The position numbers were made by a program, and so were the translations under genes. 64,000 nt of DNA from Helicobacteraceae bacterium (lineage in GTDB: Bacteria > Campylobacterota > Campylobacteria > Campylobacterales > Sulfurimonadaceae): contig JALWGC010000002.1 in the NCBI GenBank assembly GCA_027038835.1, positions 1 through 64,000 of the forward strand, written 5' to 3'. Numbering within the stretch: the first letter of the stretch is position 1; each line of letters starts with the position of its first letter. The notes under the pieces were generated by a model. The model saw nothing but the letters and a program-made list of their open reading frames with translations. It was not told the origin of the DNA and did no database searches. Positions 1 to 64,000 of this stretch are shown in pieces.

Positions 1-171
1 CTTCAAAAATCAAACAGTTTCAAGAGAAAAAAATCTCCTGAAAGCGTTCTTTGATATTTTATTGTTACAGGGTCATTCTTTTTTCTGTTTTTTCGCTCCG
101 TTTAAGTTATCCTTTATAGGATTGCTTGTGTTTCGATGGTAGAAGTATCGCATACTAACGTTAGCCAAGTG

Positions 172-588
172 TTAGTTGCCGTAAATCGTGATAACTATCT
201 TTCTTTTCCCGCCGTAGTCTCGATGCTCGCCGAGATATACCCCTTGCCATGTACCGAGATTGAGCTTGCCGTTGGTTACGGGGATACTCAGCGAGTTGCC
301 AAGCAAAGAGCTTTTGATGTGTGCCGGCATATCGTCGGCACCTTCGTAAGTGTGGATGTAGTAAGGCTTGTTGTCACAAATGTCGCTAAAAAACGACTCG
401 AAATCGTCTCTGACACTCGGGTCGGCATTTTCGTTGATAGTAAGACTCGCGGATGTGTGTTGCAAAAAGATGTGCGCTACGCCGGTTACGATGCCAGAAC
501 TTCGCACAATGCGTTCCACCTCATCGGTGATGAGATGAAACCCCCTTGGTTTTGGAGCGAGAATAAGCGTTTTTTGAAAAACCCCCAT
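172..588 (-). CDS. YjbQ/UPF0047 family protein
   Basis: This 138-residue protein matches the small single-domain YjbQ family. The conserved core is visible as HIFLQHTSASLTINENAD near residue 40, an acidic patch after it, and a C-terminal HRDYGGKRK segment. Members have been linked to thiamine-phosphate synthase activity in vitro, but the physiological role is not settled. The ATG follows directly on the ilvD stop codon (TAAATG), so the two genes are almost certainly cotranscribed. Length is normal for the family. Confidence 0.9.
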   Translation of the reverse strand: MGVFQKTLILAPKPRGFHLITDEVERIVRSSGIVTGVAHIFLQHTSASLTINENADPSVRDDFESFFSDICDNKPYYIHTYEGADDMPAHIKSSLLGNSLSIPVTNGKLNLGTWQGVYLGEHRDYGGKRKIVITIYGN

Positions 589-2274
589 TTAACATTCGGT
601 TTTAAGCACCGCTCCGTTGCTGGCGTTGGAAACCAAAAGTTGGTAGCGTTTGAGCCATTTCGAACTCACCGGCTGTTTGTAAGGTTTCCACGCTTTTCGC
701 CGTTTTTCTATCTCCTCTTCACTGACGTTGAGCTGCAAGATATGTGCATCGACATCGAGCTCTATTTCGTCTCCGTCTTCAATAAGCGCTATAAGCCCCC
801 CTTCTGCCGCTTCAGGGCTCACATGACCTATGCTCGCTCCTCTTGTTGCACCGCTAAAGCGCCCATCGGTTATAAGCGCCACGCTCTCTCCAAGCCCCAT
901 TCCCATGATAAGGCTCGTAGGGGCGAGCATCTCTTGCATACCCGGACCCCCTTTTGGACCTTCGTAGCGAATCACCACGACATTTCCCGCTTTTACCTTG
1001 CGATTCATAATCCCCTCTATCGCTTCTTGTTGTGAATTGAAGCAAATCGCCGTTCCTTTGAACTGTCGCATACTCGGTGCTATCCCCGCCGTTTTGACGA
1101 CGGCTCCCTCTTTGGCGAGATTTCCAAAGAGGATAGAAAGCCCCCCGACCTTGGAGTACGGGTTGGTAATTGGGTGGATAATCTGTTCATCGAGAATTTT
1201 CGCATCTTTGATGCGTTCTCCTATCGTCTCTCCGGTAACGGTCGGATTCTCAAGATACAGCAATCCACCCCGTTTGCTTATCTCATGCATCACGGCATTG
1301 ACTCCGCCGGCCTTGTTGATATCTTCCATATGTACCGTCTCGAGTGAAGGGGAGATTTTGGCGATATGTGCGACGTTGTTTGCTATATCGTTGATTTTTT
1401 CTATCGGGAAATCGACTTCCGCTTCTTTCGCGATGGCAAGCATATGCAGTACCGTGTTGGAGCTTCCCCCCATCGCCATATCGACAACAAACGCATTGTG
1501 AACCGCTTTTTCGTTGAGGATGTTTCTAATGTTGTACTCCTCTTTTTCCGCCTTTGCCATCTCCACCACTCTTTTGGCGGCTTTTTTCACCATCTCGATT
1601 CGCTCCGGTGTCATCGCAAGTACGGTACCGTTACCCGGAAGTGCTATCCCCATTGCCTCGCAAAGGGTGTTCATGGAGTTTGCGGTAAACATCCCCGAAC
1701 AGCTCCCCCCGCTTGGACACGCTTCACACTCTATCTCGTAAAGCTCTTCTTCGCTGAGGTTTCCTTCGTTGAACTCTCCGACCGCTTCGAACGCCGTCGC
1801 CAAATCGATAGGTGTTCCGTCTTTTTTATGCCCCGCAGGCATAGGACCGCCTGAGACGAAAACGGTAGGAACGTTCACACGAAGCGCACCCATAATCATC
1901 CCCGGAACGATTTTGTCGCAGTTGGGTATGCACAAAAGTGCATCGAGCTTGTGTGCGTTCATCACCGTTTCTATGCTATCGGCTATAAGCTCGCGGCTTG
2001 GCAAGCTGTAAAGCATCCCGTCGTGCCCCATCGCTATTCCGTCATCGACGCCGATGGTGTTGAACTCAAACGGCACGCCTCCGGCTTCTCTAATGGCCTC
2101 TTTAACGATGCGACCATACTCTTGGAGGAAAAAATGCCCCGGAATGATATCTATGTAACTGTTGGCTACCCCGATGAACGGTTTGTCGAAATCTTCGTCT
2201 TTAAGCCCTGTCGCTCTTAGAAGTGAGCGGTGCGGTGTTCGCTCGAACCCTTTTTTTACTGTATCGCTTCTCAT
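589..2274 (-). CDS. ilvD: dihydroxy-acid dehydratase IlvD
   Basis: IlvD dehydrates 2,3-dihydroxy acids to 2-keto acids, the third common step of isoleucine and valine synthesis, in the cytoplasm. Full length at 561 residues. Cluster-binding cysteines are visible in CIPNCDK and in the [14 protein letters not shown] segment, and the C-terminal [11 protein letters not shown] motif is intact. The start chosen is the ATG at 2274, seven bases after an AAGGA; a TTG 21 bases upstream is also in frame but has no matching ribosome-binding site. It precedes the YjbQ-family gene in the same transcript. Confidence 0.97.
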
Positions 2275-2355
2275 ATCTGTCCTTACTTGTTTCAATTGTT
2301 AGAATTATATCACGAAAGGAAAAATAGATTTTTTACAAAAATTTCAAAAAAACTC

Positions 2356-2384
2356 TTTACATTTAACAAAAAACAAGCTATAAT
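2356..2384 (+). promoter_or_regulatory. sigma-70 promoter of the tRNA cluster
   Basis: TTTACA at 2356-2361 and TATAAT at 2379-2384 are separated by exactly 17 bases, with an A/T-rich upstream tract. The predicted start is near 2391, about 28 bases before tRNA-Gly. It probably drives all four tRNA genes, which are closely spaced with no terminator seen between them. Confidence 0.8.
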
Positions 2385-2418
2385 TCCACCCACTTAAAAT
2401 AAGTACCTCCTTTTCAAT

Positions 2419-2493
2419 GCGGGAATAGCTCAGTGGTAGAGCACAACCTTGCCAAGGTTGGGGCCGCGGGTTCGACCCCCGTTTCCCGCTCCA
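2419..2493 (+). tRNA. tRNA-Gly (GCC)
   Basis: Cloverleaf of 75 bases with encoded CCA. The acceptor GCGGGAA pairs with TTCCCGC, the anticodon loop TTGCCAA gives GCC, and the T-loop GTTCGACCC is canonical. Confidence 0.97.
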
Positions 2494-2555
2494 TTTGAAT
2501 TTAGCAGATTATTTATTTTAAGTACCCAAGAAAACAAGATATTTGAAAACGTCTT

Positions 2556-2643
2556 GCCCGGGTGGCGAAATTGGTAGACGCAAGGGACTTAAAATCCCTC
2601 GCCCGTTTTGGGCGTGCCGGTTCAAGTCCGGCCTCGGGCACCA
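2556..2643 (+). tRNA. tRNA-Leu (UAA)
   Basis: Class II tRNA of 88 bases with encoded CCA and a long variable arm (CGCCCGTTTTGGGCG). The anticodon loop CTTAAAA gives TAA. The acceptor GCCCGGG pairs with CTCGGGC with one G-U pair. Confidence 0.97.
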
Positions 2644-2658
2644 TCGTCACCTGTGATT

Positions 2659-2732
2659 GGTGCCATCGCCAAGTGGTAAGGCCGCAGCCTGCAAAGCTGC
2701 TACCCCCGGTTCGAATCCGGGTGGCACCTCCA
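2659..2732 (+). tRNA. tRNA-Cys (GCA)
   Basis: Cloverleaf of 74 bases with encoded CCA. The anticodon stem GCAGC/GCTGC encloses CTGCAAA, giving GCA. The acceptor GGTGCCA pairs with TGGCACC, followed by discriminator T, as usual for tRNA-Cys. Confidence 0.96.
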
Positions 2733-2757
2733 CTTTTTATTGTTTTTCTCCACATAC

Positions 2758-2846
2758 GGAGGTTTGGCTGAGTTGGTCGAAAGCACCGGTTTTGAAAACC
2801 GGCGAGGGTAACACCTCCCAGGGTTCGAATCCCTGAGCCTCCACCA
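2758..2846 (+). tRNA. tRNA-Ser (UGA)
   Basis: Class II tRNA of 89 bases with encoded CCA. The anticodon loop TTTGAAA gives TGA, and a long variable arm sits around GAGGGTAACACCTC. Its 3' part, from the second half of the T-arm to CCA, is repeated at 3677, which marks this gene as the edge of a duplication or insertion. Confidence 0.97.
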
Positions 2847-2953
2847 CCTAAAAATCGTTCACTTTACACAACCAACTTTCATCTAACCATCGAATATGAC
2901 AACTTTAGTACCCTTTGTACGTATCAAAAAAGTTGTAGTAGTAACCTCAATTA
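2828..2953 (+). repeat. direct repeat, copy 1 (tRNA-Ser 3' end plus flank)
   Basis: This copy runs from AATCCCTGAGCCTCCACCA inside tRNA-Ser through the downstream flank to GTAACCT and a degraded CAATTA tail. Copy 2 is at 3677-3807. The first 60 or so bases are identical; the rest shows about eight substitutions and one or two small indels. Together the copies bracket the toxin-antitoxin pair. The 300 bases between tRNA-Ser and the antitoxin start hold only this repeat and a non-coding stretch. Confidence 0.9.
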
Positions 2954-3147
2954 TTCCAATTATTTAGGGGACACCATAGCCTCGATCTCTCCCAATAGTT
3001 GAAATTTTTTTGTGAGTGAACTGAATGAATGATATGCCGCAATGTCGGTACTTTGGAGGATTGCTTTTGAAGCGTAGTTCATTTTTTTGAACTTCGCATA
3101 ATAGAACTATGTTATACTTGCTTAGATAAAAAAGTGAGGAGCTGCTT

Positions 3148-3387
3148 ATGCAGATATCAATCGACATTCAAGACGATATCTATCAACGACTGCAAAAAGC
3201 GGGCATCGATATACAATCACGCTTCAATGAATATCTTGCGAGCCTTACTTATAAAAACTCCAAGCAGTATGAAGAAGACAAAGCCTATTTTCAACAGGCG
3301 TTGGATGAGGCAGAAAGCGGTAAAGCAAAGCTGCTTGATGAAGAGCAGTACGAAAAAGAGATGAAAGCGTTTGAAAGCTCTTTGTAA
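3148..3387 (+). CDS. antitoxin of a type II toxin-antitoxin pair
   Basis: Small acidic protein of 79 residues with an N-terminal strand (MQISIDIQDD) suited to a ribbon-helix-helix fold, followed by helices rich in E, K and Q, as in RelB/ParD-type antitoxins. It would bind its own promoter and neutralise the toxin encoded next. The start has a GAGG box eight bases upstream. Its stop overlaps the toxin start by one base (TAATG), a typical coupled arrangement. The exact antitoxin family is not certain. Confidence 0.75.
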   Translation: MQISIDIQDDIYQRLQKAGIDIQSRFNEYLASLTYKNSKQYEEDKAYFQQALDEAESGKAKLLDEEQYEKEMKAFESSL

Positions 3388-3671
3388 TGAAGATCGTAAG
3401 AAGCTCAAAGTATATTGCTACGCTTCAAGAGATAATGCGCTTTATCTCACTCGATAGTAAAAAGCGGGCTTTGGCATTTAGAAACCAGATCGATAAGCAG
3501 ATAGCAAGTCTTACCGATATGCCCTATAAGTGTAGAAAGTCGATCTACTTCGATGACGAGCAGATAAGAGACTTGATTTATAAGGGTTATACGATAGTTT
3601 ACAAAGTGGATGAGGATAAAAACCTCATCGTTATTGTCGCCATCAAAAAGCATCAAAACGACTTAGGGTAG
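3387..3671 (+). CDS. RelE/ParE-superfamily toxin
   Basis: This protein of 94 residues has the RelE/ParE layout: two N-terminal helices, then strands with KCRKSIYF, IRDLIYKGYTIVYKV and a final strand ending in KKHQND. RelE members cleave mRNA on the ribosome and ParE members poison gyrase; the sequence seen here does not separate the two. The IRDLIYKGYTIVY segment is typical of the superfamily. It is coupled to the upstream antitoxin, and its stop lies six bases before the second copy of the tRNA-Ser repeat, so the pair fills the interval between repeats. Confidence 0.8.
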   Translation: MKIVRSSKYIATLQEIMRFISLDSKKRALAFRNQIDKQIASLTDMPYKCRKSIYFDDEQIRDLIYKGYTIVYKVDEDKNLIVIVAIKKHQNDLG

Positions 3672-3676
3672 GTAGT

Positions 3677-3807
3677 AATCCCTGAGCCTCCACCACCTAA
3701 AAATCGTTCACTTTACACAACCAACTTTCATCTAACTATCGAACATGACAACTTCAGTACCATTTTTGACACATCAAAAAAGTTGTAGTAGTAACCTGAC
3801 CCCAATT
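3677..3807 (+). repeat. direct repeat, copy 2 (partial tRNA-Ser 3' end)
   Basis: Second copy of the repeat at 2828-2953. It begins at AATCCCTGAGCC, carries the last 19 bases of tRNA-Ser including CCA without the rest of the tRNA, and ends with GTAACCTGACCCCAATTA. It lies six bases after the toxin stop codon. It looks like the far attachment site of an integrated unit or the footprint of a duplication. Confidence 0.88.
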
Positions 3808-3818
3808 ACCATTATCGA

Positions 3819-4250
3819 TTACAAAAGCTCTTCCTTCATAGCTTCGCAAATATCTCCTGATGCCAATTCGCAAGCTTTCACGGTAAAACCGTCTTGGCGA
3901 TACACTTCCCCGAAAAAATCGACAAACACTTGCAAAACCGCTTCGAAAACTTCTTCGCAGACAATCTCGTCTGCGTTTCGTTTTCCTTGGCGAAAAAGGT
4001 AGTTTTCTACAAATTTGCAAATGGGGTATATCTCCAAATCGTATTCATCCTCGCTCACATGACCAATCCCCATGGGGTCATAACGATAAATCGCTACATG
4101 TATGTTTTCGTAAAGTTTTTCGCTCATAAAAAAATGGGTGTGAAAACTATCTTTATCCATACCCAGCCAAAGAGGATGCTCATCGAGTATGCTTCGTGCA
4201 CTCCTTTTGCACCATTGTTCGTACTTCAGTCTTTTCTCTTCATAATCCAC
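3819..4250 (-). CDS. hypothetical protein, 143 residues
   Basis: Not recognised. The protein is acidic and predicted mostly helical, with no signal peptide or membrane segment. Visible patches are WLGMDKDSFHTHFFMSEKLYE near the middle and a long helical C-terminal half. It is divergent from the WYL regulator gene, with about 85 A/T-rich bases between them that must hold both promoters. It starts just beyond the repeat copy at 3677, so it may mark the original chromosomal flank. Codon use resembles that of its neighbours, so it is likely expressed. Confidence 0.6.
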   Translation of the reverse strand: MDYEEKRLKYEQWCKRSARSILDEHPLWLGMDKDSFHTHFFMSEKLYENIHVAIYRYDPMGIGHVSEDEYDLEIYPICKFVENYLFRQGKRNADEIVCEEVFEAVLQVFVDFFGEVYRQDGFTVKACELASGDICEAMKEELL

Positions 4251-4334
4251 GTTTACCCTTTTGAACTTCTCGTTTTTTAAAATATTAACGAATCTACTGT
4301 AAACTACACATAAAAAAATGAAAAGTGTTTATCG

Positions 4335-5261
4335 ATGAGCAACAAAAACTACGACAAAACCCTCTCGCGTCTTATTGGCATCCTTACCAAACTCTCCGAC
4401 GGTGAGATGCCGACAACCAAAGAGCTTGCCGAAGAATTTGGCGTGAATGTACGCACGATCCAAAAGGACATCAAAGAGCGTCTTTACTACTACCCCATCA
4501 TAAAAACAAGCGATCACCGCTATACTTTCGCTTACGGTTTCTCGCTCAAACAGACCGATCTCACAAACGACGAGATGGTCTTCTTGCACTTAGCGCTCAG
4601 CCAGTTCGAGGATGTGGACGACATCGACAAGATCAAAGACAACATCTACAAAAAGATCATTCACAAAAAGTTCTACAGCCCCTACTACATCAAACAAGAG
4701 GATCTTGAAGACCTCGATGTGGACTCCCCGCTTGTCTCCCAACTCGAAGCGCTTATAGAGAACAAGGAGAGAGCCAAGATCGACTTCACAAACGAGTCCA
4801 AAGAGCTTGAACTCTACAAGATAGCGGCGTTTGACGGTTTTTGGTACCTCTTTGCCAAAGACATGGAAGCAAACAAGATCAAAACTTTCCGCTTAAGCGA
4901 TATAAAAAAGGTCCACCCCCTTGGCATCTACCACAAAACATCGAGTGATTTTATAGAGCGCTTACTCCAAAACGTGCACTCCGCCTTCTTTGAAGAGGGC
5001 AACACTTTTAAGGTGGTCGTAAAGGTTTACCCAGAGATAGCCCACTACTTCAAAAAGCGCGACTTTTTGGACTCGCAAGAGATCCAAGAGGAGCTTGGGG
5101 ATGGTTCGCTGGTGGTTTCTTTCACCGTTTCGCATGATGAAGATATAGACAACATCATCAAATCATGGCTGCCGCACATAGAGATACTCAAACCGCAAAG
5201 ATTTCGCGACAAACTCCACAATGAACTCAAAGAGTATCTCAAAAAGGTCGAAACGAACTGA
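4335..5261 (+). CDS. WYL-domain transcriptional regulator
   Basis: DNA-binding regulator of 308 residues. The N-terminal helix-turn-helix is at about residues 8-50 (KELAEEFGVNVRTIQKDI). The WYL domain follows, with the signature WYL at residues 170-172 inside FDGFWYLFAKD, then a C-terminal WCX-like domain. WYL proteins bind ligands, possibly nucleic acids or nucleotides, and are often encoded beside CRISPR and other defence loci. This gene ends 43 bases before the first small gene of the CRISPR operon and points the same way, so it is the likely local regulator, acting either as repressor or activator. No operator could be picked out by eye. Confidence 0.88.
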   Translation: MSNKNYDKTLSRLIGILTKLSDGEMPTTKELAEEFGVNVRTIQKDIKERLYYYPIIKTSDHRYTFAYGFSLKQTDLTNDEMVFLHLALSQFEDVDDIDKIKDNIYKKIIHKKFYSPYYIKQEDLEDLDVDSPLVSQLEALIENKERAKIDFTNESKELELYKIAAFDGFWYLFAKDMEANKIKTFRLSDIKKVHPLGIYHKTSSDFIERLLQNVHSAFFEEGNTFKVVVKVYPEIAHYFKKRDFLDSQEIQEELGDGSLVVSFTVSHDEDIDNIIKSWLPHIEILKPQRFRDKLHNELKEYLKKVETN

Positions 5262-5304
5262 CGTCTTCGCCGAGAAAGAGTAAACTACCGTCAAAGGAGC
5301 GAAA

Positions 5305-5412
5305 ATGTACACACTCAACTGCATAGACTGCGGCTACACATGGCAAAGCGAAAGTGCCGACTGGTGCGAATGCCCGATGTGCGCTTCAAAAGATATCGTG
5401 GTGGTGGCATAA
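5305..5412 (+). CDS. 35-residue zinc-ribbon-like microprotein
   Basis: An open frame of 35 codons with a good ribosome-binding site (AAAGGAG, eight bases before the ATG). The translation has two CxxC pairs, CIDC at residues 6-9 and CPMC at 23-26, plus C21, and reads like a rubredoxin or zinc-ribbon knuckle with W13 and W20 between. It sits three bases before the csx20 start and in the same orientation, so it belongs to the CRISPR operon. Function is unknown; a small zinc-binding accessory protein is an inference from the cysteine pattern only. Confidence 0.6.
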   Translation: MYTLNCIDCGYTWQSESADWCECPMCASKDIVVVA

Positions 5413-5415
5413 GTT

Positions 5416-5802
5416 ATGAAAAAGATGATACTCTTTTTTTCACATCACTTGACTGAGGCACAAATAGAGGATGCACAAAAAAACTACGCCATAGAGGAGT
5501 TTGTCTCTTTGCCAAAAGAGCTGCAGCCTCTTTGGAGTCAGATAGATCCAGATATCCCGACATTAAAAGAGGGGCTCAAGCCTTTGTTCGATTTTTTGAA
5601 GACAGAGGCGAAAAAAGGGGACTATGCCCTTATACAGGGGGATTTTGGAGCGGTGTATCTGATGGTGAACTATGCCAAAGAGTTAGGTGTCATTCCCGTG
5701 TATGCGACGACGAAAAGAGAGGCGGTCGAGTATATCGACGAAAACGGCAAGCTGGTAAAAAAGTCGGTATTTGAACATAGGAGGTTTAGAGAGTATGAGT
5801 GA
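5416..5802 (+). CDS. csx20: Csx20-family CRISPR-associated protein
   Basis: The 128 residues match my recollection of the Csx20 family: MILFFSHHLTEAQIEDA at the N-terminus, FVSLPKELQPLWSQI, and the conserved GDYALIQGDFGAVYLMV followed by GVIPVYATTKRE. Csx20 has been proposed from comparative genomics to be a ring nuclease, that is, an enzyme that degrades cyclic oligoadenylate and switches off type III CRISPR signalling. That role is known for other families and is inferred here. Its stop overlaps the start of the membrane-protein gene, so a possible degrader and a possible sensor of the same messenger would be translated together. Confidence 0.75.
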   Translation: MKKMILFFSHHLTEAQIEDAQKNYAIEEFVSLPKELQPLWSQIDPDIPTLKEGLKPLFDFLKTEAKKGDYALIQGDFGAVYLMVNYAKELGVIPVYATTKREAVEYIDENGKLVKKSVFEHRRFREYE

Positions 5803-6424
5803 GTTTTTGAAGGCTTGGTGGCCAATTATTATCTACTTTATATTGGTGATTTTTGGATTTGGAGTAATGTTCTTTGAAAATGAAACTAATACAGTTTATA
5901 AGATTTTAACTGCTTTAGATACTGCATCAGCAATTGCTCTTGCAGTTTTGGCTGGAATCGCCTATTATCAATACTCCAAAGAAAAAAGTAAGCATCAAAA
6001 ATATTTAAAAGATATAGAAAAATCAAAAAACACGATTGGGAATGACGGTGCTGTTTTAATAAGCTTTGGAGGTAAAAAAAATGTCTTAAACGATATGAAA
6101 AATTTTGTAAAAAATAATTTAAAAATAGAAGAAGATCTAATTATAGAAAAAAGGTTTGGAGATGAAAATGGAATTGTAAAAGAAGAAGATTTAGCAAGAT
6201 TAGAAGATTTTTTAGAAAATGAAGTAATGAATAGATTGACCTATGTAGATAATATACATCTTCTTTATGGGGTTGTAGGCATTGGTGCATATGTTTGCGC
6301 TGATGTATTAAGTAATTGGAAAAATATTTATGTATATCATTACAATAATAACTATGAATTATGGTACACAGACAGAAAACATAGAAAGAAAATAGATGCT
6401 GACCTACACCAAACAAACCTATAA
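5795..6424 (+). CDS. two-TM protein with a C-terminal CARF/SAVED-like domain, candidate CRISPR effector
   Basis: The start chosen is the ATG at 5795, ten bases after AGGAGG; an upstream in-frame TTG at 5771 is less likely. The protein is 209 residues. Two hydrophobic helices lie at about 8-27 and 36-59, then a charged linker and a soluble domain from about 80. That domain begins with a strand (GAVLISFGG) and ends with GVVGIGAYVCADVLSNWKN plus a strand YVYHY, a pattern that recalls nucleotide-sensing CARF/SAVED folds. Size and topology resemble the membrane effector Csx23 and TM-CARF proteins. No nuclease motif is visible. The gene is more A/T-rich than cas genes around it. It lies between csx20 and cas6, so a messenger-gated membrane effector is a reasonable inference. 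Confidence 0.6.
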   Translation: MSEFLKAWWPIIIYFILVIFGFGVMFFENETNTVYKILTALDTASAIALAVLAGIAYYQYSKEKSKHQKYLKDIEKSKNTIGNDGAVLISFGGKKNVLNDMKNFVKNNLKIEEDLIIEKRFGDENGIVKEEDLARLEDFLENEVMNRLTYVDNIHLLYGVVGIGAYVCADVLSNWKNIYVYHYNNNYELWYTDRKHRKKIDADLHQTNL

Positions 6425-7145
6425 CATAAAAGCGAAAAAACCCTACCTCTTTATAGGCTCCAAGATCCGCGGTGCCTTTGGCTATGCGCTCAAAGAGGAG
6501 GTTTGCATCAACCCTTCCTTTGAGTGCAAAGGGTGTTTTGCCGCTAAAGAGTGCCTCTTTTACAAACTATACGAGATGCAAAATACGACACACCCCTATA
6601 GGCTTGATTTTAAACTCCATTCCAAAAAGTACAAATTTTCTCTTTTGCTCTTTGGTGAGTTGCAAAAACACAAAGAGACGATGTACAAAGCGATGATAAA
6701 TGCACTCAGAAACTACAAAGAGGTGACATTCAAAGAGAAGCGCAAAAAACTCAAGATCAAAAACACCCCTTTAGTTGTCAAGATAGAGTTTCTCACTCCG
6801 CTGCGTATCAAAAAGAACAACCGCTTCGCGGTGGATGATATAGATTTGCTTGACATTCTGCTCTCCATCCACCGAAGAAGCGCGGCACTTCAGGGCAAAA
6901 AGCTTGAAAAACTGCATATAGACAAAAGCTATAAAACGGTCTCAAAGCATCTTTACTTCCAAGACCTGACACGACGCAGCAACAAACAAAATACAAAGAT
7001 GAACTTAGGAGGACTTATGGGGGAGATGGTTGTAAGCGACATAGACAAGAAGATATACGAACTTCTAAAAACAGGCGAGATCATAGGGGTAGGCAAAAGC
7101 ACCGTTTTTGGTCTTGGCAAAATCAAAATCGAGGAGATAGCATAG
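6396..7145 (+). CDS. cas6: Cas6-family CRISPR RNA endonuclease
   Basis: Cas6 cuts the CRISPR precursor RNA within each repeat. The 249-residue protein has the layout of the Cas6 C-terminal-domain family: an N-terminal RGAFGYALKE segment, a cysteine cluster CKGCFAAKEC followed by LFYKLYE, and the glycine-rich end GVGKSTVFGLGKI near residues 232-244. It overlaps the upstream membrane-protein gene by 29 bases and stops just before cas10. A small CCC/GGG stem in the array repeat, followed by ATTAAAAC, is a plausible substrate. The catalytic histidine was not assigned. Confidence 0.8.
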   Translation: MLTYTKQTYNIKAKKPYLFIGSKIRGAFGYALKEEVCINPSFECKGCFAAKECLFYKLYEMQNTTHPYRLDFKLHSKKYKFSLLLFGELQKHKETMYKAMINALRNYKEVTFKEKRKKLKIKNTPLVVKIEFLTPLRIKKNNRFAVDDIDLLDILLSIHRRSAALQGKKLEKLHIDKSYKTVSKHLYFQDLTRRSNKQNTKMNLGGLMGEMVVSDIDKKIYELLKTGEIIGVGKSTVFGLGKIKIEEIA

Positions 7146-8597
7146 ATGGCGAAGTATCTGTATGGCGCAAGTGTGCAGGGGATTCAAGAGTTTATATTTA
7201 AAACCAATAAACTCAAAGAGATTGTGGGTGCGAGTGAAATAGTAAAAGCGATCGCATCCAAAGCAGATGAAGGCGAAGAAAAAGACCCGATAAGTTTTGA
7301 GGACAATTTCAAAGCCGATGAGGTGCTGCTCAATGCAGCAGGCAATATCAAAGCGATCTTCAACAGCAAAGAGGAGTGTCAAAAAGCGGTTTTGGAGTTT
7401 CCAAAAAGGGTGATGCAGCACGCATACGGTATCACTATCTCACAAGCTGTGGTGAAGATAGAAGAGGAGTTCACTTATAAAGATATAGAAACACTGGAAA
7501 AAAGGCTGAAGATTCAAAGAAACAGACCAAGCTTGCCACTTGATAGCAGTATCGGTATCATCAAGCTATCACCTTCGACGGCAAGAGCGAGTGTGAAGTA
7601 TATAAAAGAGGATGAGGGTAAAGTCGCCATAGACAAATCCACGGCACAAAAACATAAAGCGTATAACAAATTTTTACAAGCCAATCCAAAGATTAAAAAA
7701 CTCAAAGATATTTCCAGCTTTTCCAACGCCAAGAACAAGATAGCGGTTATCCATGCCGACGGTAACGGTTTGGGGCAGATCGTTCCCAAACTCGGCAACA
7801 AACTCAGCAGCTTTTCAAAAAAACTCGATAAAGCGACAAAAGCGGCATTTGAAGCGGCAAAAGATGAAAATATGAACATACGCAATGTAATCCTCGGCGG
7901 TGACGATATGACCGTTATCTGCAATGCCAACGACGCGCTGGAGTTTACAAAAAGGTTTTTAAAGAGTTTCGAGAAAGAGACAGCCAAGATCGAAGAGCTT
8001 CAAGCCATAGGTGTAGAAAAACTTACCGCTTGTGCGGGTATAGCCTATTGTAACGAAAAGTACCCGTTTCATTATGCGATCGATTTGGCTGAAACACTCT
8101 GTAGTGTAACGAAAAAACATGCAAAAAATCTCGATGCGAAAAAAGCCCCCTCAGCGTTGATGTTTCACAACATCCAAAGCTCCAACTTCCAATCGTGGGA
8201 AAAATTTCTCAAAAATGAGCTAACAATCAAAAACGATAAAGAGGAGATTCGGCTCGATTTTGGACCTTACTATCTGTCGCAGCCAAACCAGCCCCATATA
8301 GACAAACTGCAAAACTCCATCGAAGCCTACAGATGCGAGGGTTCACCGATCAGCCGCTTGAGAAACTGGCTTAGTGAGCTTGCAAAAAGCCAAAAGTATG
8401 CGCAGAGTCTGCTTGAGCGGATTAACGAAGTAACAGAGCAAAGCGGCAAATGGAGATGTGAAATCATGCAAAAAAATCTACAAAACCTCTATGCCGACCT
8501 TTCAAACGAAAAGTTGATCGTTCCCAAAGACGGATACAACAAAACTCCCATATATGACATTTTACAGATACTCTCAGTAACGGAGGCGAAACGATGA
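7146..8597 (+). CDS. cas10: Cas10, HD-less, cyclase-competent
   Basis: Large subunit of the type III effector complex. At 483 residues it is short because the N-terminal HD nuclease domain is absent; the protein starts directly with YGASVQGIQEFIF and NKLKEIVGASEIV, typical of the first palm-like region. A strand IAVIHADGNGLGQI and the intact GGDD motif at residues 251-254 mark the palm domain that makes cyclic oligoadenylate from ATP when target RNA is bound. A helical D4-like end follows. Without HD, DNA cleavage by this subunit is not expected and signalling should be its main output. The stop overlaps the next RAMP gene (ATGA). Confidence 0.92.
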   Translation: MAKYLYGASVQGIQEFIFKTNKLKEIVGASEIVKAIASKADEGEEKDPISFEDNFKADEVLLNAAGNIKAIFNSKEECQKAVLEFPKRVMQHAYGITISQAVVKIEEEFTYKDIETLEKRLKIQRNRPSLPLDSSIGIIKLSPSTARASVKYIKEDEGKVAIDKSTAQKHKAYNKFLQANPKIKKLKDISSFSNAKNKIAVIHADGNGLGQIVPKLGNKLSSFSKKLDKATKAAFEAAKDENMNIRNVILGGDDMTVICNANDALEFTKRFLKSFEKETAKIEELQAIGVEKLTACAGIAYCNEKYPFHYAIDLAETLCSVTKKHAKNLDAKKAPSALMFHNIQSSNFQSWEKFLKNELTIKNDKEEIRLDFGPYYLSQPNQPHIDKLQNSIEAYRCEGSPISRLRNWLSELAKSQKYAQSLLERINEVTEQSGKWRCEIMQKNLQNLYADLSNEKLIVPKDGYNKTPIYDILQILSVTEAKR

Positions 8598-9088
8598 TCG
8601 CATATACGGTAAGATTTTTGGACTATTGGCACTTAAGCAGCGGTCTTAGCGGTGGTGCAAGACTTGACAGTATGGTAGTAAAAGATCAAGATGATCTCCC
8701 CTATATACCCGGCAAAACCATAAAAGGGCTGGTACGGGAGATCTTGGAAAGAGAGGGTGAAGATGTAGAGTTTTTGCATGAGTGCTACTTTGCCAATGCG
8801 ACGATAGAAGATGTTACGAAAAAGGAGATCGTTACAAACAGACTCCAAGACAATCTCTACGATATCATCGCTTCGACCCGGATCGAACAAAGCGGCATAG
8901 CAAAAGACAACAGCCTAAGAGAGATAGAGGTCGTCATCCCCATAGAGCTTGAGGGGGAGGTTCGCCACGTGCCAGAACAGAAAAAAGAGCGACTAAAAAA
9001 AGCGCTGCAAAAGATCAAAAGGATGGGTCTGAATCGAAACAGAGGTCTTGGCAGATGCAGATTTGAAACAAAGGGAGAGAGAGCATGA
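8594..9088 (+). CDS. Cas7-family RAMP subunit (Csm3-like, small)
   Basis: A backbone subunit of 164 residues. The Csm3-type signature LPYIPGKTIKGLVRE is present, preceded by LDSMVVKD, in which D25 aligns with the aspartate that cleaves target RNA in Csm3. The C-terminus has the glycine-rich NRNRGLGRCRF motif of RAMP proteins. It overlaps cas10 and csx10 by four bases each, so the genes are translationally coupled. Confidence 0.85.
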   Translation: MIAYTVRFLDYWHLSSGLSGGARLDSMVVKDQDDLPYIPGKTIKGLVREILEREGEDVEFLHECYFANATIEDVTKKEIVTNRLQDNLYDIIASTRIEQSGIAKDNSLREIEVVIPIELEGEVRHVPEQKKERLKKALQKIKRMGLNRNRGLGRCRFETKGERA

Positions 9089-10437
9089 GAGAGTTGGTGT
9101 ATGAAGTGGAATTTTTAAGCGATATTGTCCTACCTGCCTCTTCCAATACCCAAGGGAAGATAACACAACTTGACTTTATACCCGGCAGTGCATTTTTGGG
9201 TATAGCAGCACAAAAGTACGGTGAGTTTCAAAACAGTTTCGAGATCTTCCATAGTGGAAGGGTGAAGTTTGGGGATGCAACCATCCTCAAAGATGGTAAA
9301 CTAACCTACAAAATGCCTCTCTCCTTTTTTCATGAAAAGCTTGACGATACCACCATCTACAACCACCACAAGATAGAGGATTTCTCCCGTTTCGATCAGC
9401 TCAAACAGCTACGCAGCGGGTATATCACCGATGATTTGGAAGCGGTAAACATCGAGTACGACTATACGCAAAAATCGGCTTACGACAAAGAGAACAGACG
9501 AAGCAAAAAGGGGCAGATGTATGGATACAACGCCATAAAAAGCGGAACAAAATGGCAGTTTCGCATCATCTATGACGACTTTGTTTCACAAGAGGACATA
9601 GAGCTTCTAAAGGAAACGATAGAAGGGGAGAAAAGGCTTGGAAAGTCGAAGTCAGCACAGTATGGACGCGTAAAAATAACTTTTCTTAAAGAGCAAAAAA
9701 GAGCTGAAAAAGAAAAAGAGGGAGAGTTGGTGCTTTATGCCAACAGCCGACTGGCTCTTATGGACGAGAAGGGGCATCCCACTTACGATCCACAATACCT
9801 CTTTGAAGGATTGAGTTATGAGAATGTCGATTATGCAAAAACACAGATACGCACTTTCAACTATACTCCATACAATGCAACAAGAGCGACGCAAGACTAT
9901 GAGAGAGTCTGCATCGACAAGGGTTCCGTCATCGTCTTGAAAGGTGTCGATGCAACGAAGATACCAAACTTTGTCGGAGCATACCAAAGCGAAGGATTTG
10001 GGGAAATAGTACTCAATCCAAAATTTTTGCAACACTTCAGCTTTAGTTTCAAACCTTCAAAAGACAAAAAAGATGAAACAGCAACGATAATGCCAAACAG
10101 TCCTCTAAGTCTTTTTTTGCAAGAGAGGGAGAGGGAGAAACAAGATCGGCTTGATCTGGGAGAAACGGTCTCTGAGTTTATAAAAGACAACTTCGATCTT
10201 TATAAAAATATCAAACCATCACAATGGGGCACCATAAGGGGGATCTGTATCAAGGGTGATGAAAATTTCAAAAAACAGATCGAAGACTACATAAGCAGCG
10301 GTAAAGCGAAATGGGAAAAAAGACAGATAGAGACTCTTCTTGGTCATAGCGAGAGATTGGAGTTTTTCAAACTTCTTGCTATGCAGATGCCAAAAGCCCT
10401 AAAGATAAAAGAGCAAAAGGAGCGAAAAAATGGCTAA
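9085..10437 (+). CDS. csx10: Csx10-like RAMP (Cas5 of type III-D)
   Basis: The 450-residue protein resembles Csx10: an N-terminal LDFIPGSAFLGIAA, the RLGKSKSAQYGRVKI loop near residues 178-192, and a second RAMP-like half with GAYQSEGFGEIVLNP. Csx10 holds the 5' tag of the crRNA at the foot of type III-D complexes. Its presence with an HD-less Cas10 and fused Cas7 units is the main reason for calling the locus III-D-like. It overlaps the next RAMP gene by eight bases. Confidence 0.8.
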   Translation: MRELVYEVEFLSDIVLPASSNTQGKITQLDFIPGSAFLGIAAQKYGEFQNSFEIFHSGRVKFGDATILKDGKLTYKMPLSFFHEKLDDTTIYNHHKIEDFSRFDQLKQLRSGYITDDLEAVNIEYDYTQKSAYDKENRRSKKGQMYGYNAIKSGTKWQFRIIYDDFVSQEDIELLKETIEGEKRLGKSKSAQYGRVKITFLKEQKRAEKEKEGELVLYANSRLALMDEKGHPTYDPQYLFEGLSYENVDYAKTQIRTFNYTPYNATRATQDYERVCIDKGSVIVLKGVDATKIPNFVGAYQSEGFGEIVLNPKFLQHFSFSFKPSKDKKDETATIMPNSPLSLFLQEREREKQDRLDLGETVSEFIKDNFDLYKNIKPSQWGTIRGICIKGDENFKKQIEDYISSGKAKWEKRQIETLLGHSERLEFFKLLAMQMPKALKIKEQKERKNG

Positions 10438-11707
10438 CTATACCGCGCACATAACCATAGAGGCAAAGACTCCGCTAAAAGTCGGCAGCAACAACAGCGA
10501 CTTTTTGCAAGATGCTCCCGTTCAAAAGGACTGGAACGCTCTGCCGATGATCCTTGGCACATCGATTGCCGGAGTCTTAAGAGAGCTCTACGATGGAGAT
10601 AAAGATAAGCTTTTTGGCTTCCAAAAAGAGAAAGAAGATGAAGGAGCTGGCTCGAAAATTATTTTCTCCAATGCGTTGCTCCTTGATAGCAAAGCAAAAG
10701 TGCATGAAGAACTGCTACTAAAAGAGAAGAGAGAAGATCCTATCTTGCAGATCTTCTCTTCACTCCCTATACGAGAGCATGTCAAGATCAACGACAAAGG
10801 GGTGGTAGATGGTTCTGCGAAGTTTGACGAAGAGGTTGTCTACAAGGGAACACGCTTCAAGTTCGCCATCGAGTTGATAGAAGAGGACAAAGCGAGTTTT
10901 AATGCGATTTTGGATCTGCTGCATAGAGCATCTTTTAGACTTGGCGGAGGCACTACGAAGGGGTTTGGAGCGTTTGAGATAGTGGAGATAAAGACAACCA
11001 CAAAAGAGTGCTCAAGCAGTCTTAACGATGCGTTTGCAGATGAAGGACTCTACAAGCCAAACGATGCACACAGTGAGTATATCCATTATAAACTTTCGAT
11101 AAAACCGGATGACTTTTTCATGTTTGGCAGCGGTTTTGGGGATGAGGATGCCGATATGACGCCGGTGTATGAAAAAGTGGTCGATTATACGACCGCTTCT
11201 CTTAGCGATGAAAAGGTGCTCATCCCCGCTTCCTCTATCAAAGGCGCACTCTCACACCGCACGGCGTTTTATTACAACAAAATGATGCTGCAAGAACAAA
11301 AAGAGTATACAAAAGTCGGCGAAGAAAACGATGCGGTCGTTGCCATCTTTGGACATAAAAAAGAGAAAAAAGAGAACAAAGAGCTTGGACAAAAAGGGAA
11401 AGTTCTTTTTAGTGATGTTTTCAAACCAAAAAAAAGAACGAAAGTTTTCGATCATGTCGCCATCGACCGTTTCACCGGCGGAGCGATTGATGGAGCACTT
11501 TTTCAGGAAAAAACCATAGCCGACGATGGAGACTCCTACGAGTTGGAGATACTGCTTCATAAAAGTTTAGAGGGAAGCAAAGCACAAAAAGCCTTTGAAG
11601 CTGCCTTAAAAGACATCACGACCGGTATGCTCCCCCTCGGGGGTGCTACGACCAAAGGGCATGGGGTATTTAGCGGTTCTATAACGAAAGATGGAGAAAA
11701 GTTATGA
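10430..11707 (+). CDS. fused double Cas7 (Csm3-like) RAMP protein
   Basis: Two RAMP modules are joined in 425 residues. The first has LQDAPVQKD, in which D28 aligns with the RNA-cleaving aspartate, followed by LPMILGTSIAGVLREL and a GGGTTKGFGAFEI glycine loop. The second has VLIPASSIKGALSHRTAFYY, HVAIDRFTGGAIDGALF and GGATTKGHGVF. Fused Cas7 units are typical of III-D and related variants and would give several cleavage sites along the target RNA. It is coupled to both neighbours by overlapping start and stop codons. Confidence 0.85.
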   Translation: MANYTAHITIEAKTPLKVGSNNSDFLQDAPVQKDWNALPMILGTSIAGVLRELYDGDKDKLFGFQKEKEDEGAGSKIIFSNALLLDSKAKVHEELLLKEKREDPILQIFSSLPIREHVKINDKGVVDGSAKFDEEVVYKGTRFKFAIELIEEDKASFNAILDLLHRASFRLGGGTTKGFGAFEIVEIKTTTKECSSSLNDAFADEGLYKPNDAHSEYIHYKLSIKPDDFFMFGSGFGDEDADMTPVYEKVVDYTTASLSDEKVLIPASSIKGALSHRTAFYYNKMMLQEQKEYTKVGEENDAVVAIFGHKKEKKENKELGQKGKVLFSDVFKPKKRTKVFDHVAIDRFTGGAIDGALFQEKTIADDGDSYELEILLHKSLEGSKAQKAFEAALKDITTGMLPLGGATTKGHGVFSGSITKDGEKL

Positions 11708-12138
11708 AAAAAATGGCATCAAAAAAAGAGATCATCGACTATATCAACGAAAACTTGCAAAACTACCAAGGGTATGTGCAGTTTTCGCATCGTAAGATCG
11801 AGAAGAAAAAAGATATTTTTCCAGATGGTGATGTGCATGTTGAAGATGAAGCGGGGTTTATCTACGAAGCACATTTTTACAACATGGACAAAAAAGAATC
11901 GATCCAGATACGCCAGATCAACGATAGCTGGATAGTTTCTACAACGACACTCGATGAAAAGGAGTTCGACATCACCGAGGAGGAGTTCATCACCGATATC
12001 CAAGAGTTTCCATACAAGGTCAAAATGGCACAACTCTGGAAAGCCGAGCCGGATGAACTGTGTGAGGGGATGATGGTGAAAAAACTTAAAAAAGTGGTTT
12101 TTGCAGGATTTGTAAAAGGAGGAAAAAATTATGCCTGA
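11704..12138 (+). CDS. TIGR04423-like type III CRISPR-associated protein
   Basis: A 144-residue protein beginning with a lysine-rich helix, then NYQGYVQFSHRKI, GFIYEAHFYNMD and SIQIRQINDSW, the pattern I associate with the TIGR04423 type III family. Function of that family is not established. It could fill the small-subunit (Cas11-like) position, as no separate Cas11 is seen, but its predicted strands do not favour that. It overlaps both neighbouring RAMP genes. Confidence 0.6.
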   Translation: MKKMASKKEIIDYINENLQNYQGYVQFSHRKIEKKKDIFPDGDVHVEDEAGFIYEAHFYNMDKKESIQIRQINDSWIVSTTTLDEKEFDITEEEFITDIQEFPYKVKMAQLWKAEPDELCEGMMVKKLKKVVFAGFVKGGKNYA

Positions 12139-13510
12139 AAATAGCGTTAGCAATTTTATAAAAGCGTCCGAAAAAGTTTTTTTATTAAATAATGAGGATG
12201 TAAAAATATCTCATGATATACCTTTTGATAAATCATATAGTGGAAAAATCGCCATAACTATTGAAGCTATTGAACCAATATTTATTCGCAATCACTACGA
12301 AGAAGGTGATAAATTCTATGAGATTACAAAAAAAGAGAATGGGATCGAAAAAAAGATTCGAGTATCTAAAGAGTTTTGTCATTATAAGAAGCAACCATTT
12401 ATTCCGGGGAGTTCTTTAAAAGGGATAATTCGCAACCTTGTTGAAATATTATCTTATGGAAAACTTCAAGGAAAAATGTCTTTATCAACTTTGGAAAACA
12501 GATATACAGATCCATCACATAAACATAGAAGCGAAAAACTTGATTTATCAGATGCTTTATTCGGGACTACAGACTTAAAAGGAAGAGTTGTTTTTTCACA
12601 TTTAAAAGTAAAAGGTTCTTTTGAATATGATGATGAAAAATGTGAAATTTTAGCAACACCTGAAGAAAAAAAAGGAAAAATTGGTTGGAAAAACTATCCA
12701 ATCTTGGATGAACAAATTAAAGGAAAAAGTGGAAATAACGAAAAAGTTAAAAGTTATTTTATCCCACTGAAGAGTGGAGTTCGATTCTATGGAAACATTC
12801 TGTATCACAACCTTAGAGATTTTGAGTTAGGTGCACTGCTATCTGCTTTGACTTTCCATAATACATCAGATGTATATCACAACTTAGGTTTGGCTAAATC
12901 ATTAGGATATGGTGCGATTGAGATTAAAATCGAAACAGAGCATTTAAATGAGATGTTGGGAGCATTTGAAAAAAAAATAAATGCTGAAATATTTGATGGA
13001 AAGCATTTGTGGCATAAAAGTCCTTATGTCAAAGAACTATTAAAAAAGCATTCAAAAAAAACAGATAAAGAATTTTTATCTTATACTAGTGAAGATGATA
13101 TTGCAACTATTTACTTGAAGATAAAAAATATTCAAGAAAAAGAAAAAGAGGAAGAGAAACGACGAAAAAAGTTAAAAAAAATGGAACAAGAGTGTCAAAA
13201 AGCGAAAGAAAGTGATGATTTAAGTTTTTTACAACATCTTGTCGATACTTATCCGGAATGTGAAGATATCGAAGATATCAAAAACAAAATTGAAAACATA
13301 AAACAGTCAAAACAAAAGGACAAACATAAAGAATTGAACGAAAAAGCCAAAAGAGCATGGGATGAGCTTCAGAAGAAAAAATCAAATCAAAAGCTGTATA
13401 AAAAAGAGTTAGATAAATTTATAACAAAATGGGGAAAAGAAAAAAACAACAAGAATTCTCAGTATATCAAAGATCTTGTCGAAAAAGCTAATAGCTTGAA
13501 AAGATCTTAA
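12131..13510 (+). CDS. TIGR03986-like RAMP with C-terminal coiled coil
   Basis: The first 290 or so residues are a RAMP domain of the TIGR03986 type: KKQPFIPGSSLKGIIRNLVE, LDLSDALFGT, KGRVVFSHLKV, and NLGLAKSLGYGAIEIKI. The last 140 residues are almost wholly charged helix (EKEKEEEKRRKKLKKMEQE and similar), an extension I would not expect for a plain Cas7. The gene is clearly more A/T-rich than the preceding cas genes, with less GC at third positions, which hints at separate acquisition. It is the last gene before the array and about 930 bases without a gene follow. Confidence 0.78.
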   Translation: MPENSVSNFIKASEKVFLLNNEDVKISHDIPFDKSYSGKIAITIEAIEPIFIRNHYEEGDKFYEITKKENGIEKKIRVSKEFCHYKKQPFIPGSSLKGIIRNLVEILSYGKLQGKMSLSTLENRYTDPSHKHRSEKLDLSDALFGTTDLKGRVVFSHLKVKGSFEYDDEKCEILATPEEKKGKIGWKNYPILDEQIKGKSGNNEKVKSYFIPLKSGVRFYGNILYHNLRDFELGALLSALTFHNTSDVYHNLGLAKSLGYGAIEIKIETEHLNEMLGAFEKKINAEIFDGKHLWHKSPYVKELLKKHSKKTDKEFLSYTSEDDIATIYLKIKNIQEKEKEEEKRRKKLKKMEQECQKAKESDDLSFLQHLVDTYPECEDIEDIKNKIENIKQSKQKDKHKELNEKAKRAWDELQKKKSNQKLYKKELDKFITKWGKEKNNKNSQYIKDLVEKANSLKRS

Positions 13511-13778
13511 GTATCGTTTTTGCATTATTATAATCTAAAAACGATAAAATCAAATATCATAAGCGTTTTGAGAGTTAGCGATCCCTAATTTCCTTAAACT
13601 CGGATTTTGGCAAAAAAAGAGGGATTTTATAACGATTTTTCAAATTTATGCTATAAATATAACAGTTTTTCTATTTGTATAACTGTTTTTCAAAGGAGTT
13701 TCGATCTTGAAACAACTACCGGTTTGGATGAGGTGTCGTTCGAGATAGCGAACAAGCCCGAGCTGTTCGAGGAGATGA

Positions 13779-14367
13779 ATTGCGAACTTTTTTGAGCCTA
13801 TTTTGCGCATTTTCGGTAAAATATGAGTCGAAAAAGTTGGCAAAACAGCTAAGTGCCAACTTCGCTGCAAAAGGTTTGCGAACTTTTAGTTTCATTTAAG
13901 CTGCAAAGTCCCTAAAATAGGGAGTCTCTAAGCTGAAAAGAAACTGAAAGTTAGAGATTGTCGGTTTTGCGAAAAAAATGCAAAACGATTTGCGAACTTT
14001 TTAATAACTGACCTTACGCACCATATCATACACTGAGTGGTTTTTGCGATATGTGAGTGCAAGGCACACCGACGAAGCATAGCCGTAGCTACGCTGAGGA
14101 GGTGTAATGCAGTCAATCGCGTGTCGCAAAAGTCACCCAAAGGGCGAAAGGATAGGCATCATACTGACTTCGTTGGAAAATTTCCACCGTAGCTTTGGCT
14201 ACGCTGAAAACTTTCCGCCTTGCATTATAACGCCTCTCCTTTCGCTCAGTGTGTGATATGGTGCGTAAGGTCAGTTAAGACCTCGTAAAACAGGCGTTTT
14301 TTGACTTTTCATTGTCAAAGTTACAGAGTTGCATTTTGTAAAATGGGGTAGATTTGCGAACTTTTTT
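13779..14367 (+). repeat. four direct copies of a TTTGCGAACTTTT motif
   Basis: Copies start at 13779, 13875, 13988 and 14352, all on the plus strand, with nearly identical cores (ATTGCGAACTTTT or TTTGCGAACTTTT) followed by T or A runs. Spacing is 96, 113 and 364 bases; removing the 273-base element at 14005-14277 makes the last interval 91. A hairpin precedes the copy in each interval. The arrangement resembles iterons or repeated operator sites. I did not see the motif elsewhere in the window by eye. Confidence 0.75.
14005..14277. mobile_element. MITE-like element, 273 bp
   Basis: Perfectly bounded by inverted repeats of 33 bases with one mismatch: left arm 14005-14037 starting TAACTGACCTTACGCACC, right arm 14245-14277. 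The outer TA on each side is compatible with a TA target duplication, as made by IS630/Tc1-type transposases. Inside are GTAGCTACGCTGAGG and GTAGCTTTGGCTACGCTG segments but no open frame large enough for a transposase. It sits within the gap between the third and fourth TTTGCGAACTTTT motifs, so it inserted into a pre-existing repeat array. Confidence 0.8.
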
Positions 14368-14406
14368 AGCTAAAGTCGTAGTTTAGGAGCATTTATAGTT
14401 TTATGA

Positions 14407-14412
14407 TATAAT
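14407..14412 (+). promoter_or_regulatory. putative -10 box of the CRISPR array
   Basis: TATAAT lies 31 bases before the first repeat, predicting a start near 14419. The -35 region 17 bases upstream is poor, as is common in this phylum. It would transcribe the array on the plus strand, agreeing with the degenerate repeat at the far end. Confidence 0.5.
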
Positions 14413-14443
14413 TACAAAATGTAGAAAGTAAGGGAAATAGGCT

Positions 14444-14779
14444 ATCTACAATACACGACCCGATTAAAGGGGATTAAAACGAGTACCTATATATCGTAGT
14501 ATAGACCAGCTTGAGATCTACAATACACGACCCGATTAAAGGGGATTAAAACGCGGACACGATGCTTGGCGAGCTTGACGCGAAGCAGGCGGATCTACAA
14601 TACACGACCCGATTAAAGGGGATTAAAACTTCATCATTACGATCCTGATAGCGTTCCGCCATGTCGTTGATCTACAATACACGACCCGATTAAAGGGGAT
14701 TAAAACAAAATAAGATGGATCAAAAGCAAAAAAATATGATCTATCTACAATACACGACCCGATTTAAGGAATAAAAACC
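14444..14779 (+). CRISPR. CRISPR array, five repeats and four spacers
   Basis: Repeats of 37 bases start at 14444, 14516, 14593, 14670 and 14743; they begin ATCTACAATACACGACCC and end GGGGATTAAAAC. The first four are identical; the last differs in its final third (GATTTAAGGAATAAAAACC), as expected of a trailer-end repeat. Spacers are 14481-14515 (35), 14553-14592 (40), 14630-14669 (40) and 14707-14742 (36). A CCC/GGG mini-stem precedes the last eight bases ATTAAAAC, which would form the 5' tag after Cas6 cleavage. Orientation is plus strand. No cas1 or cas2 is in the window. Confidence 0.97.
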
Positions 14780-14947
14780 GTTAAGAAAAAGCTTTCCTCT
14801 TGGCTTTTTTAGGTTTTTCCCAAGAGTGATGTGCGTAAGCACCACTCGCGGAGGAGACGGCAGGGATATTTCTTTAAAGGCGATCTACAACATCACTTTT
14901 TTTCGACCCAGATTTCAAAACGAACCGACGTGTTCGCTCACTCCTTT

Positions 14948-14953
14948 TATAAT
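14948..14953 (+). promoter_or_regulatory. putative -10 box of the beta-barrel gene
   Basis: TATAAT at 14948-14953, 32 bases before the ATG at 14985, with AAAGGAG at 14971-14977 as the ribosome-binding site. No strong -35 is seen. Confidence 0.55.
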
Positions 14954-14984
14954 GCCGCTATCAAAACAAAAAAGGAGTCGAAAA

Positions 14985-15494
14985 ATGACAAAAACAACAA
15001 AAATTATGGGTATCTTGGCGCTTTCAAGCGCTTTGGCGAGTTCAGCTATGGCGAAAGATATGGGTGGGTTCTTGCAAGTAGGGTACGGTTCTGCAAAAAT
15101 AGCTTCGGAATCCACCGGTGCGGTCGTCGTCGATTTTGGAGCGAAATTCGGTCAAACATACAAACAGTCCATTGGTTTTCGCGTCGTTTTTTCAGGTGAA
15201 AACGACGATTGGAACGATGGTACGGGCAATGTAGGGGAGATGTACTACACACTCGGATACGAAGTGTTCCAAGACACGACACTCGCAGCAAAAGTAGGAT
15301 ACGCTTTTGAAGATATAGGACAATTGAAAGATTCGACTGCATATGCAACCGGTATAACCTACGGAGCGGTAGCGAAATACGCCCTTAGCGATTCGTTCGA
15401 CATTGTCGCTACATACACGCGTGGAGATTTGAAATTCGAATCGATCGATCATACTTACGAAGTTGCCGATGTCGGCATTTCGTACACATTTTAA
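14985..15494 (+). CDS. small outer-membrane beta-barrel protein
   Basis: The start is the ATG at 14985 behind AAAGGAG; the longer frame from 14826 runs through non-coding DNA. The 169-residue product has a cleavable signal peptide ending near SSAMAKD, then alternating strands (GGFLQVGYGSAKIA, VGEMYYTLGYEVF, TLAAKVGYAFEDI, FDIVATYTRGDLKF) and a terminal aromatic residue in VADVGISYTF. This is the signature of an eight-strand-type barrel of the porin/OmpA-like class. The substrate is unknown. Its stop codon lies at the edge of the hairpin element at 15496. Confidence 0.8.
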   Translation: MTKTTKIMGILALSSALASSAMAKDMGGFLQVGYGSAKIASESTGAVVVDFGAKFGQTYKQSIGFRVVFSGENDDWNDGTGNVGEMYYTLGYEVFQDTTLAAKVGYAFEDIGQLKDSTAYATGITYGAVAKYALSDSFDIVATYTRGDLKFESIDHTYEVADVGISYTF

Positions 15495-15495
15495 G

Positions 15496-15659
15496 CCCGG
15501 ATTTTGCATTAGAGTTTGATAAAAGATACGCCGATGCTTTGTGCAAGGGGCATTTAGAGAATTTGCAGTGGCTACCTTTTTGGTAGTCCAAAAATTCTAT
15601 GAATGTCCATTGTGCAAATGATCGATGTAGGTTTACAAATTTCTAATGCAAAATCCGGG
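15496..15659. repeat. 164-bp long-hairpin element with TTAA flanks
   Basis: The whole stretch is an imperfect palindrome: CCCGGATTTTGCATTAGA at the left pairs with TCTAATGCAAAATCCGGG at the right, and inner parts (GGCTACC/GGTAGCC around CTTTTT, AGAATTT/AAATTCT) also pair. TTAA flanks it on both sides, with one extra G at the left, consistent with a TTAA target duplication. It starts directly at the stop codon of the barrel gene and may now act as that gene's terminator. A non-autonomous transposable element is the best guess. Confidence 0.7.
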
Positions 15660-15723
15660 TTAAACAAAATGAAATGATAACAAACCTATAATATCATTCA
15701 AAAAAAACGAAATAGGACAACAA

Positions 15724-16410
15724 GTGCAAAATCCGACACCGCAGTGGAAGCTTCCCTCCCAAGAGGAGGTCGAAGCGCTCGCTTCACGCGCCAAAAATTC
15801 TCCCAAAAAAGATTTTTTGGTACGAAACGACCTCGAGACGCTCAAAAGCGTCGCCCAAACACTCGTCAACCAAAACAACCAAGCCGCAGAAAGAGCGCTC
15901 CAAAACGGCAACGACGACGACGCTCACCTCATCGACCATGCCGCCAACGAACAAAATATCGTCGATACCTACAACTTTCTACTACTGCGCTACGAAGGGA
16001 TACTCGAAGAAACACTTGCGAAAAAAGACTACAAACTCGCACTCTATTTCGACAACTATTTCGTCGATTTCGAGAGCAACTTGGAAGAGGCGAAGTCCCA
16101 AAAAGAGCTTCGTGTTTCACATCATCCATACTTTATCAAGATGTACAGAACGACACAAGACAAACTCGCCACACTGTACAAAATCTACCTCGACAATACG
16201 GAACGACTCAAAAAAAGATACCTCAAAGACCAAAAAGTACTCATCGAAATACGTGAGGAGAAAAAACGTTACAAAGTCGCCTACGAATCGGTTTTAGACG
16301 AATTCACAACCTACGCTACGACTTTTTTCGAAGCACTCCAAGCCGATGAAAAAGAGCGAAAGACACTGTATGACAAAATCGAGACACTACAAGAGAGGTT
16401 TGGCATATGA
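15724..16410 (+). CDS. unrecognised helical protein, first gene of a four-gene operon
   Basis: This protein of 228 residues begins with GTG behind a weak AGGA. It has no signal peptide or membrane segment. It is strongly helical and charged, with long coiled-coil-prone runs in its second half. I do not recognise a domain. Its stop overlaps the next gene's start (ATGA), so it is translated with the membrane protein that follows and probably forms a cytoplasmic partner of it. Confidence 0.7.
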   Translation: MQNPTPQWKLPSQEEVEALASRAKNSPKKDFLVRNDLETLKSVAQTLVNQNNQAAERALQNGNDDDAHLIDHAANEQNIVDTYNFLLLRYEGILEETLAKKDYKLALYFDNYFVDFESNLEEAKSQKELRVSHHPYFIKMYRTTQDKLATLYKIYLDNTERLKKRYLKDQKVLIEIREEKKRYKVAYESVLDEFTTYATTFFEALQADEKERKTLYDKIETLQERFGI

Positions 16411-18020
16411 TATTTGCGATCAAAAATTTTTTCTACATCTTCTTTCTGCGCTTGGGAGTGTTTTTCAACTCTCTTGGTGATGGTTTTCGCCACCTTCTCT
16501 ACAAAAGAGCAGAGCGTATAGACGGTAAAACGTTCAAAAAAGAGACCAACGCCATCTTGAACGAGTTCGACCAAGAGTACCGCTACAAAGAGGTCAACGA
16601 CATCGTTCCAACCGAAAACGAGTTTACAACAAACATCCTCTATACCCTCGAACGGCTCTACGAAACCGCGATAAACGCGACCAATCGCGTGTACAAGAAG
16701 ATTCAGTTTCTCGAAGCCAACTACAGCTCGCTCAAGTCGGAACTCGACAACAAGCTCTACTACGAACTGCACAACCTCGAAGAGAAAAAAGAGCGTATAG
16801 AAACGGAGATAGAAGAAACGGACCAAGAGATAGAACGCTACAAAGACAAAAAAGAAAAACTCGAATCGGAATTTGGCAAGCTCGACGACAAAGAGGTTGT
16901 CGGAGACCTGCACAGACACCCCAAATGGTTTTTCTGGATCGTCATGATACCTGCGGGAATGGCGGAGTTTTTCATATACAAAAGCGTTTTTATGTCTCAA
17001 GAGCTCAACCTTCCAATAGATATGCCTGAAAACACCCGTTTCATGTACGAAGTGATGTCTGGGGTGATGTCGGTTGGGTTTATCGTCATGATTATATGGA
17101 TGGCGCACGCGCTTGGCAAGTTCATCCGTTACTTCTCCACCGCGACCAAAAAAGAACGCCCGTTCTATATAGCCAAAATGCTGCTTATCACCCTCGTTTC
17201 CGCAGGAGCTATCTGGGCGACGGTCGATATCCGCGGCGAGATGCACGAAATCATGGCTATCAACACCAAAGTAGCGAATCTCAAATCACTCCAAGATAAA
17301 AACGAAGAAGCCATACTGCTTGGAGAGGACGACACACAAGAAACAAGCTCGCTCGATGACGAGGAGGAAGAGGACGACGAAGGTCTGGGTGATGAAGAAG
17401 AGCTCGAAGAAGATACACTTCAAGAGGAATCGGCAACGACGACAAAAAACGCGCAAAACGGCACGATAGATGCACAAATAGCCGACCTCGAGCACCAAGC
17501 CGTCATCGCAAAAGACGCAACTGCCCCTGTTTTTATGCTTATCAATATCTTCATTTTTCTTGGGGGTGTTTTTCTCTCCTATTTCGTACACACCTCGAGT
17601 CCGACATACGACATGATAGAAGAAGAGTTAAAAAAACTCCAAAAAAAGAAAAAGAAACTTCAAAAAGAGCTCCTTAAAGCCGACAAAGAGATAATGATAT
17701 TTAAAAAACATGTTATCGACCCGCTGTTTCAAAGGGTGCTCAAAGAAGCGTCTCTGTACGATCTGCATGTACGCATCTACAACGCCTACTTGGAACTTTT
17801 TTACATGCAAGTCGAAATAATCGTCGATTACCTTACAAGCACGTTCGAGCGCTTCGGCGTAAGCGTCGAACCCGTTGATTACAAAGCCCTCCTAAGCGAA
17901 CATATAACTATCGACGACAGAAAAGAACTCCACCATGTAAACCGCATCGAGGAGTACATGATATACAAATACTCACCGCCTAAAAAAGTGAAAAATCTAC
18001 ACGAGGAGAAAAAAGCATGA
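16407..18020 (+). CDS. membrane protein with coiled coils and an acidic loop
   Basis: Not recognised. Four hydrophobic segments lie at about residues 173-195, 215-238, 256-272 and 373-395. Long coiled coils flank them at about 95-160 and 400-435. Between TM3 and TM4 is a highly acidic stretch at about 307-341 (DDEEEEDDEGLGDEEELEE). The layout suggests a structural or mechanosensing membrane protein with cytoplasmic coiled-coil arms and an acidic domain that could bind cations. It overlaps both neighbours by four bases, so all four genes form one unit. Confidence 0.75.
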   Translation: MIFAIKNFFYIFFLRLGVFFNSLGDGFRHLLYKRAERIDGKTFKKETNAILNEFDQEYRYKEVNDIVPTENEFTTNILYTLERLYETAINATNRVYKKIQFLEANYSSLKSELDNKLYYELHNLEEKKERIETEIEETDQEIERYKDKKEKLESEFGKLDDKEVVGDLHRHPKWFFWIVMIPAGMAEFFIYKSVFMSQELNLPIDMPENTRFMYEVMSGVMSVGFIVMIIWMAHALGKFIRYFSTATKKERPFYIAKMLLITLVSAGAIWATVDIRGEMHEIMAINTKVANLKSLQDKNEEAILLGEDDTQETSSLDDEEEEDDEGLGDEEELEEDTLQEESATTTKNAQNGTIDAQIADLEHQAVIAKDATAPVFMLINIFIFLGGVFLSYFVHTSSPTYDMIEEELKKLQKKKKKLQKELLKADKEIMIFKKHVIDPLFQRVLKEASLYDLHVRIYNAYLELFYMQVEIIVDYLTSTFERFGVSVEPVDYKALLSEHITIDDRKELHHVNRIEEYMIYKYSPPKKVKNLHEEKKA

Positions 18021-19237
18021 AAAAACTGATATCGATCTGGGTAGCGCTCTTTACACTAACGTTGCAAGCTGATGTTTCCATCTTCGTCGATCTCTCCAAA
18101 GGGATGAGCAACGACGAGTTCAAAGAGTTGATTAAGCTCACCTTCCCAAAAAAACATAGCCAAGACACCATCTACAAAAAAGGGGAGAAAGTCCATCTGT
18201 ACGCCTTCAAAGGGACACATTCACTCAAGAAAGATTTCACGTACTACCCAAGTGATGTCGATGAAAAGCGCTACAAAAAAGCGAAAAAACAGTATATGCG
18301 ATTTTTTTCCAAAGTCAAAAAAAGTAAAAAACCACCCAAAAAAAAGCGTATAAGCGCAAACGTCGTCTTTGTCGTCGATACTTCCGGCAGCATGGTCAAC
18401 AAACACCACAACTACCTAAGTGCGGTCAAAAAAGCGATGAAAGAGCTCGTACGTAACAAGTCAAAAAAAGCCAAAGTGAGCATAGTCACGTTCGATGGCA
18501 AAAAAAAGATGCGCAAAGAACGACGAAGCAAAATCATCGTCGAAAACGAAACCGACAAAAAAAAGCTCTTTGCAGCCATAGACTCCATACAAGTTTCCCG
18601 CTACGACACCTTTTTGGGCAGTGGACTGCAAAAAGCATCGAATCTGCTACCGAGAAAGAGCAAACGCAAAAACGTCGTCATGATTTTCACCGACGGGGCG
18701 GAAGTCAACGACTACGACACCGCATTGCAAGAGGTGGAGTCGCTGAAAAAAAACGGTGTGAGCGTCAAGGTGGTCGCTGTCGGTGGAGCGGATGTGGAAA
18801 TGCTCAAAAACTTCTCCAGCTCCAAGTACGTCTTCAACGCGACAAAAGCGGACCTCCAAACCATCATCAAAGATGTTTCGCTCAACACCGACGAAATCGT
18901 TTTACGACTGGATGACTTCCTTTCTATGTCGCCGCTTAAAAACGGTGATCGTTTCGTTCTCTACTCCACTATGGAAAACGTGGACAACATCAGCGACTTT
19001 TCGCTCGTTCCAAACGTAAGCTCCAAAATCTTCTACGACGAGTTCGAAAAACAAAACGAAGAACGCGATATCGTCGTAGATTTCAACGGTGCGAGAGTTT
19101 TCGTGCGTGTTACGGGAGACGCATCGCCTGCGGAGATAAAAAGACTCAAAACGTTTTGGACGCGCTACTTCAAAGCACATAACGCGAAGTTACGCTACTT
19201 CAGCGCAAGCGAACTCCAAAAAAGTGAAGTCAGATAA
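18017..19237 (+). CDS. exported VWA-domain protein
   Basis: A signal peptide (KLISIWVALFTLTLQA) is followed by about 95 lysine-rich residues. A von Willebrand factor A domain then starts at VVFVVDTSGSMVN, with the metal-site motif complete: DTSGS, the threonine in RYDTFLGSGL, and the aspartate in IFTDGAEVNDYD. About 120 residues of unassigned domain follow. VWA proteins bind partners through a divalent metal and often assist assembly of large complexes. Here the domain would face the periplasm, next to the membrane protein encoded upstream. Its final base is shared with the start of the next gene. Confidence 0.85.
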   Translation: MKKLISIWVALFTLTLQADVSIFVDLSKGMSNDEFKELIKLTFPKKHSQDTIYKKGEKVHLYAFKGTHSLKKDFTYYPSDVDEKRYKKAKKQYMRFFSKVKKSKKPPKKKRISANVVFVVDTSGSMVNKHHNYLSAVKKAMKELVRNKSKKAKVSIVTFDGKKKMRKERRSKIIVENETDKKKLFAAIDSIQVSRYDTFLGSGLQKASNLLPRKSKRKNVVMIFTDGAEVNDYDTALQEVESLKKNGVSVKVVAVGGADVEMLKNFSSSKYVFNATKADLQTIIKDVSLNTDEIVLRLDDFLSMSPLKNGDRFVLYSTMENVDNISDFSLVPNVSSKIFYDEFEKQNEERDIVVDFNGARVFVRVTGDASPAEIKRLKTFWTRYFKAHNAKLRYFSASELQKSEVR

Positions 19238-19848
19238 TGTCGCAGTTCTCACGCAAATACTACAACCTCGACTATAAACGAAACGTCAAGAAAGAGGAAC
19301 TTCCAGACACGACGGTGTGGGAGTTTTGGCGGGTATGGGGTATTTTCGAACATGCCGTTATAGCCTTGCTTTTAATGATACTTTTTTGCCTATGCACGCT
19401 CCACCAATCGCAACCGAGAACCCTCACTCGTACCGTTGTAGAAAAAGTTATCCAACAGCCGCAAAATCCAAAACCCAAAGAAGAACCGTCAAAACCAAAG
19501 CATAAACCACTATCGCTTGGCGATGAGTATCCAAAAAAGATTCTCCCGGCATCGGTGCTCCCTCCCCACACAGAAAACTCGAAACAGCTCTACGGTCCGC
19601 TTAGTATCGAAAACTATCTCTATTTCGTCGATGCGACCGAAAGCCATTTTCCGGACTTTATAGACAGCTCCAGCAGGCGGATAGTAAAATCGAAAGCGCC
19701 GAAATGTTCCCAACCGCAATGTCCTCTGCAATCGGGCGTAACGAAAGAGGATATGGAAGCTTATGTCCAATGGGTACAAGAGCAGAGTCAAAAAAAACTC
19801 CAACTTCTCAAAAAAGACGGAATGTACTATCTCCAACAGGAGAAGTAG
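19237..19848 (+). CDS. single-TM protein with Pro/Lys-rich periplasmic stalk
   Basis: Not recognised. About 35 N-terminal residues are followed by one hydrophobic helix (EHAVIALLLMILFCLCTL, about 38-55). A proline- and lysine-rich stalk comes next (QQPQNPKPKEEPSKPKHK), then a small domain with a CSQPQC pair and a glutamine-rich helical end. The layout is like TonB/TolA-type or linker proteins that reach into the periplasm. It is the last gene of the operon, and the convergent GGDEF/EAL gene ends four bases later. Confidence 0.7.
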   Translation: MSQFSRKYYNLDYKRNVKKEELPDTTVWEFWRVWGIFEHAVIALLLMILFCLCTLHQSQPRTLTRTVVEKVIQQPQNPKPKEEPSKPKHKPLSLGDEYPKKILPASVLPPHTENSKQLYGPLSIENYLYFVDATESHFPDFIDSSSRRIVKSKAPKCSQPQCPLQSGVTKEDMEAYVQWVQEQSQKKLQLLKKDGMYYLQQEK

Positions 19849-19851
19849 CTA

Positions 19852-21885
19852 TCAGGAGGTTTTATACCGCTGAAGCAGTTCCAAAAACTCCTCTTTTGGG
19901 AGTGGACGGGAGAAAACATAGCCTTGCACGAGTACGTCTCCGTATTTGTAGATCGCTTCGAGTTGCTCTTTCGTTTCTATCCCTTCGGCTACGACGTTTA
20001 GGTGGAAGTTCTTCGCAAGAGTGATGATGGTTTGGATAACCGCCACGCTGCGCTCGTTGTCCAAAATGTGGTCGATGAACGACTTGTCGATTTTCAACTC
20101 GTCAAGCGGGAAGTTCATCAAGTAACGCATAGAGGAATACCCCGTTCCAAAATCGTCTATCGAGAAATGGAATCCGTGTTTTTTCAGCTCCAGCATCGCT
20201 TGGAGGGCATAATCGACGTTCGAGACGACCGCTTCTTCGGTAATCTCCAAAATGATGAAATCCGGATCGATTCCGTAACGTTTGGCTTCATTGACCATAA
20301 AACGTGGAAAATCCGCCATTATGAACTGATTTGGCGATATGTTGATAGCGATACTCTTGAGTGTCGTATTTTCGATTTTTTGTTTGTTTTGGCGAATGAA
20401 CTCGAACACCTTACGCACAATCTGACGGTCTATTTCGAGTATCATACCCGTTTTTTGCGCTAAGGGAATGAACTCTCCCGGCGAGACGAGCTCCCCGTCT
20501 ATCCCTTTTACGCGAACGAGTGTTTCGGCAGAGCGTATTTTTCGCTCACGGTCGAATTTGGGCTGAAAATAGATGATGAACTCGTCATCTTGAAGAACCT
20601 TATGCAGCATCTGCTCCATCTCGAGCCGTTTGTCGGCATCGGACTGCATTTGCTCGTAAAAAAACGCGAACCTGTTTCGTCCCCCCTCTTTAGCTTGATA
20701 GAGTGCGTTATCGGCGTGCATGATAACCGTTTCTGCATCATCCGCTTCTTTGAAAAGCTCTATCCCGATACTCGCGGTGATTTTGATGGTTCTACGCTCC
20801 AAGACGATATCCTCTTCAAGCAACGACTGAATCTCTTTTGTCAACTCGAGTGCGAACGCTTCGGCTTCTTTTTTCTCTTTCGAGAGCGGCTTGGTCAAAA
20901 TCAAAAACTCGTCCCCCCCGATACGATACACCTTCACACCCCATTTTTGCAATCTACGCAAACGTTTCGCCACTTCCAAAAGTACGGCATCCCCTACGGT
21001 GTGCCCCAAGGAATCGTTAAGCACTTTAAAAAAATCGAGATCGAGAAAATAAAGCGCGGCGTACTCCCCTTTTTCCTTGCACTCTTTCACTCTTTTTTCG
21101 AGGTCGATTTTCAAAGAGCGGCGGTTTGGAAGATCGACAAGGGAATCATGCAACGACTGGTACTCAAGCTGGGAAAAAGAATCGCGAATCGCTTTTTGCA
21201 TCCGATTGATAGCATTTACAAGAGCCGAAAGCGCATCGTCTTTTGTCCAATAGTCCTCTTTTCTATCGAGACGAAGCGGCGGAAGTTGTTCATCGAAACG
21301 GATACGATGTGTATAACTTTGGATTTTCAGCAAATGTCTCGAGATGAAATACCAAACCAGAAAAAGGATGAAAAAACCGACCAAAAGCATAGTTATAAGG
21401 AGTATGGCGATCGTGGTAACGGTGTTTCTGACGATCTCTTGGCGGATATATTTCGTCGTAACCACCATCGTCAATTCCCCAAGATACACCCTCTCGCCGT
21501 ATGCGTCAAGGTAATACAAGGGGATTTTTTTGAGCAAAAAATCTTTTTTTGGCATCTTCCCCTCTTCTATAAGCGTTTGACCTTTCTCATCGACAAGTTT
21601 GAAGTAAACGAAATTGCGTTTTTGCAACAACCCGTCAAATATCGTTTTCAAAGCGTCTATGTTGAGTATCCACAAATTCTCTTTGATACTATGGATGTTG
21701 ATTTGCTCGACCTGTTCGAACTCTTGCTGGAGCGCATCTTTTTCTATGTAGTACTCCCGCACCACTTGAAGCATACCGAGTACGAGCGTACTCACCATCG
21801 CGATAGCGAAAATGTACAGCGTCAATCTCAGCGCGAGTTTACTTTTGAAAAACGGAAATTTTTTAATCTGTTTTACCTCATCCAT
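19852..21885 (-). CDS. GGDEF-EAL c-di-GMP turnover protein
   Basis: Inner-membrane sensor of 677 residues: TM1 about 18-38, a periplasmic region, TM2 about 160-185, then GGDEF and EAL domains. GGDEF is intact at residues 323-327 with no RxxD inhibitory site ahead of it. The EAL signature reads AETLVRV, so the motif is ETL; the metal-binding glutamate (E454) is kept, as are DDFGTGYSS, DELKIDKSFI and AEGIET. Both synthesis and breakdown of c-di-GMP are therefore possible. It lies 12 bases after a periplasmic binding protein gene, which could supply its ligand signal. Confidence 0.92.
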   Translation of the reverse strand: MDEVKQIKKFPFFKSKLALRLTLYIFAIAMVSTLVLGMLQVVREYYIEKDALQQEFEQVEQINIHSIKENLWILNIDALKTIFDGLLQKRNFVYFKLVDEKGQTLIEEGKMPKKDFLLKKIPLYYLDAYGERVYLGELTMVVTTKYIRQEIVRNTVTTIAILLITMLLVGFFILFLVWYFISRHLLKIQSYTHRIRFDEQLPPLRLDRKEDYWTKDDALSALVNAINRMQKAIRDSFSQLEYQSLHDSLVDLPNRRSLKIDLEKRVKECKEKGEYAALYFLDLDFFKVLNDSLGHTVGDAVLLEVAKRLRRLQKWGVKVYRIGGDEFLILTKPLSKEKKEAEAFALELTKEIQSLLEEDIVLERRTIKITASIGIELFKEADDAETVIMHADNALYQAKEGGRNRFAFFYEQMQSDADKRLEMEQMLHKVLQDDEFIIYFQPKFDRERKIRSAETLVRVKGIDGELVSPGEFIPLAQKTGMILEIDRQIVRKVFEFIRQNKQKIENTTLKSIAINISPNQFIMADFPRFMVNEAKRYGIDPDFIILEITEEAVVSNVDYALQAMLELKKHGFHFSIDDFGTGYSSMRYLMNFPLDELKIDKSFIDHILDNERSVAVIQTIITLAKNFHLNVVAEGIETKEQLEAIYKYGDVLVQGYVFSRPLPKEEFLELLQRYKTS

Positions 21886-21897
21886 CTTTTTTCTCCG

Positions 21898-22737
21898 TTA
21901 CATATTGCATATCGAGCATTTGTCGTTGCGCTCGACTATGTCGTATGTCATATCTATGAGGTATTTTTGTACGATACGCCCACATGTGCCGTCTTTTCTC
22001 ATCTCCCTTAGCGTCTTGTTGAATTTATCTACAATCTTCACATACGGTGAATCTTTGCGAATCAAAAGGCGGTATTGCATTTTCGCAAAAGGGAATCTTC
22101 CCATCACCACATCTTGGAGCTTGTCATGCAGCGGTCCGCCCTTTTTTATCTGTTCTTTGATGAAGTACGGACCGGCGAAGTTGTTCATCAAGTAGATGTC
22201 GGCTCTGCCCGATGCGACCATGTTCAAAGCACTCTCGGGGGTCGGTACCCAGATGATTTTCATCCCCTTGAGATTCTCTTTCGACCAGCCCGCCCCCATG
22301 GTATCGACGATAACGAACTTTTTTAGCCCCTCTATGGAGTCTATCGAGAGTATCTCTCTAAGTTTTGGGTTGTTCTTGCTGACAAACACCCGCTCTTCCA
22401 CCGTAACGATAGGCTCGCTCGCGACAAGAAACTTTTGGCGGGATTTGGTGTACACCGTCACCATCCCGTCGGCTTTTTTCTCTTTTACAAGTTTTTGTGC
22501 TCGACTCCATGGGTAGAGTCTGTTTTGCAAAGGTACTCCCATCCGCCTAAACGCTTCGGTGACGACATCGTAGAAAACCCCCGCACTCTTACCGTTCTCG
22601 TCCCGGTAGATAAGTGGTTTGTAGTCTTCATCGTCCGCCCATATAAAAGGGCGGCTTGATGAGTGCGCCCATACTTGCAACGAAAGCAGCACGACCATCC
22701 AAACAACGACACCCATCCGCAACGGCAAATTCATCAT
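21898..22737 (-). CDS. periplasmic substrate-binding protein (PBP2/SBP-bac-3 type)
   Basis: The start chosen is ATG at 22737 behind GGGAG; the frame extends 33 bases upstream without a good site. A signal peptide ends near QVWAHSS. The body has the type II binding-protein pattern: PLIYRDENGKSAGVFYDVV, LVKEKKADGMVTVY, and ALNMVASGRADIYLMN. No transporter genes are adjacent; instead it precedes the GGDEF/EAL gene, as in systems where a binding protein feeds a sensor. The C-terminus carries an unusual CSIC pair and the ligand is unknown. Confidence 0.82.
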   Translation of the reverse strand: MMNLPLRMGVVVWMVVLLSLQVWAHSSSRPFIWADDEDYKPLIYRDENGKSAGVFYDVVTEAFRRMGVPLQNRLYPWSRAQKLVKEKKADGMVTVYTKSRQKFLVASEPIVTVEERVFVSKNNPKLREILSIDSIEGLKKFVIVDTMGAGWSKENLKGMKIIWVPTPESALNMVASGRADIYLMNNFAGPYFIKEQIKKGGPLHDKLQDVVMGRFPFAKMQYRLLIRKDSPYVKIVDKFNKTLREMRKDGTCGRIVQKYLIDMTYDIVERNDKCSICNM

Positions 22738-22842
22738 ACTGCTCCCACTTTTTAGACAATTGTAGCACAAACTATCTTAATGTGGTTATTCTTCAAATAT
22801 ATTATAGTAATATTTAGTTAGAAATAATTTTTGGGACATTGC

Positions 22843-24048
22843 ATGAAGACACTTTTGCTTTTTTCGCTTTTGGCGTCACTCGTCATCGCACATGAAACAA
22901 CCGATATAGGCGAGGTGTTCCAAAAAGGAAGCTTCAGCGCCGATGTCAAGCTTTTCCACATGACACGAACGTTCAAAGATACCGCGCCCGATACCAAAGC
23001 GTTTGCGGGCGGGGGAATCCTCAAGTACGAAAGCGGCAAGTGGCATGGCGGCAAGATTGGATTTGCCTACTACGGAAGCCATAAGATAGGCGGTTTCTAC
23101 ACAAGAAAAGAGGGGATTCGAACGAGTCTGCTCCAAAGCGATGGAGAGGACATAGCTTTTTTAGGTGAAGCGTATGTGCGTTTCGATAGAAAAAAAACAC
23201 TTCTGCAACTTGGTCGCCAAAGACTCGATACCCCCATGATGGGTGATTTACGTATGCGAATCCTCCCAACGACCTACGAGGCGTTACGCCTAAAAAACGC
23301 GTCTTTCGCACAAACGAGTCTCGAGATAGGGTATGTCAAGCGCTACAGCGGTTTTGGCTCGAGATACAGCGACTTCGTCGATAAAAACAGACTTTGGGGG
23401 AAGTCGGGACTTGGGTACTGTTACATCACCAACAACACCCTAAAGAATCTCCATCTAAGAGCGCAGTATATCTACGCTCTTGACTCCGCATCCGCAACCG
23501 GTGCGACAATCGCCCGCAGGGATTACCGCTACGCCGATTTGCGTTACGATATCGACATCGGTGAGCAAAGCTACTTCAAAGCCCAATACGGCGGCAACAA
23601 CTACACCGACGCTCCAAACTCCACCCTTTTTGGAGCGAAAGTCGCAACGACCTTTTTCGGTATGCTCGAAGGGGCGGCGTTTTACGACAAGATTCTCCAC
23701 AACAACTTCATCGTCGTTATGGCAAGTCCTATGTTTTCGGACTGGCAGCAAGGGTATGGGCTGTATGAGCCAAGCGAAGCGTATGGAGGGGTGTTCACCC
23801 TCACTCCGACAAAACGGCTGCGAGTGCGTGCGGTCTATGTCGATGTCCACTCCCACACCCAAAAACTCGTTGACGATTTCAAAGAGTACAACTTCGACAT
23901 AAAATACACTTGCAACGACATTTCTACCTTACGAATCAGCTACTCTTTCAAAGACCAAAGCGACGCATCGGAACGACTCCACCAAAACAGACAAGGGGGC
24001 AGAGAGGACAGGAACGACTTGCGCATCATCTACTCTTTGCGCTTTTAA
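22843..24048 (+). CDS. OprD-like outer-membrane porin
   Basis: The ATG at 22843 opens a 401-residue protein with a signal peptide (LLLFSLLASLVIAHE). The mature part matches the Campylobacterota OprD-type porins: FQKGSFSADVKLFHMTR near the start, LLQLGRQRLDTPMM, YAGAY-like aromatic strands, and a terminal phenylalanine in DLRIIYSLRF. These porins pass small anions or amino acids; the specific substrate cannot be read from sequence. It is divergent from the binding-protein gene with about 105 A/T-rich bases between the two starts. Confidence 0.85.
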   Translation: MKTLLLFSLLASLVIAHETTDIGEVFQKGSFSADVKLFHMTRTFKDTAPDTKAFAGGGILKYESGKWHGGKIGFAYYGSHKIGGFYTRKEGIRTSLLQSDGEDIAFLGEAYVRFDRKKTLLQLGRQRLDTPMMGDLRMRILPTTYEALRLKNASFAQTSLEIGYVKRYSGFGSRYSDFVDKNRLWGKSGLGYCYITNNTLKNLHLRAQYIYALDSASATGATIARRDYRYADLRYDIDIGEQSYFKAQYGGNNYTDAPNSTLFGAKVATTFFGMLEGAAFYDKILHNNFIVVMASPMFSDWQQGYGLYEPSEAYGGVFTLTPTKRLRVRAVYVDVHSHTQKLVDDFKEYNFDIKYTCNDISTLRISYSFKDQSDASERLHQNRQGGREDRNDLRIIYSLRF

Positions 24049-24250
24049 TCTCCCTTTTTCCTCGATTCCATTGGAGTATACAAAAAAGTTTGAGAATTGA
24101 AAATTTCCATCCAATGAATCCTATTTTTAAGAGTATTATACAATGATAGACATTTATTTTAGACTTTTTTATTCTTTGTGTATGGATAGGAAAGAGTGAT
24201 AATAATTCAATAAAGTATGAGAATAAATGTGTTTATTTTGCTAAAGAATT

Positions 24251-24763
24251 ATGATTACTTTTCCACAACGCAAAATTAAAAAGAATTACCGTTCTATAAC
24301 CGGGCATTTTCCAAGCGTCAAAAATAATAAATCGGTTGCATACGAATCAAAGCTTGAAAAAATATTTTTCTTGACACTTGAATTTGACGACACCGTCGAA
24401 TCCTACCGAGAGCAACCTCAAATAACGATCGATTTTCAAGGAAGAGAAAAAACATACAGTGCGGACTGCTATGTCCGATACAGGTCGGATTTAAACAAAA
24501 AGAATACATTAGTAGAGGTTAAATATACTCAAGAACTTGCAAAGAAGAAGGACTATTTTGATGAAAAGTTTGCATCAATACGTAAGGCATGTACGGATAT
24601 TTCGATAGATTTTCATGTATTTACCGAGGAGACATACTCGCATACCTATATAGAAAACATTGATCTCCTTTACCGCTATAAAACACATGGTAGAGAAAAG
24701 CGATATGATGAACGGTACTTTCGAACCCCAGATAGTGAAAAAACATCAAACGACCATCAGTGA
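24251..24763 (+). pseudogene. TnsA-like endonuclease, truncated at its 3' end
   Basis: About 140 residues match the catalytic domain of TnsA, the endonuclease that cuts 5' ends in Tn7-like transposition: KSVAYESKLEKIFFLTLEFD, REQPQITI, YSADCYV and TLVEVKY. Candidate active-site residues are E32, D72 and K91. The helix-turn-helix C-terminal domain is missing: after ENIDLLYRYK the frame runs into IS256-type sequence and stops at 24763. No tnsB or tnsC is present. It is a relic, or a stand-alone nuclease domain, of a Tn7-like element. Confidence 0.7.
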
Positions 24764-24803
24764 CGAGATCGAAGAGAAGATACTCTCGATGTATAGTCAC
24801 GGA
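24711..24803 (+). pseudogene. IS256-family transposase fragment
   Basis: In one plus-strand frame, 31 codons read NGTFEPQIVKKHQTTI followed by SDEIEEKILSMYSHG. This is the conserved stretch near the N-terminal third of IS256-family (mutator-type) transposases. Nothing before or after it in any frame continues the match; upstream is tnsA and downstream the hipA end. It is a scrap left by deletion. Confidence 0.65.
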
Positions 24804-24826
24804 ATTTTAAACGGTCTCCAGCACGC

Positions 24827-26146
24827 CTATAAATGCAATCGAAGATTCCTCATAATCGTACTGGTCAATCTTTCTGGAGTATCTAGCTCGGAAGCAAGTG
24901 CTCCAAAAAGAGAGAACATGTCTATTGTACGGTCGAGAATCTCTATAGACTCTTTTTTTGATAGATTGCAGAACTCTCCAAATTTCACAATATCCTCTCT
25001 CGTAAATCCATCCTGTTTTCCGTTAAGAGTTATCTGATGGACTTTCGTCCATTTTCCTGTGGGATCATATGAATATACCATATCGAAGGCAGGGGATAAT
25101 ACCCACTCACCATCAGGAAGCATTAAAAAACCGAAATTTTTCGTATGATCATCCTGGTTTCTTCCAACAATGTTGAATATGGCTCGTTTGAAAATCTCAA
25201 GCACTGCATCTTGACCAAGACCAAGCTCTCTGATTGCAAGGACAAGCTGCTCATAGCTATATGCGCCGGTCGTATCTCTATCAGCGTGCGCCATACCGCA
25301 CCATGACACATAATGAATCTTGGCGGCGCCTCCTCCTTCAAGTGGCAGCCTGTCGAAGCGTTCTATCATGTAGTGAAAGTTATCTCCATCGTTGATAAAA
25401 CGAGTGTCAGGGATATCTATCTCGCATTGTCTGGCGATTTTCGAATATATATACTCAACTTTCGTAATACCTTTTGGATCTTTGCCGTCTCTGTCGCTGT
25501 TTACATTGCTGTCGAACTTTAGAAGGTAATAAGAAGCATCAAATGAGTGTATAACCGTTCCATCATAAAGCTTTTCTTCCTCTTTCTCGTTGTTTACTGC
25601 AACAAGCGCTTTGCTCCTTGCGCCACCGGCGCTCGATCCGACTTTAAGAAGCTGAAGAGCCTGGTCGTGATCTGCGCCGGCTAATTCTCTTCTAAACTGC
25701 TCCTTTTTATTAAGTACCATCTCTGAAAGATCATGCAGTCTATTGATATCGAGCACCATCGAGTCGTTTCGCTCAAACTGACGACTAGGTTCGAAGCTGA
25801 GTGCCCCCATAGAGCGATCACCAATATAAAGAAGTCTGTCAAGAGCTGTTATGGATGACGACAAAATACCTTCTCTCGCGAAATACTGGTCGATCAACTG
25901 ATTCCCGAATTTATCCGGCAGTGCGTCGGCTATGAATCCAGGAAGTCCGTGAAAAGTTCTTTTGCTTATCGTATCAAAAAGATACGGAGACTCACTCAAC
26001 GGTACTTTCAGCGGAGAAGGGCTTACACCGTATTTCAAAAAATTTTTGTCGTACTCAAATATGGCGAATTCGTTTTGATTTCCGCCGTACCCTAAATACC
26101 CAATAGGTGTGTCCCATAATCTAACCGTTACGATGTCATCTCTCAC
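24827..26146 (-). CDS. hipA: HipA-family serine/threonine kinase toxin
   Basis: Complete at 439 residues. Kinase motifs are all visible: the glycine-rich GSSAGGARSK at 170-179, the strand YYLLKFD, IERFDR at 261-266, the catalytic aspartate in NQDDHTKN (330-337) and the metal-binding aspartate in SPAFD (351-355). E. coli HipA phosphorylates glutamyl-tRNA synthetase and triggers dormancy; targets of other members differ. It overlaps the upstream HTH gene by 11 bases, the usual hipBA coupling. Its 3' end abuts the IS256 scrap. Confidence 0.92.
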   Translation of the reverse strand: MRDDIVTVRLWDTPIGYLGYGGNQNEFAIFEYDKNFLKYGVSPSPLKVPLSESPYLFDTISKRTFHGLPGFIADALPDKFGNQLIDQYFAREGILSSSITALDRLLYIGDRSMGALSFEPSRQFERNDSMVLDINRLHDLSEMVLNKKEQFRRELAGADHDQALQLLKVGSSAGGARSKALVAVNNEKEEEKLYDGTVIHSFDASYYLLKFDSNVNSDRDGKDPKGITKVEYIYSKIARQCEIDIPDTRFINDGDNFHYMIERFDRLPLEGGGAAKIHYVSWCGMAHADRDTTGAYSYEQLVLAIRELGLGQDAVLEIFKRAIFNIVGRNQDDHTKNFGFLMLPDGEWVLSPAFDMVYSYDPTGKWTKVHQITLNGKQDGFTREDIVKFGEFCNLSKKESIEILDRTIDMFSLFGALASELDTPERLTSTIMRNLRLHL

Positions 26147-26816
26147 TTGCAGCCTTTTTTGTGATAGATTCTATGCTTTTTTTAAGAGCTATTAGCTTTT
26201 CGATATCTTTATGTGTTCTTGTTTTTATTTGATTGCCGATAAAAATTTTATTGATCCATTTTTTCTTAAAAAAGTCAGATCTATTTCTCTTGTTTTTGTA
26301 AATACCACTATGCAATTGAAAAATTTCTTCGAATTTATCCTCAATATTTTCAACTTCTTCTGAAGTTTTCTTTTTCGGCCCCTCTTTTTTATTATTCTGA
26401 TTGACGCGCACTACTACTGCCATTTGAGATTTGGAAGCATTCGTTGATGGAACAATCTTTGCCTGCACAAGAGAGTTGCTATCAAAATAGTTTGCGACGA
26501 GAACATCTCGTCTGATTTTTGGTGCTCTAACTCTTTTAATTTCGGCGTGTGCTATTTCTCCGAATAAAGAAAGCGCTTCTTCCTGCTGAAAAAAACGTTC
26601 AAATTCATCAAGCTCTCCAAGACCTCTTAGTATTTGCAAAAGGGTGCTTAAACGAATATCCGTTCCTTTGTTTAAGAAATTACTGTAGGTTTGCGGATTA
26701 AAGCCGCCTTTTTTTGCGAGATCTTCCACTTTGATTCGTTTTTGCAACCTCTTTTTTTCCAGCGAGGAAGCGATAGTTTTGATAATTTGTTTATCCGGCA
26801 TCAGCTCGAAACTCAT
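26136..26816 (-). CDS. hipB: HipB-like HTH antitoxin with long C-terminal extension
   Basis: The N-terminal 65 residues hold an XRE-type helix-turn-helix (KVEDLAKKGGFNPQTYSNFL) as in HipB. The remaining 160 residues are unusual: classic HipB is about 90 residues. The extension contains a strand-rich segment (SQMAVVVRVNQN) and a lysine-rich helical tail (NKIFIGNQIKTRTHKDIEKL). It precedes hipA and would repress the pair and hold HipA inactive. The extension might add dimerisation or a second DNA-binding surface. Confidence 0.8.
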   Translation of the reverse strand: MSFELMPDKQIIKTIASSLEKKRLQKRIKVEDLAKKGGFNPQTYSNFLNKGTDIRLSTLLQILRGLGELDEFERFFQQEEALSLFGEIAHAEIKRVRAPKIRRDVLVANYFDSNSLVQAKIVPSTNASKSQMAVVVRVNQNNKKEGPKKKTSEEVENIEDKFEEIFQLHSGIYKNKRNRSDFFKKKWINKIFIGNQIKTRTHKDIEKLIALKKSIESITKKAASER

Positions 26817-27497
26817 GTTTTGTATCCTTTCTGGAATGATTTGTAAGTATAATTACAGTAATAGTTAAGAACTTTTTCGCTTTATTAATATAATTATAAT
26901 TATACTTAAATATTTCTACAAAGAAAAGAACTAATCAATGATATGCACCTTGTCTGCAATGGGGACAAGCACAAAATCATCTTTTTGAGAATCGATTAAA
27001 ACCTCGATCTTATCAAAATCGTTCAAATTGACAAGATTCTTTAATCACCGTAGAAGTTTTTTCCGAAAAGCGGCTGGTTTTACAACTGTTATACTTTTCC
27101 TTTTGTAGCAAGGTTTATTGGAAATGACACTTACTTATAATTGAATTCAAATTGTAAAACGACTTACAAAATCACTTTTAAGCTAACAGCTTTTGACTTA
27201 TGCCTCTTTTCATAGTTAAATTGTTGATTTAGAAAAATAGCCTGTTTTGCACTATTGCTCAAAAGTTGATTTAATAGTTATTACTTAGATGAAAGATAAG
27301 TATAAAAAACTCCTTTTTTGTTAAGTTTTTAACAGCTACTTTGTACCTAGAATTACCGTAATTTTCATAGTCGATTTTTAAACGAAGCGGCATTAGAAAC
27401 ATAAAAGTATCATCTTTATTCTTTGTCATAAACTCAGGGATGATACTTTTTGGCTTTTTCATCTTGCTAGCTCATTCTTACACTTTAATGACTATTC
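26817..27497. other. gene-poor A/T-rich stretch
   Basis: No confident gene apart from the weak small frame at 27271-27462. On the minus strand 26931-27046 keeps a stop-free run ending VLVPIADKVHIID before a TAG. It looks like the C-terminal remnant of a lost gene, because no start codon or ribosome-binding site precedes it. The rest is A/T-rich non-coding DNA; the hipBA promoter should lie just upstream of 26816. Confidence 0.5.
27271..27462 (-). CDS. possible small protein, 63 residues
   Basis: An ATG frame reading MKKPKSIIPEFMTKN, then a strand-like middle with IDYENYGNSRYKVAV and a hydrophobic end. Not recognised. The ribosome-binding site is poor, and the region is A/T-rich and decayed, so this may be a remnant of a larger gene rather than a working one. 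Confidence 0.3.
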   Translation of the reverse strand: MKKPKSIIPEFMTKNKDDTFMFLMPLRLKIDYENYGNSRYKVAVKNLTKKEFFILIFHLSNNY

Positions 27498-29384
27498 TCA
27501 CACTTTATTGGATCTTGCATCCATTTTAATATAGATATGGAGTATCTCCAAAGCTGCCGGCGTTACACCGCTGATTTGGGATGCGGCTTGCAGAGTCGGC
27601 GGGTTGAATGTGAAAAGTTTTTCCTGTATCTCTTTGGAAAGTCCGCTCACTTTGGAGAAGTCGAAGTTTTCGGGTATTTTGACCTGTAGGTACTTCTTCA
27701 TCTTCTCTATCTCTTGGGCTTGTTTGATGATGTAGCGGTGGTATTTCGCCTCGGTGAGAATCTCTTCTTGGATATAGCGGGAGTATTTTTTCAACTCCGG
27801 TACCAAGCGAAGCATCTTCTCCACCGTGAAACTTTTTCGGGCAAAAAGTTGCGGCGCACCGATTTTATCTCCGATTGGGTCTTCTTCAAGCTCTTCCAAA
27901 AGCGCTTGGAACTCTTTTGTCGGAGTGAAGTAGGTGTTTTGCAGTAATGCAAACCCCTCTTCTATCTGCTTGCGCTTGAGCTCGACGCGCTCTATGTCCT
28001 CTTCGCTTAGCAGTCCAAGCTCGTATCCGTAACGGCTTAGGCGCAAATCGGCACTCTCTTCACGAAGAAGCAAACGGTACTCCGCGCGGCTTGTGAACAT
28101 CCTGTAAGGCTCTTTCGTTCCTTTGGTTACAAGGTCGTCTATCAAAACCCCGATGTACGCTTCGTCTCGGCGAAGTACGAGCGGTTCTTTACCCTCAAGC
28201 GCCAAAGCGGCGTTGATTCCCGCCATCAATCCTTGCGCGGCGGCTTCTTCGTAACCGGTCGTTCCGTTTATCTGCCCCGCTAAGTAAAGCCCTTTGATTT
28301 TCTTGGTTTCAAGCGAGTGTTTGAGTTCTCTTGGATCGACATAGTCGTACTCGATGGCGTAGCCGTAGCGGACTATCTTGGCGTTTTCCAGCCCTTTAAT
28401 GGAGTGCACCATCTTTTGCTGCACATCGGGCGGAAGCGAAGTGGAAAGACCGTTGATGTAGTACTCCGTCGCCTCTTTCGTTTGGGGTTCCAAAAAGAGG
28501 TGGTGGCGTTCTTTGTCTCGAAAACGGTTGATTTTGTCTTCGATGCTCGGGCAGTATCTTGGACCCGTTCCCTCGATTTGCCCCGTAAAAAGGGGTGCGC
28601 GGTAGAAGTTGCTCTCGATGATGGAGTGGGTGTCGGTGTTGGTGTAGGTGATGTAGCACGGGAGCTGCTCTTTGGTTTTAGCGAAACTCTCTCTGTCGGT
28701 TCTAAAGCTGAACGGACTTGGGTTTTCATCGCCGGGTTGCTCCTCCATCACGCTGAAGTCTATCGAGTCGGCATCGATTCTCGGGCATGTGCCGGTTTTG
28801 AGCCGCCCCATCGAAAGCCCAAGCGATTCGAGGCTTTGGCTTAGCCCTTCGCTTCGCTGCTCTCCAAAACGCCCCCCTTGGAGCTTTATCTCTCCTACAT
28901 GAATGAGCCCGCGCAAAAACGTTCCGCTGGTGATGATGATTTTTTTGGCGTAGTAGGTGTTGAGCAGATTGCCTCTAACCCCTTTGACCTCCCCCTCTTC
29001 GACAATGAGCTCTTCGGCTACTTCTTGGACAAGGTTGAGGTTGTCTTGCTCGAGCACCTTGGTTCTGGCTTTGACTTTGTAGCGGTCCATGTCGATTTGC
29101 GCGCGCGAACCTCTAACGGCAGGTCCTTTGGCTTGGTTGAGGATGCGAAACTGGATACCCGCTTCGTCGGTTATCTCTCCCATCGCTCCGCCGAGCGCGT
29201 CTATTTCACGTACCAGATGCCCTTTGGCAAGCCCTCCGATGGCAGGGTTACAGCTTGTCGCGCCTACGTTTTCGGCAAGCATCGACATCAGCAGGGTGTT
29301 CTTTCCCATCTTCGCACTTGCGATGCTCGCTTCTATCCCCGCATGACCACCACCGATAACGATAACGTCGTATTGAAATTTCAT
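27498..29384 (-). CDS. mnmG: tRNA uridine-5-carboxymethylaminomethyl modification enzyme MnmG
   Basis: MnmG (GidA), with MnmE, installs the cmnm5 group on wobble uridine 34 of several tRNAs. Full length at 628 residues. The FAD-binding [18 protein letters not shown] lies at the N-terminus, followed by [29 protein letters not shown] and [15 protein letters not shown] motifs, and the helical C-terminal domain that binds MnmE. It stands alone at the start of a minus-strand run with queD 45 bases upstream. Confidence 0.97.
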
Positions 29385-29429
29385 TGACCGCCTTGAAAAC
29401 TTTTAGTGCAATTTTACCATTTTTTCCGC

Positions 29430-30011
29430 TTATACGCTAAGAGGATTGCTGAACTCTTTCCCTTGTAGCAGTTTCTCCCACAAATCTTTCTCTTTGAAGT
29501 CGTTTTTCACCCCCTTCGAAAGCTCGATCGCTTCCAATGCAATCTTTCCCATTTTTTCGTTATGCGCATCTTCGCTAAAACACTCCGCATAACCGGTATC
29601 GGTTTCATGGACGACGACGCTGTGGAGCTTGACCTCTTTTTCACCGTTTTTAGTGTTTGTAAGCGCAAAAAGGCGCTCTATAAGTAAAAAAAGTACCCGA
29701 CTGAACTGCTCCGCGCTTGGGCTAACGGGTAGAACGACCCATCTTTGGGAGTGTTTTTGCATATCGGCTATGTAGCTTGGGTCGTCTTCGCTCCAAAGCG
29801 TAACGGCGTGGTCGAACATTTCGACCAAATCTTTGAGGTTTTGTTTCATCAAGCCGAAATCATACACCATCTGCCCGTTGTCGAGGTAGTTCGAATGTAG
29901 CTTCACTTCCACTTTGTATGAATGCCCATGAATCGAACTGCGACATTTTACCGTCGAACACCCTCGCACTATATGCGCGTTTTCGAACCTAAAAAGCTTA
30001 CGTATAATCAT
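29430..30011 (-). CDS. queD: 6-carboxytetrahydropterin synthase QueD
   Basis: QueD converts dihydroneopterin triphosphate to 6-carboxytetrahydropterin in queuosine synthesis. The start is ATG at 30011, three bases after the queE stop. Zinc ligands are visible in ENAHIVRG and SIHGHSYKVEV. At 193 residues it is longer than the 120-residue E. coli protein, as I would expect for this phylum. It follows queE, whose product uses QueD's product. Confidence 0.93.
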   Translation of the reverse strand: MIIRKLFRFENAHIVRGCSTVKCRSSIHGHSYKVEVKLHSNYLDNGQMVYDFGLMKQNLKDLVEMFDHAVTLWSEDDPSYIADMQKHSQRWVVLPVSPSAEQFSRVLFLLIERLFALTNTKNGEKEVKLHSVVVHETDTGYAECFSEDAHNEKMGKIALEAIELSKGVKNDFKEKDLWEKLLQGKEFSNPLSV

Positions 30012-30013
30012 CT

Positions 30014-30769
30014 CTAAACCCCTTTGTTCGCATCCCACAGTCGGATATGCAATCTATCGCTGAAGGTGTATCCGCGCTCTTTGCAATACTCCACAAGAGC
30101 GGGAGTGTTTTTTTCTATCTCTTTCTTGCTACCCCCGACCGGCATACAAAAAATCTCCAGATTCGGCGCGTAGGAGGATATCTCCTCTATTTCGTCATCG
30201 AGTGAAGCATCGATGCTCGCTTCGTCGATGCTGAATTTGAAAAACGCCTCTTTCGCATTGGCTGCTATGGCGGCTATCGCTTCTGGTTTGAGCCGTTTTC
30301 CTCTTGGTTCGAGCGAGTTTTCGAGCTTGACCGAAAGTGCGTACACGCAGGAGGAAAAAGCCGGATGCAAGGTGAAATCGGGCGCGATGGTCGCATTTGT
30401 CTCAAACGTAACGCGATGCCCCTTGGTAACAAGATACTCCAAAAACTCCGCCAAAACGGTTTCGTTGGCGTAAATCAGCGGCTCACCGCCGGTAAAAACC
30501 ACATCGACCCCCAAAGGAAGCTCGTAGGTCTGCATGATGGCTATGAGTTCTTGGGCGCTTTTTATCGGTATCCATTGGGTACTGAAACTTCTATCGACCG
30601 CATAGACGGTATCGCACCCTACGACCTCTTCTCCCGACGGGGAGCGCTCTTTGCAGCCAAACCCCTCACACCGCATATTGCACCCGCCAAAGCGAAAAAA
30701 CAAAGAGGGCTTACCGATAAAACGCCCCTCACCTTGAATCGAGTAGAAATGCTCAACCAGCCAAATCAT
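30014..30769 (-). CDS. queE: 7-carboxy-7-deazaguanine synthase QueE
   Basis: Radical-SAM enzyme that turns carboxytetrahydropterin into 7-carboxy-7-deazaguanine. The N-terminus [14 protein letters not shown] and [15 protein letters not shown] carry the cluster cysteines, and [11 protein letters not shown] is the SAM motif. The spacing CxxxC then four residues to the next cysteine departs from the classical CxxxCxxC, and some QueE proteins do differ there. It overlaps moaA by four bases. Confidence 0.93.
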
Positions 30770-31731
30770 CCGCCCGTCTCGTAAAACGCACGCGAGGAAC
30801 TCTCCCCTTCTTCACCGCCCCAACGGTTTTTTTCCGGTTTGTTCTTCACCACCTCTTTAAGCACCAACGCAGCGGTTTTGATATCCCCTTTTTTGACCGC
30901 ATCGGCGATACTCATCGCCTCATCAAAATACAAACACGGTATCAAAAACCCTTCTGCCGTTAGGCGGATACGGTTGCACTGCTTGCAAAAATCGTCCCCA
31001 TAGGGCTCGATTATCCCAAAGCGATAGCCATCGTCCATTTTATAGTAGCGGCTTGGACTGCTTGCATCGAACCCTTCATCGACAAAGTTGTATTTTTGCG
31101 CCAAAATCTCCAAAACTTCACTCGATTTCAGCCCTTTGAGCTCTTTGCTGGCATGGACGTTTTCCATATATTCGATAAAACGCACACTCATCCCCCGCTC
31201 TTTGCAGTACTCCAGCACATCGACTATCTCGCCGTCGTTTATCCCGCGCATAGGAACCATGTTGACTTTTACTTTCAACCCTACTTTCAGCGCTTCGTTC
31301 ACCCCCTCCAAGACATTTTGCAAAACGTCCTTTTGGGCGATTTGTTGTGCCACTTCGGGTTTGAGCGTATCGATGCTGACATTCAGACGCTTCAAACCGG
31401 CATCTTTGAGCTTTTGCGCCGCACCTTTGAGCAAGTAGGCGTTGGTCGTCATAGCCAAATCGATATCGGGCGCGTAGTCGTATATCATCTTGATAAAAAC
31501 GTCCAAATCTTCCCGAAGAAGCGGTTCTCCTCCGGTGATGCGGATTTTCTTCACCCCTTCGTCTATGGCGACCTTGATAAACTCGAAAAGCTCCTCGAAA
31601 CTGAGCAGATTCTCTTTTGGCACCCAGCTAAACGGTTTTTCCGGCATACAGTACTGGCAGCGGAAATTACACCGCTCCGTAACCGAAATTCTTATATAAT
31701 CCACCACTCTATCGTAACTATCGACTAACAT
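30766..31731 (-). CDS. moaA: GTP 3',8-cyclase MoaA
   Basis: First enzyme of molybdenum cofactor synthesis, a radical-SAM protein with two iron-sulfur clusters. At 321 residues it has [16 protein letters not shown] near the N-terminus, [13 protein letters not shown], the C-terminal cluster motif [10 protein letters not shown] and a later cysteine in LIPCLYF. It ends with the conserved double glycine (FYETGG). Coupling with queE means two radical-SAM pathways share one transcript. Confidence 0.96.
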
Positions 31732-31767
31732 TTCATTCCTTAATTTTAAAGCCCTAAACCCCGATTT

Positions 31768-32247
31768 CTAATCTCTGACTTCTATCTCTATGGTACCTGC
31801 TATCATATCATGCAAAGCTTTTTTTTGCTTGTTGTAAAACGGAAAAAAAAGCCCTATAAGTATAGTCGCACTTAGTAAAAATCCGACAAATCGCAAAAGA
31901 GCGCGAAAAAAGGAGATATTTTGATGGGTTTTGGCATCGACGACTTTGATTTTGTACGCTTTTTTCCCGGGTGTTTGTCCCGTTTTGGCAACAAATAGCG
32001 CATAGATGATCCCATAGAGCACAACTGCGCTAAACGGTCCCCAAAAAGAGTGCTGGAACGCCTCTTTGTTCCCAAGTACGACATAGGTGATAGCATAGAG
32101 AATCGGAGTGTATATCATAAACAAATCGGTAATGAACGCTTTGATTCTATCGACATAGCGTGCGTACACAAGCGAGTTGTTTTCGTTTTGTGGAGTCGTT
32201 CTTTTTTTGGGGGAATATTTTTTGACTTTGCGTGTAAAATTGCTCAT
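31768..32247 (-). CDS. RDD-family membrane protein
   Basis: A 159-residue membrane protein. The RDD domain is recognisable from YVDRIKAFITDLFMIYTPI, the second helix and GQTPGKKAYKIKVVDAKT, then a third helix and a short polar tail. The function of the family is poorly defined; some members are proposed to transport ions. It lies between the pet operon terminator and moaA. Confidence 0.85.
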   Translation of the reverse strand: MSNFTRKVKKYSPKKRTTPQNENNSLVYARYVDRIKAFITDLFMIYTPILYAITYVVLGNKEAFQHSFWGPFSAVVLYGIIYALFVAKTGQTPGKKAYKIKVVDAKTHQNISFFRALLRFVGFLLSATILIGLFFPFYNKQKKALHDMIAGTIEIEVRD

Positions 32248-32259
32248 ACGAAATTGTAT

Positions 32260-32289
32260 GTAAAAACACCTAAAAAGGTGCTTTTACAT
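32260..32289 (-). terminator. rho-independent terminator after petC
   Basis: On the minus strand the sequence forms a GCACC-TTTTTA-GGTGT hairpin followed by TTTTACAT. It lies directly after the petC stop codon and before the RDD gene, so it should end the petABC transcript. Confidence 0.65.
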
Positions 32290-32290
32290 T

Positions 32291-33307
32291 TTAGTGTAGG
32301 TCTCTCCAAACCTCTTTTTTCCAGAGGTATGCGAAGATAGCGAAGATAAGAAGATAGATAAGAACTTTCGGTCCAAGTTCCGCTCTTTCGTGACGTTTAG
32401 CATCACCGCTGTCTGCGAGGAACTCTTCGACTTTTTCGTAACCCTCTTTGCTAAGACCGGTACGAGGCATAGCAGTTCCTCCAAGTTGCGACTGTGGATC
32501 TTCTACGAATGTTTTTAGGAAATGCTCGCTTCTTGCTCTAATGATAATAGAGAGATCCGGTGGCAATTTACCCATATACTCCGCAACCGCTTTTTGCTCC
32601 TCGGCAACTTTTTGCTCGAATTTGAGCATGTTGATATCTTTTCCGGTTTTGATATCCTCTTTTGCCGCAGGTCTAAAGCCAACTTGCGTCCATTTCATGT
32701 ATCTGTCGGCGTGACATCTACCACACGCTTCGACAAACGCTTCTTTGGAAGTAACTTCTCCGGCTTTTTTCGCTTTGAGATACGCTACGACGTTAGCGAT
32801 ATCTTGGTCACTTGTAACCATACCCATAATCGCGCCCATCGGGTGCATTGCAGGGTCTTTGAATTTGTGATCGACATTCATAGCCATCGCAGGGTTTTTC
32901 ACCAAAGCGATAAGGTATTTTTTATCATACAAGCTACCTGCGTGCTCCAAACTTGGAGGTGTTACACCACCCATGTTCGTAGCACCCTCGAAGTGACACC
33001 CTTGACACATAGCGTAGGTACCCTCACCCGCAGCGACATCACCTTGAAGCTGAGCGATTTTTTCTACATCAGCCCAGAACTGTTTTTTCTCTTCAAGCTT
33101 TTTCTCAAGCTCTTCGGTAGGCTCGTTCGCCGCTTTAGCGACGGCGATTTTATGCTCTACCTCTTCTATATCAGATTTACCGTTATAGTTGAAGTTGTTG
33201 AACTCCGTATGTTTGTGCATTTGACCATGCGCAAACGGCTCTACAAGATAGTAGGTAATAAGGGTAAATACAACTACAACCGCTAATATTTTCAATTCTC
33301 TCATCAT
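32291..33307 (-). CDS. petC: cytochrome c subunit of the bc1 complex, PetC
   Basis: Di-haem cytochrome c subunit of the Campylobacterota quinol-cytochrome c reductase. An N-terminal membrane anchor (ILAVVVVFTLITYYLV) and a C-terminal one (VLIYLLIFAIFAYLW) bracket a periplasmic region with two CxxCH sites, CQGCH and CGRCH. It carries electrons from the Rieske protein to soluble cytochrome c. Third gene of petABC, seven bases after petB. Confidence 0.93.
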   Translation of the reverse strand: MMRELKILAVVVVFTLITYYLVEPFAHGQMHKHTEFNNFNYNGKSDIEEVEHKIAVAKAANEPTEELEKKLEEKKQFWADVEKIAQLQGDVAAGEGTYAMCQGCHFEGATNMGGVTPPSLEHAGSLYDKKYLIALVKNPAMAMNVDHKFKDPAMHPMGAIMGMVTSDQDIANVVAYLKAKKAGEVTSKEAFVEACGRCHADRYMKWTQVGFRPAAKEDIKTGKDINMLKFEQKVAEEQKAVAEYMGKLPPDLSIIIRARSEHFLKTFVEDPQSQLGGTAMPRTGLSKEGYEKVEEFLADSGDAKRHERAELGPKVLIYLLIFAIFAYLWKKEVWRDLH

Positions 33308-33314
33308 TTACTCC

Positions 33315-34529
33315 TTATACCTCTTTTTCCATCTTTGTAATAATCGGCAAGATTATCCAAAGACCGATGAACGTAAGCGCAGCGTAGAGCCCGATAGTAC
33401 TGAATATACCTTCTGGTGGGAGTTTACCCATCGCAGTAAGGATAATCATATCTACAAGCATAACCCAGAACCAAACTTTGAACAAACCTCTTTTGTGTGC
33501 CGGCTTCGCATTTGGACTTTTATCCAAGAACGGCAACAAGAAGAAGATAACTTGCGCAAAACCAAACGCTACAAGACCGACGTTGGTTGAGAACGGTCTA
33601 AGAATCTCGTAACTCCACAAGAAGTACCACTCAGGGTAGATGTGTGCCGGAGTCTTGAGCGGATCTGCAGGGTCGAAGTTGACCGGGTCCATAGCGAAAT
33701 CGTAATGGTAGAACACCAAATAGAAGAAGAATATCAAGAACACCGAAACGACGAACATATCTTTTGCCAAGAAATCGTTCGCGAATGCGATAACTTTAGA
33801 CTCCGCTTTTTTACCCGCTTTGTATTTAGCGGCTTCTTCTTCGAAATCGATCTCTTCACCTTCTTGGTTGTTTACGTGAGGGATACGAAGCGTACCGAAG
33901 TGAAGACCGATAAGCGCCATGATTACAAGCGGCAACAAAAGAACATGTAGCATGAAGAAGCGGTTCAAAAACGCTTGCCCCGGAACATAGTCCCCTCTAA
34001 TCCACTCGACAAGTCCGTTCATGTGCAAATCACCGAGACTAAAGAGGTTGGTAATAACCATACCAGCCCAGTAACTCATTTGCCCCCATGGAAGCATATA
34101 ACCGGAAAACGCTTCAGCTGAGAAAGTTACAAACAGAAGCATACCCGAAATCCAGATAAGCTCACGCCCTTTCTTGTACGAACCGTAGTAGATACCGGTA
34201 AACATGTGGATGTAGATAATAAGGAAAACAACCGATGCAGCGACACCGTGAATATGTCTCCAAAGCCATCCAAACTCCACCTCTTTCATAATCGTGTAGT
34301 TGACGCTGTCAAACGCAAGATTCACGTTTGGCTGATAGTACATCAACAAGAAGATTCCAGATACCAACAACAAACCGAAAGTGATAGCAAGAACCATCCC
34401 CATCGCCCAAAGGAAGTTGATATCTTTTGGAATCCAATACTCTTTTGCCAGTACGCGGCGAAGCGTATCGACGGCAAGACGCTGGTTTAGCCAGTCATGC
34501 AGACTGGTCGCTTTTGTAAAATGTGCCAT
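33315..34529 (-). CDS. petB: cytochrome b subunit of the bc1 complex, PetB
   Basis: Membrane core of the bc1 complex with both haems b and both quinone sites. The 404 residues include the haem-ligand helix WRHIHGVAASVVFLIIYIHMF, the second pair in LHVLLLPLVIMALIGLHF, and the quinol-site signature PEWYFLWSYEILR. Complete; ten bases after petA. Confidence 0.96.
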   Translation of the reverse strand: MAHFTKATSLHDWLNQRLAVDTLRRVLAKEYWIPKDINFLWAMGMVLAITFGLLLVSGIFLLMYYQPNVNLAFDSVNYTIMKEVEFGWLWRHIHGVAASVVFLIIYIHMFTGIYYGSYKKGRELIWISGMLLFVTFSAEAFSGYMLPWGQMSYWAGMVITNLFSLGDLHMNGLVEWIRGDYVPGQAFLNRFFMLHVLLLPLVIMALIGLHFGTLRIPHVNNQEGEEIDFEEEAAKYKAGKKAESKVIAFANDFLAKDMFVVSVFLIFFFYLVFYHYDFAMDPVNFDPADPLKTPAHIYPEWYFLWSYEILRPFSTNVGLVAFGFAQVIFFLLPFLDKSPNAKPAHKRGLFKVWFWVMLVDMIILTAMGKLPPEGIFSTIGLYAALTFIGLWIILPIITKMEKEV

Positions 34530-34539
34530 ATCTCTTTCC

Positions 34540-35073
34540 TTATACCGGGAGTGTTACGCCCTCTTGGAGCAGCTTTTTGTATTCCGGTCCCTCTTCACCA
34601 AGGACAACTTTCATACCATCGACTTTGAACGGAGGAATGTCAAGACCTCTTGGCGGCGGAGCCTTCGTTACCATTGCAGTTGAATCGTATGTTCCCCCAT
34701 GGCAAGCACAAAGGAAGCTTTTTTTCTCCGCATCGTAGCCCGGAATACACCCAAGGTGCGTACATAGACCAAGAACGATCATATAGTAATCGTTCCCAAC
34801 TTTGATAAGGCGGTTTAGTTCGTTTTTCTTTTTGGCAAACTCGACCATCTCGGGAGTTTGTTTCAAAACGAATACAGGCTTCCCTCTCCATTTCTCCGTA
34901 ACGAGGACATTCCCTTCGTACGCAGTCATGTCAAGCGTCGTAAAACCTGCCGCTTTGACACTTGGAAGCGGGTCCCAAGTTTTTTTCATAGCATACAGCG
35001 AAGCTACGGCACCTACGCCGGCAACCGCACCGAATGCTTTACCCATAAAACCTCTACGGCTTGAATCTTTCAT
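34540..35073 (-). CDS. petA: Rieske iron-sulfur protein PetA
   Basis: First gene of petABC. The N-terminus has a twin-arginine motif (SRRGFMGKAFG) and a hydrophobic anchor. The 2Fe-2S ligands are in CTHLGC and CACHGG. It takes electrons from quinol and passes them to PetC. Full length at 177 residues. Confidence 0.96.
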   Translation of the reverse strand: MKDSSRRGFMGKAFGAVAGVGAVASLYAMKKTWDPLPSVKAAGFTTLDMTAYEGNVLVTEKWRGKPVFVLKQTPEMVEFAKKKNELNRLIKVGNDYYMIVLGLCTHLGCIPGYDAEKKSFLCACHGGTYDSTAMVTKAPPPRGLDIPPFKVDGMKVVLGEEGPEYKKLLQEGVTLPV

Positions 35074-35125
35074 GTTCCACTCACTTATATGAGAATTTTT
35101 AAAGCAATGTAAAAATTGCCTATAA

Positions 35126-35161
35126 AACCTGTCACAAAATAGTCACATTATATGACAGGTT
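35126..35161 (-). promoter_or_regulatory. inverted repeat and -10 box upstream of petABC
   Basis: AACCTGTCA (35126-35134) and TGACAGGTT (35153-35161) form a perfect nine-base dyad with 18 bases between. On the minus strand a TATAAT -10 box (35147-35152) fills the inner part next to the upstream arm. The start would be near 35140, so a protein bound to the dyad would control petABC. A weak -35 only. Confidence 0.5.
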
Positions 35162-35203
35162 CTATCTTAAAGCTTGATTATACACCAAATTAGTTTTAAT
35201 TAT

Positions 35204-36073
35204 TTATAAATTTAAAGAAGATTTTATAAATTTTCCTATTTCGTAACATTTTTTTTCTATATTTTTATAATTTTCATAAGAATTGCTTCTTAAAATCGTC
35301 TCCAATGCTGTTTTATCGTAATTTTCAATCACGGGAACTCCCAGTTTTTCAAACAAAACAATGTAATCTTCCGGGTAGTCTTTGCGTTGAAAATAGATAG
35401 GCTTCCCTCCGCTTGCAAGCGATTCTAAAACAGCTTGAGGGGAAGCTGTAACGAGCCTTTTGGTTCTTTGTATCATCTCGTCGTACTCTTCGAACTCGAA
35501 ATAATTTACAAACCTCTTTTTCAACTCCTCTTCGTAATCCAAGAAATAATAAAACCCAAGCTGCAAATACGGCTCGAACCCTTCTATAAAATCAAGATGT
35601 TTTTCTAAGTCTTTTTCATAATCGTCATCACCGAAAAAGTAACAAAGCTCCACATCTTTTTGCGTCGGTTCGAAATACCGCTCATCCACCGCCAAGGCAT
35701 TGCATACCCCCTCCCCTTCCAAATAAGGGGAAATCAGAAATTCGTTCGATGCTTTCGTGTCGTTTGGGTCGTCGCTGATACGGACAAACGTAGAGAAGAA
35801 ATTGCGCATATCTTCAAGCATGATTGGATTGGCTTCGGTGGAGTCGAAGATGATTTTATCTCCCCGTTGGGCGATATTGGCGATATTGCGCACAACGTCT
35901 ATTCCCACACTTTTTTCTATGCCGAAATCTCTGGCGATACTTGCGATGCGGTAATCGGAGGTAAGGAGCGTGATATCGACCTCTTCTTTGATAGTACCGA
36001 TAATCGCCGCAGCTCGCCTGAAACGGTCAAGCCCCACTCTATGCCCCGTATGCGCATAATAGAAAACTCTCAT
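35204..36073 (-). CDS. GT-B-fold (MurG/GT28-like) protein
   Basis: The N-terminus MRVFYYAHTGHRVGLDRFRR resembles the first strand and loop of GT28-type glycosyltransferases and related enzymes. The C-terminal third (AVLESLASGGKPIYFQRKDYPED) resembles their nucleotide-sugar half. At 289 residues it is short for the fold and the acceptor is unknown. No surrounding sugar genes help. It is divergent from nothing obvious and lies 130 bases from petA. Confidence 0.5.
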   Translation of the reverse strand: MRVFYYAHTGHRVGLDRFRRAAAIIGTIKEEVDITLLTSDYRIASIARDFGIEKSVGIDVVRNIANIAQRGDKIIFDSTEANPIMLEDMRNFFSTFVRISDDPNDTKASNEFLISPYLEGEGVCNALAVDERYFEPTQKDVELCYFFGDDDYEKDLEKHLDFIEGFEPYLQLGFYYFLDYEEELKKRFVNYFEFEEYDEMIQRTKRLVTASPQAVLESLASGGKPIYFQRKDYPEDYIVLFEKLGVPVIENYDKTALETILRSNSYENYKNIEKKCYEIGKFIKSSLNL

Positions 36074-36166
36074 ACTCTATGCCTTTTTTTGGCACAATTG
36101 TACAAAAGTGTAGTTATGATGCCTCTTAAGCGATGTCGGTTTTCACACTTCTTTATTTATGCCTCA

Positions 36167-38383
36167 TTACTTACATTTGTACCAATTGTCGTATCTGTCC
36201 CAGATAAGCGTACCTTTGTATAGCCTCACTCCGTTGTAATAGGGCGATGTACCTTCCGTATCGGCGATTCGCAGTTGTATGTTGTCTCCGTTAACCCTCT
36301 CGACATACGCTTTCATCGTTATCGAAAGAACAAATGCGGTCGTACCGTCTTTACATACCGTTTCGCCAACTTTTTTGCGTGCATTGTACGCGGCTCGTTT
36401 TTTCGCATACGCTTCGGCTTCACGTCTTTTTTCCATTTCTATCTTCTGTATATGGCTTTTGGCTTCTTGTGTGTATTTCGAATGGGGATATTTTTTCACG
36501 AAAGCTTTTAATTCACCAAGCGTATTCGCTTTGTCGTACGCTTCTTTCTCGATTGCGTTTCGCAACAATCGTTCAACCTCTTTTTTCCCTTTATAATCGG
36601 GGTATTCCGCCAAAAACTCTCTATATACCTGCGGCGTATCTTTCTCTTTTGCACCACTAAGGTCGTTTTCGATTTTTTCCTCGTTGGTGATGATTTTCAA
36701 ACTTTTAAAATGCAGTTTGTTTCCTCGTACTTCAAAACGCACGACCGGAACGAGTTTGTCATCCATGATATCGGTTTTGAACTTTTTTGCCTTGTCTATG
36801 GAGACTGGAATTTGCACTCTCATCTCCAAATCGTTCGAAGAGGAATACAACGTCGCGCTAAACACCTCTTTGTCCGCATCGTAAACGACATCGGTAAACT
36901 TGGGGTCTCCAAATATCATGCGCATCGCCTTGTTCGCCATTTCGCTTGCCGTTTGCGCTATGGTTTGCGTTTGGCTGTTATGCTTGAGCAGTTTTTGATA
37001 GCGTCGCTCCTGTGCAGCCAACTTTTGGGAGTACTCCTGCATCGCCTGAGCGTTCTTTTTATCTATGGCTTTATTTTTCGCCGCTATCTCTTGTCGGTAT
37101 GCCGCTACCCTCTTTTGAAAATCACCACTTTTTTCGAACTCCCCTCTTTTGAGTTTTTTCGCCACTACATGAGGAATCTTTTTTGGTTTTGGTATGTTTC
37201 TTTTTCGAACACTTAGCGCTTCTTGTGTCAACATCGACGTAAGGTAGGACAACTTCTGCTGGGGAGTGTAGTGGGTGTTGAAAATCACTTTGTCGTATTT
37301 CGTGCTTATTTTTCTCACAGGAAGAATGAAAGCGAGGTTGTTTTTCAAACTCATCTCCCACACACCCATCGAGTTGATTCTTTGCAAGTACGAACGGGTG
37401 TAAAGCCCGCTATGGTCTTTTCTATACGCCCAGACATACCCTCCTCTGGTACTACCGTAGTAACCGGTCATCAACACCGGTAAACCAAATGTTCTTTGCA
37501 TCAGTTCCCCGTAATTTGGGCTATAGAAGGTGCTGTCAAAATGCATAGCAAAATATTTTTGGTACTTTTTGAACGGATTGTTTCTTCGAATCTCTTTGAA
37601 TGTCGGGATTCTCCAAGATGCCACTTGCTCGTTCACTTCGAGATTGGCAAGTGTTCCATAAGGTTTTTTTATCGACGGTTTGCCGTATTTGGCTTTATAG
37701 TATATGGCAAGCTTGTTGTTGTCCTTGAAACGATAATACTTCGAACGATCTCTTCTGTAGTACCCCTCATACACGATCGTATCGAGCTTGAAGTACATTC
37801 TTCTGTAGTATTTGTTACCTATTTTGTACGCTTCAAGAACCACAAGCGGTTTTTTAGGATGATTCTTTTTTACATAATCGACATACGCACTTTGCAACCC
37901 CCATATAAGGTGGTTTTTTTCATCGTAAACAAGAGAAAAACGCTCGTTGGCAAAATCCCAATCTATTCGTTTCACATATTTGAAATAATTTCGCTCCAAC
38001 TTCGGTGCCGCAGCTTTTTTCAACTTTACTACATACACCGTATCTTGATCGAGCTGTATCCATCTGTCGAACTTCTCATACCCCTTTTTCGTAACGACTA
38101 TGTGGTACTTCCCTTTTTTTAGTTCCATATCGTCTTTATACTTCGGTTTTATGTTCATTATTTTGACGACGGCACCTTTTGGGGCATCCACTTTGAGTTT
38201 GAACATTCCGTTTTTGGTTTGTGTTCTATCCGTTTGTCGAGGCTTTGGAATCGTTTTTACGGAGTCGTGCAACTCTTTGCTTGTTCGCTCGTTAAGTGCG
38301 CTGTAACTTTCTTGCGTGGTGGCGCATCCTGCAAAAAACACCACCGCAAACATGCTTGTCCAAAATAGCCGAGATAGCTTCAT
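36167..38383 (-). CDS. large PEGA-like lipoprotein, 738 residues
   Basis: Lipobox FFAGC gives an acylated cysteine near residue 19. A PEGA-like beta domain (VDAPKGAVVKIMNIKP, KGKYHIVVTKKGYEKF) follows at about 65-120. Then comes a long middle with a domain resembling DUF1566-type trypsin-like folds (NEQVASWRIPTFKEIRR). A coiled-coil region lies at about 400-480, then a helical repeat (YREFLAEYPDYKGKKEVERL) and a small C-terminal beta domain with a CK end. It is probably a cell-envelope structural protein. It stands alone, without operon partners. Confidence 0.65.
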   Translation of the reverse strand: MKLSRLFWTSMFAVVFFAGCATTQESYSALNERTSKELHDSVKTIPKPRQTDRTQTKNGMFKLKVDAPKGAVVKIMNIKPKYKDDMELKKGKYHIVVTKKGYEKFDRWIQLDQDTVYVVKLKKAAAPKLERNYFKYVKRIDWDFANERFSLVYDEKNHLIWGLQSAYVDYVKKNHPKKPLVVLEAYKIGNKYYRRMYFKLDTIVYEGYYRRDRSKYYRFKDNNKLAIYYKAKYGKPSIKKPYGTLANLEVNEQVASWRIPTFKEIRRNNPFKKYQKYFAMHFDSTFYSPNYGELMQRTFGLPVLMTGYYGSTRGGYVWAYRKDHSGLYTRSYLQRINSMGVWEMSLKNNLAFILPVRKISTKYDKVIFNTHYTPQQKLSYLTSMLTQEALSVRKRNIPKPKKIPHVVAKKLKRGEFEKSGDFQKRVAAYRQEIAAKNKAIDKKNAQAMQEYSQKLAAQERRYQKLLKHNSQTQTIAQTASEMANKAMRMIFGDPKFTDVVYDADKEVFSATLYSSSNDLEMRVQIPVSIDKAKKFKTDIMDDKLVPVVRFEVRGNKLHFKSLKIITNEEKIENDLSGAKEKDTPQVYREFLAEYPDYKGKKEVERLLRNAIEKEAYDKANTLGELKAFVKKYPHSKYTQEAKSHIQKIEMEKRREAEAYAKKRAAYNARKKVGETVCKDGTTAFVLSITMKAYVERVNGDNIQLRIADTEGTSPYYNGVRLYKGTLIWDRYDNWYKCK

Positions 38384-38501
38384 TTTTCGCCTTTGTTATT
38401 TGGTTCGTTTATTATACAACGAAAAAGTTCAATCGGTAGTGGAAGAGTGAAAAATATTGCGGTCAAACACTTCTTCGATGCGACGAGTGCCGCTTCGAAG
38501 A

Positions 38502-38720
38502 TTATTTGTAGCGGTAAGTGATACGCCCTTTATCGAGCGAATAGGGGGTTAGTTCGAGTTTGACTCTATCTCCGGGGAGAATCTTTATGTAGTGCATACG
38601 CATTTTGCCCGCGATGTGGCATAACACGACATGCCCGTTGTCAAGCTCGACTCTAAAGGTCGCGTTTGGTAAAGCCTCGATGATTTTTCCATCAACCTCG
38701 ATTACGTCAGATTTTGCCAT
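38502..38720 (-). CDS. infA: translation initiation factor IF-1
   Basis: The 72-residue OB-fold protein matches IF-1 throughout ([39 protein letters not shown], and RITYRYK at the end). Last gene of the ribosomal-protein transcript, five bases after map. A CTTCGA/TCGAAG hairpin follows at about 38474-38500 and may help termination. Confidence 0.97.
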
Positions 38721-38724
38721 CTTC

Positions 38725-39489
38725 TCATCCTTCTAACTGTGATAGTATATGTGCTTTGCCGCCGATTACGGCTACTGTATGCTCATAGTGAGCGGTTCTT
38801 AGTCCATCTTTACTAACGACGTCCCAGCCGTTTTCCAAAATGACCGGTTCACCCTCTTTTTGGCATATCATGGGTTCTAAACAAAAAACCATGCCGTTTT
38901 TTATTTTCGGGCCGGCTTTTGGGTTGGGAGCGTCAAGGTAGTTTGGAATCTCCGGCTCTTCATGAGGTTTTTTCCCTATCCCATGACCGCAGAAGTTACG
39001 AAGCGGAACGAATCCGCGCTCCAAAATGAACTGCTCCATCAAGTATGAAAGCTCTTTGAAGCGCATCCCCTGTTTGATGTTTTCGATAGCGTAGTAGAGT
39101 GTGTCTTTGGCACAAGCTATAACCGCTTCATCCTCTTTGGTTATCTCTCCAACACCGACGGTGATAGCCGCATCACCGAACCAACCGTTTTTCTCGCTGC
39201 CTATGTCGTACCCTATGACATCACCCTCTTGGAGTTTGTAATCTGTCGGGATACCATGAATGACAACTTCGTTGAGTGAAGTACATACGGAGGAGGGAAA
39301 GCCGTAAAGACCTTTGAAAGAGGGTTTGGCATCATGGCTTCTGATGTAGTCTTCAGCCATTGCATCGAGCTCTTTGAGACTCATACCCGGTTTGGTGTTT
39401 CGACGAAGCAACTCCAAAGCCCCCGCGACAATGCGGTTGGCTTCGCGGAGTTGTTCTATCTCTTTTGGTTTGCGAAGTGGTATCGCCAT
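38725..39489 (-). CDS. map: methionine aminopeptidase, type I
   Basis: Removes the initiator methionine from new proteins. Metal ligands of the pita-bread fold are visible in [16 protein letters not shown], in [16 protein letters not shown] and in [10 protein letters not shown]. Length 254 is normal. It follows secY by two bases. Confidence 0.97.
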
Positions 39490-39491
39490 CG

Positions 39492-40754
39492 TTATAGACC
39501 GACTGCGCTAAGTGTTTCGTACTTGCTCATGTATATCTGAGCTTCGATTTTACGCATAGTGTCAAGTGCGACCTGAACGACGATGAGTACCGCTGTTCCA
39601 CCGAAGAAGAACGGAACGCCCATCGCTTTGATGATCATAAACGGAACGACCGCGACAAGACCGAGATAAAGCGCTCCCGTTACCGTCAAACGGCTTGCTG
39701 TTTCGTTGAGGAACTCTTTGGTCGCTTCGCCGGTTCTAATCCCCGGTATGAATCCCCCTTGGCGTTTGAGGTTGTCGGCTATATCTTTGGCGTTGAACGT
39801 GATAGATGCGTAGAAAAACGCGAAAAACACGACAAAAGCGAAATCGAGCAAGTTAAATACATATCCGCCCGGATGCAAAATATCGGCGATTTTTTGTACC
39901 GTCGGGTTCGTACTGCTTGAAAGCAATGTCATAGGGAACATCAAAATCGCACTGGCGAAGATAACCGGAATGACACCCGATAGATTCACTTTTATAGGGA
40001 TGTAGTTCATCACCCTTTTGTTCTGATTTTGCATGATGGTCTTTTTCGCGTATGTAACGGGGATTCTTCTCTCACCGAGTTCTACGTAGATGATAACCCC
40101 GATCGTAACGACGATAAGCGCAACGATCGCGATAACGGTCAAGAAGCTCATAGCGCCCGTATTGACCATCGAAACGGTTTTACCGATAGCGCTTGGGATA
40201 GCCGAAACGATACCCGCGAAGATAATGAGCGAAATACCGTTACCGATACCGTTTTGTGTTATCTGCTCACCTATCCACATCAATAGCATCGTACCTGCAA
40301 GCATAGAGATCGCCGCCATCGTAACGAACGTTGTTTGATCCACAAGAATCGCACTCGCGCCGTTTGCTCCACTTAGGCTTTGCAGACCCATACTCACTCC
40401 AACAGCTTGCACGAGGGTTATGACGATAGTCGCATAACGGATAATCTGCATATACTTCACCATACCGTCACGCTCTTTTTTCATTTGTGCGAGATTCGGA
40501 AATGTCGCCGCTAAAAGCTCCATGATGATAGATGCGGTGATGTATGGCATGATTCCAAGGGAGATGATAGAAAGACGCTGTACCGCGTTTCCGCTGAACA
40601 TGTTGAACAAACCAAGAGCGTCATTGCTGTGTTTGTCGAAGAATGATGCAATCACACTTGCATCGACACCGGGGACTGGCACGTATGCCAGCATTCGGTA
40701 GAGGAACAAGAACCCTACAGTGATGAGGATTTTGTTGACGAGACTTTTATTCAC
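39492..40754 (-). CDS. secY: preprotein translocase subunit SecY
   Basis: Ten-TM channel of the Sec translocon; 420 residues. The N-terminal YVPVPGVDASVI, the plug region, and the RGGFIPGIRTGEATKEFL-type loop (here RQGGFIPGIRTGE) are present. It follows rplO by two bases within the spc block. Confidence 0.97.
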   Translation of the reverse strand: MNKSLVNKILITVGFLFLYRMLAYVPVPGVDASVIASFFDKHSNDALGLFNMFSGNAVQRLSIISLGIMPYITASIIMELLAATFPNLAQMKKERDGMVKYMQIIRYATIVITLVQAVGVSMGLQSLSGANGASAILVDQTTFVTMAAISMLAGTMLLMWIGEQITQNGIGNGISLIIFAGIVSAIPSAIGKTVSMVNTGAMSFLTVIAIVALIVVTIGVIIYVELGERRIPVTYAKKTIMQNQNKRVMNYIPIKVNLSGVIPVIFASAILMFPMTLLSSSTNPTVQKIADILHPGGYVFNLLDFAFVVFFAFFYASITFNAKDIADNLKRQGGFIPGIRTGEATKEFLNETASRLTVTGALYLGLVAVVPFMIIKAMGVPFFFGGTAVLIVVQVALDTMRKIEAQIYMSKYETLSAVGL

Positions 40755-40756
40755 GG

Positions 40757-41155
40757 CTATTTACCTGAAGTTGTAACGTTTTCGTCTTTGATCTTGCTTG
40801 CAAGCTCTTTAGCGCCCGCGCCGATAAGTTTCACTTTGGTAACGCTGTTAGCGATCTTGTGAACGCTTCTGATGCTTTCCATAGTGATCTCTTCGAGCTC
40901 AGCTACCGCTTTTACTTTCGCTACGTTGATAGCGTACGGTTTGGTAACTCTTGATGTGAAACCGACTTTTGGAAGACGTTTCGCAAGTGGTTGTTGACCA
41001 CCCTCGAAGTTTCTCTTTCTTTTGTAGCCGGTTCTACTTTTTTGACCTTTTTGTCCACGAGTTGAGGTTTTCCCCATCCCTGAACCTTGACCGCGTCCTA
41101 CTCTTTTTCTTTTATGAGTAGAACCTGCTGCCGGAGTTAGATTTTCAATTCCCAT
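40757..41155 (-). CDS. rplO: 50S ribosomal protein L15
   Basis: 132 residues; the glycine- and arginine-rich N-terminus ([17 protein letters not shown]) is diagnostic. Between rpsE and secY, as in the standard spc order. Confidence 0.97.
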
Positions 41156-41158
41156 CTT

Positions 41159-41599
41159 CTATCCTTTAATTCTTGATAGTGCTTCGATGGTTGCGCGAAC
41201 CAAAGTGTTCGGGTTGTTCGAACCGATCGATTTCGTAAGAACATCTTGGAACCCTGCAAGTTCGAGTACCGGTCTTGCGGCACCACCGGCGATTAGACCC
41301 GTACCTTCAGATGCAGGTTTGATCAAAATGCGGCTTGCGTTGAACTTGTGCTCGATATCGTGTGCGACGGTTGTCCCTTTGATGCTCACGGTTGTGAGGT
41401 TTTTAAACGCATCGTCAACCGCTTTTTTGATAGCGTCAGGCACCTCTTTGGCTTTACCAAAACCGTACCCGACAACACCTTTTTTGTTACCGACAACTAC
41501 CAAAGCGGTAAATCGGAATCTTCTACCACCTTTGACAACTTTGGTAACACGCCCTATGTTAACAATAGTCTCTTCGAACTCTTCTCTATTGATTTCCAT
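41159..41599 (-). CDS. rpsE: 30S ribosomal protein S5
   Basis: 146 residues with the S5 N-terminal double-stranded-RNA-binding segment ([14 protein letters not shown]) and [16 protein letters not shown]. Nine bases after rplR. The bS30/rpmD gene often found next is absent, as usual in this phylum. Confidence 0.97.
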
Positions 41600-41607
41600 T
41601 GTGTCCC

Positions 41608-41964
41608 CTAAAACTTGATTTCGTTCGCGCGAAGTGCATCGCCAAACGCAGCGATAACGCCGTGGTATTGATATCCGTTTCTATCGAAAACGATAGCGTC
41701 GATACCTTTTTCTTTTAGCTTAGCCGCAAATTCTGCAGCAAGCGCCTCGGCACCGGCTTTGTTCGCTTTTTGGTTGATAGATTTCGAGTTCATACCAACC
41801 AAAGTGACACCGGCATTGTCATCGATAGCTTGAACCGTCAAATAACGGTTGGAGCGAAATATCGAAACACGAGGAAGTTCTGCACTACCGCTGATTTTAG
41901 AGCGAACTCTTTTCTTTCTTTTTAGGCGGTTTGCGAGTTTGCTTTTTAGTACTCTTGCATTCAT
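41608..41964 (-). CDS. rplR: 50S ribosomal protein L18
   Basis: 118 residues; binds 5S rRNA. Motifs [18 protein letters not shown] and [15 protein letters not shown] are typical. Confidence 0.97.
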
Positions 41965-41978
41965 TCTAACTTCCTCCC

Positions 41979-42515
41979 CTATTTCTTAGCCGTTTTACCG
42001 GCTTTTCTAACGATGTGCTCATCGACGTATTTCACACCTTTACCTTTGTACGGTTCTGGTGGTCTGAAACTTCTAATCTCCGCTGCCACTTGACCAAGAA
42101 GTTGCTTGTCATGGCTTTTGAGCGTAATGACGTTTTTCTCGACACTCGCTTCGATACCTTCTGGAAGGTCGTAGTTGATGTCGTGTGAAAAACCGAGTTG
42201 CAAGTTCAACACTTTCCCTTTTACCGCAGCTCTGTAACCGACACCGTTGATTTCAAGTTGCTTTTGGAAACCTTTTGTCAAACCTTCGATGATGTTGGCA
42301 CTAATAGCTCTGTAAGTTCCCCAGAACGCTCTGTGCTCTCTTGAGTCCGAAAGGTTTTTGAAAGTAAGCAAGTTACCTTCGATAGTGAATTCTACGTTCC
42401 CCTTCGTATCGAGGTCCATAGATTTGTTCCCTTTTGCGAATGTGATTACGTTCCCTTCAGCGGTAACTTTTACGTCCGCCGGTATTTCTACAGGATTTTT
42501 TCCAATTCTTGACAT
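41979..42515 (-). CDS. rplF: 50S ribosomal protein L6
   Basis: 178 residues, two L6 repeats, with the C-terminal signature [13 protein letters not shown] near the factor-binding site. Confidence 0.97.
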
Positions 42516-42527
42516 TTTAGACCCTCC

Positions 42528-42923
42528 TTACCAAACTGTACATATGACTTCGCCACCGATGCCGAGTTCATATGCCTTGTCGTTTGGTAGAATCCCTTTG
42601 GATGTACTCACGATGATTGTACCGTAACCGTTTTTGAATCTTTTGATCTCGTCTCTTCCGCGGTAAATACGGCGACCCGGTTTGGAAACTCTTTTGATCT
42701 CGTTGATCGCAGGTTTTCCGTCTTCGTCGTATTTGATCACTGCGTTGATCGTTTTTTTCGCACCGTCTTCTACGACGTTGCAGCTTTCAAGGTATCCTTT
42801 CTCTACAAGGATGTTCGCTACGGCTTCGACACTCTTGGAGTGAAGAAGGGTAGTCGTACTGAGTCTTCTCATACCGGCATTTCTGATTCTCGTCAATGCG
42901 TCGGCTATCAAATCGTTTATCAT
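42528..42923 (-). CDS. rpsH: 30S ribosomal protein S8
   Basis: 131 residues; [12 protein letters not shown] at the start and the C-terminal [23 protein letters not shown] fit S8, a primary 16S rRNA binder. In E. coli S8 also represses its operon; whether that holds here is not visible. Confidence 0.97.
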
Positions 42924-42961
42924 TTTTCTTTTCCTTTGCTAATCATTAGTAGTTTCAAAGC

Positions 42962-43147
42962 TTACCAGCTTGACTTTCTAACGCCCGGGATCAATCCCTC
43001 GTTTGCCATTTTTCTAAAACAGATTCTGCAGATTCCAAAATCTCTAAGTACTGAGTGTGGGCGTCCACAGATTTGACATCTTGTGTACGCTCTGACTTTG
43101 AACTTCGGTGTTCTTTTCGCTTTTGCGATCATAGACTTCTTAGCCAT
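42962..43147 (-). CDS. rpsN: 30S ribosomal protein S14, zinc-binding form
   Basis: 61 residues with four cysteines in CQIC and CRIC pairs around [11 protein letters not shown], the short zinc-containing S14 type. It overlaps rplE by one base. Confidence 0.97.
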
Positions 43148-43695
43148 TATTTACTCCCTTTCGTAAAAGGCATACCCATCTTTTGAAGAAGTGTGAACGC
43201 CTCTTTGTCATCTTCGGTAGTCGTTACGATAGTGATGTTCATACCGTGAATCTGCATGATAGAATCGTAATCCACTTCTGGGAAGATAAGTTGCTCGTTT
43301 ACCCCGAAGTTGTAGTTACCGCGACCGTCAAAACCGTTTCTAGGAACACCTCTGAAGTCTTTCACACGAGGAAGCGCGATAGAGATGAGGCGATCGAGAA
43401 ACGCGTACATTCTCTCACCTCTGAGTGTAACGCGTACACCTACAGGCATCCCTTCTCTTACTTTGAATCCCGCAACAGATTTTTTTGCAAGTATGATACT
43501 TGCGTGTTGACCCGCGATAGTGCTGATCGTTTGTTGGATGTTTTGCATAAGCTTGTTGTCTTTCATCGCAAAACCGGCCCCAACAGAGATAACAATTTTT
43601 TCAATCGCTGGAATCTGCATCGGGTTTTTGATATCGAGCTCTTTTTGAAGCTCAGGTTTTAGGTTATCGTATTTTTCTCTTAGACGTGCTGCCAT
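43147..43695 (-). CDS. rplE: 50S ribosomal protein L5
   Basis: 182 residues; binds 5S rRNA and contacts P-site tRNA. Motifs [20 protein letters not shown] and [19 protein letters not shown] are clear. Confidence 0.97.
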
Positions 43696-43698
43696 CTC

Positions 43699-43929
43699 TT
43701 ACGCCTCCACTTTCTTGACGTTAGAAACATCAATAGGCATCTCTTTGTTTACGTGTCCGCCTTTTGTGTTTTCCTCGGTTGGTTTGACCGCTTTTTTAGC
43801 GACTTTACAACCCTCTACTATTACTTTGTTCTCTTTAGGAAGGACTTGAAGAACCTTTCCGGTTTTCCCTTTGTCGTCCCCGGCGATGATTTTTACGGTA
43901 TCGCCTTTTTTGATCTTAAGCTTTGCCAT
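43699..43929 (-). CDS. rplX: 50S ribosomal protein L24
   Basis: 76 residues with the KOW motif ([19 protein letters not shown]). It shares one base with rplN. Confidence 0.97.
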
Positions 43930-44297
43930 TATACAACCTCCGGCGCAAGAGATACGATCTTCATAAATCCTGCGTATCTGACTTCACGGCTTATCGGTCC
44001 GAAAATACGTGTACCGACAGGCTCTTTTTTGTTATCCAAAATAACCGCCGCATTGTCATCGAAACGGATAAGAGAACCGTTTTCTCTGTGGATCTCTTTT
44101 TTCGTTCTTACAACTACCGCTTTGACGACGGAACCTTTTTTCACTTTCGCAGTCGGTATAGCTTTCTTGACCGATGCAACGATGATATCACCCACTCTTG
44201 CGTATCTTCTTTTAGACCCGCCGAGCACTTTGATACACATGATCTCTTTTGCACCGGTGTTGTCAGCTACGTTTAGACGAGAAAAACTTTGTATCAT
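43929..44297 (-). CDS. rplN: 50S ribosomal protein L14
   Basis: 122 residues; [22 protein letters not shown] and the C-terminal [11 protein letters not shown] match L14 over its full length. Confidence 0.98.
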
Positions 44298-44300
44298 GCC

Positions 44301-44543
44301 CTACGCTCCTACAATGCTTTTGAGTCTAAAAGATTTTCTTTTGGAGATAGGTCTGCACTCGATAGCGACTACTTCGTCTCCAACTTTTAGCTCGTTTCTT
44401 TCATCGTGAATAAGATATTTTTTGAATCTTTTCACAACTTTGTGGTATCTTGGGTGCATAACGCGACGCTCTACCAAGATAGTAGCCGTCTTGTCACCCG
44501 CGATTTTGATCACGTTTCCTTGAATTTCACGTTTATGTGTCAT
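44301..44543 (-). CDS. rpsQ: 30S ribosomal protein S17
   Basis: 80 residues; OB-fold primary binder of 16S r[21 protein letters not shown] is typical. Three bases before rplN. Confidence 0.97.
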
Positions 44544-44552
44544 TGCCTGCCC

Positions 44553-44741
44553 CTACTTGCTCGCTGCAGTGATTGCAGTGTTGATTCGTGCAATATCTTT
44601 TTTCACAACGCGAAGTTCGCTTGTGTTTTGTAATTGCATCGTTTTGTGTTTGATTCTTAGCGTAAAGAGCTCAGCTTTTTTCTCTTTGAGAAGAGTTTTA
44701 AGCTCCTCTACGCTTTTCTCTGCCAAATCAGAATATTTCAT
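44553..44741 (-). CDS. rpmC: 50S ribosomal protein L29
   Basis: 62 residues, two helices, with [21 protein letters not shown]-type L29 signature. Its start lies inside the end of rplP (14-base overlap). Confidence 0.96.
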
Positions 44742-45153
44742 TGCTCATCTCCGCTGTTACTATTTTTGTCTTGAACGGCAATTTGTGCATCGCAAGCGTC
44801 AACGCTTCACGTGCTAGAGCCTCAGGAACACCGCCCATTTCGAAAATGATACGACCCGGTTTGATGTTCATAACCCATTGCTCGACACCACCTTTACCTT
44901 TACCCATTCTGGTTTCGAGTGGTTTTTTGGTAAGAGGTTTATCCGGGAATACACGAATCCAGATTTTACCGTTTCTTTTGATGTGTCTTGTCGCAGAGAT
45001 ACGCGCCGCTTCGATCTGACGAGAGTTGATACGACCGTGCTCTACCGCTTTGAAACCGATGTTACCGAAAGCGAGTTTATAACCGCTTCTCGCTTTTCCT
45101 CGGTTTCTACCCTTTTGTACTTTTCTGTATTTCGTTCTTTTAGGCATCAACAT
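44728..45153 (-). CDS. rplP: 50S ribosomal protein L16
   Basis: 141 residues. The first ATG ([11 protein letters not shown]) is two bases after the rpsC stop and is preferred over the second ATG for its ribosome-binding spacing. [20 protein letters not shown] is diagnostic. Confidence 0.97.
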
Positions 45154-45155
45154 GA

Positions 45156-45869
45156 CTATTCACCTTTCGCGTTTTTTTCGCGTTTTGGAGCTCTTCTTTT
45201 TCTTGGAGATTTTTCCTCTTTAGCTTCTTGAGGGATCCCTTTTGTAAGAACTTCACCTTTGAAAATCCATACTTTTACACCGATGATACCGTATGTAGTA
45301 TGTGCTTCGGCAAAACCGTAATCGATTTTCGCTCTAAGAGTATGAAGAGGAACTCTTCCTTCAAGATACCACTCGGTTCTTGCCATCTCAGCTCCACCTA
45401 GACGACCCGCAACCGCAACTTTGATACCTTTTGCACCACCGCGCTGTGCGTTTTGCATAACTTTTTTCATAGCACGTCTAAACGCGACACGACGCTCGAG
45501 TTGAGTCGCTACGTTCTCAGCGACAAGTTGCGCTGAAGTTTGTGCTCTTTTTTCCTCTTTGATGTTGATAGAAACAGGTTTTTTCACAAGCTTCGTAAGC
45601 GTGTTTTTAAGCTTCTCTATATCTGCACCTTTTTTCCCGATGATAACACCCGGACGTGCAGCGACGATAGTTACGCGAAGTCTTTTGACCGTACGCTCGA
45701 TGATGATGTTGGAAACACCCGCATAGTAAAGCTCTTTTTTCAAAAACGTTCTGATTTTGTGATCTTCACCAAGGTTCGCAGGAGCAGACTTGAAGTTCGG
45801 GAACCATCTGCTCTCCCAGTTTCTGTTGATACCAAGGCGAAGACCTATAGGATTAACTTTTTGTCCCAT
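45156..45869 (-). CDS. rpsC: 30S ribosomal protein S3
   Basis: 237 residues with a KH domain ([16 protein letters not shown]) and the S3 C-terminal domain ([21 protein letters not shown]). A lysine/arginine-rich tail ends the protein. Confidence 0.97.
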
Positions 45870-45870
45870 A

Positions 45871-46188
45871 CTATTTACCCTCTACTTCTACTAATATATG
45901 TGCTGTCGGTTTTCTGATTCCAGAAGCCATACCTCTTGCGCGCGGTCTGAATCTTTTAAGTACCGGACCGTTATCGACTCTACATGAAGTGATAACGCAA
46001 TCTTCCGCGTCCATACCGCTGTTCGCTACTGCGGATGCAACCACTTTGGAGATGATTTTCGCAGCTTTGTTCGGAGTGAACTCGAGTGCCGCGAGCGCTT
46101 CTTCAGCGTTCATCCCTTGAATCTCTCTTGCGATGAGGCGTGACTTCGTAGGTGAAACACGAACAAATCTAAGTAATGCTCTAGCCAT
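45871..46188 (-). CDS. rplV: 50S ribosomal protein L22
   Basis: 105 residues; [17 protein letters not shown] and [20 protein letters not shown] match L22, whose loop lines the exit tunnel. Confidence 0.97.
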
Positions 46189-46189
46189 A

Positions 46190-46468
46190 TTATCCTACCT
46201 TCTTCTGCACAGAACCTTTGTGCCCTTTGAATGTTCTTGTTGGAGCGAATTCTCCAAGTTTGTAACCGATGTGGTTTTCGGTGATGTACACGGGAACGAA
46301 TTGTCTTCCGTTGTGTACGTTGATGGTAAGACCTACCATCTCAGGAAGCACCATGCTTCTTCTTGACCAAGTTTTGATAGGTTTTTTGTTACCGCTTTCT
46401 TTTGCGGCAAGCACTTTTTTCATCAAATGGTCATCTACGAATGGACCTTTTTTTACACTTCTTGCCAT
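46190..46468 (-). CDS. rpsS: 30S ribosomal protein S19
   Basis: 92 residues; [17 protein letters not shown] at the start and [13 protein letters not shown]-like end (here [16 protein letters not shown]). It shares one base with rplB. Confidence 0.97.
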
Positions 46469-47313
46469 TAGCCTACCCTTTTCGCATTTGGTTTACGACG
46501 AGAGATGATAAGTTTATCGCTCGCTTTTTTGCGTCTTGTTTTCGCACCTTTAGTCGGTTTACCCCAAGGAGTTACCGGATGGCGACCTGAGTTCGTTTTC
46601 CCTTCACCACCACCGTGCGGGTGATCGATAGGGTTCATCGCAGAACCACGAGTCTGAGGGCGAATACCCATATGTCTGCTACGTCCCGCTTTAGCGATGA
46701 CGATGTTTGCGTACTCTTCGTTACCGACAGTACCGATAGTCGCCATACACTCACCAAGAACGAGTCTCATTTCAGAAGATGGAAGTCTAAGAGAAACGTA
46801 TTTACCGTCTCTACCCATGATTTGCGCGCTTCCACCGGCTGAGCGTACAAGCTGTCCACCTTTACCCGGTTTGAGCTCGATGTTGTGAACGAGTGTACCC
46901 ACAGGGATGTTCTTTAGCTTCATAGCGTTCCCTGTTTTTACATCAAGTCCGCTTTCAGCCGCTTCGATAACATCACCTACTTGCAAACCTTTTGGTTGGA
47001 TGATGTATCTTTTTTCACCGTCTGCATATACGACAAGCGCGATGCGGCAGTTTCTGTATGGATCGTATTCGATCGCTTTTACGGTTGCCGGAATACCGAG
47101 TTTGTTTCTTTTGAAGTCGATGATTCTGTACAATTTTTTCGCACCCGCTTCTTTATGTCTTGAAGTGATGCGACCGTTGTTGTTTCTACCCGCTTTTGCA
47201 GGGATTCTCTTGAGAAGGCTTCTCACACTCGCTTTGCCAGTGATGTCACTGCTGTCAACGTTTGTGTAAAATCTTCTACTTGGAGTTATTGGTCTATATG
47301 TTTTTATCGCCAT
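46468..47313 (-). CDS. rplB: 50S ribosomal protein L2
   Basis: The start is [14 protein letters not shown] at 47313, one base after the rplW stop region; a longer frame to 47343 runs into rplW. The peptidyl-transferase-site loop [15 protein letters not shown] is intact. 281 residues. Confidence 0.97.
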
Positions 47314-47314
47314 G

Positions 47315-47596
47315 TTACACCGCCAAACTTTCGATTTGTGCACCCTCAGGGAGCTTTACGTAGAATTTTTTATAATCCGCTTGTTTCCCTGCTACACCGC
47401 GGAAACGTTTCGTTTTTCCGCTTTGTCTTAGTGAGTTCACTTTTGTCGGGATAACACCGAAATACTCACGAAAGACTTCCTTCAACCCTGTTTTAGTCAT
47501 TCTTGGAGTCGTTTGAACGACGATAACGCCGTCTTCTTGAAGTCCAAGAGTTTTTTCCGTATATACGATAGATTTGATATCTGTTATATCTGCCAT
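47315..47596 (-). CDS. rplW: 50S ribosomal protein L23
   Basis: 93 residues from the ATG at 47596, which overlaps the rplD stop by one base; the longer frame to 47626 lies in rpl[17 protein letters not shown] and [15 protein letters not shown] fit L23, docking site of trigger factor. Confidence 0.96.
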
Positions 47597-48210
47597 TATT
47601 TCGCCTCGCTTGTGAGTTTTTCCCAAACCGCTTTTTCGATAACGACACTTCTGTACGAAGCGACATCGAACGCGTTGAGTTCACTCTCTTCTATAAGGTA
47701 AGTAGAGCTGATGTTTCTAAATGCCAAGTATGTTTTCTCATCGAGCAAAGACTTGACAAATAGAGCGTCTCTTTGACCAAGAGCGTTGAACATTGCATAA
47801 GCGTCTTTCGTTTTACCGCTTGCAACTTCGATGCTATCTACGATAAAAAGCGTACCGTTGGCCGCATGCTCTGCAAGAGCGTAGCGAAGTGCCAATTTTT
47901 TCTGCTTTTTATTCACTTTTTGGTTGTAGTTTCTGTTCGGTTTAGGACCGAAAACTTGTCCACCGCCAACAAATACAGGTGATCTTTTAGAACCTGCTCT
48001 TGCTCTACCGCCACCTTTTTGAGACCAAGGCTTCTTACCGCCGCCGCTTACTTCCGCTCTTGTCTTTGTCGAAGCGGTATTTGCACGTGCAGCCGCTTGA
48101 ACAGATTTGACATAGAGGTAAAGGTTGTGCGGGTTGATACCGTTGAAACTCTCAGGAAGAGCCATCTCTCCTGCTTTTTCCAATTTTTCGTTAAGTACTA
48201 CTGCGCTCAT
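47596..48210 (-). CDS. rplD: 50S ribosomal protein L4
   Basis: 204 residues with the tunnel loop [21 protein letters not shown]. In E. coli L4 also represses the S10 operon; that role is not visible here. Confidence 0.97.
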
Positions 48211-48785
48211 TATTTCGCTACCTTTACACGACCAAGAGCACCGTTGGCACCCGGAACGGATCCGACTACTACAAGGATTCTACTCTCAGGGTCGAATGAG
48301 ATGATTTCGTTTTTAACGGTTACTTTTTCGTTTCCGTAATGTCCAGGCATTTTGCGACCTTTCATAACACGTCCAGGCCACTCAGCATTACCGATAGAAC
48401 CTGTACGTCTACCGAATCTGTGTCCGTGAGAAGCCGGTCCACCGCCGAAGTTCCAGCGTTTCATAGCCCCTGTAAAACCTCTACCTTTCGTATTGAAAGA
48501 AGATTTTACGATTTTCGCTTCGCTAAGCGGAGCTACATCGATGTCACCCGCTTCGCTATTAGCGACGTTCAAAGTGACGAATCTGTTGTACTGGCTCTCA
48601 AGGCCGTATTTCTTTTGCTGACCTTCGATCGCTTTGTTGCTTTTTTTACCGTTGGCATAAGCAACGAGAGCTCTACCGTCTTCCACTTCGCAAACTTTCG
48701 CTTCGAGAACTCTCAAAAGCGTAACAGGTTTGCTCGGTACTTCAACCGTACGGCTCATTCCGATTTTTTCTACTATGTATTCCAT
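48210..48785 (-). CDS. rplC: 50S ribosomal protein L3
   Basis: 191 residues; [25 protein letters not shown] is the L3 core that reaches the peptidyl-transferase centre. Eleven bases after rpsJ. Confidence 0.97.
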
Positions 48786-48796
48786 CTAAGCCTCTC

Positions 48797-49108
48797 CTAC
48801 TTGTCCATAGAGCGAACTTCTACGTCCACTTCCGGCGCAAGATCTAGTTTCATCAAAGAATCGACAGTTTCCGGTGTTGCAGAAACGATGTCGATCATTC
48901 TTGCATGCATTCTTATCTCGAATTGTTCACGAGAATCTTTGTTGACATGCGGTGATTTCAAAACAGTATATTTTCTGATCTTTGTAGGTAAAGGGATTGG
49001 GCCTTTGATTGTAGCACCCGTTCTCTTAACAGCCTCGACGATTGCAGCTACTGATCTATCCAAAACACGGTGATCATAAGCTTTCAACTTCAAACGAATC
49101 TTTTCCAT
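48797..49108 (-). CDS. rpsJ: 30S ribosomal protein S10
   Basis: First gene of the S10-spc transcript. The start is [14 protein letters not shown] at 49108; the frame continues 33 bases upstream without a matching start. 103 residues; the loop with [16 protein letters not shown] is typical of S10. Confidence 0.97.
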
Positions 49109-49173
49109 TTTTTTCCTTCTAAAGAACTCGTTGCGCTCCAAAAATTGTGCGCAACTATATTTAAGGGAGCGGA

Positions 49174-49202
49174 ATTATACTAAAATAGCCTCTATTATTC
49201 AA
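49174..49202 (-). promoter_or_regulatory. promoter of the S10-spc operon
   Basis: On the minus strand TTGAAT (49197-49202) and TATAAT (49174-49179) are separated by 17 bases. The predicted start near 49168 leaves a 60-base leader before rpsJ. With no other strong promoter seen in the block, it probably drives all 23 genes down to infA. Confidence 0.75.
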
Positions 49203-49392
49203 TAGTTTTTGGGGATTTTTTTGTTTTTTTTAAGATTTTGTTTCCTTTTAAAAAGGAAATGTCAAAAATACAAACAATACTTTTCTTCATCGAAGATGCA
49301 TGTGTATTGAGAAAAAATACTTTTTTTTGCGATTGAAGCATTTGTTTTTATATTTGTTTTATCTTGGTTATGTTATAGTTTGGGAAAGAATG

Positions 49393-49480
49393 TCAATGAA
49401 AAAGCCAAACTTGTCGCGAGGCAAGGACGGAAAGCCATGGGTCTCATGTAGTGAGATCGCCAGGTTGCCGGAATTTGTAA
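49393..49480 (+). promoter_or_regulatory. c-di-GMP-I (GEMM-I) riboswitch aptamer
   Basis: The consensus core is present in order: AAAAAGCCAAAC, a stem CTTGTC/GGCAAG closed by the GNRA tetraloop GCGA, GGACGGAAAGCCATGGGTC, a second hairpin TCTCA/TGAGA, and GATCGCCAGGTTGCCGGA. The base that seems to align with the specificity position (G20 of the Vibrio aptamer) is G, which argues for c-di-GMP rather than cGAMP. A -10-like TATAGT lies at 49374-49379. The next gene starts 94 bases on; no clear terminator hairpin is visible between, so how it switches expression is open. Confidence 0.88.
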
Positions 49481-49573
49481 AACTTTCCTCTTATAGATTC
49501 TGCAACCTCCTTTTTCCTCACTGCATCTGTTTTGGCTTGTTTCTTGGTGCACAATCGAAACGGAGCGTTACTG

Positions 49574-51313
49574 ATGTATAAGATATTTTCGACAATCCTC
49601 GTCGTTGTAGCTATGCTTACAAGCGGATGCGGCGGTGGCGGCGGTGATGATTTCGCTACCCAAGGGGGCGTGCAAAACACCGGCAACACCGGCGGCGGCA
49701 CAGGCAATGGCAACACCGGCGGCACGGGTACGGGAACAACCAACAACAACGATACCCAAGAGAGTTTCAAAAACTATTCGTTCGATTTCAACAAAACGAA
49801 ATTCACTCTTTTTGCTTGGGGTGATCTTGGGATGCACTGCATGGATGAAGATTACTCGGTTTTTTCACTTTTACCTCCATACAACACCCTCAAAGCACAG
49901 CTCATTGTAAAAGGGCGCTCACCGAGAATCGTCAGCGAAGGGGTAACGATAACCTACGAAGCACTTGCGAAAAAAGACGGCAGCATCAACACAAGCAGCA
50001 GCGACAAAAGCAACTTCTGGCAATACGCCGACAAGCTCTTTCCCGGTGTAACGCTTCAAAACAATGTCGGTTTGAAGGGTAAAAAAACACAAAGCACCCT
50101 CCCGCAAAGAATGGACTACAACTCCTCGTACAACCTCTATGTAGCCGAAGGGATTCCAACTATCCCTATAAACGACGGGGGAGATGCGGACGAGTATCCA
50201 CTTGTCAAAGTGGTCGCGAAAAACAAAAACGGCGATGTTTTGGCTCAAACCGTGACGACGCTGGCGGTAAGTAGCGAGATGAGCTGTGCGAAATGCCACA
50301 ACACCGACAGCTCCAGCGTACGTATGGATGTGCTGATAAAACATGACAAACTTCATCCAAACGCCGTTAAAGACAATAACGCTTCACTTCAAGCAAAAGG
50401 CTACAACTACGACGAAGCCGGTCTTGCTGCAACCGCAAAAGGGGGCACACCGATTCTTTGTGCGGCATGCCACAGCTCCAACGCTTTGCCGGGTACGGGT
50501 ATAACAGGCATAGAGCCGCTGACCGAAGCGATGCACAAAGCCCATGCATCAAGACGCATCCCCGGAGCGAACCAAACACTTGGCGAGAGCACCAACAGAG
50601 CTTCCTGCTACGCCTGCCACCCCGGAGAGAGCACGAAATGTCTACGCGGTGCGATGGGGCATGCAGTCGATGCAAACGGCAACGCCAAGATAGAATGCCA
50701 AAGCTGCCACGGCAGTATGGAAGCGGTCGCGACACACGGCACAAAAGGGTGGATAGACGAACCGTCTTGTCAATCATGCCATCAAAACGCGAAGCGGTAT
50801 CTCTCTGCCGTTACCGACAAAAAAACAGGAACACTTAGAGCCGCTCTGGATATGCGCTTTGGTACCGAAAAGTACGGCAACGAAACCAAGCTTTACAAAC
50901 ACAGCCTCTCCCACGGCGGAGTGGCGTGTAGTGCATGTCATGGTTCACAGCATGCCATCTATCCGAGTATCAACGAAGATGAAAACAGACAAAGCATGCA
51001 GTATCAAGGGTACAAAGGAACGATAAAAGAGTGTGGCGTATGCCATGGTGACGAGGTGGTGGCGACTACGTTCGACAAAGGACCGCATGGACTGCACCCG
51101 CACAATCAAGAGTGGGTCAACCGCCACGGTACCGTCGTTCTCAGACACTCTTCAAGCAGCTGTAAAGCGTGTCATGGAACCGACCTCAAAGGAACGTTCC
51201 TTTCCAAAGCTTCGGCGAACAGAACTTTCAAACTTGGCGTTACCGACAAATATGTCCACATAAAAGCCGAAGAAAACGTAGGCTGTACGAAATGCCACAA
51301 CGAGATGAAGTAG
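49574..51313 (+). CDS. nine-haem c-type cytochrome lipoprotein
   Basis: The ATG at 49574 follows GGAG and comes after the riboswitch. A lipobox (MLTSGC) is followed by GGGGG and a short Gly-Asn-Thr-rich linker. After a domain of about 200 residues without haem sites come nine CxxCH motifs: CAKCH, CAACH, CYACH, CQSCH twice, CSACH, CGVCH, CKACH and CTKCH. A chain of haems on a surface lipoprotein suits electron transfer across or outside the outer membrane. No family name is assigned. It starts a six-gene plus-strand run. Confidence 0.88.
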   Translation: MYKIFSTILVVVAMLTSGCGGGGGDDFATQGGVQNTGNTGGGTGNGNTGGTGTGTTNNNDTQESFKNYSFDFNKTKFTLFAWGDLGMHCMDEDYSVFSLLPPYNTLKAQLIVKGRSPRIVSEGVTITYEALAKKDGSINTSSSDKSNFWQYADKLFPGVTLQNNVGLKGKKTQSTLPQRMDYNSSYNLYVAEGIPTIPINDGGDADEYPLVKVVAKNKNGDVLAQTVTTLAVSSEMSCAKCHNTDSSSVRMDVLIKHDKLHPNAVKDNNASLQAKGYNYDEAGLAATAKGGTPILCAACHSSNALPGTGITGIEPLTEAMHKAHASRRIPGANQTLGESTNRASCYACHPGESTKCLRGAMGHAVDANGNAKIECQSCHGSMEAVATHGTKGWIDEPSCQSCHQNAKRYLSAVTDKKTGTLRAALDMRFGTEKYGNETKLYKHSLSHGGVACSACHGSQHAIYPSINEDENRQSMQYQGYKGTIKECGVCHGDEVVATTFDKGPHGLHPHNQEWVNRHGTVVLRHSSSSCKACHGTDLKGTFLSKASANRTFKLGVTDKYVHIKAEENVGCTKCHNEMK

Positions 51314-51322
51314 GAGAGGGTT

Positions 51323-55172
<3,850 letters not shown>

Positions 55173-55182
55173 GGAGATGAAA

Positions 55183-56715
55183 ATGAAAAGAAGAGATTTT
55201 TTAAAATATGCAGCATTGGCAGGAGGTGTGAGCGCTTTCCCTCAAATCTTATCGGCCGATCCCGGCAACCAGCTAAGTGGCTTCAAGGCGGTCGTTCTTG
55301 TCGATCTGCAAGGGGGAAACGATGCGCTTAACACCTTCATCCCTGCAAGTGGTGATGCCATAACCGGTTATGACAACTATGTCAAACAAAGAGCAAGCGG
55401 TATTGCCATCCCTAACAAAGACTTGATGAGCGACCTGCGCAATCTTGTCAACGGCGGTAAACTCGAGATTGGCTCTGCGGCGGCAAATCCCTACAATTCC
55501 GATGGAAAAATGGAAGCGGCAAATCACTATATGAAAGGGTTTTATCTGCTCAACAACCACTTTGACAGTAAAATCGCCATCAATGCCATGATGCCCGAAC
55601 TCGCCTTCTGGATGGATCAAGGTAGGGGTGCGGTGATACAAAATGTAGGCAACATCGGTGCTCCCTACACGAAATCTGAACTACTCAAAGACAAAAGCAA
55701 ACGACCGCCAAGCCTCTTTGCTCATAACATCCAAAACCTTCTAGCACACCTTGGGCTATCATATAGTATGACGGTTCCCACAGGGTGGATGGGCAAACTT
55801 GCAGATCAGTGGGGCAATGTCAATGGTGATCCGGTTTACAAGATGAATATCAACCTCTCCGGATACGGCATCGAGCATGCGATGTTTGGCGCCACTACCT
55901 CCCCTATGAACTTTAGCTACAGGGGACCTCAAAGTTTCGATGGCGCTCTAAAAAAGAATTTTGAAAAGTGGGTCAACGAAACGCGCGCAGAGGGCAACCA
56001 AGATATATTTAGAAACCTCTCAAGAGCGTTACGAAAAAGTAGCTATGCAGAAACGGTTCAAACTTTAATGGACTGGAAAAGCATCAAAGAAGATACCGAT
56101 CTCAAAGCTATCACGGATGTTTACGGTAATGCGATTTACAATGGAGAAGAAGCCGAAAAAGCCCAGATGTTGATGGGTACTGCCATCAACGGTAGAGTAG
56201 TCGAGTCGTTCAAAACCGCAGCCAAACTAATCGCCATAGCAAAACAAAAAAACTTCAAGCGCATCGTGCTTAGCATTACCGTTCCCGGCTTTGACCAACA
56301 CAGTAACCTCAAAAGAGATCATAGTGTAAGACTCAGAGGACTTAGTCTTGGTATCGATGCCTTTATGCGCGCGATGGAAGCTAAAGAGTGGCTCGATGAA
56401 GTAGTTGTCGCGTCCCTCTCCGACTTCTCCCGCTCTACCGCCGGCAACAGTGACGGGAGCGATCACGCTTGGGGTGGAGCGCAGTTTGTTCTTGGCGCGG
56501 TCAATGCCGGCAATTACGGTCGGTTCCCTGACCTCACCGTAGGTGGAGATCAGGATATTTCAAAAAGAGGTCGTCTTATCCCAACTACTTCTTACTCTGA
56601 GTATTATGGTAAAATCCTTGAATGGTTTGGAGCAAATGATGCAGAAATCAAGAAAGCCCTGCCAGAGCGCGAAAACTTTAGTTCAAGAACCGATTTGAAC
56701 TTTATGAAAATATAA
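55183..56715 (+). CDS. Tat-exported DUF1501 protein
   Basis: The start is the ATG at 55183, six bases past AAGGAG. The twin-arginine signal KRRDFLKYAALAGG is followed by VVLVDLQGGNDALNTFIP, the metal-site region of the DUF1501/sulfatase-like superfamily. Later motifs are ALMPELAFWMDQGRGAVI-like (here MMPELAFWMDQG), VPGFDQHSN, and SLSDFSRSTAGNSDGSDHAWGG. The role is unknown. It is the partner of the DUF1800 gene just upstream. Confidence 0.9.
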   Translation: MKRRDFLKYAALAGGVSAFPQILSADPGNQLSGFKAVVLVDLQGGNDALNTFIPASGDAITGYDNYVKQRASGIAIPNKDLMSDLRNLVNGGKLEIGSAAANPYNSDGKMEAANHYMKGFYLLNNHFDSKIAINAMMPELAFWMDQGRGAVIQNVGNIGAPYTKSELLKDKSKRPPSLFAHNIQNLLAHLGLSYSMTVPTGWMGKLADQWGNVNGDPVYKMNINLSGYGIEHAMFGATTSPMNFSYRGPQSFDGALKKNFEKWVNETRAEGNQDIFRNLSRALRKSSYAETVQTLMDWKSIKEDTDLKAITDVYGNAIYNGEEAEKAQMLMGTAINGRVVESFKTAAKLIAIAKQKNFKRIVLSITVPGFDQHSNLKRDHSVRLRGLSLGIDAFMRAMEAKEWLDEVVVASLSDFSRSTAGNSDGSDHAWGGAQFVLGAVNAGNYGRFPDLTVGGDQDISKRGRLIPTTSYSEYYGKILEWFGANDAEIKKALPERENFSSRTDLNFMKI

Positions 56716-56724
56716 AGGATTTGT

Positions 56725-58683
56725 ATGCGAACAATATTATCACGATTGATAAAAACAACCGGGGCGCTGTTTTTGACGTTCTCTCTTGTCAACTGCGGAG
56801 GGGGCTCCGATGGAGATATATCCACCAATAACAACGATATTACGCCGATAAAAAACGACACCGACAATACTTGGCTGAATCTCGACAAAAATGCGACAAG
56901 AGCGCAAGCGATCACCTTTTTGAAACAAGCCGCCATCGCACTCAATGAAAGCGATATCGAGTACGTGATGCAACATGGCTACGCGGCGTGGATCGACAAG
57001 CAGCTTGCCATGTCTTTTGATGAAAAAAACTCGATGGTGGATTTGCTTTATGGAACGCTAAGCAAACTCGATACAAGCTTCAAAGTCTCAATGGCGCACC
57101 CCACAGATGGAAGTAGTTGTGAAAAAATAGCCACACCGAAAAAATACCGACTCGTTTCTAATAGTTTGTGGTGGCAAAGAGTCTTTAGAGGTAAGGACCA
57201 GCTGCGCCAAAAAGTCGCTTACGCGCTTAGCCAAATCATCGTCGTCTCCGCCGTCTCACCTGCTGGTAACTTGCTTGAGTGGCGAGGAGAGGGGCTGGCG
57301 TACTACTACGACATCTTGCAGCGAAATGCCTTTGGCAACTACAAAAAACTGCTTGAAGACATCACCTACTCTCCGGCGATGGCGTACTACATGACCTACA
57401 TAGGGAGTGCGAAGTACGACCCAGCCAAAGGGGAAAGTCCCGATGAGAACTATGCAAGGGAAATCATGCAGATGTTCTCCATAGGCACGAGCGAACTCGC
57501 GCTCGATGGCACTATCGAGACCAAAAACGGCAGAGATATCCCATCATACACCCAAGACGACGTGATGAACGGCGCGAAGATTTTTACCGGATGGAGTTTT
57601 GCAGGCAATGGGCGGTTCGATCGGGTCGCCAAAGGGGGTGGATGCTACATCCTCCCTGTAGAGTTCTACTCCAAGTACCATGACACGACTGCCAAGCGGC
57701 TTTTAGGGCATGATATACCGGCAAATCAAAGCGGAAAAGAGGATATAGAAGCCGAGCTTTCTATCTTGATGCGAAACAAAAACATCGCTCCTTTCATCGC
57801 CAAGAGGCTGATACAGCGCATGACCACCTCCAACCCCTCCCCCGCGTACGTCGAAAGGGTCGCTGCCGTCTTCAACGACAACGGCAGTGGCGTCAAGGGT
57901 GATTTGGCAGCGGTAGTACGGGCGATACTCCTTGACAAAGAGGTACGCAACGCAACGAACGAAAACCAAGGGCGCGTCGATGAGCTTCTCACCTCTTTGG
58001 CGCACCTCTACTCGACTTTTGGCGTGATGCCGACACATTCGTGGAGATTTTACGGCGGCAATGTGCCAAACGATATGCCGCTTTACTGGGCGGCTACCAA
58101 CGGCATTTTCGCACAAGCGGCGATGAGTGCGCCGGATGTTTTCAACTTCTACGATGCCACCTACGCGCCAAAAGATGCAAATTTTACTAAAAAACATCTC
58201 GTAGCACCCGAACTACAGATACAAACACCCTCTAATCTGATTCGCTACAACAACTTTTTGACTACGCTGTTTAGCTTGTACGACAAATATGCCATTCTCG
58301 ACATCGATAAAAAATACACCTCTCTCGATGACTCTATGACAAACGGCTTGAGTAAAAAAGGGCAATCGGCATCCCAGTTGATGTATGTGGACCTCAGCGA
58401 CGTCTATAGAACTTTCGAACAAGCACTCGATGGAGATACAGACGGTGATTTTGCAGGTTTAAAAGAGAAGGCGAAGGTGCAAAAAGCGGTGAAAGCGCTG
58501 GTGGAATATCTCGATACCAAGATGCTTGGCAAGCGTCTGCCAAAAGACTACAAATATGCGCTCGAGGGGTATCTGGTAACTGTTGAAGGGTATGATTACA
58601 AACTTCCCAATCGAGCCAGAAAAATTGTCGTCGCTGCAATCGTCGCGATAGCGACTTCACCGTATTATATGGTTATCAGATAA
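56725..58683 (+). CDS. second DUF1800 lipoprotein, short linker
   Basis: A lipobox (FSLVNC) is followed by a short GGGSDGDISTNNND linker, then DUF1800: [76 protein letters not shown], and IFTGWSF. It lacks the long repeat of its paralogue at 52626. Nine bases after the first DUF1501 gene. Confidence 0.9.
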   Translation: MRTILSRLIKTTGALFLTFSLVNCGGGSDGDISTNNNDITPIKNDTDNTWLNLDKNATRAQAITFLKQAAIALNESDIEYVMQHGYAAWIDKQLAMSFDEKNSMVDLLYGTLSKLDTSFKVSMAHPTDGSSCEKIATPKKYRLVSNSLWWQRVFRGKDQLRQKVAYALSQIIVVSAVSPAGNLLEWRGEGLAYYYDILQRNAFGNYKKLLEDITYSPAMAYYMTYIGSAKYDPAKGESPDENYAREIMQMFSIGTSELALDGTIETKNGRDIPSYTQDDVMNGAKIFTGWSFAGNGRFDRVAKGGGCYILPVEFYSKYHDTTAKRLLGHDIPANQSGKEDIEAELSILMRNKNIAPFIAKRLIQRMTTSNPSPAYVERVAAVFNDNGSGVKGDLAAVVRAILLDKEVRNATNENQGRVDELLTSLAHLYSTFGVMPTHSWRFYGGNVPNDMPLYWAATNGIFAQAAMSAPDVFNFYDATYAPKDANFTKKHLVAPELQIQTPSNLIRYNNFLTTLFSLYDKYAILDIDKKYTSLDDSMTNGLSKKGQSASQLMYVDLSDVYRTFEQALDGDTDGDFAGLKEKAKVQKAVKALVEYLDTKMLGKRLPKDYKYALEGYLVTVEGYDYKLPNRARKIVVAAIVAIATSPYYMVIR

Positions 58684-58695
58684 GGAGAAAATAAA

Positions 58696-60231
58696 ATGAA
58701 ACGTAGAACTTTTTTGAAAAACAGCCTCAAAGGCGTGACGGCGGCTCCTTTTTTGAGTGCAGTTGCCACGAAGGAGCTTTTTGCTTCCGCTCCGACATTC
58801 AACGACTACAAAGCGATCGTCGTTTTGCACCTCTATGGCGGTAACGACGCTATGAACACCTTCATACCGACAGACGCGACCCACTATAGTAATTATGCAA
58901 GCTACAGAAAGAAAATCTCCGTCTCCGACACCGACCTGAGTGCCGATACAAACTACAAAAAAGACGCAAGCGGCTACTACAAAGCAGATGGCAAACTAAA
59001 AAACCCTTATGCCGCAAAGACGCTGGAGGAGTGTTACCGCAAAGGGATGTACAAGTTCGGCAACGACCCGCTTGGTTTTAACGCTCTGATGCCCGAGCTT
59101 GCGGCACTGTATGAAAAAAAAGTGCTTTCAATTGTCAGCAACGTCGGTACGCTGGTAAAACCGACAACCTACGACGACATAGCAAACGGCAATGCCACTT
59201 TACCCCTTTTTCTCTTCGCACATGATCACCAAAGACGCGCCGTTGCCACCGCTTATGCACAATCAAGAATCAACTCCGGCTGGCTTGGACGGGTCGCTGA
59301 TGCGTGGAGCCCCATAAACGGCAAAGTGGGGCTAAATGTCTCCTACCATGGAATGGAGACAATAATGACAGGCAGAAAGACTTCTCCACTTGTTTTTGGC
59401 GTAAAACCCGACCTTTTCAAAAATCAAGACATCCCGCCGATTATCGAAAGGTTCGCAAAAACCAAAGACGACAACATCTTCGAAGCGTTCTACAAACGGC
59501 TCAATCTCGATGCGAAAGAGTTCTCCGAGACTTTCAAAAGCGTTTGGGACAATGCGGTCGATTTTAGTACATTCAGCGCAAAAAACTCCTACGGAGAGGC
59601 TCTGTTTAGCGTACCAAAAGCTACCGAGATAGGGGTGGATGTCCAAAGTTTGGATAGCCGACTTTTCAAGTACCTCGAATCGATCGCACGTTTTATCAAA
59701 ATCGGCAAAGAAGATTTTGGCTACAAACGGCAGGTTTTTTACATAGCGATGGGTGGGTTCGATTTTCATTCGGGGCAGATGCTCGATCACGCCAAAAAAC
59801 TGCGAAGCATCTCTCTTGCGGTGAGCGACTTTTACAAAGCGCTCGAGGAGATGGGTCTGCATGACAAAGTGCTCCTTGCCACTACAAGCGACTTTGGAAG
59901 AACGCTTCTTAGCAACGGTGATGGGACCGACCACGGCTGGGGCGGTCATCAGTTCGTCATGTGCGGCGATGCGAATTTCAACGGCGGCAAGGTAGTGGGA
60001 ACGCCGGTGGACAACTACGAACTTGCAAAAAACAACACCAACTTCTTCCCAAGTCGCAACATCAAAGGGCGGCTTATCCCTACAACCTCCATAGAGCAGA
60101 TGTTCGCCCCCGTGCTTGACTGGTTCGGCGTGGATGAAAGCGCGATGAAAAGCGCGTTTCCAAACCTTGCGAACTTCCAAACACAAAGCGGTGATTACAA
60201 AAGCGCGTTTCTCTCCGGACTCTTTTCGTAA
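58696..60231 (+). CDS. second Tat-exported DUF1501 protein
   Basis: A twin-arginine signal (KRRTFLKNSLKGVTAAP) precedes IVVLHLYGGNDAMNTFIP, ALMPELAALYEKKVLSIV, MGGFDFHSGQM and TSDFGRTLLSNGDGTDHGWGG. It parallels the protein at 55183 along its length. Together with 56725 it is a second DUF1800-DUF1501 pair. Last gene of the riboswitch-led run. Confidence 0.9.
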   Translation: MKRRTFLKNSLKGVTAAPFLSAVATKELFASAPTFNDYKAIVVLHLYGGNDAMNTFIPTDATHYSNYASYRKKISVSDTDLSADTNYKKDASGYYKADGKLKNPYAAKTLEECYRKGMYKFGNDPLGFNALMPELAALYEKKVLSIVSNVGTLVKPTTYDDIANGNATLPLFLFAHDHQRRAVATAYAQSRINSGWLGRVADAWSPINGKVGLNVSYHGMETIMTGRKTSPLVFGVKPDLFKNQDIPPIIERFAKTKDDNIFEAFYKRLNLDAKEFSETFKSVWDNAVDFSTFSAKNSYGEALFSVPKATEIGVDVQSLDSRLFKYLESIARFIKIGKEDFGYKRQVFYIAMGGFDFHSGQMLDHAKKLRSISLAVSDFYKALEEMGLHDKVLLATTSDFGRTLLSNGDGTDHGWGGHQFVMCGDANFNGGKVVGTPVDNYELAKNNTNFFPSRNIKGRLIPTTSIEQMFAPVLDWFGVDESAMKSAFPNLANFQTQSGDYKSAFLSGLFS

Positions 60232-60273
60232 CTTCGAAAAAGGTATCCAAAGTTCGTAGCGTTTGGGATTTGG

Positions 60274-60279
60274 TATAAT
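60274..60279 (+). promoter_or_regulatory. extended -10 promoter of the RCK gene
   Basis: TGGTATAAT, a TGN-extended -10 with TATAAT at 60274-60279, lies 24 bases before the ATG at 60303. It separates this gene from the DUF1800/DUF1501 cluster. Confidence 0.55.
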
Positions 60280-60302
60280 AAGCCGAAAAAAAAGCAAACC
60301 AC

Positions 60303-62003
60303 ATGACAATCAACGCTATTTACCTTTTTTTGGAAAAACATTCCAAAACGATCCTTTTTGGGATGTTTTGGTTTTCGTTTTTCGGCAGTTTGTTCACCTA
60401 CAAGTTCGCCTACGGTTTTGGATGGTGGAGTGCGTTTTACTTCGCTCTCGTACAGTTCGTCGGCACGGTCGAAAAACCCCCTTTAAACGAGCCGTATGGC
60501 TATTTTATCTACCCTTTTGCCACTATCGCGTTTTCTACGTCCGTTTTTAGCTTCATCATCCTTTTTCTCAAAAGCTCGATACAAGAACGCACCCTGCTTG
60601 TTATGAGCAAGGAGAAGAACCATATCGTCGTTTGCGGATTCGGTCAGAACAACCGATACTATGTGGAGAACAAGCTCCAAAACGAACCAGATACCGACAT
60701 TATCATCATCGACAACGACGAATCCAACATCCACCTAAAAAGATACGCCCACAAATACGCCAACATCAGCGTTTTGTACGGTGATTCCACGAAAAAAGAG
60801 ACTTTGGAAAAAGCGGGGGTGAAAAACTGCCGCTACATCATCGTCTCCACCGGCTCCGATATCCGCAACGTTACCGTAGCCAAGACGCTTGATAATTTGA
60901 ACGTTTCGTGCAAAATCTTCGTCCACCACAGCGACAAGAACGTCGAAACGCACATCGACGACCAAGCGTTTTTCAAAAACTACGCCAATATCGACTTCTT
61001 CTCCTACTACGAAAACGCCGCAAGAGACTTGTTTCTCAACAAACGCTCGCTTGTTTGCAATGTCGATACGGTAACCTCCACACAGCAAGTGCATCTGCTT
61101 ATCGTAGGTTTTGGTTCTTTGGGGCAGGAGGTCGCCGCCGAAGCTATCAAACTCGGCAGTTTCTACAACAAACAAAAACTTCGCATCAGCGTCATAGACA
61201 AAGAGGAAAGAACCAAAGAGGAGTTTACAAGCACCTACCCTGCTCTTTTCGAACACGACATCATCGATTTTCGATTTTATCCGTTCGATTTGAACTCGAT
61301 GGCGTTTTACAACTACCTACAAAACGATTTCGACGCCACCTACACCGTTTTCGCCCTTAGCGACGACAACCAAACGCTTCGTTCCTTACTGAAGATGTGC
61401 GATGTGCTCAAACAAAAAAGCTTCGATGAAGCATGGCTTCATCCCCTTATCGCCGTGCGCTTCAAACATCAGGTCAAAATCAACCTCAAACCGCTTTTTG
61501 GAGATGTTTTCGAATTCGCCAACACCAAAGAGATGGCGAGCGATGCGGTGATTCTTCACGCCGACTTGGACAAAGAAGCAAAAGCGCTCAACGAAAATTA
61601 CGCACGCCACAACGGCGCGACAGCTTCATGGGAAAACTTGAGCAATTTTCTCAAAGACTCCAACCGTAGCGCGGTCGATCATTGGATAGTGAAACAAGAT
61701 ATCCTAAAAAGGCTCGAAATAAAAGAGCTTACCGACATCCCGCAAGAGACAAAAGAGCGCCTTATCGACGTGGAGCATAGACGGTGGAACATTTTTCACT
61801 ATATGCACGGGTACAAACACAAAGAGGCCTCTAAATGGAAAACGGGCGAAGAACCCAAAACAACCTACACCCGCCACAAATTCCACCCATGCCTTGTAGA
61901 AACGAAAGAGCTACCCAAGCTTTCCAAAGAGCATGGAAACGACTATGAAAAAAACGACTTTTTAGTCTATCTCCATATGGAGGAGATCAAAAACTCCCGT
62001 TAG
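60303..62003 (+). CDS. TrkA/RCK membrane protein with RyR-like C-terminus
   Basis: About 90 N-terminal residues contain two or three membrane helices (TILFGMFWFSFFGSLFTY, FIYPFATIAFSTSVFSFIILFL) with a pore-like loop between, but no GYG filter. An RCK/TrkA-N domain follows (HIVVCGFGQNNRYYV, IIIDNDES, YGDSTKKETLEKAGV), then a second Rossmann unit (LLIVGFGSLGQEVAAEA). The last 70 residues (DVEHRRWNIFHYMHGYKH, HPCLVETKEL, YEKNDFLVY) resemble the RyR domain. An ion channel gated by a bound ligand is likely. It meets trxC tail to tail with a four-base overlap. Confidence 0.8.
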   Translation: MTINAIYLFLEKHSKTILFGMFWFSFFGSLFTYKFAYGFGWWSAFYFALVQFVGTVEKPPLNEPYGYFIYPFATIAFSTSVFSFIILFLKSSIQERTLLVMSKEKNHIVVCGFGQNNRYYVENKLQNEPDTDIIIIDNDESNIHLKRYAHKYANISVLYGDSTKKETLEKAGVKNCRYIIVSTGSDIRNVTVAKTLDNLNVSCKIFVHHSDKNVETHIDDQAFFKNYANIDFFSYYENAARDLFLNKRSLVCNVDTVTSTQQVHLLIVGFGSLGQEVAAEAIKLGSFYNKQKLRISVIDKEERTKEEFTSTYPALFEHDIIDFRFYPFDLNSMAFYNYLQNDFDATYTVFALSDDNQTLRSLLKMCDVLKQKSFDEAWLHPLIAVRFKHQVKINLKPLFGDVFEFANTKEMASDAVILHADLDKEAKALNENYARHNGATASWENLSNFLKDSNRSAVDHWIVKQDILKRLEIKELTDIPQETKERLIDVEHRRWNIFHYMHGYKHKEASKWKTGEEPKTTYTRHKFHPCLVETKELPKLSKEHGNDYEKNDFLVYLHMEEIKNSR

Positions 62004-62422
62004 ATAAACCGGCTCACCATCTGCGCTATGGAGTTTTGCTCAAGCGCACCGCTTACTTGCTCTACCACTTGCCCGTTTTTAAACACCATGATCGTCGGGA
62101 TGCTTCGAATGCCAAATCGCGCACCCAATTCTTGCGCTTCTTCGGTATTGACCTTGGCGAACACCGCTTTTAATGGGAATTGCGTCGCGGCTGCTTCGAA
62201 CGCCGGTGCCATCATTCGACACGGTCCACACCAAGGTGCCCAAAAATCGACGACGACGGGAATGTCGCTGTTGGCTATGAAATGGTCGAAATTCGCACTA
62301 TTTAAGTTGACCGGATGGGTATCTAAAAGTGAATTTTTACATTTACCGCAGTTGGCTTTTTTGTAACTCTCTTTTTGTGGAACGTTGTTCACCGCTCCAC
62401 AGTGCGGACATACTACTCTCAT
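62000..62422 (-). CDS. trxC: thioredoxin 2 (TrxC type)
   Basis: The start is MRVVCPHCGA at 62422 behind AGGAG; the frame runs 132 bases further upstream without support. An N-terminal zinc finger (CPHC and CGKC) comes before the thioredoxin fold with active site WAPWCGPCRMM and the cis-proline loop RSIPTIMVF. The length of 140 fits TrxC. It reduces protein disulfides in the cytoplasm, often under oxidative stress. Confidence 0.93.
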   Translation of the reverse strand: MRVVCPHCGAVNNVPQKESYKKANCGKCKNSLLDTHPVNLNSANFDHFIANSDIPVVVDFWAPWCGPCRMMAPAFEAAATQFPLKAVFAKVNTEEAQELGARFGIRSIPTIMVFKNGQVVEQVSGALEQNSIAQMVSRFI

Positions 62423-62484
62423 ACGTTTCTCCTGAAAAATAAATATATTTTCTGCATAATGGTAGCATAAAGAGGGGGAAGAGT

Positions 62485-62502
62485 GTGCCACGCAAGTGGC
62501 AC
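62485..62502 (-). terminator. hairpin after htrA, possible terminator
   Basis: GTGCCAC-gcaa-GTGGCAC is a perfect seven-base stem with a four-base loop, ten bases after the htrA stop. On the minus strand the downstream tract is CTCTTCCCCCTCTTT, so U-rich only in part. It would shield trxC from read-through. Confidence 0.5.
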
Positions 62503-62511
62503 TTGAAGCAG

Positions 62512-63912
62512 TTAGAGAACGACTGGGAAAATAGCGCCTTGGCGGTATATCCAAACCCGTTTTTTCCCTTTACCTTTCGTTGCGGCTTTGAACTCTTTGA
62601 GCGATGTTATCTCTTTATCTTCTATCTGGATAACCACATCCCCTTTCATCACACCCGCTTCGTATGCAGGCGATGAAGGTTTGACTTTTGTAACCACGAC
62701 CCCTTTGACGTCGCTTGTAAGGCTTAAACGTCGCTTCATCGCTTCGCTTAACGGCTCGACACTCATCCCTTTGTAGCTGCTGCCCCCTTGCGCACCTACG
62801 CTGCTTGCATTGTCGTACGAAGCGAGTTCGACACGGGCGGTATGGACTTTTTTGTCACGGATGTAGGTGATGCTCACGCTCGCTCCGGGTTGGTACTTCC
62901 CTATTTCGTTTTTGAGTTCGCTCGCACTCTCGACTTTCTTACCGTTTACGGCGACTATCAAATCGCCCCGTTTGAGTCCCGCTTTTTTCGCAGGGGTATC
63001 ACTACCCACGCTTGCGACAAGTGCTCCGAATTTTCCGTTGTAAAAGTCGCTCATATCGCTGGAGATGTTCGTGATGCTCACACCGAGATACCCCCGTTTG
63101 TACTCCCCTTTTTCTATAAGTTGTTTGGCGATATCGCGTACCATATTCGACGGAATAGCAAAGCCGATTCCCGCACTACTTCCGCTTCGAGTGACGATGG
63201 CGGTGTTGATACCGATGAGCTCTCCGCTGGAGTTAAGAAGCGCTCCCCCGCTGTTACCGGGATTGATAGGCGCGTCGGTTTGGATGAAGTTTTCATACTC
63301 TTCTATCCCCATCGAATTGCGCCCCAATGCGGAAACTATACCGTGTGTTACCGTTTCCCCTACACCAAAGGGGTTACCGATAGCAAACACCAAATCTCCC
63401 ACTTTGACTTTGTTCGAGTCGTAGAAGGTAACGGGATTGAGTCCTTTTTTCTCTATTTTGATAACCGCTATGTCACTTTTTTTGTCATGCCCAATCAGTT
63501 TGGCTTCGTACTCTTTTTTATCTCCGGGAATGGTGACGGTTATCTTGTCCGCGCCGTCTATAACATGGTTGTTTGTTATAATGTAACCGTCTTCGCTAAC
63601 GATAACACCGCTACCAAGTGCGCGTTGAATCCTCTCTTGCGGAACTTGCTGCGGGATACGATTGCCGAAGAACTGCCGAAAAAACGGATCGTTGAAAAAC
63701 GGATTGGCGTGGGGGTCGATTTTGACGTTTTTTTGGATAGAGATGTTCACCACCGAGTTTCTCACATCTTTCAAAACGTTGTTATAAGAAAGTATGTACT
63801 CCTTGTCGGTAGGGTATTTTCTCGTTTTTCCATCGCCGGCGTAGTGAAAATCTATACTTTTTGCATAGATAAAACTTGTTAGAACCATGAAAACAAATAC
63901 GATTTTTTTCAT
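62512..63912 (-). CDS. htrA: periplasmic serine protease HtrA/DegQ
   Basis: The ATG at 63912 sits five bases after AAGGAG. A signal peptide (KIVFVFMVLTSFIYAK) leads to the trypsin-like domain with the catalytic triad in NNHVIDGA (His), KKSDIAVI (Asp) and PGNSGGAL (Ser), then two PDZ domains (YLGVSITNIS; GVVVTKVKPSSPAYEAGV). It degrades and refolds damaged envelope proteins. Length 466 is normal. The 88 bases beyond it to the window end show no gene. Confidence 0.96.
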   Translation of the reverse strand: MKKIVFVFMVLTSFIYAKSIDFHYAGDGKTRKYPTDKEYILSYNNVLKDVRNSVVNISIQKNVKIDPHANPFFNDPFFRQFFGNRIPQQVPQERIQRALGSGVIVSEDGYIITNNHVIDGADKITVTIPGDKKEYEAKLIGHDKKSDIAVIKIEKKGLNPVTFYDSNKVKVGDLVFAIGNPFGVGETVTHGIVSALGRNSMGIEEYENFIQTDAPINPGNSGGALLNSSGELIGINTAIVTRSGSSAGIGFAIPSNMVRDIAKQLIEKGEYKRGYLGVSITNISSDMSDFYNGKFGALVASVGSDTPAKKAGLKRGDLIVAVNGKKVESASELKNEIGKYQPGASVSITYIRDKKVHTARVELASYDNASSVGAQGGSSYKGMSVEPLSEAMKRRLSLTSDVKGVVVTKVKPSSPAYEAGVMKGDVVIQIEDKEITSLKEFKAATKGKGKKRVWIYRQGAIFPVVL

Positions 63913-64000
63913 TTTCACTCCTTAAGATTTATTTCAGAAAATTGTAAAGCTTAAAAGTAAATAAAAAGTTTATGAATGGATAACGAATAGTTAATGGGAG

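Follow-up and report, generated by a model that had tools for sequence, protein, structure and literature searches.

Zorya, BatA/BatB-type operons and stalk proteins of the TonB/TolA type are the described systems to which the four-gene operon analysed here can be compared. Zorya requires peptidoglycan binding by ZorB and an aspartate in the transmembrane (TM) segment of that protein (PMC11890865). The operon (15724-19848, + strand) lies in a stretch of 64,000 nucleotides from a Helicobacteraceae bacterium, hereafter the window. It resembles Zorya (ZorA/ZorB) in having an inner-membrane protein whose cytoplasmic helical part is long and, among the relatives of the gene module described below, an OmpA-type partner, and some distant module relatives stand beside ZorA/B-like genes. 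It differs in that none of the four genes matches ZorA or ZorB (no PADLOC Zor match), in that a VWA subunit is present instead, and in that the product of gene 4 carries neither a TM aspartate nor an OmpA domain. With the BatA/BatB type the operon shares a VWA domain outside the cytoplasm and an envelope setting, but gene 3 reached 21 bits against a BatA cut-off of 380, and there is no MoxR ATPase among the four genes. Gene 4, with its single N-terminal TM and Pro/Lys-rich stalk, recalls TonB and TolA, yet matches no domain of either, and no ExbB/TolQ partner was recognised.

The four genes share start and stop bases, the overlaps between consecutive genes being 4, 4 and 1 bases (ATGA, ATGA and TAATG). 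Gene 1 (15724..16410, +), which starts with GTG, encodes a soluble, helical, charged protein of 228 amino acids (aa); gene 2 (16407..18020, +) an inner-membrane protein of 537 aa; gene 3 (18017..19237, +) an exported VWA protein of 406 aa, with a signal peptide recognised by eye; and gene 4 (19237..19848, +) a single-TM protein of 203 aa. GC content at codon position 2 is low in all four ORFs (0.26-0.33), which is the pattern of real genes, and chance is ruled out as the origin of four successive overlapping ORFs of 203-537 aa. The VWA domain of gene 3 is the only recognised domain in the operon; genes 1, 2 and 4 gave sub-threshold or coiled-coil-type matches only in NCBIfam, PADLOC and PHROGs, and no OmpA domain was found in any of the four. 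An earlier note, made from the sequence and its ORFs, had described four genes with shared start and stop bases next to a CRISPR locus, with products reaching from the cytoplasm to the periplasm. The overlaps and the neighbouring locus (type III-D cas genes and array upstream) are as it described them, and the span holds as the predicted layout of the products.

Four TM segments are clear in gene 2 (residues 178-196, 212-243, 255-273 and 375-399), which additionally has an N-terminal hydrophobic stretch (2-20), at whose position many of its relatives carry a fifth TM. The loop between the last two TMs, predicted to be periplasmic, comprises about 101 aa with 32 D/E versus 6 K/R, and in its core (residues 306-342; 17322..17432, +) 22 of 37 residues are D/E. 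The four TMs and the 35-residue acidic loop of the earlier note could thus be recovered, the stretch 2-20 having gone uncounted there. Comparable acidic TM3-TM4 loops occur in the Campylobacterota loci L079, L102, L103 and L105 (D+E 17-22, K+R 5-6).

Against the TM family of the module, gene 2 scored 96.2% (E 2.1e-9) in hhalign. Its TM core scored 64 against an earlier alignment of the family, the values for 40 local shuffles being at most 27.5, and blastp aligned 182 aa of this core with the 282-aa membrane protein of genome G013 (locus L014; E 5e-7). As judged from these alignments, the homology of gene 2 to the TM family is remote: gene 2 was absent from the matches of the family HMM at E 10, and single-sequence searches with it recovered no true relative in 60 related genomes, 397 genomes of the class, viral contigs, plasmids, phages or a genome collection of 85,000 species. 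Two weak matches (L002/L003) were rejected as acidic porins, and L017/L018 as located in a respiratory-complex gene. The residues that are nearly invariant in the family have counterparts in gene 2: (i) E187 in TM1 (16938..16994, +) corresponds to the invariant glutamate (E126 in L079, 100%), (ii) H234 and G237 in TM2 (17040..17135, +; AHALGK) correspond to H167 (87%) and the G170 that follows it (98%), and (iii) R276, just after TM3 (17169..17234, +, including R276), is paired on motif and topology with the invariant arginine at the end of TM3 (R258 in L079, 100%).

Gene 3 contains a canonical VWA domain (18353..18877, +; Pfam PF00092, E 2.7e-20, residues 115-284) in which the MIDAS is complete (D121, S123, S125, T198 and D226), whereas the VWA-like (VWAL) family of the module retains only parts of such a site, namely invariant Asp residues. 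The exported VWA protein with a full metal site that had been proposed earlier therefore stands on its signal peptide, its Pfam domain and its MIDAS residues. Among PDB entries the best matches were extracellular VWA proteins, with a MIDAS VWA protein at E 2.4e-7. The match to the VWAL family lies in the C-terminal part (DFNGARVFV ... FWTRYFKAHNAKL; 18878..19222, +), of which residues 288-400 matched the family by hhalign at 96.9% (E 1.5e-10, and E 1.1e-8 in another comparison); the VWAL HMM retrieved gene 3 with E 7.4e-12 among 2,451 ORFs and with E 9.4e-11 within its own genome. When the canonical VWA was omitted, the score was not above that of shuffled controls, and the predicted secondary structure, while suggestive of a VWAL domain interrupted by a VWA insertion, is without statistical support on this point; the VWA may have been inserted into the N-terminal half of the VWAL fold or may have taken its place. 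The AlphaFold models were weak (pLDDT 57.9 and 64.1) and were used for helix content only; Foldseek with the low-confidence model of gene 3 returned VWA proteins only.

Searching 60 related genomes with gene 3, we found that residues 241-397, a range extending past the VWA domain, match a 373-aa exported protein of G013, whose gene follows that of the 282-aa membrane protein and precedes genes for another exported protein and for an OmpA lipoprotein. With the G013 proteins as tblastn queries, both genes were again found adjacent, usually with an OmpA gene alongside, on plasmids of Rhizobiaceae, Novosphingobium, Paracoccus, Microvirga and Paraburkholderia, and the Paraburkholderia copy in turn led to copies in Pantoea, Aeromonas, Acidiphilium and Aliarcobacter. 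Scanning a genome collection with the C-terminal motif of gene 3 gave 39 loci, and a profile search of Campylobacteria gave 13 strong further loci. Some weak HMM matches in the family search were not accepted, and, as the homology of the Paracoccus and Microvirga TM proteins to the TM family was unsupported (9%, E 0.0035), only their VWAL proteins were counted. By sequence comparison these loci hold a conserved module composed of an OmpA-type protein, an inner-membrane protein with cytoplasmic arms and a VWA-like exported protein (OmpA-TM-VWAL), which is found in Alpha-, Beta- and Gammaproteobacteria and in Campylobacterota. Within Campylobacteria its distribution is patchy (15 of 397 genomes in 11 of 68 genera, the count including the window and one weak case).

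Gene order in the module is conserved: in all 55 loci that have both, the membrane gene is followed directly by the VWA-like gene, and in 46 of the 47 loci containing an OmpA gene this gene stands immediately upstream of the TM gene, the OmpA domains sitting in these partner genes. Pairwise distances of the three proteins are correlated (0.85-0.91, with 0 of 500 permutations as high), a correlation for which co-inheritance alone suffices. Where annotations are present, the loci are labelled as hypothetical, OmpA family or zinc ribbon proteins only; the membrane and VWA-like proteins, where tested, matched no model of Pfam, NCBIfam, PHROGs or PADLOC, and the open-access literature yielded no relevant paper on such an operon. 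No DNA match to a Pantoea copy was detectable in E. coli genomes. The module is compact, ordered and present in many culturable Gram-negative bacteria, while having no name in the searched libraries; it is new relative to these libraries and to open-access papers, the VWA and OmpA folds themselves being already known. Its membrane protein with near-invariant buried residues, together with an exported and an OmpA-domain partner, provides a clear target for further work.

The window shares with representative loci of this module (Aliarcobacter cibarius pACIB, L038; Pantoea, L039/L042; a Sulfurovum MAG, L079; the Helicobacteraceae MAG GLR69, L059) a membrane gene followed by an exported VWA-type gene, here on the same strand with a 4-base overlap, as well as the Glu, His/Gly and Arg residues, the TM3-TM4 loop and the FWxxYFxxxNAxL C-terminus. 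It differs from them in that its sequence is very diverged, in that it adds genes 1 and 4 and the canonical MIDAS VWA domain, and in that its operon has no OmpA gene, the OmpA matches of its own genome being on other contigs. Because of this missing gene we call the window a divergent, OmpA-less branch rather than a standard member. An OmpA neighbour is likewise missing at the Campylobacterota loci L079, L102-L105 and L111, and these loci, together with the acidic loops of L079, L102, L103 and L105, appear to bridge the distance to the window. On this comparison, genes 2 and 3 very probably represent a divergent branch of the OmpA-TM-VWAL module. The view that the four genes form a set belonging to no known system accordingly holds in part: no named family was found in the searched libraries, but genes 2 and 3 are not isolated, their linkage being that of a conserved module, and only genes 1 and 4 are orphans, without conserved linkage.

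The product of gene 1 has no hydrophobic segment and is, as had been suggested, consistent with a cytoplasmic helical protein; it gave no significant match in Pfam, NCBIfam, PADLOC or PHROGs, and no convincing homologue was found in the 60 related genomes or in the ORFs at the family loci. Gene 4 likewise is without a detected homologue in those genomes and ORFs and without a match to ZorB, TonB, TolA or OmpA models. Its product agrees with the earlier description of a TM protein with a Pro/Lys stalk: one TM (residues 35-53, GIFEHAVIALLLMILFCLC), devoid of aspartate, is followed by the Pro/Lys-rich stretch (19408..19518, +).

Our preferred reading is that genes 2 and 3 belong to the module and act within a trans-envelope complex, with gene 2 as inner-membrane scaffold and gene 3 as its periplasmic, metal-site partner; for module membership and mechanism combined we estimate a probability of roughly 0.6, and the mechanistic part we advance tentatively, at somewhat under even odds. 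In such a complex, the buried Glu, His and Arg of gene 2 and its cytoplasmic coiled coils could transmit a signal or a change in conformation across the membrane, and gene 3 may dock on the periplasmic side of gene 2 through its conserved C-terminal part, perhaps on the acidic loop, its VWA domain holding a metal-dependent ligand site. In most relatives the OmpA-domain protein would tie the complex to peptidoglycan; in the window, gene 4, as a membrane-anchored Pro/Lys stalk protein, may replace this missing anchor, and gene 1 would be a cytoplasmic partner. The envelope machine of the earlier note thus persists as the best reading, with genes 2 and 3 placed in a conserved envelope module, and trans-envelope sensing or tethering is the biochemical role that we would propose. 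The window copy also illustrates the extent to which the module may be rewired.

A bolder formulation, which we regard as unlikely, is that the module defines an undescribed class of trans-envelope machine, in which an inner-membrane protein with buried Glu, His and Arg would couple a metal-dependent VWA sensor in the periplasm to cytoplasmic arms and effectors. A peptidoglycan anchor would be usual in this class, which would be spread patchily over several proteobacterial classes and Campylobacterota; some branches would be coupled to ZorAB-like motors, and the window would be rewired, with a stalk and a cytoplasmic partner of its own.

The four genes might instead form a dedicated anti-phage system: envelope damage on infection would be detected by genes 2 and 3, whereupon gene 1 or the membrane protein would kill or depolarise the cell. 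A defence role, which the earlier note had also raised, is kept alive by the type III-D CRISPR locus adjoining the operon (cas genes 4335-13510, array 14444-14779) and by the Paracoccus and Microvirga VWAL genes, which precede ZorA/ZorB-like genes; the patchy distribution described above would also fit it. However, the genes immediately flanking the module at about 50 loci were diverse (LysR regulators, chemotaxis receptors, metabolic enzymes). When 83 module neighbours were compared with PADLOC, with regard also to a CRISPR type III accessory gene set, no family recurred among the matches listed (the first 25 of 69 families), each of which was seen once and mostly concerned generic helicase or AAA models, and none of genes 1-4 had a convincing PADLOC family match. 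Nor was the module found in 50,697 phage records, or in IMG/VR with the patterns tried. Since the neighbours are ordinary and the module was not found in the phage and viral collections searched, defence is unsupported beyond the CRISPR adjacency, was not borne out as an explanation and seems to us improbable; the same two observations favour a self-contained cellular envelope function.

VWA domains frequently act as protein-binding modules outside the cytoplasm, and the best PDB matches of gene 3 are extracellular, so that the operon could also be thought of as an accessory to surface assembly or secretion, in which the MIDAS VWA would bind an exported substrate whose maturation or placement genes 2 and 4 assist. 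A haemagglutinin/ShlB-type system does lie near the Paraburkholderia copy, but no secretion or adhesin neighbour recurred across the loci, and we consider this role rather improbable. Still less probable, indeed very unlikely, is an ion-driven rotary machine of the Zorya, MotAB, Tol or Ton kind, in which gene 2 would form the stator ring and gene 4 a ZorB- or TonB-like rod. The TonB-like shape of gene 4, the ZorA/B-like genes adjoining distant relatives and the buried charged residues kept in the TM family would agree with it; against it, gene 2 matches none of MotA, ExbB and ZorA and differs from MotA and ExbB in topology, and gene 4 matches none of ZorB, TonB and OmpA and lacks in its TM the aspartate on which ZorB depends (PMC11890865). 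Convergence or domain sharing could also account for the resemblance between the module and genes 2 and 3, the operon then being a separate invention. This is most improbable: the matching portions are indeed restricted (about 115 residues in gene 3, and in gene 2 the TM core), and genes 1 and 4 are without relatives, but two adjacent genes match an adjacent pair in unchanged order, and either match is significant independently of the other.

Several further observations concern individual copies of the module. On the Paracoccus (L025:7265-11569) and Microvirga (L027:7371-12198) plasmids, ZorA-like and ZorB-like genes come after a membrane protein gene and the VWAL gene, and ZorC/D/E seem to be missing from the vicinity; these loci may be a Zorya-related system of different composition, and they hint at a link between the module and Zorya-like motors. 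A thermonuclease family gene is found just downstream of the module on the Rhizobium (L022:13100-13996) and Microvirga (L027:12241-12930) plasmids, and the Novosphingobium copy (L023:12708-15334) adjoins the His-Xaa-Ser radical-SAM maturase genes hxsB/hxsC. In the GLR69 MAG (L059:9407-11526), the OmpA lipoprotein gene is preceded by two VWAL paralogues in a row (373 and 333 aa), and the TM proteins of the Arcobacter-type loci L038 and L106-L109 have C-terminal motifs (CxxC pairs) like those of zinc ribbons.

Elsewhere in the window, the CRISPR locus (4335-14779) comprises Cas10d, III-D Cas5/Cas7, Cas6, a WYL regulator and a SAVED-TM-like gene (5771-6424, E 7e-16), and its short array has five 37-nt repeats, the last of which is degenerate. 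Between the array and the operon, an ORF at 14826-15494, whose true start is probably the internal ATG of MTKTTK, encodes a small protein that has a signal peptide and resembles an outer-membrane beta-barrel. Finally, the 3' end of a tRNA-Ser gene and the sequence following it (2828-2916) are repeated at 3677-3765 with 96% identity, and the small ORFs between the repeats (3148-3387 and 3387-3671) look by eye like a toxin-antitoxin pair, so that the region 2758-3765 resembles a tiny element at a tRNA.
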